DNA of 50,234 bases from Syntrophobacterales bacterium. GTDB taxonomy: Bacteria; Desulfobacterota; Syntrophia; Syntrophales; UBA5619. A model generated the notes under the pieces. It was not told the DNA's origin. It made no database searches and was given only the letters and a program-made list of their open reading frames with translations. Below are positions 1 through 50,234 of the stretch, in pieces. The stretch spans positions 1 through 50,234 of the forward strand of contig JAHYJE010000025.1 of assembly GCA_019429105.1 (NCBI GenBank). The letters run 5' to 3'. The position numbers and the translations under genes are program-made. Numbering within the stretch: position 1 is the first letter of the stretch; the number at the start of each line of letters is the position of its first letter.

Positions 1-586
1 GCGCAATCACATCAATTTTCCGCAAATGCTCCCGGGTGTAACGAACGATGGCGCGAAGAGCCCGGTCTCCTTCCGGATGTCCGAAACGATCGTTGACTTC
101 CTTAAAATTGTCAAGGTCTAAATAGACTAACGTGAAGGGGCGTCCATATCGTTGCAGACGGTGACATTCCAGCCCCAGCAGTTCAAAAAAACGGCGGGCA
201 TTGGCCGCGCCGGTCAGGTAATCCGTGGATGCCAATGCCTTTTCCCGCTCCAAGGCGCTTTTCAATGCCGACAGGAGCAACAAGACAAAAACAAATAACG
301 AGAATCTGATCAAAATATTTAAAACAGCAACAATTTCGTTCTGGTAGATATGCCCGGAGTAAATACCCGCCGCAAACAGCACCAGAACGCCGGCAAGGAC
401 AACGACGATCCCTGGCCATCTGCCGAGAAACCAGGTGACAAAAGCAATCGGCAGCAGATAAAACAGCGAAATGGCGAGCTTTTGTCCGGTAAAAAAATCC
501 AGGATGCCGATTGCTGCGAGCAGGGCAAAACTGACCGCCAGCTTGAAAATTTTACCCTGTTTTTCCAGGAGAGCAAGAATATGCAT
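1..586 (-). CDS. Membrane-bound GGDEF diguanylate cyclase (3' end outside the window)
   Basis: The minus-strand frame is open from an ATG at 586 (GGAGG about 9 nt upstream) to the window edge, giving 195 residues without a stop. Residues 15-110 hold three or four hydrophobic segments, with an FYLLPI stretch near residue 42 that is typical of small membrane sensors fused to GGDEF domains. A short charged linker (EREKALAS) leads into TDYLTGAANARRFFE and then LVYLDLDNFKEVND and FGHPEGD, the first half of a GGDEF domain including the metal-binding Asp region. The catalytic GG(D/E)EF loop would lie just beyond the edge, so activity cannot be judged. Known role of the family: cyclic-di-GMP synthesis from two GTP at the inner membrane. 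The gene follows the oxidoreductase gene by about 70 nt on the same strand, but nothing ties them functionally. Confidence 0.88.
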   Translation of the reverse strand, partial: MHILALLEKQGKIFKLAVSFALLAAIGILDFFTGQKLAISLFYLLPIAFVTWFLGRWPGIVVVLAGVLVLFAAGIYSGHIYQNEIVAVLNILIRFSLFVFVLLLLSALKSALEREKALASTDYLTGAANARRFFELLGLECHRLQRYGRPFTLVYLDLDNFKEVNDRFGHPEGDRALRAIVRYTREHLRKIDVIA

Positions 587-655
587 ATTTTCTGTCCTCC
601 ATGCGTCGGGAAGGAATGACAACGTCAGGCGTCGGCCCGATTATGCGCCGCAAGG

Positions 656-2497
656 TCAACTATCCCAGGGAGGCGCTGTCGGCAAGCCGAGTTCCCTGAG
701 CTTCTCCGGTGTCGGGACGCCGTCCTTGTCCCAGCCGCGCATCTGGTAGTACCGATCCAGCATTTCCGACAGGGCTTCCGGCGGGCAAAACCGTCCCTCG
801 GAAGGTCCCGCGGGGATGGGCTCGTGCATTACCCGCCAGGGCAGGGTATCGTCTTTTCTGGTCACCCCGCGCCGGCAATTGATGAGCCGCTCCAGATTAT
901 AGATACTCTCGCCGCAGCGCTCCAGCCAGGCGGCATCGATGCCCCAGCCAGTAATCAGGTTGACCGCTCGCGCCATGTTCTCCCCGATTGCGGTGGGTCC
1001 GAGAATCCCCTCTTCGATGAAGCGGCAGATGACAAGCGAGTCCCCGACGCTGGTGAAATGGTTGCTTTTGACGACATATTCGGGGCGCGTGGCAAACCCC
1101 GGATCCGGATGCGTTCCCGGATAAAAGGGGCGGGTATCGTGGTGGCTTCCCCCCCGGGTGGCGACGGCGTATCCCAAGGACAGCTCGCGGAGGCCCCGCG
1201 CCGAGTGCCCTGCTATCTCCAGCCCCTTGACCTCGTACAGATATTTTGCGGAATCCTTGCCGAATAGCTCGCTTAGCCTTCGGGAGCCCATTGCGAGAAG
1301 CTTGCCGACCCCCTCCTGCCGGGCGGTCAGTTTTACCAGCTCCGCCAGCCCTTTGCCATCCGAAAAATTTACGCGTCCCCCCAAATCTGCTTCCGTGACG
1401 ATCCCCCGTTCGCTGCATTCCGCAACGAAGGCCAGCGTCACCCCCAGCGAAATGGTGTCCATGCCCAGCAAATCGCAAAGATGCGCCGCGTTGAAGAGGG
1501 AGTTGAGGTCGGGATTGTCCAGCATGGAGCCCAGCGCATAGATGGTCTCGTATTCCGGCATTTTTACCGTCTGCCCCTCATACTCGCCAGCGCCAACAGT
1601 GACGTTCTTCCCGCAGGCCAGCACGCAGCCGGGGCAGGCGGAGAGCCCCGCCCCGCAGTTCGGTAGGAAATAATCGGCGGAGATCTCCCGCCATTCGTCA
1701 AAGGTTTCCCGGGTATTGTTGCGGGTTCCGATCATCCCCTTGGCATTTATCAGGCCGGGGAGCGCCCCGGTCCCGAAACTTGTCATGAGTCCCTTGCTTT
1801 TTTTCAGCTCCGGGAACTTCTCCGTAAGAAAAACACGGAGCCCATCCCCGTCGGCAACGGCTGTTTTCAGGCCGCCTTTGACTACGACAGCCTTGAGATT
1901 TTTCGAGCCCATGACGGCCCCCTGGCCGCCGCGGCCGGCCGTGCCGAGCCTCTGGCCGCCAGCGACGACGTTGGCGAAGGGGATTTTTCTTTCGCCCGCC
2001 GGACCGATTGCCATGCAGACAGACCCCTTGCCGCATTCGCCCTGAAGCATCACGATCGTCTCTTCGGTCGTTTTCCCCCAGACATGGGAAGCATCGCGAA
2101 TCTCCGCTTTGTCTTCATTGATAAAAAGATAAACCGGCCGGGCAGCCTTGCCCTGAATAAAGATCGCTGTCAATCCGGTGCGCTTTTGGGCAATGGCAAA
2201 AGCGCCGCCAAAATTGGAGTCGCAAAACAGGCCGGTCAGCGGGGAAATGACGGCCATGTGGGCGCGGCTTGTCCCCCATAGCGGGGTGTCGGTCAGGGGG
2301 CCTACGGCGATCGCCACGCCGTTTTTTTCGCCGAGCGGATCGACATTTGCGGGAACGCGCTCACCGATCAGTTTCGCCGCGAATCCGTTCCCGCCGATGA
2401 ATTTGCGGGCGTCTTCAGCCGGCAGCGTTTCCCGGTCGGCAATGCCTGATGAGAGATCAACATGGAGAATCATTCCGTTAGAACTGTTCGTCAGCAT
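656..2497 (-). CDS. aor: Aldehyde:ferredoxin oxidoreductase (tungsten/molybdopterin)
   Basis: This 613-residue protein matches the full length of the AOR family, which oxidises aldehydes to carboxylic acids (or the reverse) with ferredoxin as electron carrier. It uses a bis-tungstopterin and one 4Fe-4S cluster. The cluster ligands are visible as Cys288-x2-Cys291-x3-Cys295, with the fourth expected at Cys491 (DSLVICRF). Other family landmarks are the N-terminal GGNGFAAKL, the GRGGQGAVMGSKNLKA segment near 188-203, and ATRGGSHH near 446-453. An in-frame ATG lies 10 codons upstream, but ATG 2497 has a strong AGGAGGG Shine-Dalgarno, so the shorter start is chosen. No small MoaD/ThiS-like gene or dedicated ferredoxin gene lies beside it. 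The substrate cannot be read from sequence. Confidence 0.93.
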   Translation of the reverse strand: MLTNSSNGMILHVDLSSGIADRETLPAEDARKFIGGNGFAAKLIGERVPANVDPLGEKNGVAIAVGPLTDTPLWGTSRAHMAVISPLTGLFCDSNFGGAFAIAQKRTGLTAIFIQGKAARPVYLFINEDKAEIRDASHVWGKTTEETIVMLQGECGKGSVCMAIGPAGERKIPFANVVAGGQRLGTAGRGGQGAVMGSKNLKAVVVKGGLKTAVADGDGLRVFLTEKFPELKKSKGLMTSFGTGALPGLINAKGMIGTRNNTRETFDEWREISADYFLPNCGAGLSACPGCVLACGKNVTVGAGEYEGQTVKMPEYETIYALGSMLDNPDLNSLFNAAHLCDLLGMDTISLGVTLAFVAECSERGIVTEADLGGRVNFSDGKGLAELVKLTARQEGVGKLLAMGSRRLSELFGKDSAKYLYEVKGLEIAGHSARGLRELSLGYAVATRGGSHHDTRPFYPGTHPDPGFATRPEYVVKSNHFTSVGDSLVICRFIEEGILGPTAIGENMARAVNLITGWGIDAAWLERCGESIYNLERLINCRRGVTRKDDTLPWRVMHEPIPAGPSEGRFCPPEALSEMLDRYYQMRGWDKDGVPTPEKLRELGLPTAPPWDS

Positions 2498-2608
2498 CTT
2501 TTCCCTCCTGAAGGTTTGCTGCAGCAAGCAACAGCCTGCGCCCCGGAAAAGCTTTTTCGCCGGATTAGGCCTCCGGCGTCTCTACATGCACGGCTTAGAT
2601 AACAACTG

Positions 2609-3349
2609 TCAAGCAAAAACCGCCTGGAAAAGAAGCAGCATTCCGATGATGATCAGCATTACGTGGATCAGCCGGTCGAAACGCCCCGGCAGAATAAAAC
2701 GCTGGAGCCGCCTCCCGAGCAATAAGGCAAGGAGCGTAACCGGCAGCGAAAGCAGAAAGTAATGGAGTACGGCCGGACTCCAGAGGCCTCCTATGCCGTG
2801 GCCGGCAACGATGATAATGCTCGACGGCAGGAAATAACCCTGCAATGTTGCCCGGAATTCGTCGGGTCGCCAGCGGCGCAGCGTACCATAGATGACTACC
2901 GGAGGACCGTTGGAGTTATAGGCCCCGCCCAGGATGCCGGCAATAAAGCCAAAGGGATAGGCCAGCCATTCCTTCTTCAGCGCGTCCAGCTGCGGCTTGG
3001 CCAGGGAATAGCCGGAAAACCCGATGATGATCAGGGCAAGCAAAATTTTTCCCACGTCTTCGTAAGCGCTTTTCACGACGAAGGTTCCGAGCGGAATGCC
3101 CAGTGCGGTTGCCGCCAGAAGACGCCAGGCGCTGCGCAAATCCACGTCCTTCCAGTTTTGCAGCAGGATGCAAACGGCCAGAACGAGCGAGAGGAGTGCT
3201 ACAAGCGGAGTCGCCGTTTTCATGCCGATTCCGGTCAGCGCCAGCAGGGGCATGGCGACCAGGGCGTTTCCGAAACCGGAAACCGTACGCACCAGGGCGG
3301 AGGCAAAAACAACGAGCAGAATGACAACCACGAGGCCGTCAACAATCAT
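2609..3349 (-). CDS. TauE/SafE-family anion permease
   Basis: A 246-residue, almost wholly hydrophobic protein with about eight predicted transmembrane segments. It carries the family's small-residue motifs: SGFGNALVAMPLL near residue 24 and GGAYNSNGPPVVIYG near 141. TauE/SafE proteins are inner-membrane exporters or importers of sulfite, sulfoacetate, organosulfonates or carboxylates. The substrate here is unknown. A stop codon lies in frame shortly upstream, so ATG 3349 is the only plausible start, though its Shine-Dalgarno is weak. It follows the URO-D-family gene by 46 nt and precedes the AOR gene, so the three could be co-transcribed. Confidence 0.85.
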   Translation of the reverse strand: MIVDGLVVVILLVVFASALVRTVSGFGNALVAMPLLALTGIGMKTATPLVALLSLVLAVCILLQNWKDVDLRSAWRLLAATALGIPLGTFVVKSAYEDVGKILLALIIIGFSGYSLAKPQLDALKKEWLAYPFGFIAGILGGAYNSNGPPVVIYGTLRRWRPDEFRATLQGYFLPSSIIIVAGHGIGGLWSPAVLHYFLLSLPVTLLALLLGRRLQRFILPGRFDRLIHVMLIIIGMLLLFQAVFA

Positions 3350-3395
3350 CGCGCGGCACTTGGAACGTATGCGGGAATGGATATTTTCTCACTCT

Positions 3396-4361
3396 TCATC
3401 CTTTGACTTCCCCTCGATCATTCATTGGGCAACCTGGCGCATTTGCGTTCTTGTGCGGCTTGGGCAGCGGCGATATGGACCGATACAGGGCGCTCAGGCC
3501 TTCTACGTTCATCCCTTGGAAAAGGCCGCTGTTTGTGCCGAGGATGAATCTTTTTCCGGTAGCCAGCCGCTGAATGGCCGCAGTCAAATCCGGCAGCCGC
3601 GCCGAATCGCCCGCCTGGATGGCATCGTTTATATCCAGATGTCCCCACAGGCAAAGGGCATTCCCGACTTCCTGCTGCAACCGGGCCATGTCCATCCCCG
3701 AGGATTTATCAAGGCAGTGCAGGCCGCTGAACCCCGCGTCAATGATATCCGGGATTACCTCTCTATAATTGCCGTCGGAATGATAGAACGCAAGCAGATT
3801 ATGCTCCGCCGCCGCCGCTGTCTGTCGGGCCAGGGACGGGAAAAAGTACTCGCGGAGAACCGCGGGCCTCGTCATGAGACCGCTGCCAAAGGCGATGTCG
3901 TCTGCCAGAATAACCCCGTCAACCCCACTTTTTGCCAGAAACGCGATCAGGGTTTTATTCAGCTTCTCCACCTGCTGGATGAATCCACGGAGCGCCGCCG
4001 GCGCTGTCTTATCCAGCAGCAAAAAGTTCCGAAAGCCCAGGAGACGCAAACCCCATTCAAACGCCCCATCCAACAGGGCAAAGGTAAACAGCAGGGTCTC
4101 CGCCGTCCATTTTTTTAAATCAGGCCACAAACACTCGGCGGGGTGGGGCAGTCGTTTTACATTTTGAGGATAAACGGGCGAGATCGTAAAAATATCGAGA
4201 TTCATTCGGGAAACGAAGGACAAAGTTTCTTCGAAATCGCTCCGCTCCCCTTTTTCGGCCTGCCGGATGAGGGCATGATCAATGCACAACTCGCCGATGG
4301 GAATCCGCTCCTGCACTCCCTCGGTCATGCTCTGAAATATCCAGTCACAAGCGCTCTTTTT
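3396..4361 (-). CDS. Uroporphyrinogen decarboxylase (URO-D)-family protein, likely methyltransferase-like
   Basis: About 321 residues from the preferred GTG at 4361. The frame stays open to an ATG at 4520, but those extra 53 residues look unlike the family and lack a good Shine-Dalgarno. The N-terminal ERIPIGELCIDHALI corresponds to the start of the TIM-barrel URO-D fold. Later landmarks are GVILADDIAFGSGLMTRP, FYHSDGNYREVIPDIIDAGF and the C-terminal LWGHLDI segment. These features fit the anaerobe branch related to MtaA/CmuA-type corrinoid methyltransferases, not true heme-pathway HemE. No corrinoid protein or radical activation gene lies next to it, so the substrate is unknown. Confidence 0.75.
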   Translation of the reverse strand, partial: KKSACDWIFQSMTEGVQERIPIGELCIDHALIRQAEKGERSDFEETLSFVSRMNLDIFTISPVYPQNVKRLPHPAECLWPDLKKWTAETLLFTFALLDGAFEWGLRLLGFRNFLLLDKTAPAALRGFIQQVEKLNKTLIAFLAKSGVDGVILADDIAFGSGLMTRPAVLREYFFPSLARQTAAAAEHNLLAFYHSDGNYREVIPDIIDAGFSGLHCLDKSSGMDMARLQQEVGNALCLWGHLDINDAIQAGDSARLPDLTAAIQRLATGKRFILGTNSGLFQGMNVEGLSALYRSISPLPKPHKNANAPGCPMNDRGEVKG

Positions 4362-4584
4362 CACAGCATCAGCCCCAATTCCCCGGTCATCTCTCCAACC
4401 CGAAAACGCTGAAATCACGGCGGTTGTCCGCTTGTCAAAGGGACAAGCAGGGCGCCCACGGTAATTTTGTTCTGTCAGCAACAGGCGGAAAATCGCGGGT
4501 TTTACACTTCCGTCCTTCATTTAAAAGCAGGCACTTGTATGGAGAACAAATTACCGTGGCAGGGCGCCGCGCCGGGCGATTTTT

Positions 4585-6282
4585 CTATCCCGCCTTGTAG
4601 CCGCCGAGATTGGCCAGGGCGACGCTTCCCGGGCTGATTACCGACTGGTCAATCTTGACATTGACGCAGGCGGTTTTTCCGGAGGCGAAGGCCCGTTCCA
4701 GGGCGGGGCGGATATCCTCGGGCTTTTCGACGAGCTCCCCGAAGCCGCCCATTGCCTCGACCATTTTGTGGTAATCCACCCAGTTCAATTCCGTCCCGTT
4801 ATTGATATGATGGCCCATCCGCAACTGCTGGCTGTGCATGATCATTCCCCAGGCCTGATCGTTGGCGACGACCGCGACGATCGGCAGGCCCTTGCGGATC
4901 GCCGTGTTGAATTCCATGAAGTTGAAGCCCACCGAGCCGTCGCCGGTGACGAGCAGAACTCGCTTGCCGGGATGCTTCAACTGCGCGGCATTCGCATAGG
5001 GGATGCCGATGGCAAGGCTGCCGTACAGTCCGTAATCGAGGTAATGGCCGCCCCGGAGGATCGTTCTGGTCATGCCCATCCAGGTGGCGGTATCTCCCCC
5101 GTCGGCAACGACGATGTCGTCATCCCGGTTCATGAAATCGTTGATCTCCCGGGCCAGCCGCATCGGATGGATCGGCAGTGCGGCTGAATTCCAGAGAGGT
5201 TCGGCCTGTTTTTTGCCATCCGCTTCGTACTGGCGGACGGTTTCCAGCCAGGGCCGGAACTGTTCGCGCAGAGAGGCGCTGGAGGTTTCCTCTTCGAGCA
5301 GGCCGTTTGTCTCCGCCAGAAACGCCTTGAGGTCGCTGACGATTCCCAGCTCAATCGTCCGGTTCCTGCCGATCTCTTCGGGGGAGATATCGACCTGAAT
5401 GAATTTTGCGCCCGATGGGAAGATGTCTCCGAAGATGTAGAAAAGACTGAGGCGATTGCCCAGAAAAATTACCAGGTCGGTGGTCATCAGGCTCATCATT
5501 GCGGCGCCCGGGCGTATGGCGAGGGACGATTCAAAACAGAGCGGATGGGTGTCGGGGATGACGCCCCGGCCGGCGCCGGCGGTGAAGGCAGGAATCCCCG
5601 TTTTTTCAACAAACTCAATCAGTTCCTTTTCCGCATCGGCATACCACGCGCCGCTTCCCGCGATCGCCACCGGGTTTTTGGCCTTTCTGATCATCGCCAA
5701 GGCTTTTTTGGCATTTTCCCGGTCAACGGGTCGGGAGGCGATGGCCGTATGCAGCCTTCTTACCTTGGTCAGGTCAACCGCCGCGTTCAGAATGTCGCAG
5801 GGAAGTTCGAGATAGACCGGGCCGGGGCGGCCGCTCCCGGCAATCCGGAAGGCCATGTCGATGTACTCCGGAATCCGTTCGGGAACGGAGCAGACCAGCG
5901 CCTTTTTGACCATCGGCTCGATGACGGGAAGCTGGCTCATGTCCTGCAGGTCGAGTTTCTCCCGGCTTTCGAGGCCGACACAGCCGGCAATCAGGACGAG
6001 CGGCGCGTTGGCGAGCCGGGCGCTGGCAACCCCGGTCAGCGCGTTGGTGAAGCCCGGGCCTGCCGTTACCATTGCCACCGCCGGCTTCCTGTTCATTCTC
6101 CCCCAGGCCTCGGCCATGAAGAGCGCCGCCTGTTCGTGGCGGGTGTCGAAGATCGTGATCCCCGTATTTTCCAGATATTGGTAGATGGGGGTGATATGAC
6201 CGCCGCTCAGCGAAAAGATGTAATCAACCTTCCGCTCCTGAAGAGCCTCCGCGGCAAGCTGTGCGCCAATGACCTTGTCCAT
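4585..6282 (-). CDS. Thiamine-diphosphate enzyme of the acetolactate synthase / 2-hydroxyacyl-CoA lyase type
   Basis: This 565-residue protein has the three-domain layout of the ThDP-dependent decarboxylase/acetolactate synthase superfamily. The N-terminal pyrimidine-binding domain has the catalytic glutamate Glu50 in the motif RHEQAALFMAEAWGR. A central Rossmann-like domain follows. The C-terminal pyrophosphate-binding domain has the ThDP motif from GDG at 447 to Asn474, the spacing of about 28 residues expected for Mg-ThDP binding. Candidate activities are acetolactate synthase, oxalyl-CoA decarboxylase, 2-hydroxyacyl-CoA lyase or benzaldehyde-lyase-like ligation. No acetolactate synthase small subunit lies nearby, which argues against a dedicated branched-chain role. 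The ATG at 6282 has an excellent GGAGGAGG site. It sits between the SDR and URO-D genes on the same strand. Confidence 0.85.
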   Translation of the reverse strand: MDKVIGAQLAAEALQERKVDYIFSLSGGHITPIYQYLENTGITIFDTRHEQAALFMAEAWGRMNRKPAVAMVTAGPGFTNALTGVASARLANAPLVLIAGCVGLESREKLDLQDMSQLPVIEPMVKKALVCSVPERIPEYIDMAFRIAGSGRPGPVYLELPCDILNAAVDLTKVRRLHTAIASRPVDRENAKKALAMIRKAKNPVAIAGSGAWYADAEKELIEFVEKTGIPAFTAGAGRGVIPDTHPLCFESSLAIRPGAAMMSLMTTDLVIFLGNRLSLFYIFGDIFPSGAKFIQVDISPEEIGRNRTIELGIVSDLKAFLAETNGLLEEETSSASLREQFRPWLETVRQYEADGKKQAEPLWNSAALPIHPMRLAREINDFMNRDDDIVVADGGDTATWMGMTRTILRGGHYLDYGLYGSLAIGIPYANAAQLKHPGKRVLLVTGDGSVGFNFMEFNTAIRKGLPIVAVVANDQAWGMIMHSQQLRMGHHINNGTELNWVDYHKMVEAMGGFGELVEKPEDIRPALERAFASGKTACVNVKIDQSVISPGSVALANLGGYKAG

Positions 6283-6307
6283 TTTGCCTCCTCCTTCTTA
6301 CAAAGTT

Positions 6308-6468
6308 AGCCAATTGCAAAAGTCCGGAATGGTATTCCCGCGAAAGCGGGTAAGCGAAGTTTATGTTCACAAAGCGAAGCTTCATGTTCATAATCCAGTT
6401 TTCTCAAGGATTTCTGGCCCCCCGCTTTCGCGGGGGTGACACCTGTTGGGGAGTTTTGCAATTACCTC
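6308..6468. repeat. MITE-like interspersed repeat, copy A (with nested 21-nt repeats)
   Basis: The left end reads AGCCAATTGCAAAA and the right end TTTTGCAATT, which form inverted ends. The interior has two hairpins, around CCCGCGAAAGCGGG and CCCCCGCTTTCGCGGGGG. It shares both ends and the interior order with the element at 31529-31648. The main difference is about 40 nt of tandem 21-nt repeat inserted at 6352-6392. It fills the space between the ThDP-enzyme and SDR genes. It encodes nothing. Confidence 0.75.
6352..6392 (+). repeat. Two 21-nt 'GCGAAGTTT..ATGTTCA' units nested in the MITE
   Basis: Two adjacent imperfect units (GCGAAGTTTATGTTCAC and GCGAAGCTTCATGTTCAT). They match the repeat that codes for the N-termini of skp (43758) and the oxidoreductase (46164). 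Here the units are non-coding and have single-base length differences that would break the reading frame. Confidence 0.7.
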
Positions 6469-6476
6469 AAATTGGT

Positions 6477-7313
6477 TTACAATTCCATGCACTGGCCGCC
6501 GTCGAGATTAAGGGCCTGACCGGTTATGTACCGGGACTCATCCGAGGCGAGAAACGCGACGAGACTGCCGGCATCCGTGGGAAGTCCTATATAGCCGAGC
6601 GGGATTGTTTTGCACATCTCCTGTTCGCGCTCTTCGAGCGTCGAGTTCAGAAACGCGGCCTCAACTCCGAAGCGCCATTTTTCGAGATCCGTTTTGATCT
6701 GCCCCGGGCAGATGGCGTTCACCCTGATTCCGGCGCCGCCCAGTTCTTTGGCCATGGTTTTGGTCAGCATGATGACGCCCGCCTTGGCAATGGCGTAGGC
6801 GCTGTTGAAAAGCGGCGGAACCTTCCCCGCCCGCGAGGCGGTGTTCACAATCACCCCTGGCCTTCCCGTCATCAGCGGGAGCACCGCCCGCGAGACGCGA
6901 AAGACGGAAAAGAGGTTGACGTCAATCGTTTTGATCCAGTCCGCCTCTCCATAACTCAGCACCGTGTTGGGAACCCCGAAGACCGCCCCGGCGTTGTTGC
7001 AGAGAATATCGACATGCGGGAAAGCCTCTTTTATTTCCCCGGCCATCTGCGCAATCGAGGAGGTGTCGGTGACATCGACGGCAACGGCAAGCGTCTTTAC
7101 CTGAAAAGTGTCGGCAAGCTCGGCGGCGATGTCTTTCATTTCCTCGCTCGTCGCTGTCTTTATCGCCAGCTCGGCGGCCACGGGTCTTCCCAGATCGGCA
7201 ATGACGATATTGCAGCCGGAGGAGGCAAGCGCTGTTGCAATGCCGAAACCGATGCCGCTCGTTTTTCCCGAACCCGTGACGACCGCGGTTTTTCCTTTCA
7301 AATCTGGATACAT
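6477..7313 (-). CDS. Short-chain dehydrogenase/reductase (SDR)
   Basis: A 278-residue classical SDR. It has an N-terminal nucleotide-binding TGSGKTSGIGFGIA (13-26, a slightly expanded TGxxxGxG), NNAG at 106-109, and a catalytic Ser160, Tyr173 and Lys177 in SAYAIAKAG. The usual C-terminal GQALNLDGG substrate-loop end is present. Asp/Leu after the second beta strand (VIADLG) hints at NAD(H) rather than NADP(H) preference, which is an inference. ATG 7313 has a GGGAGGA Shine-Dalgarno. The substrate is unknown. It lies upstream of the ThDP-enzyme gene on the same strand, separated by the MITE. Confidence 0.88.
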   Translation of the reverse strand: MYPDLKGKTAVVTGSGKTSGIGFGIATALASSGCNIVIADLGRPVAAELAIKTATSEEMKDIAAELADTFQVKTLAVAVDVTDTSSIAQMAGEIKEAFPHVDILCNNAGAVFGVPNTVLSYGEADWIKTIDVNLFSVFRVSRAVLPLMTGRPGVIVNTASRAGKVPPLFNSAYAIAKAGVIMLTKTMAKELGGAGIRVNAICPGQIKTDLEKWRFGVEAAFLNSTLEEREQEMCKTIPLGYIGLPTDAGSLVAFLASDESRYITGQALNLDGGQCMEL

Positions 7314-7394
7314 GAGAATCCTCCCGTGTTTAACCGCCTCAACCTTCTTTGTTTGCTAGAAATCAAGCTTCAAATTCTCAAACGCTCTCAACAT

Positions 7395-7811
7395 TTAGAA
7401 CGGCACGTCTTCATCGGGCAGCGGGCCATCTACCCCGGGGTGCGGCAGAGGCGGTTCCTCGCGCCCGACGTCGGAGTCTCGCTGGCCCTTCGAATCCAGC
7501 ATCTTCATATCGGAGGCGATGATCTCGGTAAAATATTTCTTGACGCCCTCTTTATCTTCCCAGGATCTGGTCTGAATGCGGCCCTCGACATAAACAAGGC
7601 TGCCCTTAACCAGATATTTTCCACAGATTTCAGCCAGTTTTCGATAAGTTACGATACTGTGCCATTCTGTCTTTTGAACCTTCTCGCCGTTTTTATCCTT
7701 CCACTGCAAATCAGTAGCTATTCTGAAATTTGTTACCATCGTACCGTCAGGCATGTACTTCACCTCCGGATCCTTCCCCAGCCTGCCTACCAGAATTGCC
7801 TTATTGATCAT
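7395..7811 (-). CDS. ssb: Single-stranded DNA-binding protein
   Basis: A 138-residue protein with the bacterial SSB OB-fold: MINKAILVGRLGKDPE at the start, WHSIVTYRKLAEICGKYLVKG in the middle, and VYVEGRIQTRSWED. A short disordered tail ends in the acidic tip DEDVPF, the docking peptide for RecQ, RecO, PriA, polymerase III and others. The frame is open further upstream, but ATG 7811 gives the conserved N-terminus and has GGGG about 8 nt before it. The tail is shorter than that of most SSBs. It protects single-stranded DNA in replication and repair. Confidence 0.95.
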   Translation of the reverse strand: MINKAILVGRLGKDPEVKYMPDGTMVTNFRIATDLQWKDKNGEKVQKTEWHSIVTYRKLAEICGKYLVKGSLVYVEGRIQTRSWEDKEGVKKYFTEIIASDMKMLDSKGQRDSDVGREEPPLPHPGVDGPLPDEDVPF

Positions 7812-8001
7812 CGCTGTGCCCCTTTCTGAAAACGTAGTTATAATGTTTATAAAACGAATTTTTCCTGAACGGATTCCCGGCCACCATACAGCACCTGGGG
7901 AAATGCCGCAATGCAAAAATGTAAAACTCCCCGGAAACTGGGCAGGGCAATAAGGTGCATGTCAGATTGCCCCAGACCGAAGGCGAAGGGGAAAGATGGC
8001 A

Positions 8002-10110
8002 TCACCCCTGCCCGGATCGGGACTCCATGCGGGCAATGTACATTCCCTTGCGGTCCCGGTGGTTATAGCGAAAGATTGTATCAACCAGCGGCATGTGCAA
8101 TTTGCCGAATCTTTCAAAATAGAGGCGGCTCAGCCACATGTAATACTTCTCCATGCTCTTCATGTTCTGCGGAAAACATATTTTGACAAGCTGATTGACG
8201 AGCTCCTCCGCCCGATTGTCGAAGAAAGCGGGATTCCCGCCTTGGGGTCCGCCGGGAATGGGCATGTACTCCTGCACAAAAACATACGCCCCGGGCAGCG
8301 ACCGCAGAAATTGAAAACGCTCGACATCCTCGGCCAGTGTCGCATCAAACCCGTACATGCAGACAAACTCAACATTGTCCTGTCTTTTTCGAAGCCCCAG
8401 GTATTCGTAATTGCGCCGCAATACATCAAGATTCCCCACCCCGTTGAGGCTGAAATGGTAGTTGAGGCGGGAAAAACGATAATTCCGGCAGGAAATGCGC
8501 CTCAGCAACCCGGCCCGGTTTCTGTCCACAAGCCGCAGGTCAAGGGTCTGATTGAAATTGACCTCCAGTTTTCTTACAGCCATCTCCTCCAGGAATTGCT
8601 CCGCCTGAGGGTGGGAAAGGATGTTGTCGTCGAGCAGTACCAGTTTTGTCCTTCCCTGAAGCAAATCGTCAAAATCGCTGACCTGTCTCGGTGCGCCTTC
8701 CTTGACGGGGACAAGGCAGAAGCGACAGGCAAAGGGACAACCCCGGGTGAGAAAGCCGACGGCCTTCTCCGCCGTTTCGCTATAAAGGCTGTAATCGGCG
8801 GCCATGTTTTCGATTTCGGCAGGCAGCCGCAGTTTCAAATCAAGTCCGGAGCCGCCTGCCTGCAGGCGTTCTCCGAATATTTTCCGAAGCCTCGCCACCC
8901 GTTGCAGCGAGGAGTAGCAGTGGAAAACGCAGCTTGCAAAAACCTGCTCCACAGTCTCCACATCCCAGCGCTCCTGCCGCACCAGGGTTGTTTTATATCC
9001 GGTGCGGCGGTAAAAGGCGCTCAATTTCATCAGGGCGACATTCGGAATTTTTCCGTCCACATCGATCAGCAGAACCGTTCCGGCGTCCATACGGCCCAGA
9101 TGGGTGAACCGCCTTTTCGCGGTCGCAGCGACGGGCGCAGGCAGCCCCAGCCTTTTTTCCACAACCTCGCGAGGAAGCGCCTCCGCCGCATCCGCAGGAA
9201 GGGCCGCCACAAACTGCATGGTGGGAAACAGGCGATCCAGCGCCGCAATCCAGCCGTTGAATCGGCTATCACGGCAGAATGAGGAAGAAAATCTCCACAG
9301 AATAACGCCCGGTCTTTCCAGCGGGTTCAGGTCATGGGGCGTGGCATCCAGCAGATGCCGGACAGCGTCGAGGACGGGGGCGACAGCCTGTATCTGCCAG
9401 GGTGTCAATTTTTCCCACTCTCTGGCAAAAGAGACGTCTCTGTCCGTCCAGCGCTCCGTGTCGATCCCGCATTCCTTGCGGAAAAGGGCGCGCAAGAGCT
9501 CCATTGTTCTTACCGCCGGCAGGCGCGCCTTCCGGGTTCGGTAGTGGAGTTTTTCAAGAAAGAGCACGGGATCGGTCAAGCAGGCCCCGCTGTCGAAAAG
9601 AGACAACAAGCGCCCGGAGCAAACGGTTGTCCGCGAAAAGTCAAAACAGTCCGTGCCTTGATGGAGCTGCCACCTGGGACCGTAGGCCAGCGCGATATTC
9701 TGCCGCAAGCTTCGCCCCAGCGGGTTGTGGCGATACGGGATATTGCAGCCGCCGTGGCGGCACTCCTGCCTTGTCATGGTTTGCACGGCGCCCCCCGGCA
9801 GCGCCTCAAAGCCCGATGAGACGAGGGGAAATACGTTCGCCGGAACATCGCGGGGGGCGTGTCGGGCAAGGACAAATTCCAGTCTGAGGCTTCTTTTGCT
9901 CGGGTTGCCTGCCGAAGGAGGAAATGCCGTGAGGAGGCGGGGGGATTGATTGTCGCCGCAGATCAAGGCAAGCATCCTCAGGCGCTCGGCGGCCCGGGGG
10001 GTATCAGGCCAGATCGTCCATTTCCGGAGTTCCGATTCCCCGGAGCGAAAATCCATATTCCCCGCCCCGTTGAGTTCGGCGCCTTCAAAATAAACGGTCA
10101 GTATGTGCAT
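8002..10110 (-). CDS. Radical SAM protein with degenerate ABC-ATPase-like N-terminal half
   Basis: A 702-residue fusion. Residues about 345-440 look like a cobalamin-binding-type Rossmann domain (VLLIDVDGKIPNVALMKLS), though I see no cobalamin-binding DxHxxG motif. Residues 455-640 are a radical SAM core with the 4Fe-4S ligands Cys458-x3-Cys462-x2-Cys465. The first 320 residues are unlike usual radical SAM partners. LTPWQIQAVAPVLDAV near 235 sits where an ABC signature (LSxGQ) would be, and GVILWRFSSSFC near 268 where a Walker B would be, followed by LFPTMQFVAALP. There is no Walker A. My reading is a decayed ABC/RecF-like ATPase domain fused to a radical SAM enzyme. The substrate is unknown. 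ATG 10110 has only a weak ribosome site. Confidence 0.75.
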   Translation of the reverse strand: MHILTVYFEGAELNGAGNMDFRSGESELRKWTIWPDTPRAAERLRMLALICGDNQSPRLLTAFPPSAGNPSKRSLRLEFVLARHAPRDVPANVFPLVSSGFEALPGGAVQTMTRQECRHGGCNIPYRHNPLGRSLRQNIALAYGPRWQLHQGTDCFDFSRTTVCSGRLLSLFDSGACLTDPVLFLEKLHYRTRKARLPAVRTMELLRALFRKECGIDTERWTDRDVSFAREWEKLTPWQIQAVAPVLDAVRHLLDATPHDLNPLERPGVILWRFSSSFCRDSRFNGWIAALDRLFPTMQFVAALPADAAEALPREVVEKRLGLPAPVAATAKRRFTHLGRMDAGTVLLIDVDGKIPNVALMKLSAFYRRTGYKTTLVRQERWDVETVEQVFASCVFHCYSSLQRVARLRKIFGERLQAGGSGLDLKLRLPAEIENMAADYSLYSETAEKAVGFLTRGCPFACRFCLVPVKEGAPRQVSDFDDLLQGRTKLVLLDDNILSHPQAEQFLEEMAVRKLEVNFNQTLDLRLVDRNRAGLLRRISCRNYRFSRLNYHFSLNGVGNLDVLRRNYEYLGLRKRQDNVEFVCMYGFDATLAEDVERFQFLRSLPGAYVFVQEYMPIPGGPQGGNPAFFDNRAEELVNQLVKICFPQNMKSMEKYYMWLSRLYFERFGKLHMPLVDTIFRYNHRDRKGMYIARMESRSGQG

Positions 10111-10722
10111 CCGCTCTGAATACTCCCCACCCCGCCCTGGCGCAGGGTCTTTGAATAATATGCGCCGCCGTCGCTCCGGCGAAAGCGGCGGTACATTTCG
10201 AAATCACCGGATGTCGGCTTCCCCCGGCATGACGATTTGCCGATACCATTATTTGCCCGCATCAGCAAGCCCCATCCACTGAAAAGCAGGGGCCTGCTCT
10301 CGGGTGTGGCGAATGGCTGATATTGACTGAAAAATGCAGTTTTGTGAAGGAGTTCTTTCCATTTAACCGTGCCGCGGGCTCCTTACATTTCCTCAATTGC
10401 ATGTGAAACATGAACCATAACAGCTTTCTTTTTCTCCATGAAATCTCTCCTTCCCGCCCTCGCCATATACACTAAATTCTAAGGGAGGAAGTGTCTCACT
10501 CACATTGGCACAGAGGGTCCCCCTGTCCAGTTTTTAGGGAGTGTGTATAATTCCCAGATACAGCTTGAGCCGCCCAAGAAAGAAAAGCTGGAACAATTCC
10601 TCGAAAACAAACGCCGCGAGATCGCGGAAGGATAAAATCGCGTGATCATCATCATTTTCTGTTGCCATCCGTGTAAATATGTTTTATAAAATAGCATCTC
10701 TTCTGCTATTTTGAGGCGCAAA
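10111..10722. other. 612-bp gap with gene remnants and repeat debris
   Basis: No intact gene. Hairpin-rich sequence around 10180-10250 resembles the MITE interior. A minus-strand 18-codon mini-frame (10439 to 10383, MEKKKAVMVHVSHAIEEM) has a strong AAGGAGAG ribosome site and may be a beheaded gene start or a leader peptide. A plus-strand gene tail lies at 10483-10635. The AT-rich stretch 10660-10700 (GTAAATATGTTTTATAAAATAG) could hold the promoter of the ATPase gene at 10723. The boundary between metabolic genes and the defence island lies here. Confidence 0.5.
10483..10635 (+). pseudogene. Possible 3' remnant of a small gene
   Basis: A 50-codon frame without ATG runs into a charged, helix-like tail (QIQLEPPKKEKLEQFLENKR, then REIAEG and a stop at 10633). 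The tail looks protein-like: amphipathic, with many Lys and Glu. The part before about 10540 (ACTCACATTGGCACAG region) looks like a mobile-element end fused to it. GTG at 10543 could start a 30-residue peptide. I do not recognise the family. An antitoxin or DNA-binding protein tail is possible, but this is a guess. Confidence 0.25.
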
Positions 10723-11874
10723 ATGGAATCAATCCCGCGATATTTCATACCTCCTGCCGATCACTTCTTCCTGCTTGGCCCTCGCGGTACGGGCAAGACC
10801 TGGTTGACCAGGAGACTTTTTCTCCAGGCGCTGCGGATAGATCTTCTGGATCCGGAAACTTTACGTGCGCTGTCGGCGAGACCAGAGCGTCTGCGCGAGT
10901 TGGTAGGGGCCAGGCCGGAAGTCCGGCAGGTGGTCATCGACGAAGTGCAAAAACTGCCGATCTTACTGGATGTGGTCCATCTGCTGATCGAGGAAAAGCA
11001 GGGCGTACAGTTTATATTTACCGGCTCGAGCGCCCGCAAACTTCGGCGCGGCGGCATAAATCTCTTGGGCGGACGGGCGGCGCAAAAGACGTTGTATCCC
11101 TTCATGGCCGCCGAACTCGGCGCACAATTCAAACTGGAGGAGGCATTGCGCCTGGGCATGCTGCCAATCGTGCGGGGGGGCAAGGCACCCGAGGAAATCC
11201 TGCGCGCCTACAACGGCCTCTATCTGCGGGAAGAAGTGCAGATGGAAGGGTTAGTGCGCAATATCGGAAACTTTTCGCGCTTCCTCGAAGCCATCAGCTT
11301 TTCGCAGGCGGCCGTGCTCAACCTGGCTAACGTTGCCCGGGATTGCCACGTAAACCGCAAAACGGTGGAGGGCTATCTGGAAATATTGGAGGATCTTTTG
11401 CTCGCTTTCCGAGTACCGGTTTTCACCCGGCGGGCAAAGCGCGAACTGGCGGCACATCCGAAGTTCTTCTTTTTTGATGCTGGCGTCTTCCGCGCCAACC
11501 GGCCGTCCGGTCCCCTGGATGCTCCGTCGGAGATCGACGGAGCGGCGCTGGAGAGTCTCGTTGCCCAGCATCTGCGGGCCTGGTGCGACTATTCGGCAGG
11601 ACAACACCAATTGTATTACTGGCAGACACGGTCGCAAGTAGAGGTGGATTTCGTGGTCTATGGCGAGGCTGGGTTGTACGCGCTGGAAGTGAAGAACTCC
11701 TCCCAGGTGCGGCCGGAAGATCTGCGCGGGCTTAAAAGCTTCGGCGAAGACTTTCCGGAAAGCCACCGCTGGCTGCTGTATCGGGGGAAGGAGAGATTTT
11801 TGCGAGACGGCATCCTCTGTGTACCCTGCGAGGAGTTCCTGCTTCGACTGAAACCAGGCGAGTTTCCAACATGA
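10723..11874 (+). CDS. AAA_14 / DUF4143-type ATPase
   Basis: A 383-residue protein of the widespread ATPase family with an N-terminal AAA_14 domain and a C-terminal DUF4143 (PD-(D/E)xK-like) domain. Walker A is GPRGTGKT at 19-26, Walker B VVIDEVQK at 70-77, and the sensor segment FTGSSARKLRR follows near 99. The C-terminal domain has the nuclease-like D..EVK pattern (VDFVVYGEAGLYALEVKNS near 310-330). ATG 10723 follows TGAGG by 7 nt and is preferred to the TTG four codons earlier. The cellular role of the family is unclear. These genes are scattered in islands and near toxin-antitoxin loci. It ends 280 bp before brxA on the same strand, with a likely promoter region between, so it is probably not part of the BREX operon. 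Confidence 0.85.
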   Translation: MESIPRYFIPPADHFFLLGPRGTGKTWLTRRLFLQALRIDLLDPETLRALSARPERLRELVGARPEVRQVVIDEVQKLPILLDVVHLLIEEKQGVQFIFTGSSARKLRRGGINLLGGRAAQKTLYPFMAAELGAQFKLEEALRLGMLPIVRGGKAPEEILRAYNGLYLREEVQMEGLVRNIGNFSRFLEAISFSQAAVLNLANVARDCHVNRKTVEGYLEILEDLLLAFRVPVFTRRAKRELAAHPKFFFFDAGVFRANRPSGPLDAPSEIDGAALESLVAQHLRAWCDYSAGQHQLYYWQTRSQVEVDFVVYGEAGLYALEVKNSSQVRPEDLRGLKSFGEDFPESHRWLLYRGKERFLRDGILCVPCEEFLLRLKPGEFPT

Positions 11875-11964
11875 CCATACTCGAAGCCGAAGGATGGGAA
11901 AGGAGTGCTGCGCGGCAAAAAGAGCAATCGTTATGCCTGCGCAGGAGGGCAAAAAATTTTTCAT

Positions 11965-11987
11965 AGTGCTTCATTAATTAAGGCACT
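11965..11987. promoter_or_regulatory. Imperfect palindrome upstream of the BREX operon
   Basis: AGTGCTT at 11965-11971 and AAGGCACT at 11980-11987 form an inverted repeat centred on ATTAAT, in an AT-rich region 168 bp before the brxA start. It is the only clear dyad in the 280-bp gap and could be an operator for a BREX regulator, although no regulator gene lies nearby. AT-rich -10-like hexamers (TATTAT, about 11988) follow directly. No promoter is certain. Confidence 0.3.
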
Positions 11988-12154
11988 GTTATTATGTATT
12001 TTACAACGACGTATTGAAAATTTTGTCAGTAATAAAATAACCGGCGGTCAGGGAATCGCGCCGGAAGATATTTATCAAATAAAGCCTTGAATAACCAACA
12101 TAATGGTTGTATGTGGGCGAACAACAATCTCATTTCATATACATAGGCAGGTGT

Positions 12155-12934
12155 ATGTTAATATATGACGATCCCTTCGGTTTCTCTAAAGCCAGTCTCG
12201 GGGGCCATTCGGCGCGGTCGATGATGTATCTGGAGATGCGTGCTCTTGTTCAGGCCATGCCCCTCACGGCGACGAAGAATGATTTAGCCCGGGCCATTCT
12301 CGATGAAAATGTCCTGGAAAAATCCACTTTGAGCAGTCGCAAGAAGAGTCTTCGCCATTTAAGAGACTTATATGGCTTGGACCGCGAAAAAGCATTGTTC
12401 CGCGTTCTCTGGGATTTTGGACACACCGATTTTGATTCCCTGCCCCAGCTCTGCCTGGTTTGTGCCTATGCCCGTGATCCGCAACTGCGCCAGAGCTTCG
12501 AGTTGGTTCGCACCCTGCGCCTCGGCGAGGTTCTGGAAAGAACCGCAATGGAACAGCATCTCGAAAACGGTTTTCCTGGCCGCTTCAGTCGGGTCACGAA
12601 AGCCTCGATGGCCAGAAACGTAAATACAACTTGGACATTCAGCGGCCACCTCGCAGGTAAAGTAAAAAAGATCAGAAGCTTCCCTGATTTTCGACCCGTT
12701 TCAGCAGCTTACGCCATGTTCGTGGGCTACTTGACTGGGCTACGTGGCGAGCGGTTGCTCGACTCTGCCTTTGCCTCACTCGTTTCGTCGAACCGAGCAC
12801 AATTGCAGGCCTCGCTTTCATTGGCTTCCGCAAAAGGACTGCTTTCACTCAAACAAGCGGCGGGCATTGTGGAATTTGATTTTTCCAATCTTCTCACCCC
12901 GGCAGAAGAGGTTCTCCTTCATGAATCGCATTGA
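12155..12934 (+). CDS. brxA: BREX protein BrxA (DUF1819)
   Basis: A 259-residue protein from ATG 12155 (AGG 6 nt upstream). The frame opens at 12107, but the extra residues are not conserved-looking. The family signature is visible in FSRVTKASMARNVNTTWTFS plus GHLAGKVKKIR near residues 155-185, equivalent to the RN..SSW.QSGHL.GR..K.R motif of BrxA. The protein is small and helical. BrxA is known as a DNA-binding component of type 1 BREX. At about 260 residues it is longer than the roughly 200-residue E. coli type. It overlaps brxB by 14 nt, so the two are translationally coupled. It heads the BREX operon. Confidence 0.82.
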   Translation: MLIYDDPFGFSKASLGGHSARSMMYLEMRALVQAMPLTATKNDLARAILDENVLEKSTLSSRKKSLRHLRDLYGLDREKALFRVLWDFGHTDFDSLPQLCLVCAYARDPQLRQSFELVRTLRLGEVLERTAMEQHLENGFPGRFSRVTKASMARNVNTTWTFSGHLAGKVKKIRSFPDFRPVSAAYAMFVGYLTGLRGERLLDSAFASLVSSNRAQLQASLSLASAKGLLSLKQAAGIVEFDFSNLLTPAEEVLLHESH

Positions 12935-13475
12935 CCAGTTACTCGAAAACTATCGCAGCCATATTCAAATGCCGCTTCGGCCTGGGCTGCCGGCATCGCA
13001 GCGTGTGTGGTTTGCCGTTTATCCTGCCGAGGATGAAAGGCGGCTCATCAATCGCATTGACGATTTCGAGATGGCGACCAAGGAAGCCGGCCATCCTTGG
13101 GTGCGCGTCGACCTGAAAGGCAGTTTGGCCCGGTGGCTTGCCTCCGTCGATGAGGAAGAACGGGCCGAATGGTTCAAGAATCCTGGTGATATTGAACTGT
13201 ATGCCAAAACCGAATGGAAAGATGTTCTCACGGAGTTTTTTCAAAAGGAGGTCGATCGTTCCAGGACACCCGAAAAAACTGTCTTTGCCCTGACGGGATT
13301 GATGGACCTTTACGACTTTCTACACGTCTCCGACTTGATTGAGGGTTTGGAAAAAACCTTCCCCGGATACCTGCTCGTTTTTTTCCCTGGCGAGAAAGAG
13401 GGGAACACCTATCGTTTTCTCGATGCACGAACTGGATGGAATTACCTCGCGGCCCCGATACTTTCCGAGAAATAA
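12921..13475 (+). CDS. brxB: BREX protein BrxB (DUF1788)
   Basis: A 184-residue protein from ATG 12921, inside the brxA end. Landmarks of DUF1788 are the start MNRIDQLLENYRSHIQMPL, the segment RVWFAVYPAEDERRLINRID (about 27-46), and the end FPGYLLVFFPGEKEGNTYRF, then LDARTGWNYLAAPI. The fold is a degenerate P-loop-like domain. BrxB is required for type 1 BREX defence in E. coli, but its biochemical role is open. It is followed 19 nt later by brxC, which has its own AGGAGG site. No defects are visible. Confidence 0.88.
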   Translation: MNRIDQLLENYRSHIQMPLRPGLPASQRVWFAVYPAEDERRLINRIDDFEMATKEAGHPWVRVDLKGSLARWLASVDEEERAEWFKNPGDIELYAKTEWKDVLTEFFQKEVDRSRTPEKTVFALTGLMDLYDFLHVSDLIEGLEKTFPGYLLVFFPGEKEGNTYRFLDARTGWNYLAAPILSEK

Positions 13476-13494
13476 CAACAGGAGGCTCCCCAAA

Positions 13495-16400
13495 GTGAAA
13501 ACCAAAGAAATCTTCCTCAAGGACCCACTGGCTTGGAAACTCGTCAATGATGGCGTCTCCAGTAACAATACCGATGATCTCGATACGCTGCGGTATGAAC
13601 TCGAATCATTCGTGTGTGAAGGCGAATACCTCAACGGGATGCGCCGCATTCTTCAAGGCTATCGGGACAGCTTCAATAGTCCCCAGCAGAAAGCAGCATG
13701 GATCAGCGGCTTCTATGGCTGCGGTAAATCCCATCTTGCCAAAGTCCTGCGTTACCTTTGGATCAACTTCGCTTTTCCGGACGGTACCACTGCCCGTTCC
13801 ATCGCCCATCTTCCCGAGGAAATCACCGATCTTCTCACCGAGATCTCGACCCTTGGCAAGCGCCATGACGGTCTGCACATGGCGGGCGGCACCCTGAAAT
13901 CCGGGGCGGGCAGCGTACGCATGCGTGTCATGGGCCTGTTTTTCAAATCCGTTGGTTTGCCTGAAGGGTATCCCTACGCCAAGTTTATCATCCACTTGAA
14001 GCGGGATGGGAAGTTCGATGCCTTCAAAAAAGCTATCGAAGACCAGGGCAAGGATTTCAACAAAGAACTTGGTCGCTTATATACTTCCGGCGCAGTGGCG
14101 AAGGCATACGTCCAGTGCAATGACCACCTGAAAGATCCTTCTCAGGTGGGCGCGCTGCTCAGGGCCGAATATCCCAATGTGGACGATGTCAGCATGGATG
14201 AGATGCGCGATATTATCCGCGAAGCGCTATCCATCAATGGGAAAATGCCCTGCACGCTTCTGGTGCTTGACGAAATCCAGCAATTCATTGATCAGGACGC
14301 GCAGATCGCCCTCGACGTACAGGAAGTTACCGAGACGCTAAGCAAAGAAATGGACGGACGCCTGATGATCGTCGGTACCGGCCAGAGCGCCCTCAACGAC
14401 ATGCCGAATCTCCAGCGCCTGATGGGCCGTTTCACCATCAAGATTCACCTTAAAGACAACGATGTGGAAAAGGTCGTGCGCACCGTCGTCTTGCAGAAGC
14501 GTGAAGACAAAAAAGCCCAGATTAAACAGTTGATTGACAAAAACGAAGGGGAAATCACCCGCCAACTCAAGGCAACCAAAATTGCTTCGCAATCGGAGGA
14601 CGATCTCGCCTACCTCCCGGACTTTCCGATGCTGCCAGTGCGCCGCCGCTTCTGGGAACGCGTTCTTCATTCCGTTGACGCGACCGGAACGGCCGCCCAG
14701 ATGCGAACCCAGCTCCGTGTCGTTCACGAAGCCTGTCGTGCCTATGCCGATGCCGAACTGGGCGCCATCGTTCCTGCGGACTTCATTTACGATCAGATTG
14801 CCAATGATCTTGTCACCACCGGTGAAATGCAAAAGCGGTTTCAGGAAATCATCGAGCAGCAAAAGACCAAACCTGACGGCATCCTGCGCAGCCGCATCTG
14901 TTCACTTGTTTTTCTGATCAACAAACTTCCACGTGAACACGGCACCGACCTCGGGATCCGCGCCGAACCCGAACACCTGGCCGACTTGCTCAGTGAAGAT
15001 CTCGTCACAGGCAGCACCCAACTCCGGCAGCAACTCCCCGTATTGCTGGGGGCCATGGAGCAGGATGGCGTTCTCATGAAGGTGGATAGTGAATACCGCC
15101 TGCAAACCACGGAAGGTGCCACCTGGGAGGCTGAATTCCGCAAACGGCGCGCTACCGCACTGAATGACCAACCGTTGATTGCCGCCCGACTGACCCAGTC
15201 TCTCGACAAGGCCCTGACGACAGCCCTTGGAAACCCTTCCGTGCTCCACGGCGATGCCAAGGAACGCCGTAAAATTGTTCTTCATCATGGCGAAGGCAAG
15301 CCGGAACCAACCGACGCGATTACGCTTTGGGCACGCGATGGTTTCTCGGCCCCGGAAGCATCCGTGCTGGCGGACATCCGCAAACTCAGCACCGACGACC
15401 CCACGCTCCACCTGTTCCTTCCCAAAACCCATGCCGACGAACTCAAGAACGCCATCGCCTCCGCTCAGGCCGCTGAGGAGACACTGCACTTCAAAGGCAA
15501 TCCCACCTCCCAAGAGGGCAAGGAATGCCGCCAATCGATGGTCACCAAACAAAATGCCGAAGGACTGCGCGTTGAGGAACTCATCGGGCAGATCCTTGGT
15601 GGCGCACGACTCTTCCTTTCTGGTGGACAAGAGCAGTCTTTTATTGCCCTCAAGGAAGGTGTGGAAGCTTCGGCCAAACAGGTCCTCAACCGGCTCTACC
15701 CCAAGTTCCACGACGGCGACTCCGCAAATTGGCCGCAGGTGTACAAAAAAGCCAAGGATGGCTCCCCGGATGCACTGGCACAAGTCGGATTTACCGGCGA
15801 CCCGCAGAACCACCCGGTATCGTCAGCGATCATCGCCTTCATGGGCTCCGGTAAGACGGGCTTGGAGATCCGCAAGAAGTTCACTGGCATCGATTACGGC
15901 TGGCCCCAGGATGCCATCGACGCCGTCTTGACTACATTACTGGCGAGCAACCATCTAAGTGCACGCATCAACGGAAACACGCTTTCGCTGGCAGAGGTGG
16001 ACCTGAAAAAGCTGAGCCAAGCGACGTTTCGCACAGAGAGCCCGGTCCTTACCGCCGTCCAGAAGCTTGCCATCCGTAAACTCTTCCAGGAAGCGGGTCT
16101 TGCGAAAATTGTTCCCGGTGACGAAGCCGCCGACGCACGCCGCTTTATCGCTCATGCCAAAATGATTGCTGCGCAGGCGGGCGGGGACGCACCCGCGCCC
16201 ATGGCCCCTGCCGCACCAGAGATCGTCGCCCTGGAATCCCTTTCCGGGAATGAACTTCTCATGGCGCTGCATGATCAGCGGGATGCCCTCCTGGCCAAGA
16301 TCAAGACTTGGCAGACCACGGGTAAAAAGATCAACAAACGCCTTCCCGCCTTTGTGTTGGCCGAAAAACTCGTCGCCCAGGCCGCAGGACTGGCAGAGCA

Positions 16401-16644
16401 AGCCGAATGGTCTGCGACCCTTACCGCCATCCGCGCCAATCGCTCCCTCCTGGATGATCCTGATCCGGTCGCCACCGTACTCAAAGTAGCCGCCAATGTT
16501 TTGCGGGCAGGTCTCACCAGCGCACACAAGGCACATACCGACGAGTTCACGGCTCAGACAACGCGGATCAGCAGCAGCCCGGCTTGGCTGAAAATTACGG
16601 AAGAGAAACGCAACTCTCTGCTCACCAGTGCCGGTGCGTTGTAA
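13495..16644 (+). CDS. brxC: BREX ATPase BrxC, cut at codon 1050 by an in-frame TAA
   Basis: Start GTG 13495 follows AGGAGG and gives MKTKEIFLKDPLAWKLV, the family's usual beginning. The longer open frame from 13339 overlaps brxB and is rejected. Walker A is GFYGCGKSH at 72-80. Walker B is LLVLDEIQQFI near residue 255. A long helical middle and C-terminal region follows. BrxC is a large P-loop ATPase essential for BREX methylation and defence. The frame ends at TAA 16642-16644, but the next 88 codons in the same frame are clearly the missing BrxC C-terminus (next entry). The uninterrupted protein would have about 1138 residues, normal for BrxC. The stop may be a CAA-to-TAA or TTA-to-TAA change, or a base-call error beside the eight-A run 16643-16650. 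Confidence 0.9.
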   Translation: MKTKEIFLKDPLAWKLVNDGVSSNNTDDLDTLRYELESFVCEGEYLNGMRRILQGYRDSFNSPQQKAAWISGFYGCGKSHLAKVLRYLWINFAFPDGTTARSIAHLPEEITDLLTEISTLGKRHDGLHMAGGTLKSGAGSVRMRVMGLFFKSVGLPEGYPYAKFIIHLKRDGKFDAFKKAIEDQGKDFNKELGRLYTSGAVAKAYVQCNDHLKDPSQVGALLRAEYPNVDDVSMDEMRDIIREALSINGKMPCTLLVLDEIQQFIDQDAQIALDVQEVTETLSKEMDGRLMIVGTGQSALNDMPNLQRLMGRFTIKIHLKDNDVEKVVRTVVLQKREDKKAQIKQLIDKNEGEITRQLKATKIASQSEDDLAYLPDFPMLPVRRRFWERVLHSVDATGTAAQMRTQLRVVHEACRAYADAELGAIVPADFIYDQIANDLVTTGEMQKRFQEIIEQQKTKPDGILRSRICSLVFLINKLPREHGTDLGIRAEPEHLADLLSEDLVTGSTQLRQQLPVLLGAMEQDGVLMKVDSEYRLQTTEGATWEAEFRKRRATALNDQPLIAARLTQSLDKALTTALGNPSVLHGDAKERRKIVLHHGEGKPEPTDAITLWARDGFSAPEASVLADIRKLSTDDPTLHLFLPKTHADELKNAIASAQAAEETLHFKGNPTSQEGKECRQSMVTKQNAEGLRVEELIGQILGGARLFLSGGQEQSFIALKEGVEASAKQVLNRLYPKFHDGDSANWPQVYKKAKDGSPDALAQVGFTGDPQNHPVSSAIIAFMGSGKTGLEIRKKFTGIDYGWPQDAIDAVLTTLLASNHLSARINGNTLSLAEVDLKKLSQATFRTESPVLTAVQKLAIRKLFQEAGLAKIVPGDEAADARRFIAHAKMIAAQAGGDAPAPMAPAAPEIVALESLSGNELLMALHDQRDALLAKIKTWQTTGKKINKRLPAFVLAEKLVAQAAGLAEQAEWSATLTAIRANRSLLDDPDPVATVLKVAANVLRAGLTSAHKAHTDEFTAQTTRISSSPAWLKITEEKRNSLLTSAGAL

Positions 16645-16911
16645 AAAAAAGCTCCAATTACGGAGACCGATGACGAGCTGCTTCTGGCTCTTCAGTCTTG
16701 TTCTCTTGCCAACTGGCGGACACAGACCGATGCCTTGGCCGCCCAGTTCGATAAGGCCCTTGCTGCTGCCATCATTGAGGCAGAGCCCAAAGCCCGGCGC
16801 GTGACGCTTGCCGCTGCTACCATTCACGATCAGGCAGAACTTGATGACTGGCTGAATAAATCTAAAACTGCCATCGAAACCGCTTTGAAGGACGGACCGG
16901 TGATCCTCTAA
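16645..16911 (+). pseudogene. brxC: C-terminal remainder of brxC, in frame behind the TAA
   Basis: Eighty-eight codons in the same frame as brxC, beginning KKAPITETDDELLLALQSC and ending in DWLNKSKTAIETALKDGPVI plus Leu and TAA 16909-16911. The ending (W-L..K..I..AL..GPV) is the normal BrxC C-terminus. There is no start codon or ribosome site of its own, so it is translated only by readthrough, or if the upstream TAA is a sequencing error. No other damage is seen in this segment, which suggests that the stop is recent. Confidence 0.85.
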
Positions 16912-16925
16912 GGAATTGACACTCT

Positions 16926-19319
16926 ATGTCCATATCCCTTTCTAAAGAACAGCGAAGACTTCTCGAGAAGGTCACCGCCGATGCCCGCACCCTTGCAGAG
17001 TCGGCCTGCCGTGCGGCATTGGAAAACCTGGCGGTCCATGAGAAAGAATACCGTGCCCATATGAGCGTGGAGCAGCGCTTGCTTCGCAATCGACTCCGCT
17101 CGCGTGGCCGCGCTCTCGGCGATCAGCGCGACCTGCGCACCGGCATTCAAGACATGCATCATCTCGTTGAACTCGCCGCTTATGAGCACTGGCACCGCCT
17201 GCTCTTCACCCGCTTCCTTACGGAGAACAATCTCCTCATCACAGACGAGGCCAATGGCAATATCCCCGTGACTTTTGAGGAATGCGAAGAACTCGCGCCG
17301 GAACTCGGCGCACGCGATGGACACGATCTCGCCTGCCGATTCGCCAGCCTCAAACTCCCAGGCGTTTTTCGACGCGACGACCCGGCACTCGACCTCCCGA
17401 TTGCTCTCAACGACCAGGTGGAACTTCGCAAGCTCCTTGCAGCCCTTCCGTCGGAAGCATTCCGCACCGACGACGCCCTCGGCTGGACCTATCAATTCTG
17501 GCAAGCCCAGCGGAAAGAGGAGGTCAACAAGTCCGGCAAAAAGATCGGCGCTGATGAACTCTCTCCCGTCACCCAGCTATTTACCGAGGATTATATGGTG
17601 GAGTTCCTTCTCCACAACACCCTTGGTGCGTGGTGGGCTGGCAAGCTCGGGCCTATCAAGGCAAACAGTGAGGAAGAAGCAAGGGCACAGACCAAACTTG
17701 CCGCACGCGATGGCGTGCCCGCGATCTCGTGGACCTATTTGCGCTTCGTGCAGGACGAAACGACAAAGACTTGGCTTCCCGCCGCAGGCATCTTTGGCGG
17801 TTGGCCAAAATCTGCACGGCTGATTCGTCTGCTTGATCCCTGCATGGGAAGCGGCCACTTCCTGGTGTTTGCCCTGCCACTGCTCGTTCGTCTACGCCTG
17901 GAGGAAGAAAAGCTCGGCGCACAAGCGGCAGTGGTTGCGGTTCTCAAGGACAACATTCATGGCCTGGAACTTGATGAACGCTGCACCCAGATTGCTGCGT
18001 TTAATGTTGCGCTGACGGCGTGGAAACTCGCGGGCTATCAAGCCTTGCCCAGCCTTAGTTTGGCCTGCTCAGGTCTCGCTCCTATCGCCGGGGAAGCCGA
18101 ATGGGTAGCCCTCGCTGGCGAGAACGACCGCCTACGGCGCGGCATGAAGCGCCTGCATGGCCTCTTCAAAGATGCCCCTGTACTCGGTAGCCTCATCAAC
18201 CCCCGTGCGCTCGCCGGAGATCTCATCGAGGCCGAGTTCCACGAACTTGCCCCGCTGCTCACCACCGCACTCGCGTCCAGCGACAACCAAAAAGCCAAAA
18301 TTGAAAATGACGCTGTCGAACTAGCAGTCATCGCCCAAGGTCTCGCCAAAGCTGCCGAGTTGCTCGCCGGTCAATTCACCCTCGTCATCACAAACGTGCC
18401 CTACCTCGGACGAGGTAAGCAGGATGAAGTGCTCAAGGATTACTGCGAGCTTGTCTATCCAGAGGCTAAGACCGACCTCGCCACTTGTTTCGTACAGCGA
18501 TGCCTGGATTTCTGTGCAGTCGGCAGTGGTTCAATATCGCTGGTTACACCGCAGAGCTGGCTTTTTTTGGGCAGCTACAAAAAACAACGGGAGCACCTGA
18601 TCAAGACGGAAACCTGGAATCTGCTTGCGCGGTTAGGGCCGGGTGCGTTCGAGGCCATCAGCGGCGAAGTAGTGAATGCCATTCTCATCTCATTGACACA
18701 TGCAAAATCTACTACCGCCCAAATGTTGCACGGCTTGGATGCCAGTGCTCCGCGCAATGTGGAAGAAAAGGCTTTGTTGTTACGGGACTCTGCGGTAGTG
18801 GCAGTGGGGCAAGACGGACAGTTGAGGAATCCAGATACAAGGATTGTTTTCGGGGAAGAAAACTCATCAGAATTATTGGAGAAAATGGCGGAGTCTTTTC
18901 AGGGGATCAAGACCGGTGATGACAACCGTTTCAAACGATTTGTATGGGAGCATAATTCCTTCACGAGGTGGAGATTTTCCTGTGGTAGTCCTCAAAGCGG
19001 AAGTACGGTTGGTTACTCATATATCTTGGACTGGATAAATGCAGGAAAAGATTTTGCAAGGTTTCAAGGGATGAAAGCATATAATCGGAGTGGAATCTGC
19101 CTGACAAACGTTGGACGCATATCATCCTTCTTTTATTTTGGAATGCCTTTTACAAGTGAAATTACGGTAATTGTTCCCAAAAGCGGAACAAAGATACTTC
19201 CAGAATTGTACTCATTTGTTGCCGACTCTCAATTTGAAGAAGAAGTCAGGAAGGTTGATCAAAGCTTAGCCGTTTCTACTGCTGTAGTTGTAAAAATCCC
19301 CTTCGACCTTGCCCACTGA
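16926..19319 (+). CDS. pglX: BREX adenine-N6 methyltransferase PglX, cut at codon 798 by an in-frame TGA
   Basis: The ATG 16926 follows AAGGA by about 11 nt. Residues 303-311 hold the SAM-binding motif I (DPCMGSGHF). The catalytic motif IV is TNVPYLGRG near 487, the NVPY variant usual in PglX in place of NPPY. An N-terminal helical domain precedes the methyltransferase core, and the target-recognition part follows to about residue 790. PglX methylates host DNA at a 5-6 bp non-palindromic site and marks self. The frame ends at TGA 19317-19319 after PFDLAH. Sequence continues in frame with QRAAAAKYPDSLPKPHSDD, where related proteins have a tryptophan at the stop position (from memory). TGG-to-TGA is the simplest explanation. 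The shortened product keeps the catalytic motifs but loses about 325 residues. Confidence 0.9.
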   Translation: MSISLSKEQRRLLEKVTADARTLAESACRAALENLAVHEKEYRAHMSVEQRLLRNRLRSRGRALGDQRDLRTGIQDMHHLVELAAYEHWHRLLFTRFLTENNLLITDEANGNIPVTFEECEELAPELGARDGHDLACRFASLKLPGVFRRDDPALDLPIALNDQVELRKLLAALPSEAFRTDDALGWTYQFWQAQRKEEVNKSGKKIGADELSPVTQLFTEDYMVEFLLHNTLGAWWAGKLGPIKANSEEEARAQTKLAARDGVPAISWTYLRFVQDETTKTWLPAAGIFGGWPKSARLIRLLDPCMGSGHFLVFALPLLVRLRLEEEKLGAQAAVVAVLKDNIHGLELDERCTQIAAFNVALTAWKLAGYQALPSLSLACSGLAPIAGEAEWVALAGENDRLRRGMKRLHGLFKDAPVLGSLINPRALAGDLIEAEFHELAPLLTTALASSDNQKAKIENDAVELAVIAQGLAKAAELLAGQFTLVITNVPYLGRGKQDEVLKDYCELVYPEAKTDLATCFVQRCLDFCAVGSGSISLVTPQSWLFLGSYKKQREHLIKTETWNLLARLGPGAFEAISGEVVNAILISLTHAKSTTAQMLHGLDASAPRNVEEKALLLRDSAVVAVGQDGQLRNPDTRIVFGEENSSELLEKMAESFQGIKTGDDNRFKRFVWEHNSFTRWRFSCGSPQSGSTVGYSYILDWINAGKDFARFQGMKAYNRSGICLTNVGRISSFFYFGMPFTSEITVIVPKSGTKILPELYSFVADSQFEEEVRKVDQSLAVSTAVVVKIPFDLAH

Positions 19320-20297
19320 CAACGAGCCGCCGCTGCGAAATACCCCGACAGCCTGCCCAAACCGCACAGCGATGACCCGACACAGTGGCTATTCAACGGT
19401 CATCCAAAAGGCGCAGAGCAGCCCTTGCACGTCGCCGTGGCTCGCCTGCTCGGTTACCGCTGGCCGCGCCAGACCGGCAGTAGCTTTCCCGATTGTCCCG
19501 CCCTTGGCCCGGATGGGTTGGAATCCTTCACCGACGAAGACGGCATTGTCTGCCTGCCGCCACTCAACCACGAGCAACCGGCCGCTGCCCGCCTGCGTCA
19601 GCTCTTGACCGCAGCCCTCGTCTCCTTCGACGAGCGCGCCCTCATCGCCGCGGCCGGGCTGAAGGGCAGTAAATCCAAAACGCTCGAAGAGTGGCTGCGT
19701 GATGAGTTTTTCGAGCAGCACGCCAAACTCTTTCATGACCGCCCTTTTATTTGGCACATCTGGGACGGCCTAACCGACGGCTTCCACGCCTTAATCAACT
19801 ACCACAAGCTCGACCACGCCGCTCTGCAAAAGCTGGCCTACAGTTACCTGGGTAACTGGATTCAGCGGCAGTCCGATGATGCCAGAGCCGACAAACCCGG
19901 CGCCGCCGAACGTCTCGGCGCCGCCCGCGCCCTTCAGACGAAACTCGCTGCCGTCCTCGAAGGGGAGGCGCCGCTCGATATCTTCGTCCGCTGGAAGCCC
20001 CTCAAAGACCAGGCCCAAGGATGGCATCCCGACCTCAATGACGGCATCCGCCAAAACATCCGCCCTTTCCTGTTGGCAGGTGATGTCGGCAAGCGGGGAG
20101 CGGGACTGTTCCGTGCCATTCCCCTTGCGCTCAAAGACAAAGACCGGGGTACCGAGCCCACCCGCCCAACATCCGACTATCCCTGGTTCTGGTGCGAAGC
20201 TGAACCCGGAACAGATCCCATCGGTGGCAAGGAATTCGTCGGCAACCGCTGGAACAATGTTCATCTCACACTGGCCCGGAAGAAAGAGGCTAGATGA
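19320..20297 (+). pseudogene. pglX: C-terminal remainder of pglX, in frame behind the TGA
   Basis: A continuous 325-codon frame in register with pglX. It starts QRAAAAKYPDSLPKPHSDD, passes VAVARLLGYRWPRQTG (PglX C-terminal domain start) and ends with WFWCEAEPGTDPIGGKEF and NRWNNVHLTLARKKEAR. Together with the upstream part it gives about 1123 residues, a normal PglX length. A TTG at 19425 could restart translation, but no strong ribosome site precedes it. The absence of further damage over almost 1 kb argues for a recent or suppressible stop, or for a base error. Its stop overlaps the fic start (ATGA at 20294). Confidence 0.85.
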
Positions 20298-20956
20298 AAA
20301 AAACGGGACGATATGATACTACCTCACTTATTGAAGACCAATATGAACCTGGGGCGCGTGGTTACGTTCTGAAGAATTTGTTGGGGATCAAAACGAAGCG
20401 CATGATGGACGATGTGGAATCGGAGGAGCTTAAACGGGCTACGAGATGGGCAATGCGGAACTTTGACCGGGATCATGTTTTCACGGCAGACGATATTTGC
20501 ACGTTGCATCGGATCTGGCTGGAGAGCATCTACGTCTGGGCAGGACAATATCGTCAAATAATCATGAGCAAAGGCGATTTCACTTTCGCGTTCCCGGCGC
20601 AGATCCTAAGACTTATGGCGGAGTTGGAAAATAAGCTCTTGACTCGCCACACTCCCTGTCGCGCAGGCTCACTTGCGGCCTTGGCGGAGGTATTGGCAGT
20701 TGTTCATGTGGAATTGCTGCTGATCCACCCTTTTCGGGAGGGCAATGGCAGGATTGCACGGCTACTGGCCGTGGTGATGGCCCTTCAGGCCGGAATGCCG
20801 TATCTTGACTTCAGCAAGATCAAAGGAAAGAAAAAAAATGAATACTTCGCCGCAGTACGGGCAGGTATTGACCGAAATTATGATCCAATGAGCGAGATTT
20901 TTAAGGGTTTGCTTTCTTTTGCTTTGAAGGCCGCCGAACAGAGGAAGGATTCTTGA
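20294..20956 (+). CDS. Fic-domain protein (probable AMPylating toxin)
   Basis: A 220-residue protein with the canonical Fic motif HPFREGNGRIAR at 145-156, including the catalytic His145 and the phosphate-binding GNGR loop. The preceding flap region (SKGDFTFAF, 92-100) docks the target strand in this family. Fic enzymes typically transfer AMP from ATP to Tyr, Ser or Thr of targets such as DNA gyrase. No [S/T]xxxE[G/N] inhibitory helix is visible in this protein, which fits class I, where a separate antitoxin carries it. Exactly such a motif is found in the convergent small gene at 20901-21113. The start overlaps the pglX stop (ATGA), so translation depends on readers reaching the pglX end. The pglX nonsense codon would lower Fic output. 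Confidence 0.9.
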   Translation: MKKTGRYDTTSLIEDQYEPGARGYVLKNLLGIKTKRMMDDVESEELKRATRWAMRNFDRDHVFTADDICTLHRIWLESIYVWAGQYRQIIMSKGDFTFAFPAQILRLMAELENKLLTRHTPCRAGSLAALAEVLAVVHVELLLIHPFREGNGRIARLLAVVMALQAGMPYLDFSKIKGKKKNEYFAAVRAGIDRNYDPMSEIFKGLLSFALKAAEQRKDS

Positions 20957-21113
20957 CAACGAACGTCCCTGTAGCCGCAGAGGAATCTTCCATGCCTTTG
21001 CAGCGGACACCCTCGATAGCCGAAGAGGAAACCACAAATCTGATAAGAGCGGCTTCACATTTGACTGGGTCTTTCAAGTAGGGGTTGGTTTCGATCAAGG
21101 ATTTCTTTTTCAT
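20901..21113 (-). CDS. Fic antitoxin-like small protein with SSAIEG inhibitory motif
   Basis: A 70-residue minus-strand protein beginning MKKKSLIETNPYLKDPVKCE and continuing to VVSSSAIEGVR. SSAIEG (residues 30-35) fits the [S/T]xxxE[G/N] motif with which Fic antitoxins insert a glutamate into the ATP site of Fic. The rest (GMEDSSAATGTFVV, then a Lys/Arg-rich tail) is of unclear origin. Its last 56 nt overlap the end of fic tail-to-tail, which may explain the odd tail. ATG 21113 has no clear Shine-Dalgarno, but a near-perfect promoter places the transcript start at about the ATG, so a leaderless mRNA is likely. The pairing with Fic is strong by motif and location. The orientation is unusual, because class I antitoxins usually precede fic on the same strand. 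Confidence 0.75.
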   Translation of the reverse strand: MKKKSLIETNPYLKDPVKCEAALIRFVVSSSAIEGVRCKGMEDSSAATGTFVVKNPSSVRRPSKQKKANP

Positions 21114-21119
21114 GGCATT

Positions 21120-21148
21120 AGTATACAAAATAGGGAGAACTCTGTCAA
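21120..21148 (-). promoter_or_regulatory. Near-consensus sigma70 promoter of the antitoxin gene
   Basis: Read on the minus strand: TTGACA (21148-21143), a 17-nt spacer, TATACT (21125-21120). The expected transcription start, about 7 nt after the -10, falls on the ATG at 21113. It fires against the BREX/fic operon. Confidence 0.7.
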
Positions 21149-21177
21149 CGGATATGGACCAAAATTCTGATAACATT

Positions 21178-21209
21178 GGCCGCCTTGCTTGTGCTCTCTC
21201 TTGGCGGCC
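21178..21209. promoter_or_regulatory. Inverted repeat in the antitoxin/yhaO divergent region
   Basis: GGCCGCC at 21178-21184 and GGCGGCC at 21203-21209 form a perfect 7-bp dyad with an 18-nt loop, between the divergent antitoxin promoter and the nuclease gene. No T-run follows, so it is not a typical terminator. It could be an operator or a leader hairpin. Confidence 0.3.
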
Positions 21210-21281
21210 TGTTGGGGGAATGCCATGTTGGATGCCGTTCTCAAGTCAGCAGATAACCCAAACGGGTATAAGGAGTCTGCC

Positions 21282-22538
21282 ATGATACGTTTCATCCACG
21301 CTGCTGATGCCCACCTCGACAGCCCGCTTCAGGGTCTCGAGGCCCACGAAGGAGCGCCTGTTGATGTCCTCCGAGGGGCAACACGCCGGGCTTTCGAAAA
21401 TCTGGTCCAACTGGCCATCGATGAGAATGTCGACTTCCTGGTCATCGCTGGGGATCTCTACGATGGGGATTGGAAGGATTACAGCACCGGCCTATTTTTC
21501 CGGGGACAGATGGCGCGATTGCGCGATAAGGACATCCCCGTTTACCTGATCGCAGGAAACCACGATGCGGCCTCGTTGATTTCCAGAAAACTGAGCCTCC
21601 CGGATAATGTGCACACGTTCTCCACCCGGACGGTGGAATCGAAGGAAGTATCAGGACATCCCGTGGTCATCCACGGACACGGTTTCCCGAACCGGGCCGT
21701 GCCCGAAAATCTTGCTGACGGTTATCCCGCCGCTGTGCCCAACAAGTTCAACCTTGGGTTACTGCACACGAGTCTGACTGGCCGCACCGGTCATGACACC
21801 TATGCCCCGTGCTCGGAAAAGGACCTGTGCCAGAAAGGCTATGGTTACTGGGCACTCGGACATATCCACCAACCTGAGGTGATCTGCCAGGATCCCTGGA
21901 TCGTGTTCACGGGGAGCTGTCAGGGGCGGGATGCCCGGGAGACTGGGCCACACGGATGCCGATTAGTCACGGTAAATGATTCACTGGTCGTGGAGAAGGC
22001 GGAGTGGCGTGACCTTGATGTCGTTCGGTGGCAGGTCCTTGAGATCGATCTTGCAGGGGTAACAGAAGAGACGGAAGCGCTTAGTCGTGCGTCAAGAGCG
22101 ATGGCCAACGCTGTGAGTGAAGCGGAGGGGCGATTGGTCGCCGCCAGGGTTGTGTTCACAGGAGCCACGCCTCTACACGGTTCGCTTCATAGGGATGCGG
22201 ACCGCTGGCGCGCCGAATTACTGGGCCGAGCCCAAGATCAGGGAGGGGATGCCATCTGGCTCGAACGAATCAAGGTGTCAACATCCCCTGTGTATGATCT
22301 GGCAAAACTTGCGGAACGGGATGCTCTCACCAAAATCGTTTTGGAGACATTGGAACAAGCGAGGGTCGAACCTGGGCTATTTCCCTCCGAGATCAAGGAG
22401 ATGCTCGATATTTTACCGACTGAAATCCGAACCGACGTTGAATCTGACTGGTGCGAGAGCCAGCGGGCAGACGCGATGGAGGATGTGCGGGCCATTATTT
22501 TGGCTGCCTTGGGAACGAAGGGAGGTCAGGCCTCATGA
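21282..22538 (+). CDS. YhaO/SbcD/Mre11-like metallophosphoesterase nuclease
   Basis: A 418-residue calcineurin-like phosphoesterase. The metal-binding motifs are in order: DAHLD (9-13), GDLYDGD (57-63), GNHD (92-95), LHT (161-163) and GHIH (193-196), the layout of Mre11/SbcD exonucleases. A C-terminal capping region of about 200 residues follows, as in the YhaO subfamily. ATG 21282 has AAGGAG 8 nt upstream and gives the usual MIRFIHAADAHLD start. The stop overlaps the ATPase start (ATGA at 22535), so this is a coupled nuclease-ATPase pair analogous to SbcCD. It sits inside the BREX operon between pglX/fic and pglZ. By family it would cut DNA ends or hairpins. A defence role is inference from position. 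Confidence 0.88.
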   Translation: MIRFIHAADAHLDSPLQGLEAHEGAPVDVLRGATRRAFENLVQLAIDENVDFLVIAGDLYDGDWKDYSTGLFFRGQMARLRDKDIPVYLIAGNHDAASLISRKLSLPDNVHTFSTRTVESKEVSGHPVVIHGHGFPNRAVPENLADGYPAAVPNKFNLGLLHTSLTGRTGHDTYAPCSEKDLCQKGYGYWALGHIHQPEVICQDPWIVFTGSCQGRDARETGPHGCRLVTVNDSLVVEKAEWRDLDVVRWQVLEIDLAGVTEETEALSRASRAMANAVSEAEGRLVAARVVFTGATPLHGSLHRDADRWRAELLGRAQDQGGDAIWLERIKVSTSPVYDLAKLAERDALTKIVLETLEQARVEPGLFPSEIKEMLDILPTEIRTDVESDWCESQRADAMEDVRAIILAALGTKGGQAS

Positions 22539-25500
22539 GGTTTGAACGACTGCATATCCCCGCTTTCGGCCCGTTTACGAATCTGGATCTCACCTTTCCC
22601 GCGGACAGGGGTGATCTGCACGTCATTTATGGAGCCAACGAAGCAGGAAAAAGTTCTTTGCTCCGCGCTTTTCGAGATCTGCTCTTCGGCATACACGGCC
22701 AGTCGCCGGATAATTTCGTCCACGATTACAAGAAATTACGAATAAGGGGTGAGATCGTCAACCAGTCGGGGGAACGGCTTACCTTCCAACGCCGCAAGGG
22801 AAACAAGAACACCTTGCTGGACACCAATGGCAATGAATTGCCGGACAATGCTTTGATCCCGTTTCTGGGCAGCGTCGATCAGGAATACTTCTCCACGATG
22901 TTCGGCCTGGGTACGAGGGAACTCCGCGAAGGGGCGGAACAACTTCTCCAAGGCAAGGGGGATATCGGCAATGCTCTGTTCTCGGCCAGTATGGGAGGGA
23001 CCCCCATTCAACTGGTTCTCGCGACGCTGATCGAGGAAGCAGAAAGGCTCTTCAAAGGCCGTTCAACAGCCAATGTATCGATTCGCCCAGCAGTGAATGA
23101 TTACAAAGACCTCCTGCGCAAAAGCCGTGAAGCCATTGTAAACCCTGAGGCCTGGGAGAATATCGAAACAGCTTTAGCGAATGCCGGGGAGGCCAAAATC
23201 AAGCTCGAAGACGAGATTTCGGCATTTACAAAGGAACTGGAATGGATTGCCCGTTGTGAAGATGCGCTGCCTACCGTGGGGCGTTTAAGTGAGGAGATGC
23301 GGAAACTGGAAAATCTGCCTCCGATGCCTGAAGTTTCCAGTGATTTTATCGAGCGGGCGCGTGCCGCTCGTGAATCGGCAAGCGAAACCCAGGCGGAAGT
23401 TGACCGCCTAACGGCTCAGATCACCAAGCTCCAAGAGCTATTGGCAGGTTGCCAGACCTCACCGGCCCTCCTTGCCGATGCAGATGCACTAGACCGTTTA
23501 CACCAGGATCTGGGCGTTTATCGGGATCGCAAAAAAAACCTGACCGATTTGGAAACCGAAGTGGCTGGACTGGAAACGACCCTGCAGACGGGCATGCAGA
23601 ATCTGGGACTCACCGGAAGCATCCCGGAACTCGAGAAACTGCGGCTGAACACTGCCGATCGGCTCGCCTGTGAGGAAACCGCCGCGGCCCTTCAAAATGC
23701 CCAGAAGGAGCACGAGGAAAATATAAAGAAGACCGGCGATCTCAAGACGCAGATTGATACCCTGGAAACGCAGTTGCAGACCCTGCCGGAAACCGACATG
23801 ACCAAACTCCGAGACACCTTGTCCGTAGCGGCGGCAGCGACCGAAGCCAATCGCACACTTGCCTTGAGCGAATCCGAGGTGAAACGTCTTACCCTGGAGG
23901 CAAAAGAACGCCATCGGGAATTGATAGTAGCGCCAAAGGACCTGGACGCCACGGGAACTCTCGCGGTGCCGACCAAAGCAACCATCCGCAGTACCGGCGA
24001 GGAGATGGATGGGATATCCCGAGATATCAAGTCGGAGGAAGCGAAAGTTATTGACGGGACAAAGCAACTCGACTCCCTGAAAGCCGAACTTGGCCGGCTC
24101 GAACGCCGTGGAGAATTACCCACCGAGCAATCCATGCATAAAGCCAGAGAGCATCGGGATCACGGCTGGAGTCTCGTGCTGGCGGATTGGAAAGGTGACG
24201 GCTGCAAGGAAGAATTCATACCGGGAACGCCTCTGGAGGAAGCCTTTCCACAAACGATCCTCAAGGCAGACAACATTGCGGATCAGCTTCGCGAAGAGGC
24301 TGAGGCCGTAGCTCAGGCAGAGGAAAGGCGTTTCCAGATAACCCAAGTAGAAAAGCAAATTAAGGAGGCGAAAGAAAGAATTGTTGAATACCAGGATAGG
24401 TTGGAGAAATGCCAGGCCTCCTGGAAGTCATTATGGGCATGTTGTGAAATTGCACCGCAATCTCCTGCGGAAATGGAAGAATGGCGTGAAGCCTGGATTA
24501 AATTCAAAGATACCCTCCGTCAGTTGAGGGTCGCGGAAGAAGATTTCAAACGGAAAGGCGACCAAGTCCTTGAAGCGACAAAGCAACTTGCCGCGGTCCT
24601 TTCCGAACCTGAAGGAAAGGGTTATACGCTGCTTTTCGATAAGGCTCGGAGGCATGTCCAGAAGGGTGAAGAGACATCGGGGCGAAGAATCGAGCTGCTC
24701 AATCAAATCCAAGGACTGAACAGTCAATTGGAAACCTTTGAACAGAACAACGCACACTTCGCTGCGGCAGTCGAGGCTGCGACGAAAAAGTGGGATGCAC
24801 AGTGCCAACGGATCGGCATACCTAAAGACATTTCACCCAAATCCGGATTGGCACTTTTGCAGGAACGAAAAGAACTCCTCGTTAAATTCGATAGTTGGAA
24901 GAAAACCTCCACAACATTGCAGAAAACAAAGGATGCTGTGGAGCTATACGAGGAAGACGTAAAGGAAAAAGCCAGCGCCCTTGGTGCCGCGGGAGATACC
25001 ATAGAGGCTCAGGAAAATGATCTTTGGAAGAAATTGGCCAAAGCCCGCGCCGACCAAACGCGACATGAGCAATTTGTTAGCCAAATCGAAGAAGCGAAGG
25101 ATACCCTGGGAGAGAGTCAGACATCCCACAGCCAGGCGGTTCAGGCATTGGATGAGTTGATCCGGTTGGCAAAGATTGAAACGGTTGATGCACTTGAGCC
25201 ATTGCTTGCGAATCTGGAATTACGCAATCAGTCACAGAGTCAAATTGCCACATTCCGCGACACGCTAAGTGGCCTTGCGCGAGGCCAATCGGTAGACGAC
25301 TTTCTATCTCGAATTAGAGCGGAGGATGCCGAAGCACTTCCCCAGAGGAAGGCCACGATCCAGAGCCAAAAGAAAGAAAAGGAAACAGCGCTTCAGGCAG
25401 TTCGCGATACCTTGTACAACCTCAAAGGCCAAAGGCAGGCGCTTGAGGCTGCTGGAGATGCGGCGGCAAACTACCGGCAGCATGCCGAGTCATGCGCGGC

Positions 25501-26029
25501 GCGACTGAGGCAAGACGCTTCCCGTTTTGTACGCCTGTGCTTGGCAGCACATTTTCTGCAAACCCAGATCGAACGGTTCCGGAAAGAAAATCAAGGACCC
25601 TTGCTGGAGAAATCGGGTCAAGTGTTTCAAAGCATCACTCGGGGTGCATTTGGTGGGTTGGGTGCGGAATTTAATGCCGACGACACCCCTATCCTGGTGG
25701 GTTTGCACCCTGACCAGACTGCTGTTTCGATTGAAGGGATGAGTGACGGCACGAGGGATCAACTTTACTTAGCTCTTCGCCTGGCAGCCCTTGATCAATA
25801 TCTTGAGAAGCACGAGCCGATGCCCCTCATCCTCGATGATCTGTTGATTACCTGCGACAACGACAGAGCGGCGGCGATACTTCCAAAACTGGCCACACTG
25901 GCCCAGCGCACCCAGATATTTCTCTTCACCCACCACGACCATCTCGTCGAACTCTGCCGCAATACCTTAGGTGAAGGTGCTTTTCATCTTCATCAAATGA
26001 ATACTCAACCCAGTGCTATAGGGAATTGA
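22535..26029 (+). CDS. YhaN/SbcC/Rad50-like SMC-type ATPase
   Basis: A 1164-residue protein. The N-terminal ATPase lobe starts MRFERLHIPAFGPFTNLDL, with Walker A GANEAGKS at 33-40. A long alpha-helical coiled coil runs from about 190 to 1000, rich in Glu, Lys, Gln and Leu. The C-terminal lobe has the ABC signature GMSDGTRDQL near 1067 and Walker B LILDDLLI near 1097, then TQIFLFTHHDHLV. FGIHGQSPDNFVHDY after Walker A is typical of YhaN. No CxxC zinc hook is seen in the coiled coil, unlike Rad50 and unlike the second ATPase at 31882. It should form a complex with the overlapping nuclease upstream. At 1164 residues it exceeds the roughly 960 residues of B. subtilis YhaN because of the coiled coil. 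Confidence 0.88.
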   Translation: MRFERLHIPAFGPFTNLDLTFPADRGDLHVIYGANEAGKSSLLRAFRDLLFGIHGQSPDNFVHDYKKLRIRGEIVNQSGERLTFQRRKGNKNTLLDTNGNELPDNALIPFLGSVDQEYFSTMFGLGTRELREGAEQLLQGKGDIGNALFSASMGGTPIQLVLATLIEEAERLFKGRSTANVSIRPAVNDYKDLLRKSREAIVNPEAWENIETALANAGEAKIKLEDEISAFTKELEWIARCEDALPTVGRLSEEMRKLENLPPMPEVSSDFIERARAARESASETQAEVDRLTAQITKLQELLAGCQTSPALLADADALDRLHQDLGVYRDRKKNLTDLETEVAGLETTLQTGMQNLGLTGSIPELEKLRLNTADRLACEETAAALQNAQKEHEENIKKTGDLKTQIDTLETQLQTLPETDMTKLRDTLSVAAAATEANRTLALSESEVKRLTLEAKERHRELIVAPKDLDATGTLAVPTKATIRSTGEEMDGISRDIKSEEAKVIDGTKQLDSLKAELGRLERRGELPTEQSMHKAREHRDHGWSLVLADWKGDGCKEEFIPGTPLEEAFPQTILKADNIADQLREEAEAVAQAEERRFQITQVEKQIKEAKERIVEYQDRLEKCQASWKSLWACCEIAPQSPAEMEEWREAWIKFKDTLRQLRVAEEDFKRKGDQVLEATKQLAAVLSEPEGKGYTLLFDKARRHVQKGEETSGRRIELLNQIQGLNSQLETFEQNNAHFAAAVEAATKKWDAQCQRIGIPKDISPKSGLALLQERKELLVKFDSWKKTSTTLQKTKDAVELYEEDVKEKASALGAAGDTIEAQENDLWKKLAKARADQTRHEQFVSQIEEAKDTLGESQTSHSQAVQALDELIRLAKIETVDALEPLLANLELRNQSQSQIATFRDTLSGLARGQSVDDFLSRIRAEDAEALPQRKATIQSQKKEKETALQAVRDTLYNLKGQRQALEAAGDAAANYRQHAESCAARLRQDASRFVRLCLAAHFLQTQIERFRKENQGPLLEKSGQVFQSITRGAFGGLGAEFNADDTPILVGLHPDQTAVSIEGMSDGTRDQLYLALRLAALDQYLEKHEPMPLILDDLLITCDNDRAAAILPKLATLAQRTQIFLFTHHDHLVELCRNTLGEGAFHLHQMNTQPSAIGN

Positions 26030-26094
26030 CATCATGACGATACTTGAAATTGTGATAGATAAAACTTTTAAGAATCTAACAAGGAGAAGACCTT

Positions 26095-27081
26095 ATGCCC
26101 GCAAACGTTGATACGATGGCTTATGTCGGAGAAGTCCCATGGCACAAGCAAGGAAAACCTGTTCCACCTAACGTGACTGCAGAACAGATGATTCGGGCCG
26201 CCGGCTTGGACTGGACTGTTGAGAAACGACCTGCCAGAGGAACCAAGCCTACTGCCAACTCGCGAGGCAAAGAAATATTTTCACGTTACGAAATGGTTCG
26301 TATTCCCAAACCAAACAGCAAAGAGGAGGTCGTGGTTTTAGGGCTGGTCTCAGACCGTTATAAACCTCTTCAGAATTTAGAAGCATTTCAGTTTTTCGAT
26401 CCAATCGTGGACCGGAAAACCGCAACCTATGAGACAGCCGGTGCCTTGGGAGATGGCGAACGCATTTGGGTACTGGCAAAGATGCCAGGTGCCATTAAGG
26501 TGGTTCTCGGGGACGAGTGTCACAAGTATCTTCTCCTCTCCAACTCGCATACTGGACAAGGCTCCGTAATAGTAAAGTTTACAGCCGTTCGTGTAGTCTG
26601 CCAGAACACACTAACAATGGCAATGAAAGATGGACAATCCGCCTTTCGCGTGCGCCACAGCGCTAAGATGAGCGAGCGTTTAGATGAAGTAGGAGAGTTG
26701 ATCGCTGCTGCCAACCAAATTTATGAAGAAGCAGCTGAAAGTTTCAAAAGACTGGCAGCAACTCAGGTAAAAAACAAGCGAATGCTTGAAGAATATCTTG
26801 CTGCTTTATTTCCGAGAAGCGAACCCCAGAAAAAGACGGGAGCACATCCACCGAAATGGGATCACGTGACAGATTTGTTCGAGACCATCCCAGACCTGCA
26901 AATTAAGGGAGTTAAAGGAAGCTTTTGGGCGGCATACAATGCGGTCACACGATTTGAAGACTATCGAGTAGTACAGAACGAAAATGGTGCTAATCGGCTG
27001 AACCGTGTCTGGTTTGGTGCGGGCGCTGATCTTAAAAAAAAGGCGCTTACGGAAGCCTTACGGATGGCGGATAACAACTGA
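26095..27081 (+). CDS. DUF932 / phage-plasmid-like protein (TIGR03299 type)
   Basis: A 328-residue protein starting MPANVDTMAYVGEVPWHKQG, the recognisable opening of the DUF932 / TIGR03299 family found in phages, plasmids and islands. Other family-like segments are FSRYEMVRIP, LGLVSDRYKPLQNLEAFQFF and NTLTMAMKDG. Near the C-terminus GSFWAAYNAVTRFEDY appears. The function of the family is unknown; a DNA-linked role is often suspected. ATG 26095 has AAGGAGAAG upstream. It lies between the YhaN-like ATPase and pglZ on the same strand, ending 36 nt before pglZ, so it is probably co-transcribed with BREX. The gene and its upstream spacer look AT-richer than the pglX/brxC part, which suggests separate acquisition. 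Confidence 0.85.
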   Translation: MPANVDTMAYVGEVPWHKQGKPVPPNVTAEQMIRAAGLDWTVEKRPARGTKPTANSRGKEIFSRYEMVRIPKPNSKEEVVVLGLVSDRYKPLQNLEAFQFFDPIVDRKTATYETAGALGDGERIWVLAKMPGAIKVVLGDECHKYLLLSNSHTGQGSVIVKFTAVRVVCQNTLTMAMKDGQSAFRVRHSAKMSERLDEVGELIAAANQIYEEAAESFKRLAATQVKNKRMLEEYLAALFPRSEPQKKTGAHPPKWDHVTDLFETIPDLQIKGVKGSFWAAYNAVTRFEDYRVVQNENGANRLNRVWFGAGADLKKKALTEALRMADNN

Positions 27082-27117
27082 AAAATGGCGGTCGTTAATA
27101 TAGCTGGAGCAGAAAAC

Positions 27118-29424
27118 GTGACGATACTCGAATCCATACTGAAATATTTACGCAGCGCGGCCTCATATAACAAGCATGATCTGGCTCCACCCAGGGTCAT
27201 CCTCTGGCCCGACGAGGAGGGGCTCTGGAAGCGGTGTATCGAGCCGCTGCGGGCGAACTATCCGGCGTTGTGGTCGCTTGGAGATTATGCTCCCGACCAG
27301 ATGACGGGCCCGGCGGTCTGGCTGCGATATCAGTTGGAGGTGCATGAAGGCGAGGACATCCCAGTCATCTACCTGCCCGGCATCGGACGCTATGCTTTTC
27401 GCAGTGCAGAACAATTTCCGAATCAGGCAAGGCATCTATTTGCCCTGCAATTCCAGGGGCAATTCTGGACGCAGAAAAACGGAAAAGACTGGACGCCCTT
27501 TGCATTTTTTTCGAGTGTCGATGGCGGTCTCGGGCTGGAAATAGCAGGCAATCAGGACACAAGGAAGGCGATTCAGGAGAGCTTGCCAAAGCTTATGGAA
27601 GTGGAAATGGGGGCGCTCCGGGGGCACAAGCTGGAGGCGGGAGACTTCCGGGCGATCGTAACGAGGGATCCGGCGCAGACGCTTTTGAGATGGATGGGAA
27701 ATCCGGACAAAATCAGGATGGATCTGCAAGGGTCAGGGGCGGAATGGGAGAGCTTTTGCGCCGTCTGCCGGGCGGAATATCACTTTGACCCGGAGAAGGA
27801 TGGTGCGATCACCGCGGCGGAGAAGCTGGCCAGTAGCGCGCCTCCCTGGAAATTGGTATGGGCGCGCTACAAGGAGGCGCCACTTAACTATCCGGGAATC
27901 AAGGAGGCTCTTGAATTCGTAGTTCCCGGCGATCTTTTCCATGTGGTTGACGAGTTTAAGCCGAGCTATAACCAGAAAGATGAAGAACGTCTGGAAAAAG
28001 AGCTGCTTGCGCTATCTTCGGCATCGCCAAAGGATGCCATCGCGAAAATCAAAAAGCTGGCAGCCGCGCATGCCCATCGCTCCACCTGGGTTTGGGCCAC
28101 TTTAGGGGAAGCTCCGCTGGCTTTTGCCATAGGCCATCTGCAAGATTTGTCAGATGCTGTACAAACACCGGTAAATCCTTCAACTTGGAAAGGATTGGCG
28201 GATTATTACTCGACGCTTGGCTGGAAAGCCGACCGCAGTATGTTACGGGCTCTGGATGCAGCGCGCTCCTCCACGGCAGCCACAAAGGCGGTAACTGCCG
28301 CCATCCGGGCGGTTTATCCTGCGTGGCTCGAAAAGTTTTCCACGCTGCTCCAGGCTCTGGCGGCCACCTATCCCACCACAGGGCCGCAGTCCTGTCGTAC
28401 CTTGCCGGTTGAGGAAGGCACAGTCTATCTTTTTGCCGACGGTCTGCGTATGGATGTGGCCAAAGAGCTGGTAGAAAAACTTATCTTTGCTGAATTGGAT
28501 GTTGATTTCGAGCATGAATGGGCCGCGCTGCCGACGGTTACCGCAACCGCCAAGCCTGCATGGAAGCCGCTTGCCGGAAAATTGGAAGGCCCGCTGGAGG
28601 GGACAGGCTTTGAACCGAAAGAACGGGCAAACGGGAAGGCGCTTACCCACGCGCGCTTCAAACAACTTGTCGAAGAACTGGGGATAAACTTTCTGGTTGC
28701 TGATTCATCCCTTTTTCCAACTGGTTGCGCCTGGACGGAGTTCGGTTCCATTGACGACTATGGCCATCATGAGGGGGCAAAATTGGCGTGGAGAATTGAA
28801 GAAGAGCTGGCCGGATTACAGCAGCGAATAGTCGAACTCATTCAGGGGGGCTGGAAGAAAATCAAGGTAATCACGGATCACGGCTGGCTTTTACTACCCG
28901 GAGGGTTGCCGAAATCAGAATTGCCCAAGCATCTGACGGCATCCAAGTGGAGCCGTTGCGCCATCCCCGGGGCAGGCGCCAAGCACGGCTATCCGATGAC
29001 CTCATGGTTTTGGGACTCGGCCGAAGCCGTTGTCCTGGCCCCCGGTGTATCGTGCTTTACAGCCGGGATGGAGTATGCCCACGGCGGTCTTACCCTGCAG
29101 GAGGCCCTTATCCCCTCCTTGACAATATCCGCGAAGCAAACGGGCGCGGGGAATGCTGTTGTCCTCAAGGAGATTAATTGGGCGGGGATGAGGCTGTACG
29201 TGGTTTTTGAGGGTGCCGCTGGCTTAATCATTGATATTCGCGGGAAAGTTGCAGATGCCGGGACCAGCTTTGCCGCAAGCCCGATAGCCGTCGCGGCTGA
29301 TGGCGGCAAGACCAGCCTTCTTGTGGAAGATGACGGGGCGCTCGGCAAGGCGGCATTCCTCGTTATCGTTGATCAGAATGGCCAACCAATTTTCAAGCAG
29401 AATATAGTGATTGGAGAAAACTGA
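27118..29424 (+). CDS. pglZ: BREX phosphatase-like protein PglZ (type B-like)
   Basis: A 768-residue protein from GTG 27118 (GGAG about 8 nt upstream), giving the family start VTILESILKYLRSAASYN and then APPRVILWPDEEGLW. The frame is open to 27085, but the added residues are not family-like. The alkaline-phosphatase-superfamily core is visible as VYLFADGLRMDVAKEL near 440, ITDHGWLLLPGGLPK near 590 and YAHGGLTLQEALIPSL near 655. The layout matches the roughly 750-residue type B PglZ of BREX-1 loci, not the longer type A. PglZ is essential for BREX and probably acts with PglX in DNA modification. No interruption is visible. It overlaps nothing, and brxL starts 1 nt after its stop. Confidence 0.9.
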   Translation: MTILESILKYLRSAASYNKHDLAPPRVILWPDEEGLWKRCIEPLRANYPALWSLGDYAPDQMTGPAVWLRYQLEVHEGEDIPVIYLPGIGRYAFRSAEQFPNQARHLFALQFQGQFWTQKNGKDWTPFAFFSSVDGGLGLEIAGNQDTRKAIQESLPKLMEVEMGALRGHKLEAGDFRAIVTRDPAQTLLRWMGNPDKIRMDLQGSGAEWESFCAVCRAEYHFDPEKDGAITAAEKLASSAPPWKLVWARYKEAPLNYPGIKEALEFVVPGDLFHVVDEFKPSYNQKDEERLEKELLALSSASPKDAIAKIKKLAAAHAHRSTWVWATLGEAPLAFAIGHLQDLSDAVQTPVNPSTWKGLADYYSTLGWKADRSMLRALDAARSSTAATKAVTAAIRAVYPAWLEKFSTLLQALAATYPTTGPQSCRTLPVEEGTVYLFADGLRMDVAKELVEKLIFAELDVDFEHEWAALPTVTATAKPAWKPLAGKLEGPLEGTGFEPKERANGKALTHARFKQLVEELGINFLVADSSLFPTGCAWTEFGSIDDYGHHEGAKLAWRIEEELAGLQQRIVELIQGGWKKIKVITDHGWLLLPGGLPKSELPKHLTASKWSRCAIPGAGAKHGYPMTSWFWDSAEAVVLAPGVSCFTAGMEYAHGGLTLQEALIPSLTISAKQTGAGNAVVLKEINWAGMRLYVVFEGAAGLIIDIRGKVADAGTSFAASPIAVAADGGKTSLLVEDDGALGKAAFLVIVDQNGQPIFKQNIVIGEN

Positions 29425-29425
29425 T

Positions 29426-31471
29426 ATGCAACTCGACCCACTGGACCAAATCGCTGCCAAGGCATTTGAAGGATATCTTGTACGTAAAGACCTCGTGCGC
29501 CAATTCAAAGGCCAATATCCGGTGCCCACCTATGTGGCTGAGTTTCTGCTTGGGCGATATTGTGCAAGCGTAGATGAGTCGGAAATCCAGGAAGGGCTTG
29601 CCATCGTGCAAAGGCAACTGGCCAGCCGAACGGTCCGCGCGGGCGAGGAAGAACTCTTCAAGGCCCGCGCCAAAGAGCAGGGGCGCGTGAAACTTATCGA
29701 TCTTATCAAGGCTCGGTTGGATGCCAAAAACGACTGTTTTCTGGCCGAACTCCCCAGTCTTCGGCTCAATGATGTTCGCATCGCGGATGATCTGGTCAAT
29801 ACGCATGATCGCATGCTGACGGGAGGTTTTTACGCGGAGGTAGATCTCACTTACGATCCCGGCATCGCTGAAGAAAAGAATGGACGCCCGTTCGGTATCG
29901 AATCCCTGCGCGAAATCCAGCTCTCGAAGAGCGACGTGCTGGAAGCCCTGTGCAAAGGGAGACTTCTCTTCACGTTCAAGGAATGGAGGGATTTGCTCCT
30001 TCGCAGCGTGGGGCTGGAACCTTCAATTCTCGGAGACCGAACGTGCGATGTCATGCTTCTCCGCATGGTCCCGTTTGTAGAGAATAATTATAATGTGGTG
30101 GAACTTGGCCCCCGGGGTACAGGCAAGAGCCACCTTTACCAGCAGGTGTCGCCTTACGCACATCTTGTCTCAGGTGGCAAGGCCACCGTCGCAAAAATGT
30201 TCGTCAACAACGCCAATGGCCAGCGCGGCCTCGTTTGCCAATATGACGTGGTTTGCTTCGACGAAGTGTCCGGTATCTCCTTCGACCAGAAGGACGGCGT
30301 GAACATCATGAAGGGATACATGGAGTCGGGGGAATTCAGCAGGGGCAAGGAGAGCATCCGCGGCTTTGGTGGGATAGTCATGGTAGGCAACTTCGAAGTC
30401 GATGTGGAACATCAGCAACGCATCGGACACCTCTTCGGACCGCTCCCGCCGGAGATGCGCGACGACACGGCATTTATGGATCGCATTCATTCCTACATTC
30501 CCGGCTGGAACGTGCCAAAAGTGAGTCGAGAGCAGTTGACCGAACATTTCGGTCTGGTCAGCGATTACGTTTCCTCGTGCTGGAACCATCTGCGTTCTCA
30601 AAGCCGGGTTAACAAACTCCAGGGTCGTATCCAATTCGGAGGCGCCTTGAGCGGACGCGACACATCGGCAACGCATAAGACGATGAGTGGGCTTCTCAAA
30701 CTGATGTTTCCTGATCCGGAAGCCGACATCCCCGACGACGCCATCGAATGGGCCGCCAAACTTGCACTGGAATGTCGCCGCAGGGTGAAGGAACAGCAGA
30801 AGCGCATCGGGGCTGCCGAATTCCGAAACACCCATTTCAGTTTCACCATGATCCCCGATGGGATGGAACAATTCGTCTCCACACCTGAGCTCCACAACGA
30901 GAACAGCATCGGTAGCGACCCGCTCGCTGCCGGACAGGTATGGGCATTATCCCCAGGCAGCACGGGTGAAAATCCGGGCCTGTTCCGCATTGAAGTAACT
31001 GAAGGTCCGGGAAGCGGGGTGAAAATTCTTAATCAAAGCCCTCCGGGGCCGCTCAAGGAGAGCGTCCGCTGTGCCGAACAGAATCTCTATGCCCGGGCAA
31101 AGGAGCTGGTCGGTGATCGCGATCCGCGATCGCACGAGTTCACCATTCAATTCCGCGCCTTTGATGCCTGCAAGAGTGCTGCGGCTACAGGGATGCCCAT
31201 CCTGCTCGCTATGAGTTCCGCGCTTGTCGAGCGTAGCCTGGAAGGCGGACTCGTCATCGTCGGCGGGCTCAATCTCGGGGGATCCATCGAGCCCATTTAC
31301 AACGCCGTTAGTATTATTGAACTGGCTGCCGATAAAGGCGCGCAAAAAATCCTCATGCCAGTCTCTGCCCGCAAGCAACTCTTCGAATTACCGGATGACT
31401 TGGCCACCAAGGTCACTGTCGTCTATTACGCGGATGCAAAGGACGCCCTGCTCAAGGCGCTCAGTGAGTGA
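29426..31471 (+). CDS. brxL: BREX AAA+ / Lon-like protein BrxL
   Basis: A 681-residue protein from ATG 29426 (GGAG about 10 nt upstream; a TTG at 29411 is an alternative). The N-terminus DQIAAKAFEGYLVRKDLVR is the BrxL opening. The AAA+ domain has Walker A GPRGTGKSH near 228 and Walker B VVCFDEVSG near 275, followed by the sensor region IVMVGNFEVDVEHQQR. The C-terminal 200 residues form the Lon-protease-like domain (HEFTIQFRAFDACKSAAATG through LVIVGGLNLGGSIEP). BrxL marks type 1 BREX and is a DNA-binding AAA+ hexamer required for phage exclusion but not for methylation. The gene is intact. It ends the BREX operon, and a MITE begins 57 nt later. Confidence 0.93.
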   Translation: MQLDPLDQIAAKAFEGYLVRKDLVRQFKGQYPVPTYVAEFLLGRYCASVDESEIQEGLAIVQRQLASRTVRAGEEELFKARAKEQGRVKLIDLIKARLDAKNDCFLAELPSLRLNDVRIADDLVNTHDRMLTGGFYAEVDLTYDPGIAEEKNGRPFGIESLREIQLSKSDVLEALCKGRLLFTFKEWRDLLLRSVGLEPSILGDRTCDVMLLRMVPFVENNYNVVELGPRGTGKSHLYQQVSPYAHLVSGGKATVAKMFVNNANGQRGLVCQYDVVCFDEVSGISFDQKDGVNIMKGYMESGEFSRGKESIRGFGGIVMVGNFEVDVEHQQRIGHLFGPLPPEMRDDTAFMDRIHSYIPGWNVPKVSREQLTEHFGLVSDYVSSCWNHLRSQSRVNKLQGRIQFGGALSGRDTSATHKTMSGLLKLMFPDPEADIPDDAIEWAAKLALECRRRVKEQQKRIGAAEFRNTHFSFTMIPDGMEQFVSTPELHNENSIGSDPLAAGQVWALSPGSTGENPGLFRIEVTEGPGSGVKILNQSPPGPLKESVRCAEQNLYARAKELVGDRDPRSHEFTIQFRAFDACKSAAATGMPILLAMSSALVERSLEGGLVIVGGLNLGGSIEPIYNAVSIIELAADKGAQKILMPVSARKQLFELPDDLATKVTVVYYADAKDALLKALSE

Positions 31472-31528
31472 ATTTTCGGAAATATTGGACAATGGCAAAG
31501 CCACTGGATCGCTTGCGATAAAAATGTT

Positions 31529-31648
31529 GAGCCAATTGCAAAACTCCTTCTGCGTCATTCCGGCGAAAGACGGATTCCAGTCTTTTCAGTCCGTTCTGGG
31601 CCCCGACTTTCGCCGGGGCGACGGATAAGCTTATTTTGCAATTGGCTC
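31529..31648. repeat. MITE-like element, copy B, with perfect 15-bp inverted ends
   Basis: GAGCCAATTGCAAAA (31529-31543) and its exact reverse complement (31634-31648) bound a 120-bp element. Inside are CGTCATTCCGGCGAAAGACG and CCCCGACTTTCGCCGGGG hairpin arms. It shares ends and internal order with the element at 6308-6468. No obvious target duplication flanks it. It separates BREX from the RecQ module, and its hairpins may end BREX transcription. Confidence 0.8.
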
Positions 31649-31690
31649 TATTGTTTAAAATTTAGATCATAAGCGGGAGGAGAAGCAATA

Positions 31691-31885
31691 ATGAGTACGC
31701 AAGAAATATTGATGATATTCAACGACAATTTAAATGCCCTGACAGATAGAAATAAGTACAGTATGGGAATTGAAGATGCGGATCATGAGAAAGCATTGTA
31801 TGCGCTGGAATTAGCGCTGGAGAATCCTTCCCTTTCCCCGGCAAGACTGTTTGACATTATTGCCGGCGAAAGAACCGTGCGATGA
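31691..31885 (+). CDS. 64-aa protein of unknown function, first gene of the RecQ module
   Basis: A small acidic protein starting MSTQEILMIFNDNLNALTDR and ending SLSPARLFDIIAGERTVR. It looks mainly helical and has no motif I recognise. Its reality is supported by a strong GGAGGAGAAG ribosome site before ATG 31691 and by an ATGA overlap with the ATPase gene, a typical coupled pair. It could be a regulator, an inhibitor or a small subunit of the ATPase. Nothing in the sequence decides. Confidence 0.7.
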   Translation: MSTQEILMIFNDNLNALTDRNKYSMGIEDADHEKALYALELALENPSLSPARLFDIIAGERTVR

Positions 31886-33663
31886 GATTAAAGCAACTTG
31901 TCGTAAAAAACATCGGCGTATTCTCCGGCACTCGGCGATTCGATTTTGATGATAATCTGACAGTAATTTACGGGAAGAATTTTTCCGGGAAATCGACTCT
32001 GGCACGGGCTCTCTATTTTTCCTTGTGCGGAAAAATTCTGAATACAGGAATTACATCAAAAGACATCGTTGCCGTTGGCATGAATAGCGGAACGGTCGGG
32101 ATAACTTATATTATTCGCGACAAGCTCTGTCGCCTTTACCGATCCACAAAAGGAGATGTGCAGGAGGAGTTTTTCACGGATCAAAGATGGCATCCAAGCG
32201 AAGGATCGGCGCTTCCGCAGCTTAATTTTCATCAATGGAAAGTGGGATATTTCCTGAAAGAAGAAGAATTGGGCGAATTTCTCACTCAAACACCTGCTAA
32301 CCGCAGGGACCTCCTTCACAAATTGCTCGGTGTCGAAAATTTGATGGCTGCCAGGGACATGTTTGTCAACTTTCGCCGTTATTCCAAAAGCCTTGAAAAA
32401 ATGTCTGCGGCCAGGCGAAGCGCCTTGTCTTCCGGTACCGGTGCTGATTGCGCCGAGGAATTGAAGGAACGACTCAAAGAGGTTAGAGCACTGGAAGAAA
32501 GAATTGACATGGGGAATGGTAGGGATGAAAATTATCGCCTGTTCGTTGAGCTGGAAAAAACGAGGGCGGCGTTCTCTTCCAGGCGAGAGGTGATATTGGA
32601 AGAAATAAAGAAATCACTATCAGATTTCAACGACGTTACTGAATTGAATGATATACTGAAAGAACTTGCCAATCGTCTTGCTCTTCGCGACCAATACCTG
32701 AAACAGATATCGACTCAACAGGGAATGCGCACCGCCTTGATAAATCAGTTGAAAAATGAAGACATCCTGATTTCCTCGCTTCATAAAACGCAAAAAAATC
32801 AAGTATGTCCCACCTGTCTGCAAATCATATCACCCGATCAGCGTAACAAACTTCTTGACGATATAGAGAATAGGAAACTGTTACTGGCAAAAGAAATACA
32901 GAAAACAGAATCAACCGAGAAGGAATTAAGCAAGGCCCTGTATTTGCTCGACCAGCTTACAGAAAAATATGCTGATCTTAAGGAACGATCCGCAAGATTG
33001 CAGCATTTTAACCAGGAACTTGACGAAAATGAACAACAACTGACGGAATTATCCAGGAAGATCGACCTGATTGCCCGGAACGCCGACTGCGAGGAATCTC
33101 TCGAACTCCGGAATAAGTTGGAAAGATCAAAGGAATCATTGAAGGTTCTGGAGACTGAGCATGCGTTATTCGAACGCCGGCAGCTTGAAATTAAAAAAGC
33201 GGATGCTGAAATGCTCACGACATCCCATAATCGACTCTTTTCGGAATGGATAACGGACGCTCTCGATATGACCATCAAATCAACAATGGGGGTGTCTCTT
33301 CGCCAAGTCGAAAGGGGAATTCAGGGATGTCTGAAAAGTTTTGATTTACTGCGCGGACAAAATGCTACTCTCAATCTGGAAAAGACCCAATTGCTTCCCG
33401 ACTTTGAGAATCGCAATTTCCATTCGCTGTCAGGAAGTGAAAAAGGAATTTTGTATCTTGCTTTGAAAGTTGAAATTTCCCGTCTTATGCAGGGGAGTGA
33501 TTTTATGGTACTGGACAGCCCGAGCGTTTATCTTGATGAACTGCGCCGTGAACGTTTGCGTGATTATCTTTTGTCGTTAACACCCGGAAAACAGATTATC
33601 CTTCTTACCAATGATCTCAATTTTGCTAATCTGATGACAGATGGAACGAGAATCAATCTATGA
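31882..33663 (+). CDS. Rad50/SbcC-like ATPase with zinc hook
   Basis: A 593-residue SMC-type ATPase, about half the length of Rad50 or SbcC. The N-terminal lobe MRLKQLVVKNIGVFSGTRRF has Walker A GKNFSGKST at 31-39. A short coiled coil is interrupted by the zinc hook Cys312-Pro-Thr-Cys315. The C-terminal lobe has the signature SLSGSEKGI near 516 and Walker B FMVLDSPS near 541. In Walker B the usual catalytic Glu is replaced by Ser (DSP), as in some prokaryotic ABC-type defence ATPases, so hydrolysis may be slow or altered. No Mre11-like nuclease accompanies it. Instead the stop overlaps the recQ start (ATGA at 33660). It is probably a DNA-end or DNA-structure sensor working with the helicase. 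Confidence 0.85.
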   Translation: MRLKQLVVKNIGVFSGTRRFDFDDNLTVIYGKNFSGKSTLARALYFSLCGKILNTGITSKDIVAVGMNSGTVGITYIIRDKLCRLYRSTKGDVQEEFFTDQRWHPSEGSALPQLNFHQWKVGYFLKEEELGEFLTQTPANRRDLLHKLLGVENLMAARDMFVNFRRYSKSLEKMSAARRSALSSGTGADCAEELKERLKEVRALEERIDMGNGRDENYRLFVELEKTRAAFSSRREVILEEIKKSLSDFNDVTELNDILKELANRLALRDQYLKQISTQQGMRTALINQLKNEDILISSLHKTQKNQVCPTCLQIISPDQRNKLLDDIENRKLLLAKEIQKTESTEKELSKALYLLDQLTEKYADLKERSARLQHFNQELDENEQQLTELSRKIDLIARNADCEESLELRNKLERSKESLKVLETEHALFERRQLEIKKADAEMLTTSHNRLFSEWITDALDMTIKSTMGVSLRQVERGIQGCLKSFDLLRGQNATLNLEKTQLLPDFENRNFHSLSGSEKGILYLALKVEISRLMQGSDFMVLDSPSVYLDELRRERLRDYLLSLTPGKQIILLTNDLNFANLMTDGTRINL

Positions 33664-36413
33664 AAAGTGAGATAGAAGAAATAATGGAAATGTTTGATAA
33701 GACAATTTCCGGAAATGATCCTCTTCCCGAAGAAATGATTTGCAATACCAATCCGGATGTCGAACAGCGCAGTCAATACCGGACAATTCTAAAGACTATC
33801 TTTGGTTACGATACGTTCTGGCCTCTTCAGGAAAAAGTTATTGCTCATATATTGGAGAAAAAGGACGCCTTGGTAGTAATGCCTACCGGGGGCGGCAAGT
33901 CCCTTTGTTATCAGATTCCAGGAATGATTTTTGAGGGACTGACGATCGTGGTTTCTCCTCTGATTTCCCTCATGAAAGACCAGGTGGACCAGTTGTGGGA
34001 AAATGGCGTTCCCGCCCTTTTTCTGAACAGCTCCCTGAGTATGGAGGAATACCGGGATAATGTGACAAGGCTCAGGGACAATTCCGTCAAATTCCTGTAC
34101 CTCTCCCCGGAAGCATTGCAGGCGACGCGAATGCTGGCCCTGCTGGCCGAGTTTAAGGTGGATTGCCTGGCCATTGACGAAGCCCATTGCATCTCCGAGT
34201 GGGGACACGATTTTCGCCCGGAATACCGGATGCTTGCCGATGCCCGCCGCGCTTTTCCCTCTGCCTGTTGCGTTGCGCTCACGGCCACGGCCACACCGCG
34301 CGTGCGGGCGGATATCAGGCAATTTCTCAATATCGACAAAAAGAGCGAGTACGTCGGTTCCTTCAACAGGCCGAATCTCTTTCTGGAAGTGGCGCCGAAG
34401 ACCGAGCCCCTCAAAAAGGCGCTGGCCTTGATCGAAAGATATCAAAACGAATCGGGAATAATTTACTGCGGCAGCCGTCGCCAGACGGAAGAACTCTACC
34501 GCATCCTTCTGGACAGGGGATATTCGGTGCGGCCCTACCATGCGGGTTTGTCGGATAAAGAACGTCGGGAGAACCAGGAACGCTTCAGCCGCGACGACAT
34601 CCGGATCATAGTAGCTACAATTGCCTTCGGCATGGGGATTAACAAACCCAATGTCCGGTTTGTTATCCACTATGATTTGCCCGCGAGCATCGACAACTAC
34701 TACCAGGAGATCGGCCGGGCCGGACGGGATGGCCTCCCTGCGCATTGTCTTCTTCTGTTCGGGTATGGCGATATTCAAAAAGTGAAGTTTTTTATCAGAC
34801 AAAAAAACGCTTCGGAACAACAGGTGAGCAATGTCCTTCTGAAAAATCTCATTGGGTTTGCTGAGACTCACCTCTGTCGGCGGATCCCCCTGTTGAATTA
34901 TTTTGGCGAAACCGATGGTCCGGACCGTTGTGATATGTGCGACAATTGCAGGACGAGGAAAACAGCAAAGGAATTAGACAATCTAAATGTTCCCGAGCAT
35001 ATGCGCCTCTCCGATTTGCATAAAGTGGAGAGGGGAGAAACGACCTTTTCCGGAAGGCTGGAAGTTGTAAAAAAAGACCGGGGAGATTCCTTAAACCAAA
35101 ATAAAAATGAGCTTATGCCGTCTGATGTGGTCCTTTTTGAAATGTTAAGGGAAAAACGCAAGGAAATCGCCAATCAGAAAAATGTTTACCCGTTTTTCAT
35201 TTTCTACGATCGTACCTTGATAGAAATGGCCACATATTACCCCGTTACTCGTGAAAGTTTATCGATGCTCTATGGGATGAGCAGCAGAAAATTGGAAGAA
35301 TACGCCGATACTTTTCTTGATATCATCAAAGAACATTGTGAAATAAATGATATACAGGAACAGCCAAAAATTGCGCCAATACCGGAATCAGCCTTCATGC
35401 CTTTGCACGAAAGCGGTTCAGACCGTCATCTTGTCACTGGCGAACTGTTTAATCAGAGTAAAAACATTAAACAACTGGGAGAAATTCTTAACATTCAGCA
35501 GGAAACGGTACTCAAGCATCTCTATCAGTGCCTCCGTGAAAAACATACCTTCCGTGAGAACGATTTTCTGATTGACTCCAAGTTGACGGGGGAACAGCAG
35601 CAAGCGGTGTTGCAGGCATTTGCCCGCCTGGGGACAGAGCGTCTTCGCCCTGTCTTTGAGGATTTGAAAGGGACGATTTCTTATAATGAGCTGCACCTCT
35701 TACGACTGTACCATTTATGCCGGGTGAACAATCGTCCGGTGAATCGCAAAGACTTTATCTGCCTGGCCGTATCCCGGAAATACGGCGGCTACTGTCTGGC
35801 GGGCAAGGCGTGGAATAGTGGAAAGGTCGGGGCATGGATTCGACCGGTAAGCAGCCGGGGCACCGGCGAACTTTCCAGGGAAGAGATAATTTTCGATAAC
35901 GGCGTGATCCCGAAATGCATGGATATCATCAGCATCGATGTTCAAGGCGTCAAGGAACATCCTTACCAGAAGGAAAATTTTCTGATTGGAGAAAAGAGTC
36001 CCTGTGCTTGGCAATGGAAATTGCCTTATTCGGCACTTCCCGATATGGCGGATGACGTAAGCGATCTCTGGATGACCGGTTTTCACGGTGTAACAGACAT
36101 GCATGACCGCGTGTCCGAAGAGGAGTTGAAAAAGGCTGCACCTCCTTCGCTATATCTGATCAAACCTGATTTTTTTACCCTGCTGGTGGCGGATGATCTT
36201 TTTGCAAGGAAAAAAGTTCGGGCCAGGTTCTCATACCGGGGAACAACTTACACCCTTTCGGTGACCGATCCCGTCATCGAAAAAACGTATCTCATGAAGC
36301 AGCGGGGCGAATACCCTTTGAGCGATCAGGAGATTTACCTGACAATCAGCATGGGGGAGCCATTCAATGGCTATTGCTACAAACTGATTGCCGCAGTGAT
36401 TACAATGGAATAG
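33660..36413 (+). CDS. RecQ-family helicase with long C-terminal extension (probable dual-OB domain)
   Basis: A 917-residue protein, about 300 longer than housekeeping RecQ. The helicase core has Walker A MPTGGGKSLCYQIPG near 74, DEAH in AIDEAHCISEWGHDFRPEY near 173, and motif VI EIGRAGRDG near 350. A zinc-binding segment (CDMCDNC near 424, with Cys near 404) follows. An HRDC-like domain lies around 485-565. A winged or HTH-like region lies around 585-690. The last 200 residues, from ICLAVSRKYGGYCLAGKAWN, resemble the dual-OB (DuOB) domain seen in DNA-processing and defence contexts; that assignment is from memory. The gene is coupled by ATGA to the Rad50-like ATPase and is 12 nt from the first DUF488 gene. 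It is not the only possible RecQ of the organism. The neighbours suggest a specialised role. Confidence 0.88.
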   Translation: MKSEIEEIMEMFDKTISGNDPLPEEMICNTNPDVEQRSQYRTILKTIFGYDTFWPLQEKVIAHILEKKDALVVMPTGGGKSLCYQIPGMIFEGLTIVVSPLISLMKDQVDQLWENGVPALFLNSSLSMEEYRDNVTRLRDNSVKFLYLSPEALQATRMLALLAEFKVDCLAIDEAHCISEWGHDFRPEYRMLADARRAFPSACCVALTATATPRVRADIRQFLNIDKKSEYVGSFNRPNLFLEVAPKTEPLKKALALIERYQNESGIIYCGSRRQTEELYRILLDRGYSVRPYHAGLSDKERRENQERFSRDDIRIIVATIAFGMGINKPNVRFVIHYDLPASIDNYYQEIGRAGRDGLPAHCLLLFGYGDIQKVKFFIRQKNASEQQVSNVLLKNLIGFAETHLCRRIPLLNYFGETDGPDRCDMCDNCRTRKTAKELDNLNVPEHMRLSDLHKVERGETTFSGRLEVVKKDRGDSLNQNKNELMPSDVVLFEMLREKRKEIANQKNVYPFFIFYDRTLIEMATYYPVTRESLSMLYGMSSRKLEEYADTFLDIIKEHCEINDIQEQPKIAPIPESAFMPLHESGSDRHLVTGELFNQSKNIKQLGEILNIQQETVLKHLYQCLREKHTFRENDFLIDSKLTGEQQQAVLQAFARLGTERLRPVFEDLKGTISYNELHLLRLYHLCRVNNRPVNRKDFICLAVSRKYGGYCLAGKAWNSGKVGAWIRPVSSRGTGELSREEIIFDNGVIPKCMDIISIDVQGVKEHPYQKENFLIGEKSPCAWQWKLPYSALPDMADDVSDLWMTGFHGVTDMHDRVSEEELKKAAPPSLYLIKPDFFTLLVADDLFARKKVRARFSYRGTTYTLSVTDPVIEKTYLMKQRGEYPLSDQEIYLTISMGEPFNGYCYKLIAAVITME

Positions 36414-36425
36414 TGAGGTTTATAA

Positions 36426-37010
36426 ATGCCTGAAATATTTACAATCGGCCATTCCGTCCATTCGCTTGAGCGCTTTCTTGAGCTGTTGAAAATGCACGAC
36501 ATCACGGCTGTATGCGACGTAAGATCGAGTCCCTGGAGCCGTTATACGCCCCATTTCAACCGCGAATCGCTGAAGGACGAACTGGCGAAGCAGCGCATCA
36601 GCTACATTTACCTGGGCCTGGAACTGGGGCCGCGCAGCGATGACCCGACCTGCTATGAAAAGGGCAAGGTGCAATACAAGCGCCTTGCCGACCGGGAAAT
36701 CTTTCAACGGGGGCTTGCCCGTCTGCGCAACGGGATGACTGCATACCGCATTGCGCTCTTGTGCGCTGAAAAGGAACCCCTCACCTGTCACCGGATGCTG
36801 TTGGTTTGTCGGTATTTGCGCGCTGATGATCTCGTTATCAGGCATATTCTCGAAGATGGCGCCATAGAGGACAACAGGGATTCCGAAGAGCGCCTGATGA
36901 AACTATTGAAAATCGATCCCGTCAACCTGATTTCAACAAGAGCGGAGCAAATCGAACGGGCCTATGACATACAGAGTGGAAAAATTGCCTACACCCTGGA
37001 GGAGGGGTGA
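36426..37010 (+). CDS. DUF488 protein (first of two)
   Basis: A 194-residue DUF488 protein. Family landmarks are FTIGHS at 5-10, VCDVRSSPWSRYTPHF at 29-44, and LLCAEKEPLTCHR at 111-123, with conserved Cys113 and the CHR motif. A C-terminal extension of about 50 residues ends SGKIAYTLEEG. The biochemical role of DUF488 is not established. The genes often sit near DNA repair or defence genes. It starts 12 nt after the RecQ stop, and its own stop lies 1 nt before the next DUF488 start. The two copies differ strongly, so they arose by old duplication, not by recent tandem copying. Confidence 0.85.
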   Translation: MPEIFTIGHSVHSLERFLELLKMHDITAVCDVRSSPWSRYTPHFNRESLKDELAKQRISYIYLGLELGPRSDDPTCYEKGKVQYKRLADREIFQRGLARLRNGMTAYRIALLCAEKEPLTCHRMLLVCRYLRADDLVIRHILEDGAIEDNRDSEERLMKLLKIDPVNLISTRAEQIERAYDIQSGKIAYTLEEG

Positions 37011-37011
37011 C

Positions 37012-37458
37012 ATGACGGACAAGATTACGGTATTTACGATAGGTTTTACAAAAAAGACGGCGGAGGAGTTTTTTACGCTGTTGATGAAGGCCGGCGTCAA
37101 GCGAGTGATCGATATCCGACTCAACAATGTCTCCCAACTGGCCGGGTTCGCCAAGCGGGAAGACCTGCGCTATTTCCTGCGGGCAATCGGCGGGATCGAT
37201 TATCTGCATCGTCCCGATTTGGCGCCGACGCAGCAGATACTTGATGAATTCAAGAAAAACAAGGGGAGCTGGCCGGATTACGAGCGGGATTTTCTGGCAT
37301 TGCTTCTTGCAAGAAAGGCCGAGCTGAACATAACCCCCGAACTGCTCGATGAGGGGTGCCTGTTGTGCAGCGAGGATAAGCCGCTCCACTGCCATCGCCG
37401 GCTCGTCGCCGAATATCTGCGGTCAAAGTGGGGAAACGTGGGGATCATTCACCTTTGA
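37012..37458 (+). CDS. DUF488 protein (second of two, shorter)
   Basis: A 148-residue protein from ATG 37012 (GGAGGGG just upstream; the longer frame from 36964 lies inside the previous gene and is rejected). It has VFTIGFTKKTAEEFF at the start, RVIDIRLNNVSQLAGF where the first copy has DVRSSPWSR, and LLCSEDKPLHCHRRLVAEYL at the end. It belongs to the branch with IDIRLN..S. The conserved C..E..P..CHR set is kept. It is the last gene of the RecQ module and ends 117 nt before lysS. Two different DUF488 branches side by side suggest a heterodimer or two linked steps, which is an inference. Confidence 0.85.
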   Translation: MTDKITVFTIGFTKKTAEEFFTLLMKAGVKRVIDIRLNNVSQLAGFAKREDLRYFLRAIGGIDYLHRPDLAPTQQILDEFKKNKGSWPDYERDFLALLLARKAELNITPELLDEGCLLCSEDKPLHCHRRLVAEYLRSKWGNVGIIHL

Positions 37459-37475
37459 ATTTTCAACCATGTAAA

Positions 37476-37494
37476 ATAAATCTGTCCCCTTTTT
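37476..37494 (-). repeat. Short REP-like GGGGACAGATTTAT motif
   Basis: On the minus strand the sequence reads AAAGGGGACAGATTTATTT. A near match (GGGGACGGGTTCAT) lies at 50095-50107 just before the group II intron. Such GGGGAC motifs are common debris of REP/IS200-like elements in related genomes (from memory). It lies between the RecQ module and lysS. Confidence 0.4.
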
Positions 37495-37508
37495 GCGTTA
37501 ATTCCTCC

Positions 37509-37550
37509 TTGACTAATTTCTTGTAAAAATGTAGTCAAATCCACTTTATA
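37509..37550 (+). promoter_or_regulatory. Candidate lysS promoter region with a dyad
   Basis: TTGACTA (37509-37515) and TAGTCAA (37532-37538) form a perfect 7-bp inverted repeat. A weak promoter, TTGTAA (37521-37526) with TTTATA (37545-37550) at 18-nt spacing, overlaps it and ends 24 nt before the lysS ATG. This is the only AT-rich gap in front of the envelope operon. Confidence 0.35.
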
Positions 37551-37574
37551 CCAAAACAGGACGATAGAGGGACT

Positions 37575-39077
37575 ATGGAAGAGGAAAATGAACTGCTGAA
37601 AAAACGTCGGGAAAAGGCCGACTTGCTGAAGAGAGATGGGATAGATCTCTATCCGAACGACGTTCAGGTTGCCAATAATTCGGAAGCAATCAAGGGACGT
37701 TTGGAAAATTTATCCGAAGAAGAGCTTGGTAAAATTGACGAACGCTTTACCCTTGCCGGGCGCATCATGGCCATCCGCGATTTCGGCAAGAGCGCCTTCG
37801 TCAGCATTCAGGACCGCAAGGGGCGAATCCAGGCCTTTCTGCGCAAAAACGCACTGGGGGAAAAGGGATTTTCACTTTTCAAGAAACTCGACGCCGGGGA
37901 CGTAGTCTGGATAGCGGGGCGAATTTTCAAGACCAAAACCGGCGAGTTATCGATAGACGTGGAGGAAAACGGCCTGCGCCTGCTTTCCAAATCGCTGCTG
38001 CCCTTGCCGGAGAAATGGCACGGTCTGACCGACGTGGAGATTCGCTACCGCCAGCGCCACCTTGATTTGATCGTCAACCCCGAGGTGCGCAAGGTGTTTC
38101 AGCAGCGCAGCCGCATTATCAGCCTGATTCGCCGGTTCATGGAGGAGCGTGATTTCCTGGAAGTCGAAACCCCGATGATGCAGCCCAAGGCGGGCGGCGC
38201 GGTGGCCCGACCGTTCAAAACCTTTCACAACGCGCTGGGGATGAATCTTTTTCTGAGAATAGCCCCGGAACTGTACCTGAAGCGCCTGATAACCGGCGGT
38301 TTGGAAAGGGTTTTCGAGATCAACCGCAATTTCCGGAACGAGGGAATCTCCACCTTTCACAACCCCGAATTCACGATGATGGAGTTCTATCAGGCCTACG
38401 CGACCTATGAGGAGCTGATGACGATGACGGAGGAACTGTTCGGCTGTATCGCCATGAACCTGTTTTCTTCGCTTCAGTTCAACTATCAGGGAAACGAGAT
38501 AAATCTGACGCCCCCCTGGCGGAGAATAACCGTTCGGGATGCCGTCCTCGAGATAGGCGGCGTCAAGCCGGAAATTCTTGACGATCCGGCGCTGATGGCC
38601 CAATATGCGGGGAAACTCGGCGTTCAGTTGCAAGCAAGCGACCCTCCCGGCAAGGTTTTGATGGCAATCTTTGACGAAACGGTGGAAAAAAGGCTGATTC
38701 AGCCCACCTTTGTCACCCATTACCCGGTGGAGGTCTCTCCTCTCTCCCGCCGGAACGTCGCGGATCCCTCCGTTACCGACCGCTTTGAACTCTACATCGC
38801 CGGCAGAGAAATCGCCAATGCCTTCTCGGAGTTGAACGACCCGGTCGATCAGCGCCAAAGGTTCGAGCAGCAGATCAAGGAGCGGGAGGCGGGCGATCTG
38901 GAGGCCCACGAAATGGATGAGGACTATATCGGCGCCCTTGAATACGGGATGCCGCCGACCGCTGGCGAGGGGATCGGCATTGACCGGCTGGTCATGCTGA
39001 TGACCGACTCCGCCTCCATCCGGGACGTGATTCTCTTTCCGCTTCTGCGAAGCAGGGAAGCCGCCAGGGAAGAATAA
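37575..39077 (+). CDS. lysS: Lysyl-tRNA synthetase, class II
   Basis: A 500-residue class II LysRS. The N-terminal OB-fold anticodon-binding domain (about 58-150) contains FTLAGRIMAIRDFGKSAFVS. The catalytic domain has motif 1 around EVETPMMQPKAGGAVARPF, motif 2 FEINRNFRNEGISTFHNPEF, and motif 3 GEGIGIDRLVML near 470. It charges tRNA-Lys in the cytoplasm. It begins the downstream operon, and its TAA overlaps the lolC ATG (TAATG). In related Desulfobacterota lysS precedes lolC in the same way (from memory). Confidence 0.97.
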   Translation: MEEENELLKKRREKADLLKRDGIDLYPNDVQVANNSEAIKGRLENLSEEELGKIDERFTLAGRIMAIRDFGKSAFVSIQDRKGRIQAFLRKNALGEKGFSLFKKLDAGDVVWIAGRIFKTKTGELSIDVEENGLRLLSKSLLPLPEKWHGLTDVEIRYRQRHLDLIVNPEVRKVFQQRSRIISLIRRFMEERDFLEVETPMMQPKAGGAVARPFKTFHNALGMNLFLRIAPELYLKRLITGGLERVFEINRNFRNEGISTFHNPEFTMMEFYQAYATYEELMTMTEELFGCIAMNLFSSLQFNYQGNEINLTPPWRRITVRDAVLEIGGVKPEILDDPALMAQYAGKLGVQLQASDPPGKVLMAIFDETVEKRLIQPTFVTHYPVEVSPLSRRNVADPSVTDRFELYIAGREIANAFSELNDPVDQRQRFEQQIKEREAGDLEAHEMDEDYIGALEYGMPPTAGEGIGIDRLVMLMTDSASIRDVILFPLLRSREAAREE

Positions 39078-40360
39078 TGATGAATTCCTACGAGCTTTTC
39101 ATAAGCCTGCGTTACCTCAGGGCAAGGCGAAAACAGGTATTTGTTTCCATCATAACATTTATCTCGGTCGCCGGAATCTTTCTCGGCGTTGCGGCCCTGA
39201 TCATCGTGCTTGCCGTCATGAACGGCTTCGAGACGGATCTGCGCAACAAGATTCTCGGCGTCAATTCCCATATCGTTGTTACGGACTACAGCGGCGGGAT
39301 GCAGAATTACCGGCAAATAATGGGCGATGTCGCCGCCATTCCGGGCGTCGAGGCGGCAACGCCTTTCATCTACAGTCAGGCCATGCTCAGAAAAGGAACC
39401 GCGACAACGGGGATCATTCTGCGCGGCCTGTCGCTGCAGGATGCGCTGAAGGTCATCAACATTGGAAAGATAAAAGAGGGCAGCCTGAAGGGTTTGGAAT
39501 CTGCAAGCAGACCAATAAGCGCCGCCCAAACGGGCCCGGCGCCCCGTCCCGGCATCGTCATCGGGCGCGAGCTGGCCAAAAACCTGGGGTTGTTCCTGAA
39601 TGATCAGGTTTTTGTCATTTCCCCTTCCGGCGTTTCCACGCCAATGGGAATGACGCCGCGGATGAAACCATTTGTCGTGGCGGGCATTTTTGAATCCGGA
39701 TTTTACGAATATGATTCGACCCTGGCCTATATCTCGCTTGAGGAGTGTCAGAATTTTCTGAACATGGGAGAGCTGGTGTCGGGGCTGGAGCTCCGGGTGA
39801 GCGACATCTACCAGGCCGGTCAGATTGCCCGGCAGATCGAGAAAAAACTGGGGTTCCGCTACTGGGCGCGCAACTGGATGGAGATGAACAAAAACCTCTT
39901 TTCGGCGCTGAAACTCGAAAAGCGGGTCATGTTCATCATCCTTTCGCTAATCGTGCTTGTGGCCGCTTTCAATATCATCAGCGCCCTGATCATGATCGTC
40001 ATGGAAAAGAATAAGGATATCGCGATTCTCAAGGCAATGGGCGCCACCCGGTCCGGCATCATGAAGATATTTATTTTTCAGGGGGTGATCGTCGGGGCGA
40101 TCGGCGCCTTGCTCGGCACGCTGGCGGGGCTTGCCGTTGCGCTCAATCTCGAGAAGATATCGCTGTTTGTCGAAAAACTCTTCGGCTTCAAGATCCTGCC
40201 GGGAGACGTTTACTATCTGAGCGAACTCCCCTCGCAGGTAAACTACGGCGATGTCGCCATCATTATTGTGGGGACATTGCTGATCAGTTTTCTGGCAACC
40301 ATTTACCCATCCTGGCGGGCATCCCGTCTGGCGCCGGCGGAGGCGCTCCGGTATGAATGA
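39077..40360 (+). CDS. lolC: Lipoprotein-releasing permease LolC/LolE
   Basis: A 427-residue inner-membrane protein of the LolC/E (MacB/FtsX) family. The first transmembrane segment (about 24-47, FVSIITFISVAGIFLGVAAL) is followed by a periplasmic domain of about 230 residues. Three further segments lie near 277-300, 325-350 and 385-405. The C-terminal ATIYPSWRASRLAPAEALRY tail is the family ending. A single LolC/E type protein with one LolD suggests a homodimeric LolF-like exporter rather than the E. coli LolCDE heterotrimer; this is inferred, because only one such gene is in view. It releases outer-membrane lipoproteins from the inner membrane to LolA. It begins within the lysS stop, and lolD follows 15 nt later. 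Confidence 0.92.
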   Translation: MMNSYELFISLRYLRARRKQVFVSIITFISVAGIFLGVAALIIVLAVMNGFETDLRNKILGVNSHIVVTDYSGGMQNYRQIMGDVAAIPGVEAATPFIYSQAMLRKGTATTGIILRGLSLQDALKVINIGKIKEGSLKGLESASRPISAAQTGPAPRPGIVIGRELAKNLGLFLNDQVFVISPSGVSTPMGMTPRMKPFVVAGIFESGFYEYDSTLAYISLEECQNFLNMGELVSGLELRVSDIYQAGQIARQIEKKLGFRYWARNWMEMNKNLFSALKLEKRVMFIILSLIVLVAAFNIISALIMIVMEKNKDIAILKAMGATRSGIMKIFIFQGVIVGAIGALLGTLAGLAVALNLEKISLFVEKLFGFKILPGDVYYLSELPSQVNYGDVAIIIVGTLLISFLATIYPSWRASRLAPAEALRYE

Positions 40361-40375
40361 GAAGTTATTAATTTT

Positions 40376-41047
40376 ATGATAGAAATCAAGAATCTGCAGA
40401 AAACATTTCTGCTGAACGGAAATAAAATTGAGGTGTTAAAGGGGATTGACCTGACGATTGCCGATGGTCAGTCGCTGGCAGTTGTGGGGGTGTCCGGCGC
40501 GGGCAAGAGCACCTTTCTGCATATCCTGGGAACGCTCGATCATCCGACCGGCGGAGAGGTGCTCTTTGACGGCGTTGATGTATTTTCCTGGCCGGAGAAA
40601 AAGCTTTCCGACTTCCGGAATGGCCGCATCGGTTTCGTGTTTCAATTCAACAATCTGCTTCCCGAATTCACCGCCCTCGAAAACGTCATGATGCCAGCCC
40701 TGATCCGGCGGATAGCGAGAAAAGAGGCAAAAGACAGGGCTGAGGCAATTCTTTCCGAGGTGGGACTCAGCAATCGCGTCCGGCATAAGCCGGGGGAACT
40801 CTCCGGAGGGGAGCAACAGCGGGTAGCCCTTGCCCGGGCGCTTATCCTCGAACCCAGAATACTCCTTGCGGATGAGCCGACCGGAAACCTTGACACGGAA
40901 ACCGGAAAAAGGATAGAAGACTCGCTCATTTCATTAAACAAGCGTAAAGGGATCACATTGATCGTGGTAACGCACAATACATCACTCGCCGATCGGATGT
41001 CGGAGAAGATCGGCCTCAGCGACGGGAGGATTCATAGCCGTGGTTAA
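40376..41047 (+). CDS. lolD: Lipoprotein-releasing ABC ATPase LolD
   Basis: A 223-residue ABC ATPase. Walker A is GVSGAGKST at 38-46, the Q-loop is in FVFQFNNLLPEFTALENV, the signature LSGGEQQR near 142-149, and Walker B ILLADEPTGNLD near 163. The last is the typical ending of the LolD/MacB branch. It powers the adjacent LolC. Its last 8 nt overlap the bamA GTG start. Confidence 0.95.
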   Translation: MIEIKNLQKTFLLNGNKIEVLKGIDLTIADGQSLAVVGVSGAGKSTFLHILGTLDHPTGGEVLFDGVDVFSWPEKKLSDFRNGRIGFVFQFNNLLPEFTALENVMMPALIRRIARKEAKDRAEAILSEVGLSNRVRHKPGELSGGEQQRVALARALILEPRILLADEPTGNLDTETGKRIEDSLISLNKRKGITLIVVTHNTSLADRMSEKIGLSDGRIHSRG

Positions 41048-43682
41048 AAAACTGCTTTCGGCAAGCCTGCTGACCATCATTCTTATTTTCGCCGTGCAAA
41101 GTGCAAACGCGGCTGATTTAAAAAAAATAGCGCTCTTTCCTTTCGAGGCTCACAGCGCAACGGCCGCGCAGGGCGCTGAATTGTGGGAGCTGAGCTACCG
41201 GGGAATAACCGGCGAACTGGCGAAGTCAAAAATGTTCACCGTTATCCCGCGTGAATCGCTTGCCCGGGAGATAGCGGGGAAACCCCTTAACGATGAGCTG
41301 ATCATCTTGGCCGGGAAAAATAGCGGCGCCGATTATGCTTTATCCGGAAGCATTTCCGAATTCGGGGACAGAATCAGCGTCGATGTGAAGATATTCGACA
41401 TAAAAACGGGACAGGCGATCCCCGGCGTTTTTGTTCAGGGCCGCGGTCGCAAGAACCTCGACGCGATCATCGAAAGGCTCAACTCGGATATCATCCTCCG
41501 CCTCGCCCCCGAAAAGCGGATAGACCGCGTCGAATTCAAGGGGAATCGCAAGATAGAAGCCGCCGCGATCAATCGGGGGCTCAAGAGCGCGCCGGGGAAC
41601 GTCCTGACGGATGAAGACCTCTCGGACGACATCAAAACCATCTATAAACTCGGATACTTTGATGAAGTAACTGCCGATGTTTCGGACACCCCTGAAGGCC
41701 GGGTGATAACCTTCGTCGTCACTGAAAAACCGATGATTTCGGAAATCCGCATTCAGGGAAGCAAACAAATTAAAAAAAGCGACATCGAAGCCGTCATGGG
41801 CGTTCAGGCCAGGCAAACGGTCAACCCGGAGAGGCTGAAAGCCGATATTAACAAAATCAAGGAACTTTACGACTCCAAAGGCTTCTACAATGCGGAAATT
41901 TCCTATAAAATAGATAAAGCGGGGGAGCGCGACGTTCAGGTCGTCATCAGTGTCACAGAAAACGGGAAATTGTTCGTTCAGGACATCCTGTTTGAGGGCA
42001 ACCGGGCATTTACCACCCGGGAACTCCGTAATATGATGACTACAAAAGAATGGGGAATTTTCCATTTTTTTACCGATTCCGGGCTTCTGAAAAAAGAACA
42101 GCTCCGGCAGGACATTGACAAACTCAAGGCCTTCTATCTGAATAACGGGTTCATCAACGTCCAGATCGCCGAGCCAGCAGTAACCCACGATGCCAAGGGG
42201 ATTTACATCAAGATTTCCGTAGCGGAAGGACAGCAGTACCGCGTCGGCAAGGTGGAAATAACCGGGGATCAGTTGGCGGCGCCGCGCAAAGAGCTGCTGG
42301 CCAAGCTGAAAATCCTGAAAAAAGACTTCTATGACCGAGACGCGGTGATGAGGGATATGGATTACCTCACGCAGGCGGCCAACGACGAGGGATATGCCTC
42401 TGCCGATATCCTGCCGGGTACAACTCCCCGGGAAGAAACCCGGACTGTCGATGTAAAATACGAAATACGCAAGGGCAAACTTGTATATTTCAACCTGATC
42501 AACATCACCGGCAACACCAAAACCAGGGACAAGGTGATCCGGCGTCAGTTGTCGGTTGTGGAGGGGGATCTCTACAGCCGCACCAAGTTGAAGAACAGTT
42601 ATATGGCCCTCAACAACCTGCGCTATTTTGAGGAAATCGATTTCGAAAGCGAAAAGGGCGCCGATGAGACTCTGACGAACGTCAACATCCGCGTCAAGGA
42701 GAAGCAGACCGGCATGCTCAGCCTCGGCGCCGGCTACAGCGCCATAGATAAAGCGGTAGTGTCCGCCCAGGTCACCCAGCAGAACCTCTTCGGCAGGGGG
42801 CAGACCCTGAGTCTGAAGGCCAACGTCGGCTCCTCCTCGACCCTTTATGACATCTCGTTCACGGAACCCTGGCTTTTTGACAGGCCCATCTGGAGCAAAT
42901 TCGATCTCTGGAATCTCTACCGCGAATATGATACCTACAACCTCGACACGATGGGTTTCAGCACAACCCTGGGATACCCGCTCTGGCCTTATGTATCCGG
43001 CTATATTGGGTATCGCCTTGCCATTGACAACGTCAAAGACATCCTGCCGACCGCCTCGATCTACACCATAAGGCAGGCCGGCGAGACAATGAGCAGCGGC
43101 CTGACCTTAACGCTGACCCGGGACTCGACAGACGATGTCATGTTTCCCACAACCGGCTCGAAGAACAGCGCCTCAGTGGAGTACACAGGGGGGCCGCTGC
43201 TGGGCGATGTGAGTTACACCCGCACCGGGGTTTCCTCCACCTGGTTTTTCCCTCTTCCGCTCGATACGGTGCTTGGCCTGCGCGGGCGGATGGGGGCGAT
43301 CACGGGGAACGCCGGCAAGGAAATTCCGATCTACGAGCGATATTACCTCGGGGGGATAGACTCCTTGCGCGGACTCAGGGAAGTAGGTCCCGTGGATCCC
43401 GCTACCGGTGAAGTCATCGGCGGGGTTTCGATGTTGAACTTCAACGTGGATTATACCTTTCCGCTGATCAAGAAAGCCGGGATGCGGGGGGTGGTTTTCT
43501 TCGACACCGGCAATACTTGGGAAAGCGGATATCATGTCACTGACATGAGGAAAACCGCTGGGTTAGGAATCCGCTGGTATTCGCCGATCGGGCCGCTCCG
43601 CTTGGAGTGGGGATATGTGCTCGACAAAAAAGAGAACGAATCCCCCAGCCGTTGGGAGTTTACGATCGGCATGTTTATGTAA
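41040..43682 (+). CDS. bamA: Outer membrane protein assembly factor BamA, with extra N-terminal domain
   Basis: An 880-residue precursor starting at GTG 41040. A signal peptide of 24 residues ends in SANA-AD. Residues 28-150 (IALFPFEAHSATAA to RLNSDI) resemble a CsgG/FlgO/TolB-N-like domain and not a POTRA domain. Five POTRA repeats follow (from about 160, IDRVEFKGNRKIEAAAINRG, to about 545). The C-terminal beta-barrel begins near GMLSLGAGYSA and ends RWEFTIGMFM with the terminal aromatic signal. The barrel-lid motif appears as YYLGGIDSLRGL. BamA folds and inserts outer-membrane beta-barrel proteins. The extra N-terminal domain makes it longer than the roughly 800 residues of E. coli BamA. 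Confidence 0.93.
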   Translation: MVKKLLSASLLTIILIFAVQSANAADLKKIALFPFEAHSATAAQGAELWELSYRGITGELAKSKMFTVIPRESLAREIAGKPLNDELIILAGKNSGADYALSGSISEFGDRISVDVKIFDIKTGQAIPGVFVQGRGRKNLDAIIERLNSDIILRLAPEKRIDRVEFKGNRKIEAAAINRGLKSAPGNVLTDEDLSDDIKTIYKLGYFDEVTADVSDTPEGRVITFVVTEKPMISEIRIQGSKQIKKSDIEAVMGVQARQTVNPERLKADINKIKELYDSKGFYNAEISYKIDKAGERDVQVVISVTENGKLFVQDILFEGNRAFTTRELRNMMTTKEWGIFHFFTDSGLLKKEQLRQDIDKLKAFYLNNGFINVQIAEPAVTHDAKGIYIKISVAEGQQYRVGKVEITGDQLAAPRKELLAKLKILKKDFYDRDAVMRDMDYLTQAANDEGYASADILPGTTPREETRTVDVKYEIRKGKLVYFNLINITGNTKTRDKVIRRQLSVVEGDLYSRTKLKNSYMALNNLRYFEEIDFESEKGADETLTNVNIRVKEKQTGMLSLGAGYSAIDKAVVSAQVTQQNLFGRGQTLSLKANVGSSSTLYDISFTEPWLFDRPIWSKFDLWNLYREYDTYNLDTMGFSTTLGYPLWPYVSGYIGYRLAIDNVKDILPTASIYTIRQAGETMSSGLTLTLTRDSTDDVMFPTTGSKNSASVEYTGGPLLGDVSYTRTGVSSTWFFPLPLDTVLGLRGRMGAITGNAGKEIPIYERYYLGGIDSLRGLREVGPVDPATGEVIGGVSMLNFNVDYTFPLIKKAGMRGVVFFDTGNTWESGYHVTDMRKTAGLGIRWYSPIGPLRLEWGYVLDKKENESPSRWEFTIGMFM

Positions 43683-43757
43683 TGAGGAAGCAATCGGCCA
43701 TTGTTTGCGCAGAGCGCCGGCCGCCAATAAATATTTTCACGAAAGGGAGAAGAAGTT

Positions 43758-43805
43758 ATGAAAACGGAGTTTAATGTTCACAAAACGGAGTTTAATGTTC
43801 ACAAG
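43758..43805 (+). repeat. Tandem 21-nt coding repeats at the skp start
   Basis: Two units of AAAACGGAGTTTAATGTTCAC, preceded by GAAGTTATG, which resembles the tail of a further unit. They encode KTEFNVH twice. The same arrangement with the same reading frame occurs at 46164-46211. Confidence 0.9.
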
Positions 43806-44333
43806 AAATACGGTTGCGCGATTATCGCGGCTTTGCTGCTGGCCCTGATCTTTTCGGCTGCTCCGGCAGCCGCGGCGGATAAGACGGGTTTTGTGGATGT
43901 ACGGGAGGTAATGGTTTCCTCCGCCGCCGGCAAGAAGGCCTCGGAGGAGCTGAAAAAGGCATTTGAAAAGAGCAAGGAGGCCATTCAGGCGCGGGAAAAC
44001 GAGCTGAAAAAGCTGAAGGAAGAGTTAGACAAGCAGAAATCGCTCCTCAAACCGGACGTCCTGCAGGAAAAAGAAAAGAACTATGATAAAAAGGTCCGAG
44101 ACTACCAGTTGCTGGTAAAGGATTCCAACGAAGAGCTCCAGGGCAAGGAGCAGGACCTGCAGAAGAAGATACTTCCTGAAATACTTAAAATAATTCGCGC
44201 CCTCGGGGAAAAGGGGAAATTCACGATGATCGTCGATATCAGCCAGATCCCGCTGCCTTACTTTTCCAAGGAGAATCTGCTGACGAAACAGGTAATCGAC
44301 GAGTTCGACAAAACCTATAAGCCGAAGAAATAG
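43758..44333 (+). CDS. skp: Periplasmic chaperone Skp/OmpH, with a repeat-derived N-terminal extension
   Basis: A 191-residue OmpH/Skp-family protein. After residues 1-16 (MKTEFNVHKTEFNVHK, encoded by two 21-nt repeats) comes a normal signal peptide, KKYGCAIIAALLLALIFSAA, cleaved after Ala40 (AAAA-DK). The mature part is a long charged coiled coil (about 65-135, rich in Lys and Glu), as expected for the tentacles of the Skp trimer. The motif GFVDVREVMVSSAAGKKASEE starts the mature domain. ATG 43758 has GGGAG upstream, and no other start codon lies between the repeats and the signal peptide. The extension would therefore be translated and lengthen the positive N-region of the signal. It delivers unfolded outer-membrane proteins to BamA, encoded just upstream. 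Confidence 0.9.
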   Translation: MKTEFNVHKTEFNVHKKYGCAIIAALLLALIFSAAPAAAADKTGFVDVREVMVSSAAGKKASEELKKAFEKSKEAIQARENELKKLKEELDKQKSLLKPDVLQEKEKNYDKKVRDYQLLVKDSNEELQGKEQDLQKKILPEILKIIRALGEKGKFTMIVDISQIPLPYFSKENLLTKQVIDEFDKTYKPKK

Positions 44334-44345
44334 AGCGGTTGGGCT

Positions 44346-45386
44346 GTGAAAAAGACACTGGCTGAAATAGCGGCGTTTCTGGGCGGCAGCTTGCAGGGAG
44401 ACGGTTCCGTCGGCATCGAGCAGATTCGCGGGATCGACGAGGCCGGCCCGGGCGATATAACGTTTATCGCCAACGCGAAATACCGTAAAAAGCTCGAAAC
44501 CACGAAGGCGGACGGGATCATCGCCGCCCCCGGAACCCTCGGCCCGGGGAAGAATCTCGTGCTTGTCGGCGACCCTTACAGCTCTCTGGGAAAACTGCTG
44601 GAGTTGTACTACCCCGAGGAAGAGGAACCGGCCGGAATCAGCAAAGGCGCCTGCGTGGAGGCCGGCGCTGATGTTTCTCCGGAAGCGGCTCTTTACCCGG
44701 GCGTTTACATAGGACGGGGGGCGCGCGTTGCGGCCGGGGCCGTACTCTATCCAGGGGTCTTTGTCGGTCGAGACGCTGCGGTCGGAGAAGCCTCCATCCT
44801 TTACCCGGGGGTAACCATCTATCGCCGCTGCCTGATCGGACGCCGGGTTGTGCTGCATGCGGGCGTCATCGTCGGCGCTGACGGCTTTGGCTTTGCCCAG
44901 CCCGGAGGGGAAAATCGAAAAATCCCCCAGGTGGGATACGTCCAGATAGACGACGATGTGGAGATCGGGGCTAATTCGACGATTGACCGCGGCACCCTCG
45001 GGCGAACCTGGATCCAGCGGGGGGTCAAGATCGACAACCTGGTGCAAGTCGGCCACAATGTCGTGATCGGCGAGAATTCGGTTATTGTCGCCCAGGTCGG
45101 CATATCGGGAAGCGCGCAACTGGGAAAGGGAGTCGTCATCGGCGGTCAGGCGGGAATAGTTGGTCACATCCGGATTGGGGACGGGGTGATGGCCGCCGCC
45201 CGCACCGGAATTCACAAGGACGTTTTGCCGGGGCAGATTGTGGGCGGTGTTCCGCATTTGCCTTATAGGGAATGGCTGAAAAAAGAGGCCTCCCTGCAGA
45301 AGCTGCCGGAGCTGCGGGCGGCCTTTGCCGAGTTGCAAAAAAGGGTCGCCACCCTGGAAAAAGAAAAGACGATTAAGGAGAATTGA
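44346..45386 (+). CDS. lpxD: UDP-3-O-acylglucosamine N-acyltransferase LpxD
   Basis: A 346-residue protein starting at GTG 44346, 12 nt after skp. The N-terminal uridine-binding domain (about 1-95) has [18 protein letters not shown] left-handed beta helix of hexapeptide repeats follows ([20 protein letters not shown] and onward), including the segment [19 protein letters not shown] and the catalytic-His region [14 protein letters not shown]. The C-terminal helical tail ([20 protein letters not shown]) forms the trimer bundle. It adds the N-linked 3-hydroxyacyl chain in lipid A synthesis. Its stop overlaps lpxA (TGATG). Confidence 0.96.
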
Positions 45387-46159
45387 TGAAGATCCACCCA
45401 ACCGCAATCATAGCGCCCGATGCCACCCTTGCCGAAGGCGTCGAGATCGGTCCTTACAGCCTCGTCGGCCCCGATGTCCATATCGGCAGGAATACCCGCA
45501 TCGCCTCCCACGTGGTGATCGAACGCCAGGTAGATATCGGGGAAAATAACCGGATATCCCAGTTTGCCTCGATCGGCGGCGATCCGCAGGATCTGAAATA
45601 TCGGGGCGAGCAAACGAGAGTAGTGATCGGAAACAACAACATTATCAGGGAGTATGCAACCATCAACCGCGCCACGAGCGACGACATCGGGGTCACGATC
45701 GTCGGCGACAACAACATGATTATGACGTACTGTCATGTCGCCCACAACTGCAAGCTTGGCAACAACATCGTCATGGCCAATGCGGCCAATCTGGCCGGGC
45801 ACATTCACGTTGACGACTACGCCATTATCGGCGGTCTTACCGGGGTGCACCAGTTTACCAGAATCGGCGCCCACTGCATCATCGGCGGCGCCTCGGCGGT
45901 AAACAAGGATATTCCCCCCTATGTTACTGCCTCCGGCAATTTTACCAAGCTCTACGGCCTGAACCAGATCGGTCTCCGGCGGCGGGGTTTTTCCGAAGAG
46001 ACGCTTGCCGCCTTGAAGCAGGCTTACAAGATCGTTTTTCGCTCCTCGCTGCTGCTTGCGGTCGCCCTCAAAAGGGTTGAAGAGGAACTTCCCGCTCTTC
46101 CCGAGATAAGGCTCTTCGTTGATTTTATCCGAAAATCGGAAAGGGGAATCTGCCGCTGA
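45386..46159 (+). CDS. lpxA: UDP-GlcNAc O-acyltransferase LpxA
   Basis: A 257-residue hexapeptide-repeat acyltransferase, from ATG 45386 in the TGATG overlap with lpxD (a TTG one codon earlier is an alternative). It has the LpxA hallmarks [49 protein letters not shown] with the catalytic His, and a C-terminal helical domain with [20 protein letters not shown]. It catalyses the first step of lipid A synthesis. fabZ, which often lies between lpxD and lpxA, is absent. Confidence 0.97.
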
Positions 46160-46163
46160 AGTT

Positions 46164-46211
46164 ATGAAAACGAAGTTTAATGTTCATAAAACGAAGTTTA
46201 ATGTTGATAAA
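46164..46211 (+). repeat. Tandem 21-nt coding repeats at the oxidoreductase start
   Basis: Two units of AAAACGAAGTTTAATGTTCAT (the second ends GTTGAT), again preceded by GAAGTTATG. They encode KTKFNVH and KTKFNVD. The differences from the skp copy are a few substitutions, and the frame is the same. Confidence 0.9.
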
Positions 46212-47219
46212 GAAATCAGAATCGGCGTTGTCGGGGCCGGACATCTCGGCCGCTATCATATCCAAAAGTACCGGCAAATTTCCGGATGCCGCCTCATCGG
46301 GGTTGCCGATGTGCTGGAGCAGAGCGCCCGCAGCGCCGCGGAGGGCTGCGATTGCGAAATTTTTACCGATTACCGGAAGCTGGTCGGAAAGATTGACGCG
46401 GTCAGCATTGCCGTCCCGACCGCCTGCCATCATGAAGTCGCCTCTGTTTTTCTGAAGGCGGGGGTGGACGTCCTGCTGGAAAAGCCTATTGCGACCACTC
46501 TTGAGGAAGCCGACGAGCTTCTCGCCCTGGCCGATGCCCGGGGACTGATCCTGCAGGTGGGCTTTGTCGAGCGTTTTAATCCCGCGATAATCGCCCTGGG
46601 GGAGGTAATCGGAGCGCCGCTCTTTATCGAATCGCACCGGCTGCATCCCTTTTTCGAACGGGGTACGGATGTGGACGTTATTCTCGATCTGATGGTGCAT
46701 GATCTCGATATAATTATTCATTTTGTAAATTACCCGGTTACCTCCGTCGAAGCGGTCGGGGTTTCGGTACTGTCGGACAAGGTCGATATCGCCAACGCCC
46801 GGCTTACTTTTGCTTCGGGTTGCGTCGCCAACATAACCGCGAGCCGGGTAACGGGTAAACTGCTCCAGAAAACCCGTTTTTTCGGGGTTGAGGGATACCA
46901 CGCGGTTGATTTCAGCAAACGGACGCTCGTCTCGCTGGGACGCAAGGTAGATGCCGGAGGAAAAATAGAAATTATCGAAAATCACGTTGCAATCAAGGCC
47001 ATTGACCCTCTCGAAGAGGAAATCAGGGCTTTTGTCCGGGCGGTGGCGGACCGGACAATCCCGCCTGTCTCGGGCAAGGAGGGGCGCGACGCGCTGGCGC
47101 TGGCGCTCCGCATCAACGACGCGATCGCCTGCAGCCGCAACCGAAGCTTGATGTTTACAAAACTCGCCCCCGCTTTTGCCGGGGGCAGAGCGGCGGGGGA
47201 GGGGCAATCCACGCCGTGA
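46164..47219 (+). CDS. Gfo/Idh/MocA-family oxidoreductase within the lpx operon
   Basis: A 351-residue NAD(P)-dependent oxidoreductase. Residues 1-16 (MKTKFNVHKTKFNVDK) come from the 21-nt repeat. The true Rossmann start is EIRIGVVGAGHLGRYHIQKY with GAGHLG at 24-29. EKP lies at 106-108, and FVERFNPAIIALGEVIG and DLMVHDLDIIIHF carry the conserved Lys/His region of the second domain. Genes of this family between lpxA and lpxB are common in Desulfobacterota (from memory), and a role in modifying the UDP-sugar before LpxB (as GnnA does) is possible. Its C-terminus, from about SLMFTKLAPAFAGG, also seems derived from repeat sequence. It starts 4 nt after lpxA and overlaps lpxB by 4 nt. Confidence 0.87.
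   Translation: MKTKFNVHKTKFNVDKEIRIGVVGAGHLGRYHIQKYRQISGCRLIGVADVLEQSARSAAEGCDCEIFTDYRKLVGKIDAVSIAVPTACHHEVASVFLKAGVDVLLEKPIATTLEEADELLALADARGLILQVGFVERFNPAIIALGEVIGAPLFIESHRLHPFFERGTDVDVILDLMVHDLDIIIHFVNYPVTSVEAVGVSVLSDKVDIANARLTFASGCVANITASRVTGKLLQKTRFFGVEGYHAVDFSKRTLVSLGRKVDAGGKIEIIENHVAIKAIDPLEEEIRAFVRAVADRTIPPVSGKEGRDALALALRINDAIACSRNRSLMFTKLAPAFAGGRAAGEGQSTP
47141..47186 (+). repeat. Single repeat unit plus hairpin at the 3' end of the oxidoreductase gene
   Basis: CGAAGCTTGATGTTTACAAA matches the second unit of the 6352-6392 copy. It is followed by the hairpin GCCCCCG (47166-47172) and CGGGGGC (47180-47186), which resembles the MITE hairpin. The sequence is translated as part of the oxidoreductase C-terminus. 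Confidence 0.6.
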
Positions 47220-48358
47220 GCGGGCAGACGGTGATGATAGTTGCCGGCGAGGCGTCCGGAGATCTGCACGGCGGCAACCTTGTCCGGGAAATGCACGCAT
47301 TGTTGCCAGAACTTTCCTTCTTTGGTGTGGGGGGAAAAAATATGGAGGCCGCAGGGGTCAAACTGAACGCCGACGTCGCCGAGATGGCCGTCGTGGGTTT
47401 GACCGAGGTGATCGGGAAACTCGGCGCCGTCCTGAAAGTGATGCGCGGGCTGAAGGCGGCGCTGAAGCTTGATCCGCCCGCCCTGCTTGTCCTGATCGAC
47501 TATCCCGATTTCAATCTGCCGCTGGCAAAGACTGCCCGCAAACTGGGGATAAAGGTGCTCTACTACATCAGCCCCCAGGTCTGGGCCTGGCGTAAAAGCC
47601 GGATCAATGCCATTCGCCGCACCGTGGACAAAATGGTGGTAATTCTGCCCTTTGAAGAGGAATTTTACCGGGAGGCGGGGGTGGATGCAGCCTTTGTCGG
47701 GCACCCGCTGCTGGACGCGGTAAAAACACTCCGCCCGCGCGCAGAGACGCTCGCACGCCTCGGCTTGAAAGAAGAGGCGGTAACAATCGCGCTTCTCCCC
47801 GGAAGCCGGAAGAGCGAGGTCGAGAGGCTGCTGCCGGAGATGCTCGCGGCCTGCCGGATCATAACCGACATGATCTCCCCCGTGCAGTTTGTCCTGCCGC
47901 TGGCTCCGACGCTGCCTTTATCCTATGTGCATGACATTATTCGCCGTTTTTCCGTGCCGGTCCAGGTTGTCGAGGAAGATCTTTATGATGCGATTGCCCT
48001 TGCCGATGCGGCTATTGTCGCTTCCGGGACCGCCACACTGGAGACGGCGCTCCTCGGAGTGCCGATGGTCGTCATTTACAAAATATCGGGGCTGTCGTAT
48101 GAAATAGGAAAAAGATTTATAAAAGTGGCTTACATAAGCCTCGTAAACCTGATCGCCGGACGGGCCGTTGTCCCGGAGTTGATCCAGCAGGATGCCAACC
48201 CTGCCCGGATCGCCGCCGAGGTGAAGGAATTGATAGTCAACGAAGAAGTGAGGCAGGAGATGAGGGATTCTTTTATGACCTTGCGCGGGAAGCTGGGCGC
48301 CCCCGGCGCCTCGCAAAGAACGGCGCAGATCGCCTGCGCGATGCTGCAAGAGGGATAA
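47216..48358 (+). CDS. lpxB: Lipid-A-disaccharide synthase LpxB
   Basis: A 380-residue GT19 glycosyltransferase, from GTG 47216 overlapping the preceding stop (GTGA); ATG 47234 is a possible alternative. Family landmarks are VAGEASGDLHGGNLV at the start, DYPDFNLPLAKTARKLG, YYISPQVWAWRKSRI near 120, LLPGSRKSEVERLLPEML near 200 and ASGTATLETALLGVPMVVIY near 280. It joins UDP-diacylglucosamine and lipid X to form the disaccharide of lipid A. Confidence 0.96.
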   Translation: MSGQTVMIVAGEASGDLHGGNLVREMHALLPELSFFGVGGKNMEAAGVKLNADVAEMAVVGLTEVIGKLGAVLKVMRGLKAALKLDPPALLVLIDYPDFNLPLAKTARKLGIKVLYYISPQVWAWRKSRINAIRRTVDKMVVILPFEEEFYREAGVDAAFVGHPLLDAVKTLRPRAETLARLGLKEEAVTIALLPGSRKSEVERLLPEMLAACRIITDMISPVQFVLPLAPTLPLSYVHDIIRRFSVPVQVVEEDLYDAIALADAAIVASGTATLETALLGVPMVVIYKISGLSYEIGKRFIKVAYISLVNLIAGRAVVPELIQQDANPARIAAEVKELIVNEEVRQEMRDSFMTLRGKLGAPGASQRTAQIACAMLQEG

Positions 48359-48364
48359 CAAGCA

Positions 48365-50086
48365 TTGGACATATTCAAAAGACTTCTGAGACTGGCCAAA
48401 CCGCATCTTTACAAATTTTTCATTGCGATGCTCTGCATGCTCGTTGTCGGCGCGACCACATCCGCGCTCGCCTTTCTCGTAAAACCGGCGCTCGATGAGA
48501 TATTTCTAAAGAAAAACGCGACAATGCTCAAATGGATACCGCTCGGGGTTATCCTGATCTACATCGTCAAGGGGGCTTGCAGCTACCTGCAGACGATTCT
48601 CATGAATTTTATCGGTCAGCGGGTTGTCACCGACCTGCGCGCCGACCTCTACCGGAAGATTCAGCTTCAGTCGCTCGCCTTTTTTACCAGAAATCCTACC
48701 GGCACCCTCATGTCCCGGATCACCAACGACGTGGGATACGTTCAGGGGGCGGTGTCGGAGGCAGTCACCTCGCTTTTCAAGGATTCCTTTACCCTCGTCA
48801 GCCTCGTTTTCGTCATTTTCTACCGGGACTGGCAACTGGCCATCATTGCGATGTGCATATTTCCGCTTGCCGTCTATCCCATCGCCAAGTTCGGACAGAG
48901 GATGCGGCAGGTCGCCACGAAGATGCAGATCACCCTCGGGAGCCTGACCACGCTTCTGCAGGAGGCCATCTCCGGCGCCCGGATCGTCAAGGCATTCGGC
49001 ATGGAAGAATATGAAAACAAACGCTTTTCCGTTGAAAATGAACGCCTCTTCCGGATGAACCTGAAGGCGGTTTCGGTGAATGCCATTTCCAGCCCCTTCA
49101 TGGAATTCCTCGGCGGCATCGGGATCGCAGCCATTGTTTTTTACGGCGGCTACCAGGTGATCCACGGCAATTCGACGCCGGGGACCTTCTTTTCGTTTTT
49201 GACCGCGCTCATCATGCTCTACGAACCAGTCAAACATCTGACCAGCGTCAACAACACGATCCAGCAGGGAATCGCCGGCGCCGAGCGGGTCTTCGGGCTC
49301 ATCGATCTCGAAGAAGAGATCAAGGATCGCCCTGCCGCGAAGCCCTTACCCCGCATTTCCCGCAATATCGAGATTCGGGATATCAGTTTCCGTTACGAGG
49401 ACTCGCCCGTCCTGAAAAACATCAATATCAGCATCCGGGTCGGCGAGGTAGTCGCCTTTGTCGGGATGAGCGGAGGAGGCAAGACGACACTGGTCAATCT
49501 TATCCCCCGTTTCTACGACGTAACTTCCGGGGCAATCACGATCGACGGCATCGATATCCGTGATGTGACGATCGAATCCCTCCGGGGCCAGATCGCCATT
49601 GTGACCCAGCAGACGATCCTTTTTAACGACACCGTGCGCAACAACATCGCCTACGGGGACATCGTCAAAACGGAAGACCAGAGCGTGGCCGCAGCCCGGG
49701 CCGCCAATGCCCACGACTTCATCATGCGTCTTCCGGAGGGGTACGACACGCTGATCGGCGAACAGGGAACCAAGCTCTCCGGCGGCGAGCGACAGCGGAT
49801 CTCGATTGCCCGCGCGCTCTTGAAAGACGCCCCGATCCTGATCCTGGACGAAGCGACCTCCTCCCTCGACTCCGAAGCGGAGATCGAGGTTCAGTCAGCG
49901 CTCGACAACCTGATGCAGGGAAGAACGACGCTCGTCATCGCCCATCGCCTCTCCACGATCAGAAACGCCGACCGCATCTTCGTTCTGGTCAACGGCATGA
50001 TCAAGGAAGAGGGAACCCACGAGCGCCTTCTGGCCTGCGGGGGGGAATACTGCCGCCTTTACAACATGCAGTTCCGTGATAAATAG
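48365..50086 (+). CDS. msbA: Lipid A export ABC transporter MsbA
   Basis: A 573-residue half-transporter. The start is TTG 48365 (GAGGG upstream), giving MDIFKRLLRLAKPHLYKF. Six transmembrane segments lie in about 15-310. The ATPase domain has Walker A GMSGGGKTT near 367, the Q-loop in IAIVTQQTILFNDTV, the signature LSGGERQR near 470, and Walker B ILILDEATSSLD near 486. It flips lipid A-core across the inner membrane. It closes the operon, and the downstream side is interrupted by a group II intron. Confidence 0.95.
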   Translation: MDIFKRLLRLAKPHLYKFFIAMLCMLVVGATTSALAFLVKPALDEIFLKKNATMLKWIPLGVILIYIVKGACSYLQTILMNFIGQRVVTDLRADLYRKIQLQSLAFFTRNPTGTLMSRITNDVGYVQGAVSEAVTSLFKDSFTLVSLVFVIFYRDWQLAIIAMCIFPLAVYPIAKFGQRMRQVATKMQITLGSLTTLLQEAISGARIVKAFGMEEYENKRFSVENERLFRMNLKAVSVNAISSPFMEFLGGIGIAAIVFYGGYQVIHGNSTPGTFFSFLTALIMLYEPVKHLTSVNNTIQQGIAGAERVFGLIDLEEEIKDRPAAKPLPRISRNIEIRDISFRYEDSPVLKNINISIRVGEVVAFVGMSGGGKTTLVNLIPRFYDVTSGAITIDGIDIRDVTIESLRGQIAIVTQQTILFNDTVRNNIAYGDIVKTEDQSVAAARAANAHDFIMRLPEGYDTLIGEQGTKLSGGERQRISIARALLKDAPILILDEATSSLDSEAEIEVQSALDNLMQGRTTLVIAHRLSTIRNADRIFVLVNGMIKEEGTHERLLACGGEYCRLYNMQFRDK

Positions 50087-50091
50087 CGTAA

Positions 50092-50107
50092 TTGGGGACG
50101 GGTTCAT
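50092..50107 (+). repeat. GGGGACGGGTTCAT motif before the intron
   Basis: TTGGGGACGGGTTCAT resembles the motif at 37476-37494 (GGGGACAGATTTAT on the minus strand). It ends 2 nt before the intron's first nucleotide and may be the insertion target. Confidence 0.4.
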
Positions 50108-50109
50108 AT

Positions 50110-50234
50110 GTGCGGCCGGGCAAGGTCGCGTAATCAAGCGGGTGAAAGTCCCGCCCCGGAAGGAAGGCCATCCACCGGGTAGCGAGTCCTTGGAGGCTGA
50201 TTGGTAACAGTCAGTTTTAAGCGTAGGACAGCAA
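50110..50234 (+). mobile_element. 5' end of a bacterial group II intron (truncated by the window edge)
   Basis: The sequence begins GTGCGGCC, the consensus 5' splice start of group II introns. It continues with the domain I pattern AAGCGGGTGAAAGTCCCGCC, CGGAAGGAAGGCC, ACCGGGTAGCGAGTCC and GGTAACAGTCAG typical of bacterial introns. The reverse transcriptase gene and domains II-VI would lie beyond the window. It is in the sense orientation of msbA and 23 nt after its stop. Confidence 0.8.

Follow-up and report, generated by a model that had tools for sequence, protein, structure and literature searches.

We found that a five-gene operon in a Syntrophobacterales bacterium is a rare RecQ-fused form of the catalogued candidate PDC-M45, led by a 64-residue protein (p64) and a Rad50-like ATPase. 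The operon lies in the window, a stretch of 50,234 nucleotides of contig JAHYJE010000025.1. The interpretation that we tentatively prefer, with a confidence that falls a little short of even, is a mobile DNA-targeting anti-phage or anti-plasmid system, in which a RecQ-fused PDC-M45 has gained a p64-ATPase cassette and DNA ends are altered by the two DUF488 proteins. The five genes are:

31691 to 31885, plus strand: p64, 64 residues, of no known family, which leads the upstream cassette
31882 to 33663, plus strand: short Rad50/LmuB-like ABC ATPase, 593 residues, with a 4-nt ATGA overlap with p64
33660 to 36413, plus strand: RecQ-HRDC-HTH_40-DuOB protein, 917 residues, with an ATGA overlap with the ATPase gene
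36426 to 37010, plus strand: DUF488-B (PDC-M45B), 194 residues, after a 12-nt gap from RecQ
37012 to 37458, plus strand: DUF488-C (PDC-M45C), 148 residues, after a 1-nt gap from DUF488-B

All five open reading frames are where the initial annotation had placed them, chained by the ATGA overlaps and the gaps of 12 nt or less that it described. Pfam detected SMC_N (2.7e-10) and AAA_23 in the ATPase, and DUF488 in both the first (3e-24) and the second (2e-22) of the last two proteins. The RecQ protein has the DEAD, Helicase_C, RecQ_Zn_bind (zinc-binding) and HRDC domains of a RecQ, together with HTH_40 and DuOB (1e-54). Compared with locus L047, dN/dS was 0.21 for p64, 0.20 for the ATPase and 0.13 for the N-terminal part of RecQ. 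Thus p64 and the ATPase are under purifying selection (dN/dS about 0.2) and are maintained proteins, and with the Pfam matches these values indicate that the five reading frames are not due to chance. The conserved start of DUF488-C in the alignment is the ATG at 37012, and the alternative start at 36964 is unsupported. A scan for promoters and terminators performed no better than chance.

PADLOC matched the DuOB domain (residues 697-913 of the RecQ protein) to PDC-M45A (9.6e-63) and the two DUF488 proteins to PDC-M45B (4.8e-77) and PDC-M45C (6.3e-69). The long C-terminal extension of the helicase, said earlier to resemble a dual-OB domain, is therefore DuOB, and the two proteins downstream of it are DUF488 proteins as proposed. 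The three components are adjacent, in the order A-B-C that is common to most relatives. Because all of them match, the gene set is partly catalogued: the description of the operon as an undescribed module may hold for the p64-ATPase-RecQ form but does not hold for DuOB, DUF488-B and DUF488-C, which are PDC-M45 and are common without a Rad50-like ATPase. The operon differs from PDC-M45 in that DuOB is fused here to RecQ-HRDC-HTH_40 and is preceded by p64 and the ATPase. The PDCs are putative candidates that came out of guilt-by-embedding screening, and most of them lack validation (PMC12988326); among the papers searched, none names PDC-M45.

We collected 61 DuOB loci, including plasmids and viral contigs, and nearly all of them adjoin DUF488-B, DUF488-C or both. 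Among the 155 genomes searched in the order DuOB was present in 15, and among the 395 searched in the phylum in 17; PDC-M45B-like genes, orphan DUF488 genes included, occurred in 25 of 61 close relatives. A search of viral contigs with DUF488-B alone returned nothing. DuOB is joined to RecQ at 16 loci; L068 is broken, the gene order at L098 and L099 is B-C-RecQ-DuOB, and on two plasmids that we inspected DUF4326 stands in third place. The p64-ATPase cassette was found in two of the 155 genomes of the order, and when 84,980 species were scanned genome-wide with two peptide patterns, one further contig, L047, was added; diverged ATPase relatives may escape a scan with only these two patterns. 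At all three loci p64, the ATPase and RecQ stand in the same order, L047 being counted by its RecQ since its contig stops before the DuOB region. In the search for the ordered gene set that had been proposed as a check, p64-ATPase-RecQ recurs at three loci, and the strict five-gene set is rare (3 loci). L047 (DYRX01000342.1), which carries the closest cassette copy, is labelled Victivallis vadensis although Syntrophales genomes hold the remaining copies; mis-binning of this contig is possible.

The upstream side was readable at 12 RecQ-DuOB loci; the cassette occupies it at three and the ATPase is absent from the other nine. The slot holds AbiEi-AbiEii at L028, a PIN protein at L026 and PtuA-PtuB at L030, where recQ probably starts in an ATGA overlap with ptuB. 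PtuAB is thus directly upstream of RecQ-DuOB in the place of the cassette, but the Septu ATPase belongs to another family, and Septu includes an HNH nuclease. The L030 stretch at 1417-11252 holds PtuA-PtuB leading straight into RecQ-DuOB-DUF488-B-C and then, on the opposite strand, a gene for a 1360-residue protein with RecQ-like and UvrD-like (GajB-like) parts.

Two features of the window RecQ bear on its link to the cassette. An N-terminal extension of about 43 residues, starting MK.EIE.IMEMFD, occurs at all three ATPase loci, and none of the other RecQ-DuOB proteins examined has it; together with the ATGA overlaps and purifying selection, this sequence pattern argues for coupling of the cassette to RecQ. 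The three RecQs also cluster in a tree of the helicase core, with weak support. On the other hand, at third positions p64, the ATPase and roughly the first 0.4 kb of recQ diverge from L047 by about 0.24, and the remainder of recQ by about 0.48. This step in synonymous divergence, inside recQ at about 34050, suggests recombination, and with it that the rest of recQ does not share the history of the cassette and the recQ start. The RQC winged-helix domain, which relatives retain between the zinc and HRDC domains, is absent from the window RecQ, where an in-frame deletion has removed about 70 residues compared with L046, L047 and other relatives; its loss may have weakened the helicase.

The ATPase contains a Walker A motif (GKNFSGKS), a signature motif (LSGSE), a zinc hook (CPTC at residues 309-312) and the Walker B motif FMVLDSPSVYLD, and motif inspection bears out the 593-residue length, CPTC hook and DSP-type Walker B noted at the outset. 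In Walker B (LDSPS) the catalytic Glu is replaced by Ser: solved Rad50 structures match the ATPase at 9e-14 with their LDEPT aligned to LDSPS, and the homologue at L046 has Asn at this position. Head domains and a zinc hook are common to the ATPase and Rad50/SbcC, but the protein here has 593 residues and has lost the catalytic Glu, and its operon is without Mre11. Pfam found no Mre11/SbcD nuclease partner in the five-gene operon; the earlier statement that the ATPase has no such partner is correct within these limits, but the neighbouring BREX operon includes an Mre11-like phosphoesterase accompanied by a YhaN-like ATPase of its own. The best PADLOC match of the ATPase was LmuB (7e-30, full length), and Rad50 and other SMC-like families matched too. 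A search of viral contigs with the ATPase gave no match. Its predicted structure, from a three-sequence alignment, had a pLDDT of 61.8 and a pTM of 0.30 and was left out of the fold search. For p64, Pfam, PADLOC and further searches gave no family match, and homologues occupy the same position at L047 (83%) and L046 (53%).

Both DUF488 proteins combine a Pfam DUF488 match with an invariant Cys and CHR. The invariant residues are C113, E115 and C121-H122-R123 in DUF488-B (alignment, n=26) and C119-S-E and C127-H128-R129 in DUF488-C (alignment, n=24). When solved structures were searched by sequence, DUF488-B matched nothing and DUF488-C drew only chance matches. The DUF488-B model, whose alignment left out one row from a plasmid record, had a pLDDT of 89 and a phosphatase-like fold. 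It aligned with the dual-specificity phosphatases KAP (Z 8.1, rmsd 3.9, 132 residues) and laforin (Z 8.0, rmsd 3.6, 130 residues), with the tetrapyrrole methylase CbiL (Z 8.3, rmsd 3.5, 122 residues) and, lower in the ranking, with a baculovirus RNA 5'-phosphatase (Z 6.9). Foldseek returned nothing below 1e-3 with this model. As Z scores of 7-8 are middling, these results support membership of the rhodanese-phosphatase superfamily rather than prove it. In the model C113 appears at the end of a strand, before the helix starting at H122-R123, which would be the place of a phosphatase cysteine.

DUF488 is widespread, and we know of no measured activity for it. In 2023 Burroughs and Aravind reportedly described a RapZ-C/DUF488/DUF4326 clade of the rhodanese-phosphatase superfamily, with DNA-end processing predicted in conflict systems. 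DUF488 families are common to that clade and the module, and the plasmid versions pair DuOB-DUF488 with DUF4326. DUF4326 has been proposed to act on terminal ribose phosphates (PMC9503650). With tblastn, DUF488-C matched 136 plasmid records. Plasmid relatives at L175, L176, L179 and L181 (54-59% identity) adjoin UvrA or UvrB and formaldehyde-detoxification genes, and one examined plasmid region was without this neighbourhood. The UvrA or UvrB genes that accompany these relatives point to DNA as the substrate. A second, decayed copy of DUF488-B/C, at 17776-18592 of L036 (contig C26 of genome G000), retains DUF488-C intact, at 87% identity, and of DUF488-B only a C-terminal remnant.

The surroundings of the operon in the window are:

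7398 to 7811, minus strand: ssb, left flank of the insertion
7812 to 37574, no strand assigned: insertion with BREX and the module, from comparison of the ssb-lysS gap
12107 to 31471, plus strand: BREX operon (BrxA, BrxC, PglX, PglZ, BrxL; PADLOC, Pfam), with extra genes inside
20294 to 20956: Fic protein, inside the BREX operon
21189 to 26029: Mre11-like metallophosphoesterase and a 1192-residue YhaN-like ATPase (AAA_27), between PglX and PglZ
26095 to 27081: DUF932 protein, inside the BREX operon
37575 to 39077, plus strand: lysS, right flank of the insertion

The BREX operon reported beside the module was recovered by PADLOC. The gap between the divergent neighbours ssb and lysS is 29.8 kb here, compared with 107-373 bp in ten relatives and 3.9 kb in one, so BREX and the module lie within one inserted stretch, which may have been assembled in several steps. 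The same-genus genome G001 has different sequence upstream of lysS. With the insertion absent from relatives and the p64-ATPase-RecQ order kept at three loci, the co-oriented module does belong to a mobile defence island, as had been suggested. A reading frame at 6363-7829, considered as a conserved gene upstream of lysS, was rejected as an antisense shadow of ssb. Between brxL and p64 is a palindromic MITE-like element (31529-31648) with perfect 15-bp terminal inverted repeats; another copy in the genome is nearly complete (78%), and about 20 other matches are partial. The window ends within a group II intron-like RNA (Rfam RF02005), of which it contains only the start (50145-50234).

Defence genes also adjoin DuOB at other loci. 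The neighbours at individual loci include CBASS with HORMA, type III CRISPR with Csm6 and Csx16, IetAS with BrxL, type I RM, PglXI, PtuAB and AbiEii. On two viral contigs, L140 (6614-8435) and L141 (6557-8435), DuOB-DUF488-B-DUF488-C is inside BREX, between PglX and PglZ. The module genes are not BREX core genes, their best PADLOC matches being to other families. A BREX-specific link was rejected as a general rule, as BREX genes were detectable by BLAST at only 5 of the 61 DuOB loci, although two of these five have the trio inside the operon.

We then weighed these data against other explanations. A mobile DNA-targeting defence system is favoured because the trio is conserved on chromosomes, plasmids and viral contigs, has defence neighbours and lies here in the ssb-lysS insertion. 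A coupled cassette is favoured because the gene order is the same at three loci, the genes are under purifying selection and the RecQ N-terminal extension is limited to those loci. The nine of 12 loci without the ATPase, the divergence step in recQ, the loss of RQC and the middling fold scores count against this interpretation. One alternative is two stacked systems, a complete PDC-M45 (RecQ-DuOB-DUF488-B-C) and an independent p64-ATPase plug-in, either a Lamassu/Septu-like sensor remnant or a small system of its own, whose translation just upstream would be coincidental. The replacement of the cassette by PtuA-PtuB, AbiEi/AbiEii or a PIN protein, the trio without the ATPase at nearly all loci and the divergence step all speak for such stacking, but the RecQ extension is found only with the ATPase, p64-ATPase has no accompanying effector gene, and the distant ATPase relatives in the phylum, L173 and L174 (25% identity), have no RecQ, DuOB or DUF488 neighbour. 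We consider stacking somewhat unlikely.

A mobile module for DNA repair or lesion tolerance, in which RecQ and the ATPase would deal with breaks or cross-links while the DUF488 proteins clean up damaged termini, is quite improbable in our judgement. RecQ and Rad50 are repair families and the UvrA/UvrB and formaldehyde-detoxification neighbours of the plasmid DUF488-C relatives fit such a role, but the DuOB trio is found next to defence operons or embedded in them and, here, within an insertion, and its distribution in the order and the phylum is patchy. The ATPase by itself recalls Lamassu: like LmuB of Lamassu/ABC-3C, with which it aligns over its full length, it is short and SMC-like with a hook and an altered Walker B, and a hook and a Walker-B Glu-to-Gln change have been reported for LmuB (PMC10586767). 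In a Lamassu-type abortive infection system RecQ-DuOB and DUF488 would take the place of LmuA and kill through host DNA or nucleotides. However, PADLOC matched none of the five proteins to the effector LmuA or to LmuC; a helicase and DUF488 proteins are present instead, the gene order is different and the trio is self-standing elsewhere, which leaves this explanation very unlikely.

Returning to the preferred defence system, we observed directly its gene content and conservation, the signs of coupling, its mobility and defence neighbourhood and the intact active-site residues; antiviral activity and each biochemical step are what we infer. ATPase dimers joined at the zinc hook would clamp DNA ends or hairpins of replicating phage DNA, with p64 as a putative small partner. 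With Ser or Asn in place of the Walker-B Glu, the ATPase would probably be slow or unable to hydrolyse ATP. The N-terminal extension of RecQ, present only with the ATPase, may dock the helicase, which would unwind the DNA while DuOB holds the exposed strand or end. The DUF488 pair, with its predicted rhodanese/phosphatase-type fold and Cys...CysHisArg active sites, could then modify the phosphate or sugar at the terminus, which would prevent extension, joining or packaging of the DNA end. A bolder proposal, and in our view a rather unlikely one, is a form of immunity not recognised before: DNA ends would pass from an ATP-locked Rad50-like clamp to a dedicated RecQ, a phosphatase-fold DUF488 pair would chemically cap or remodel the termini, and upstream sensors, among them the Rad50-like ATPase and PtuAB, would be interchangeable on a common RecQ-DuOB-DUF488 unit.

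The DuOB pairing, the RecQ fusion, the defence neighbourhood and the plasmid relatives beside UvrA/UvrB and formaldehyde genes point to DNA ends or lesions as the substrate of DUF488, and the RecQ-fused forms offer a compact operon for testing DUF488 enzymes. Should sensor cassettes prove to be swapped on a shared processing unit, the module would clearly exemplify plug-in design in prokaryotic immunity.
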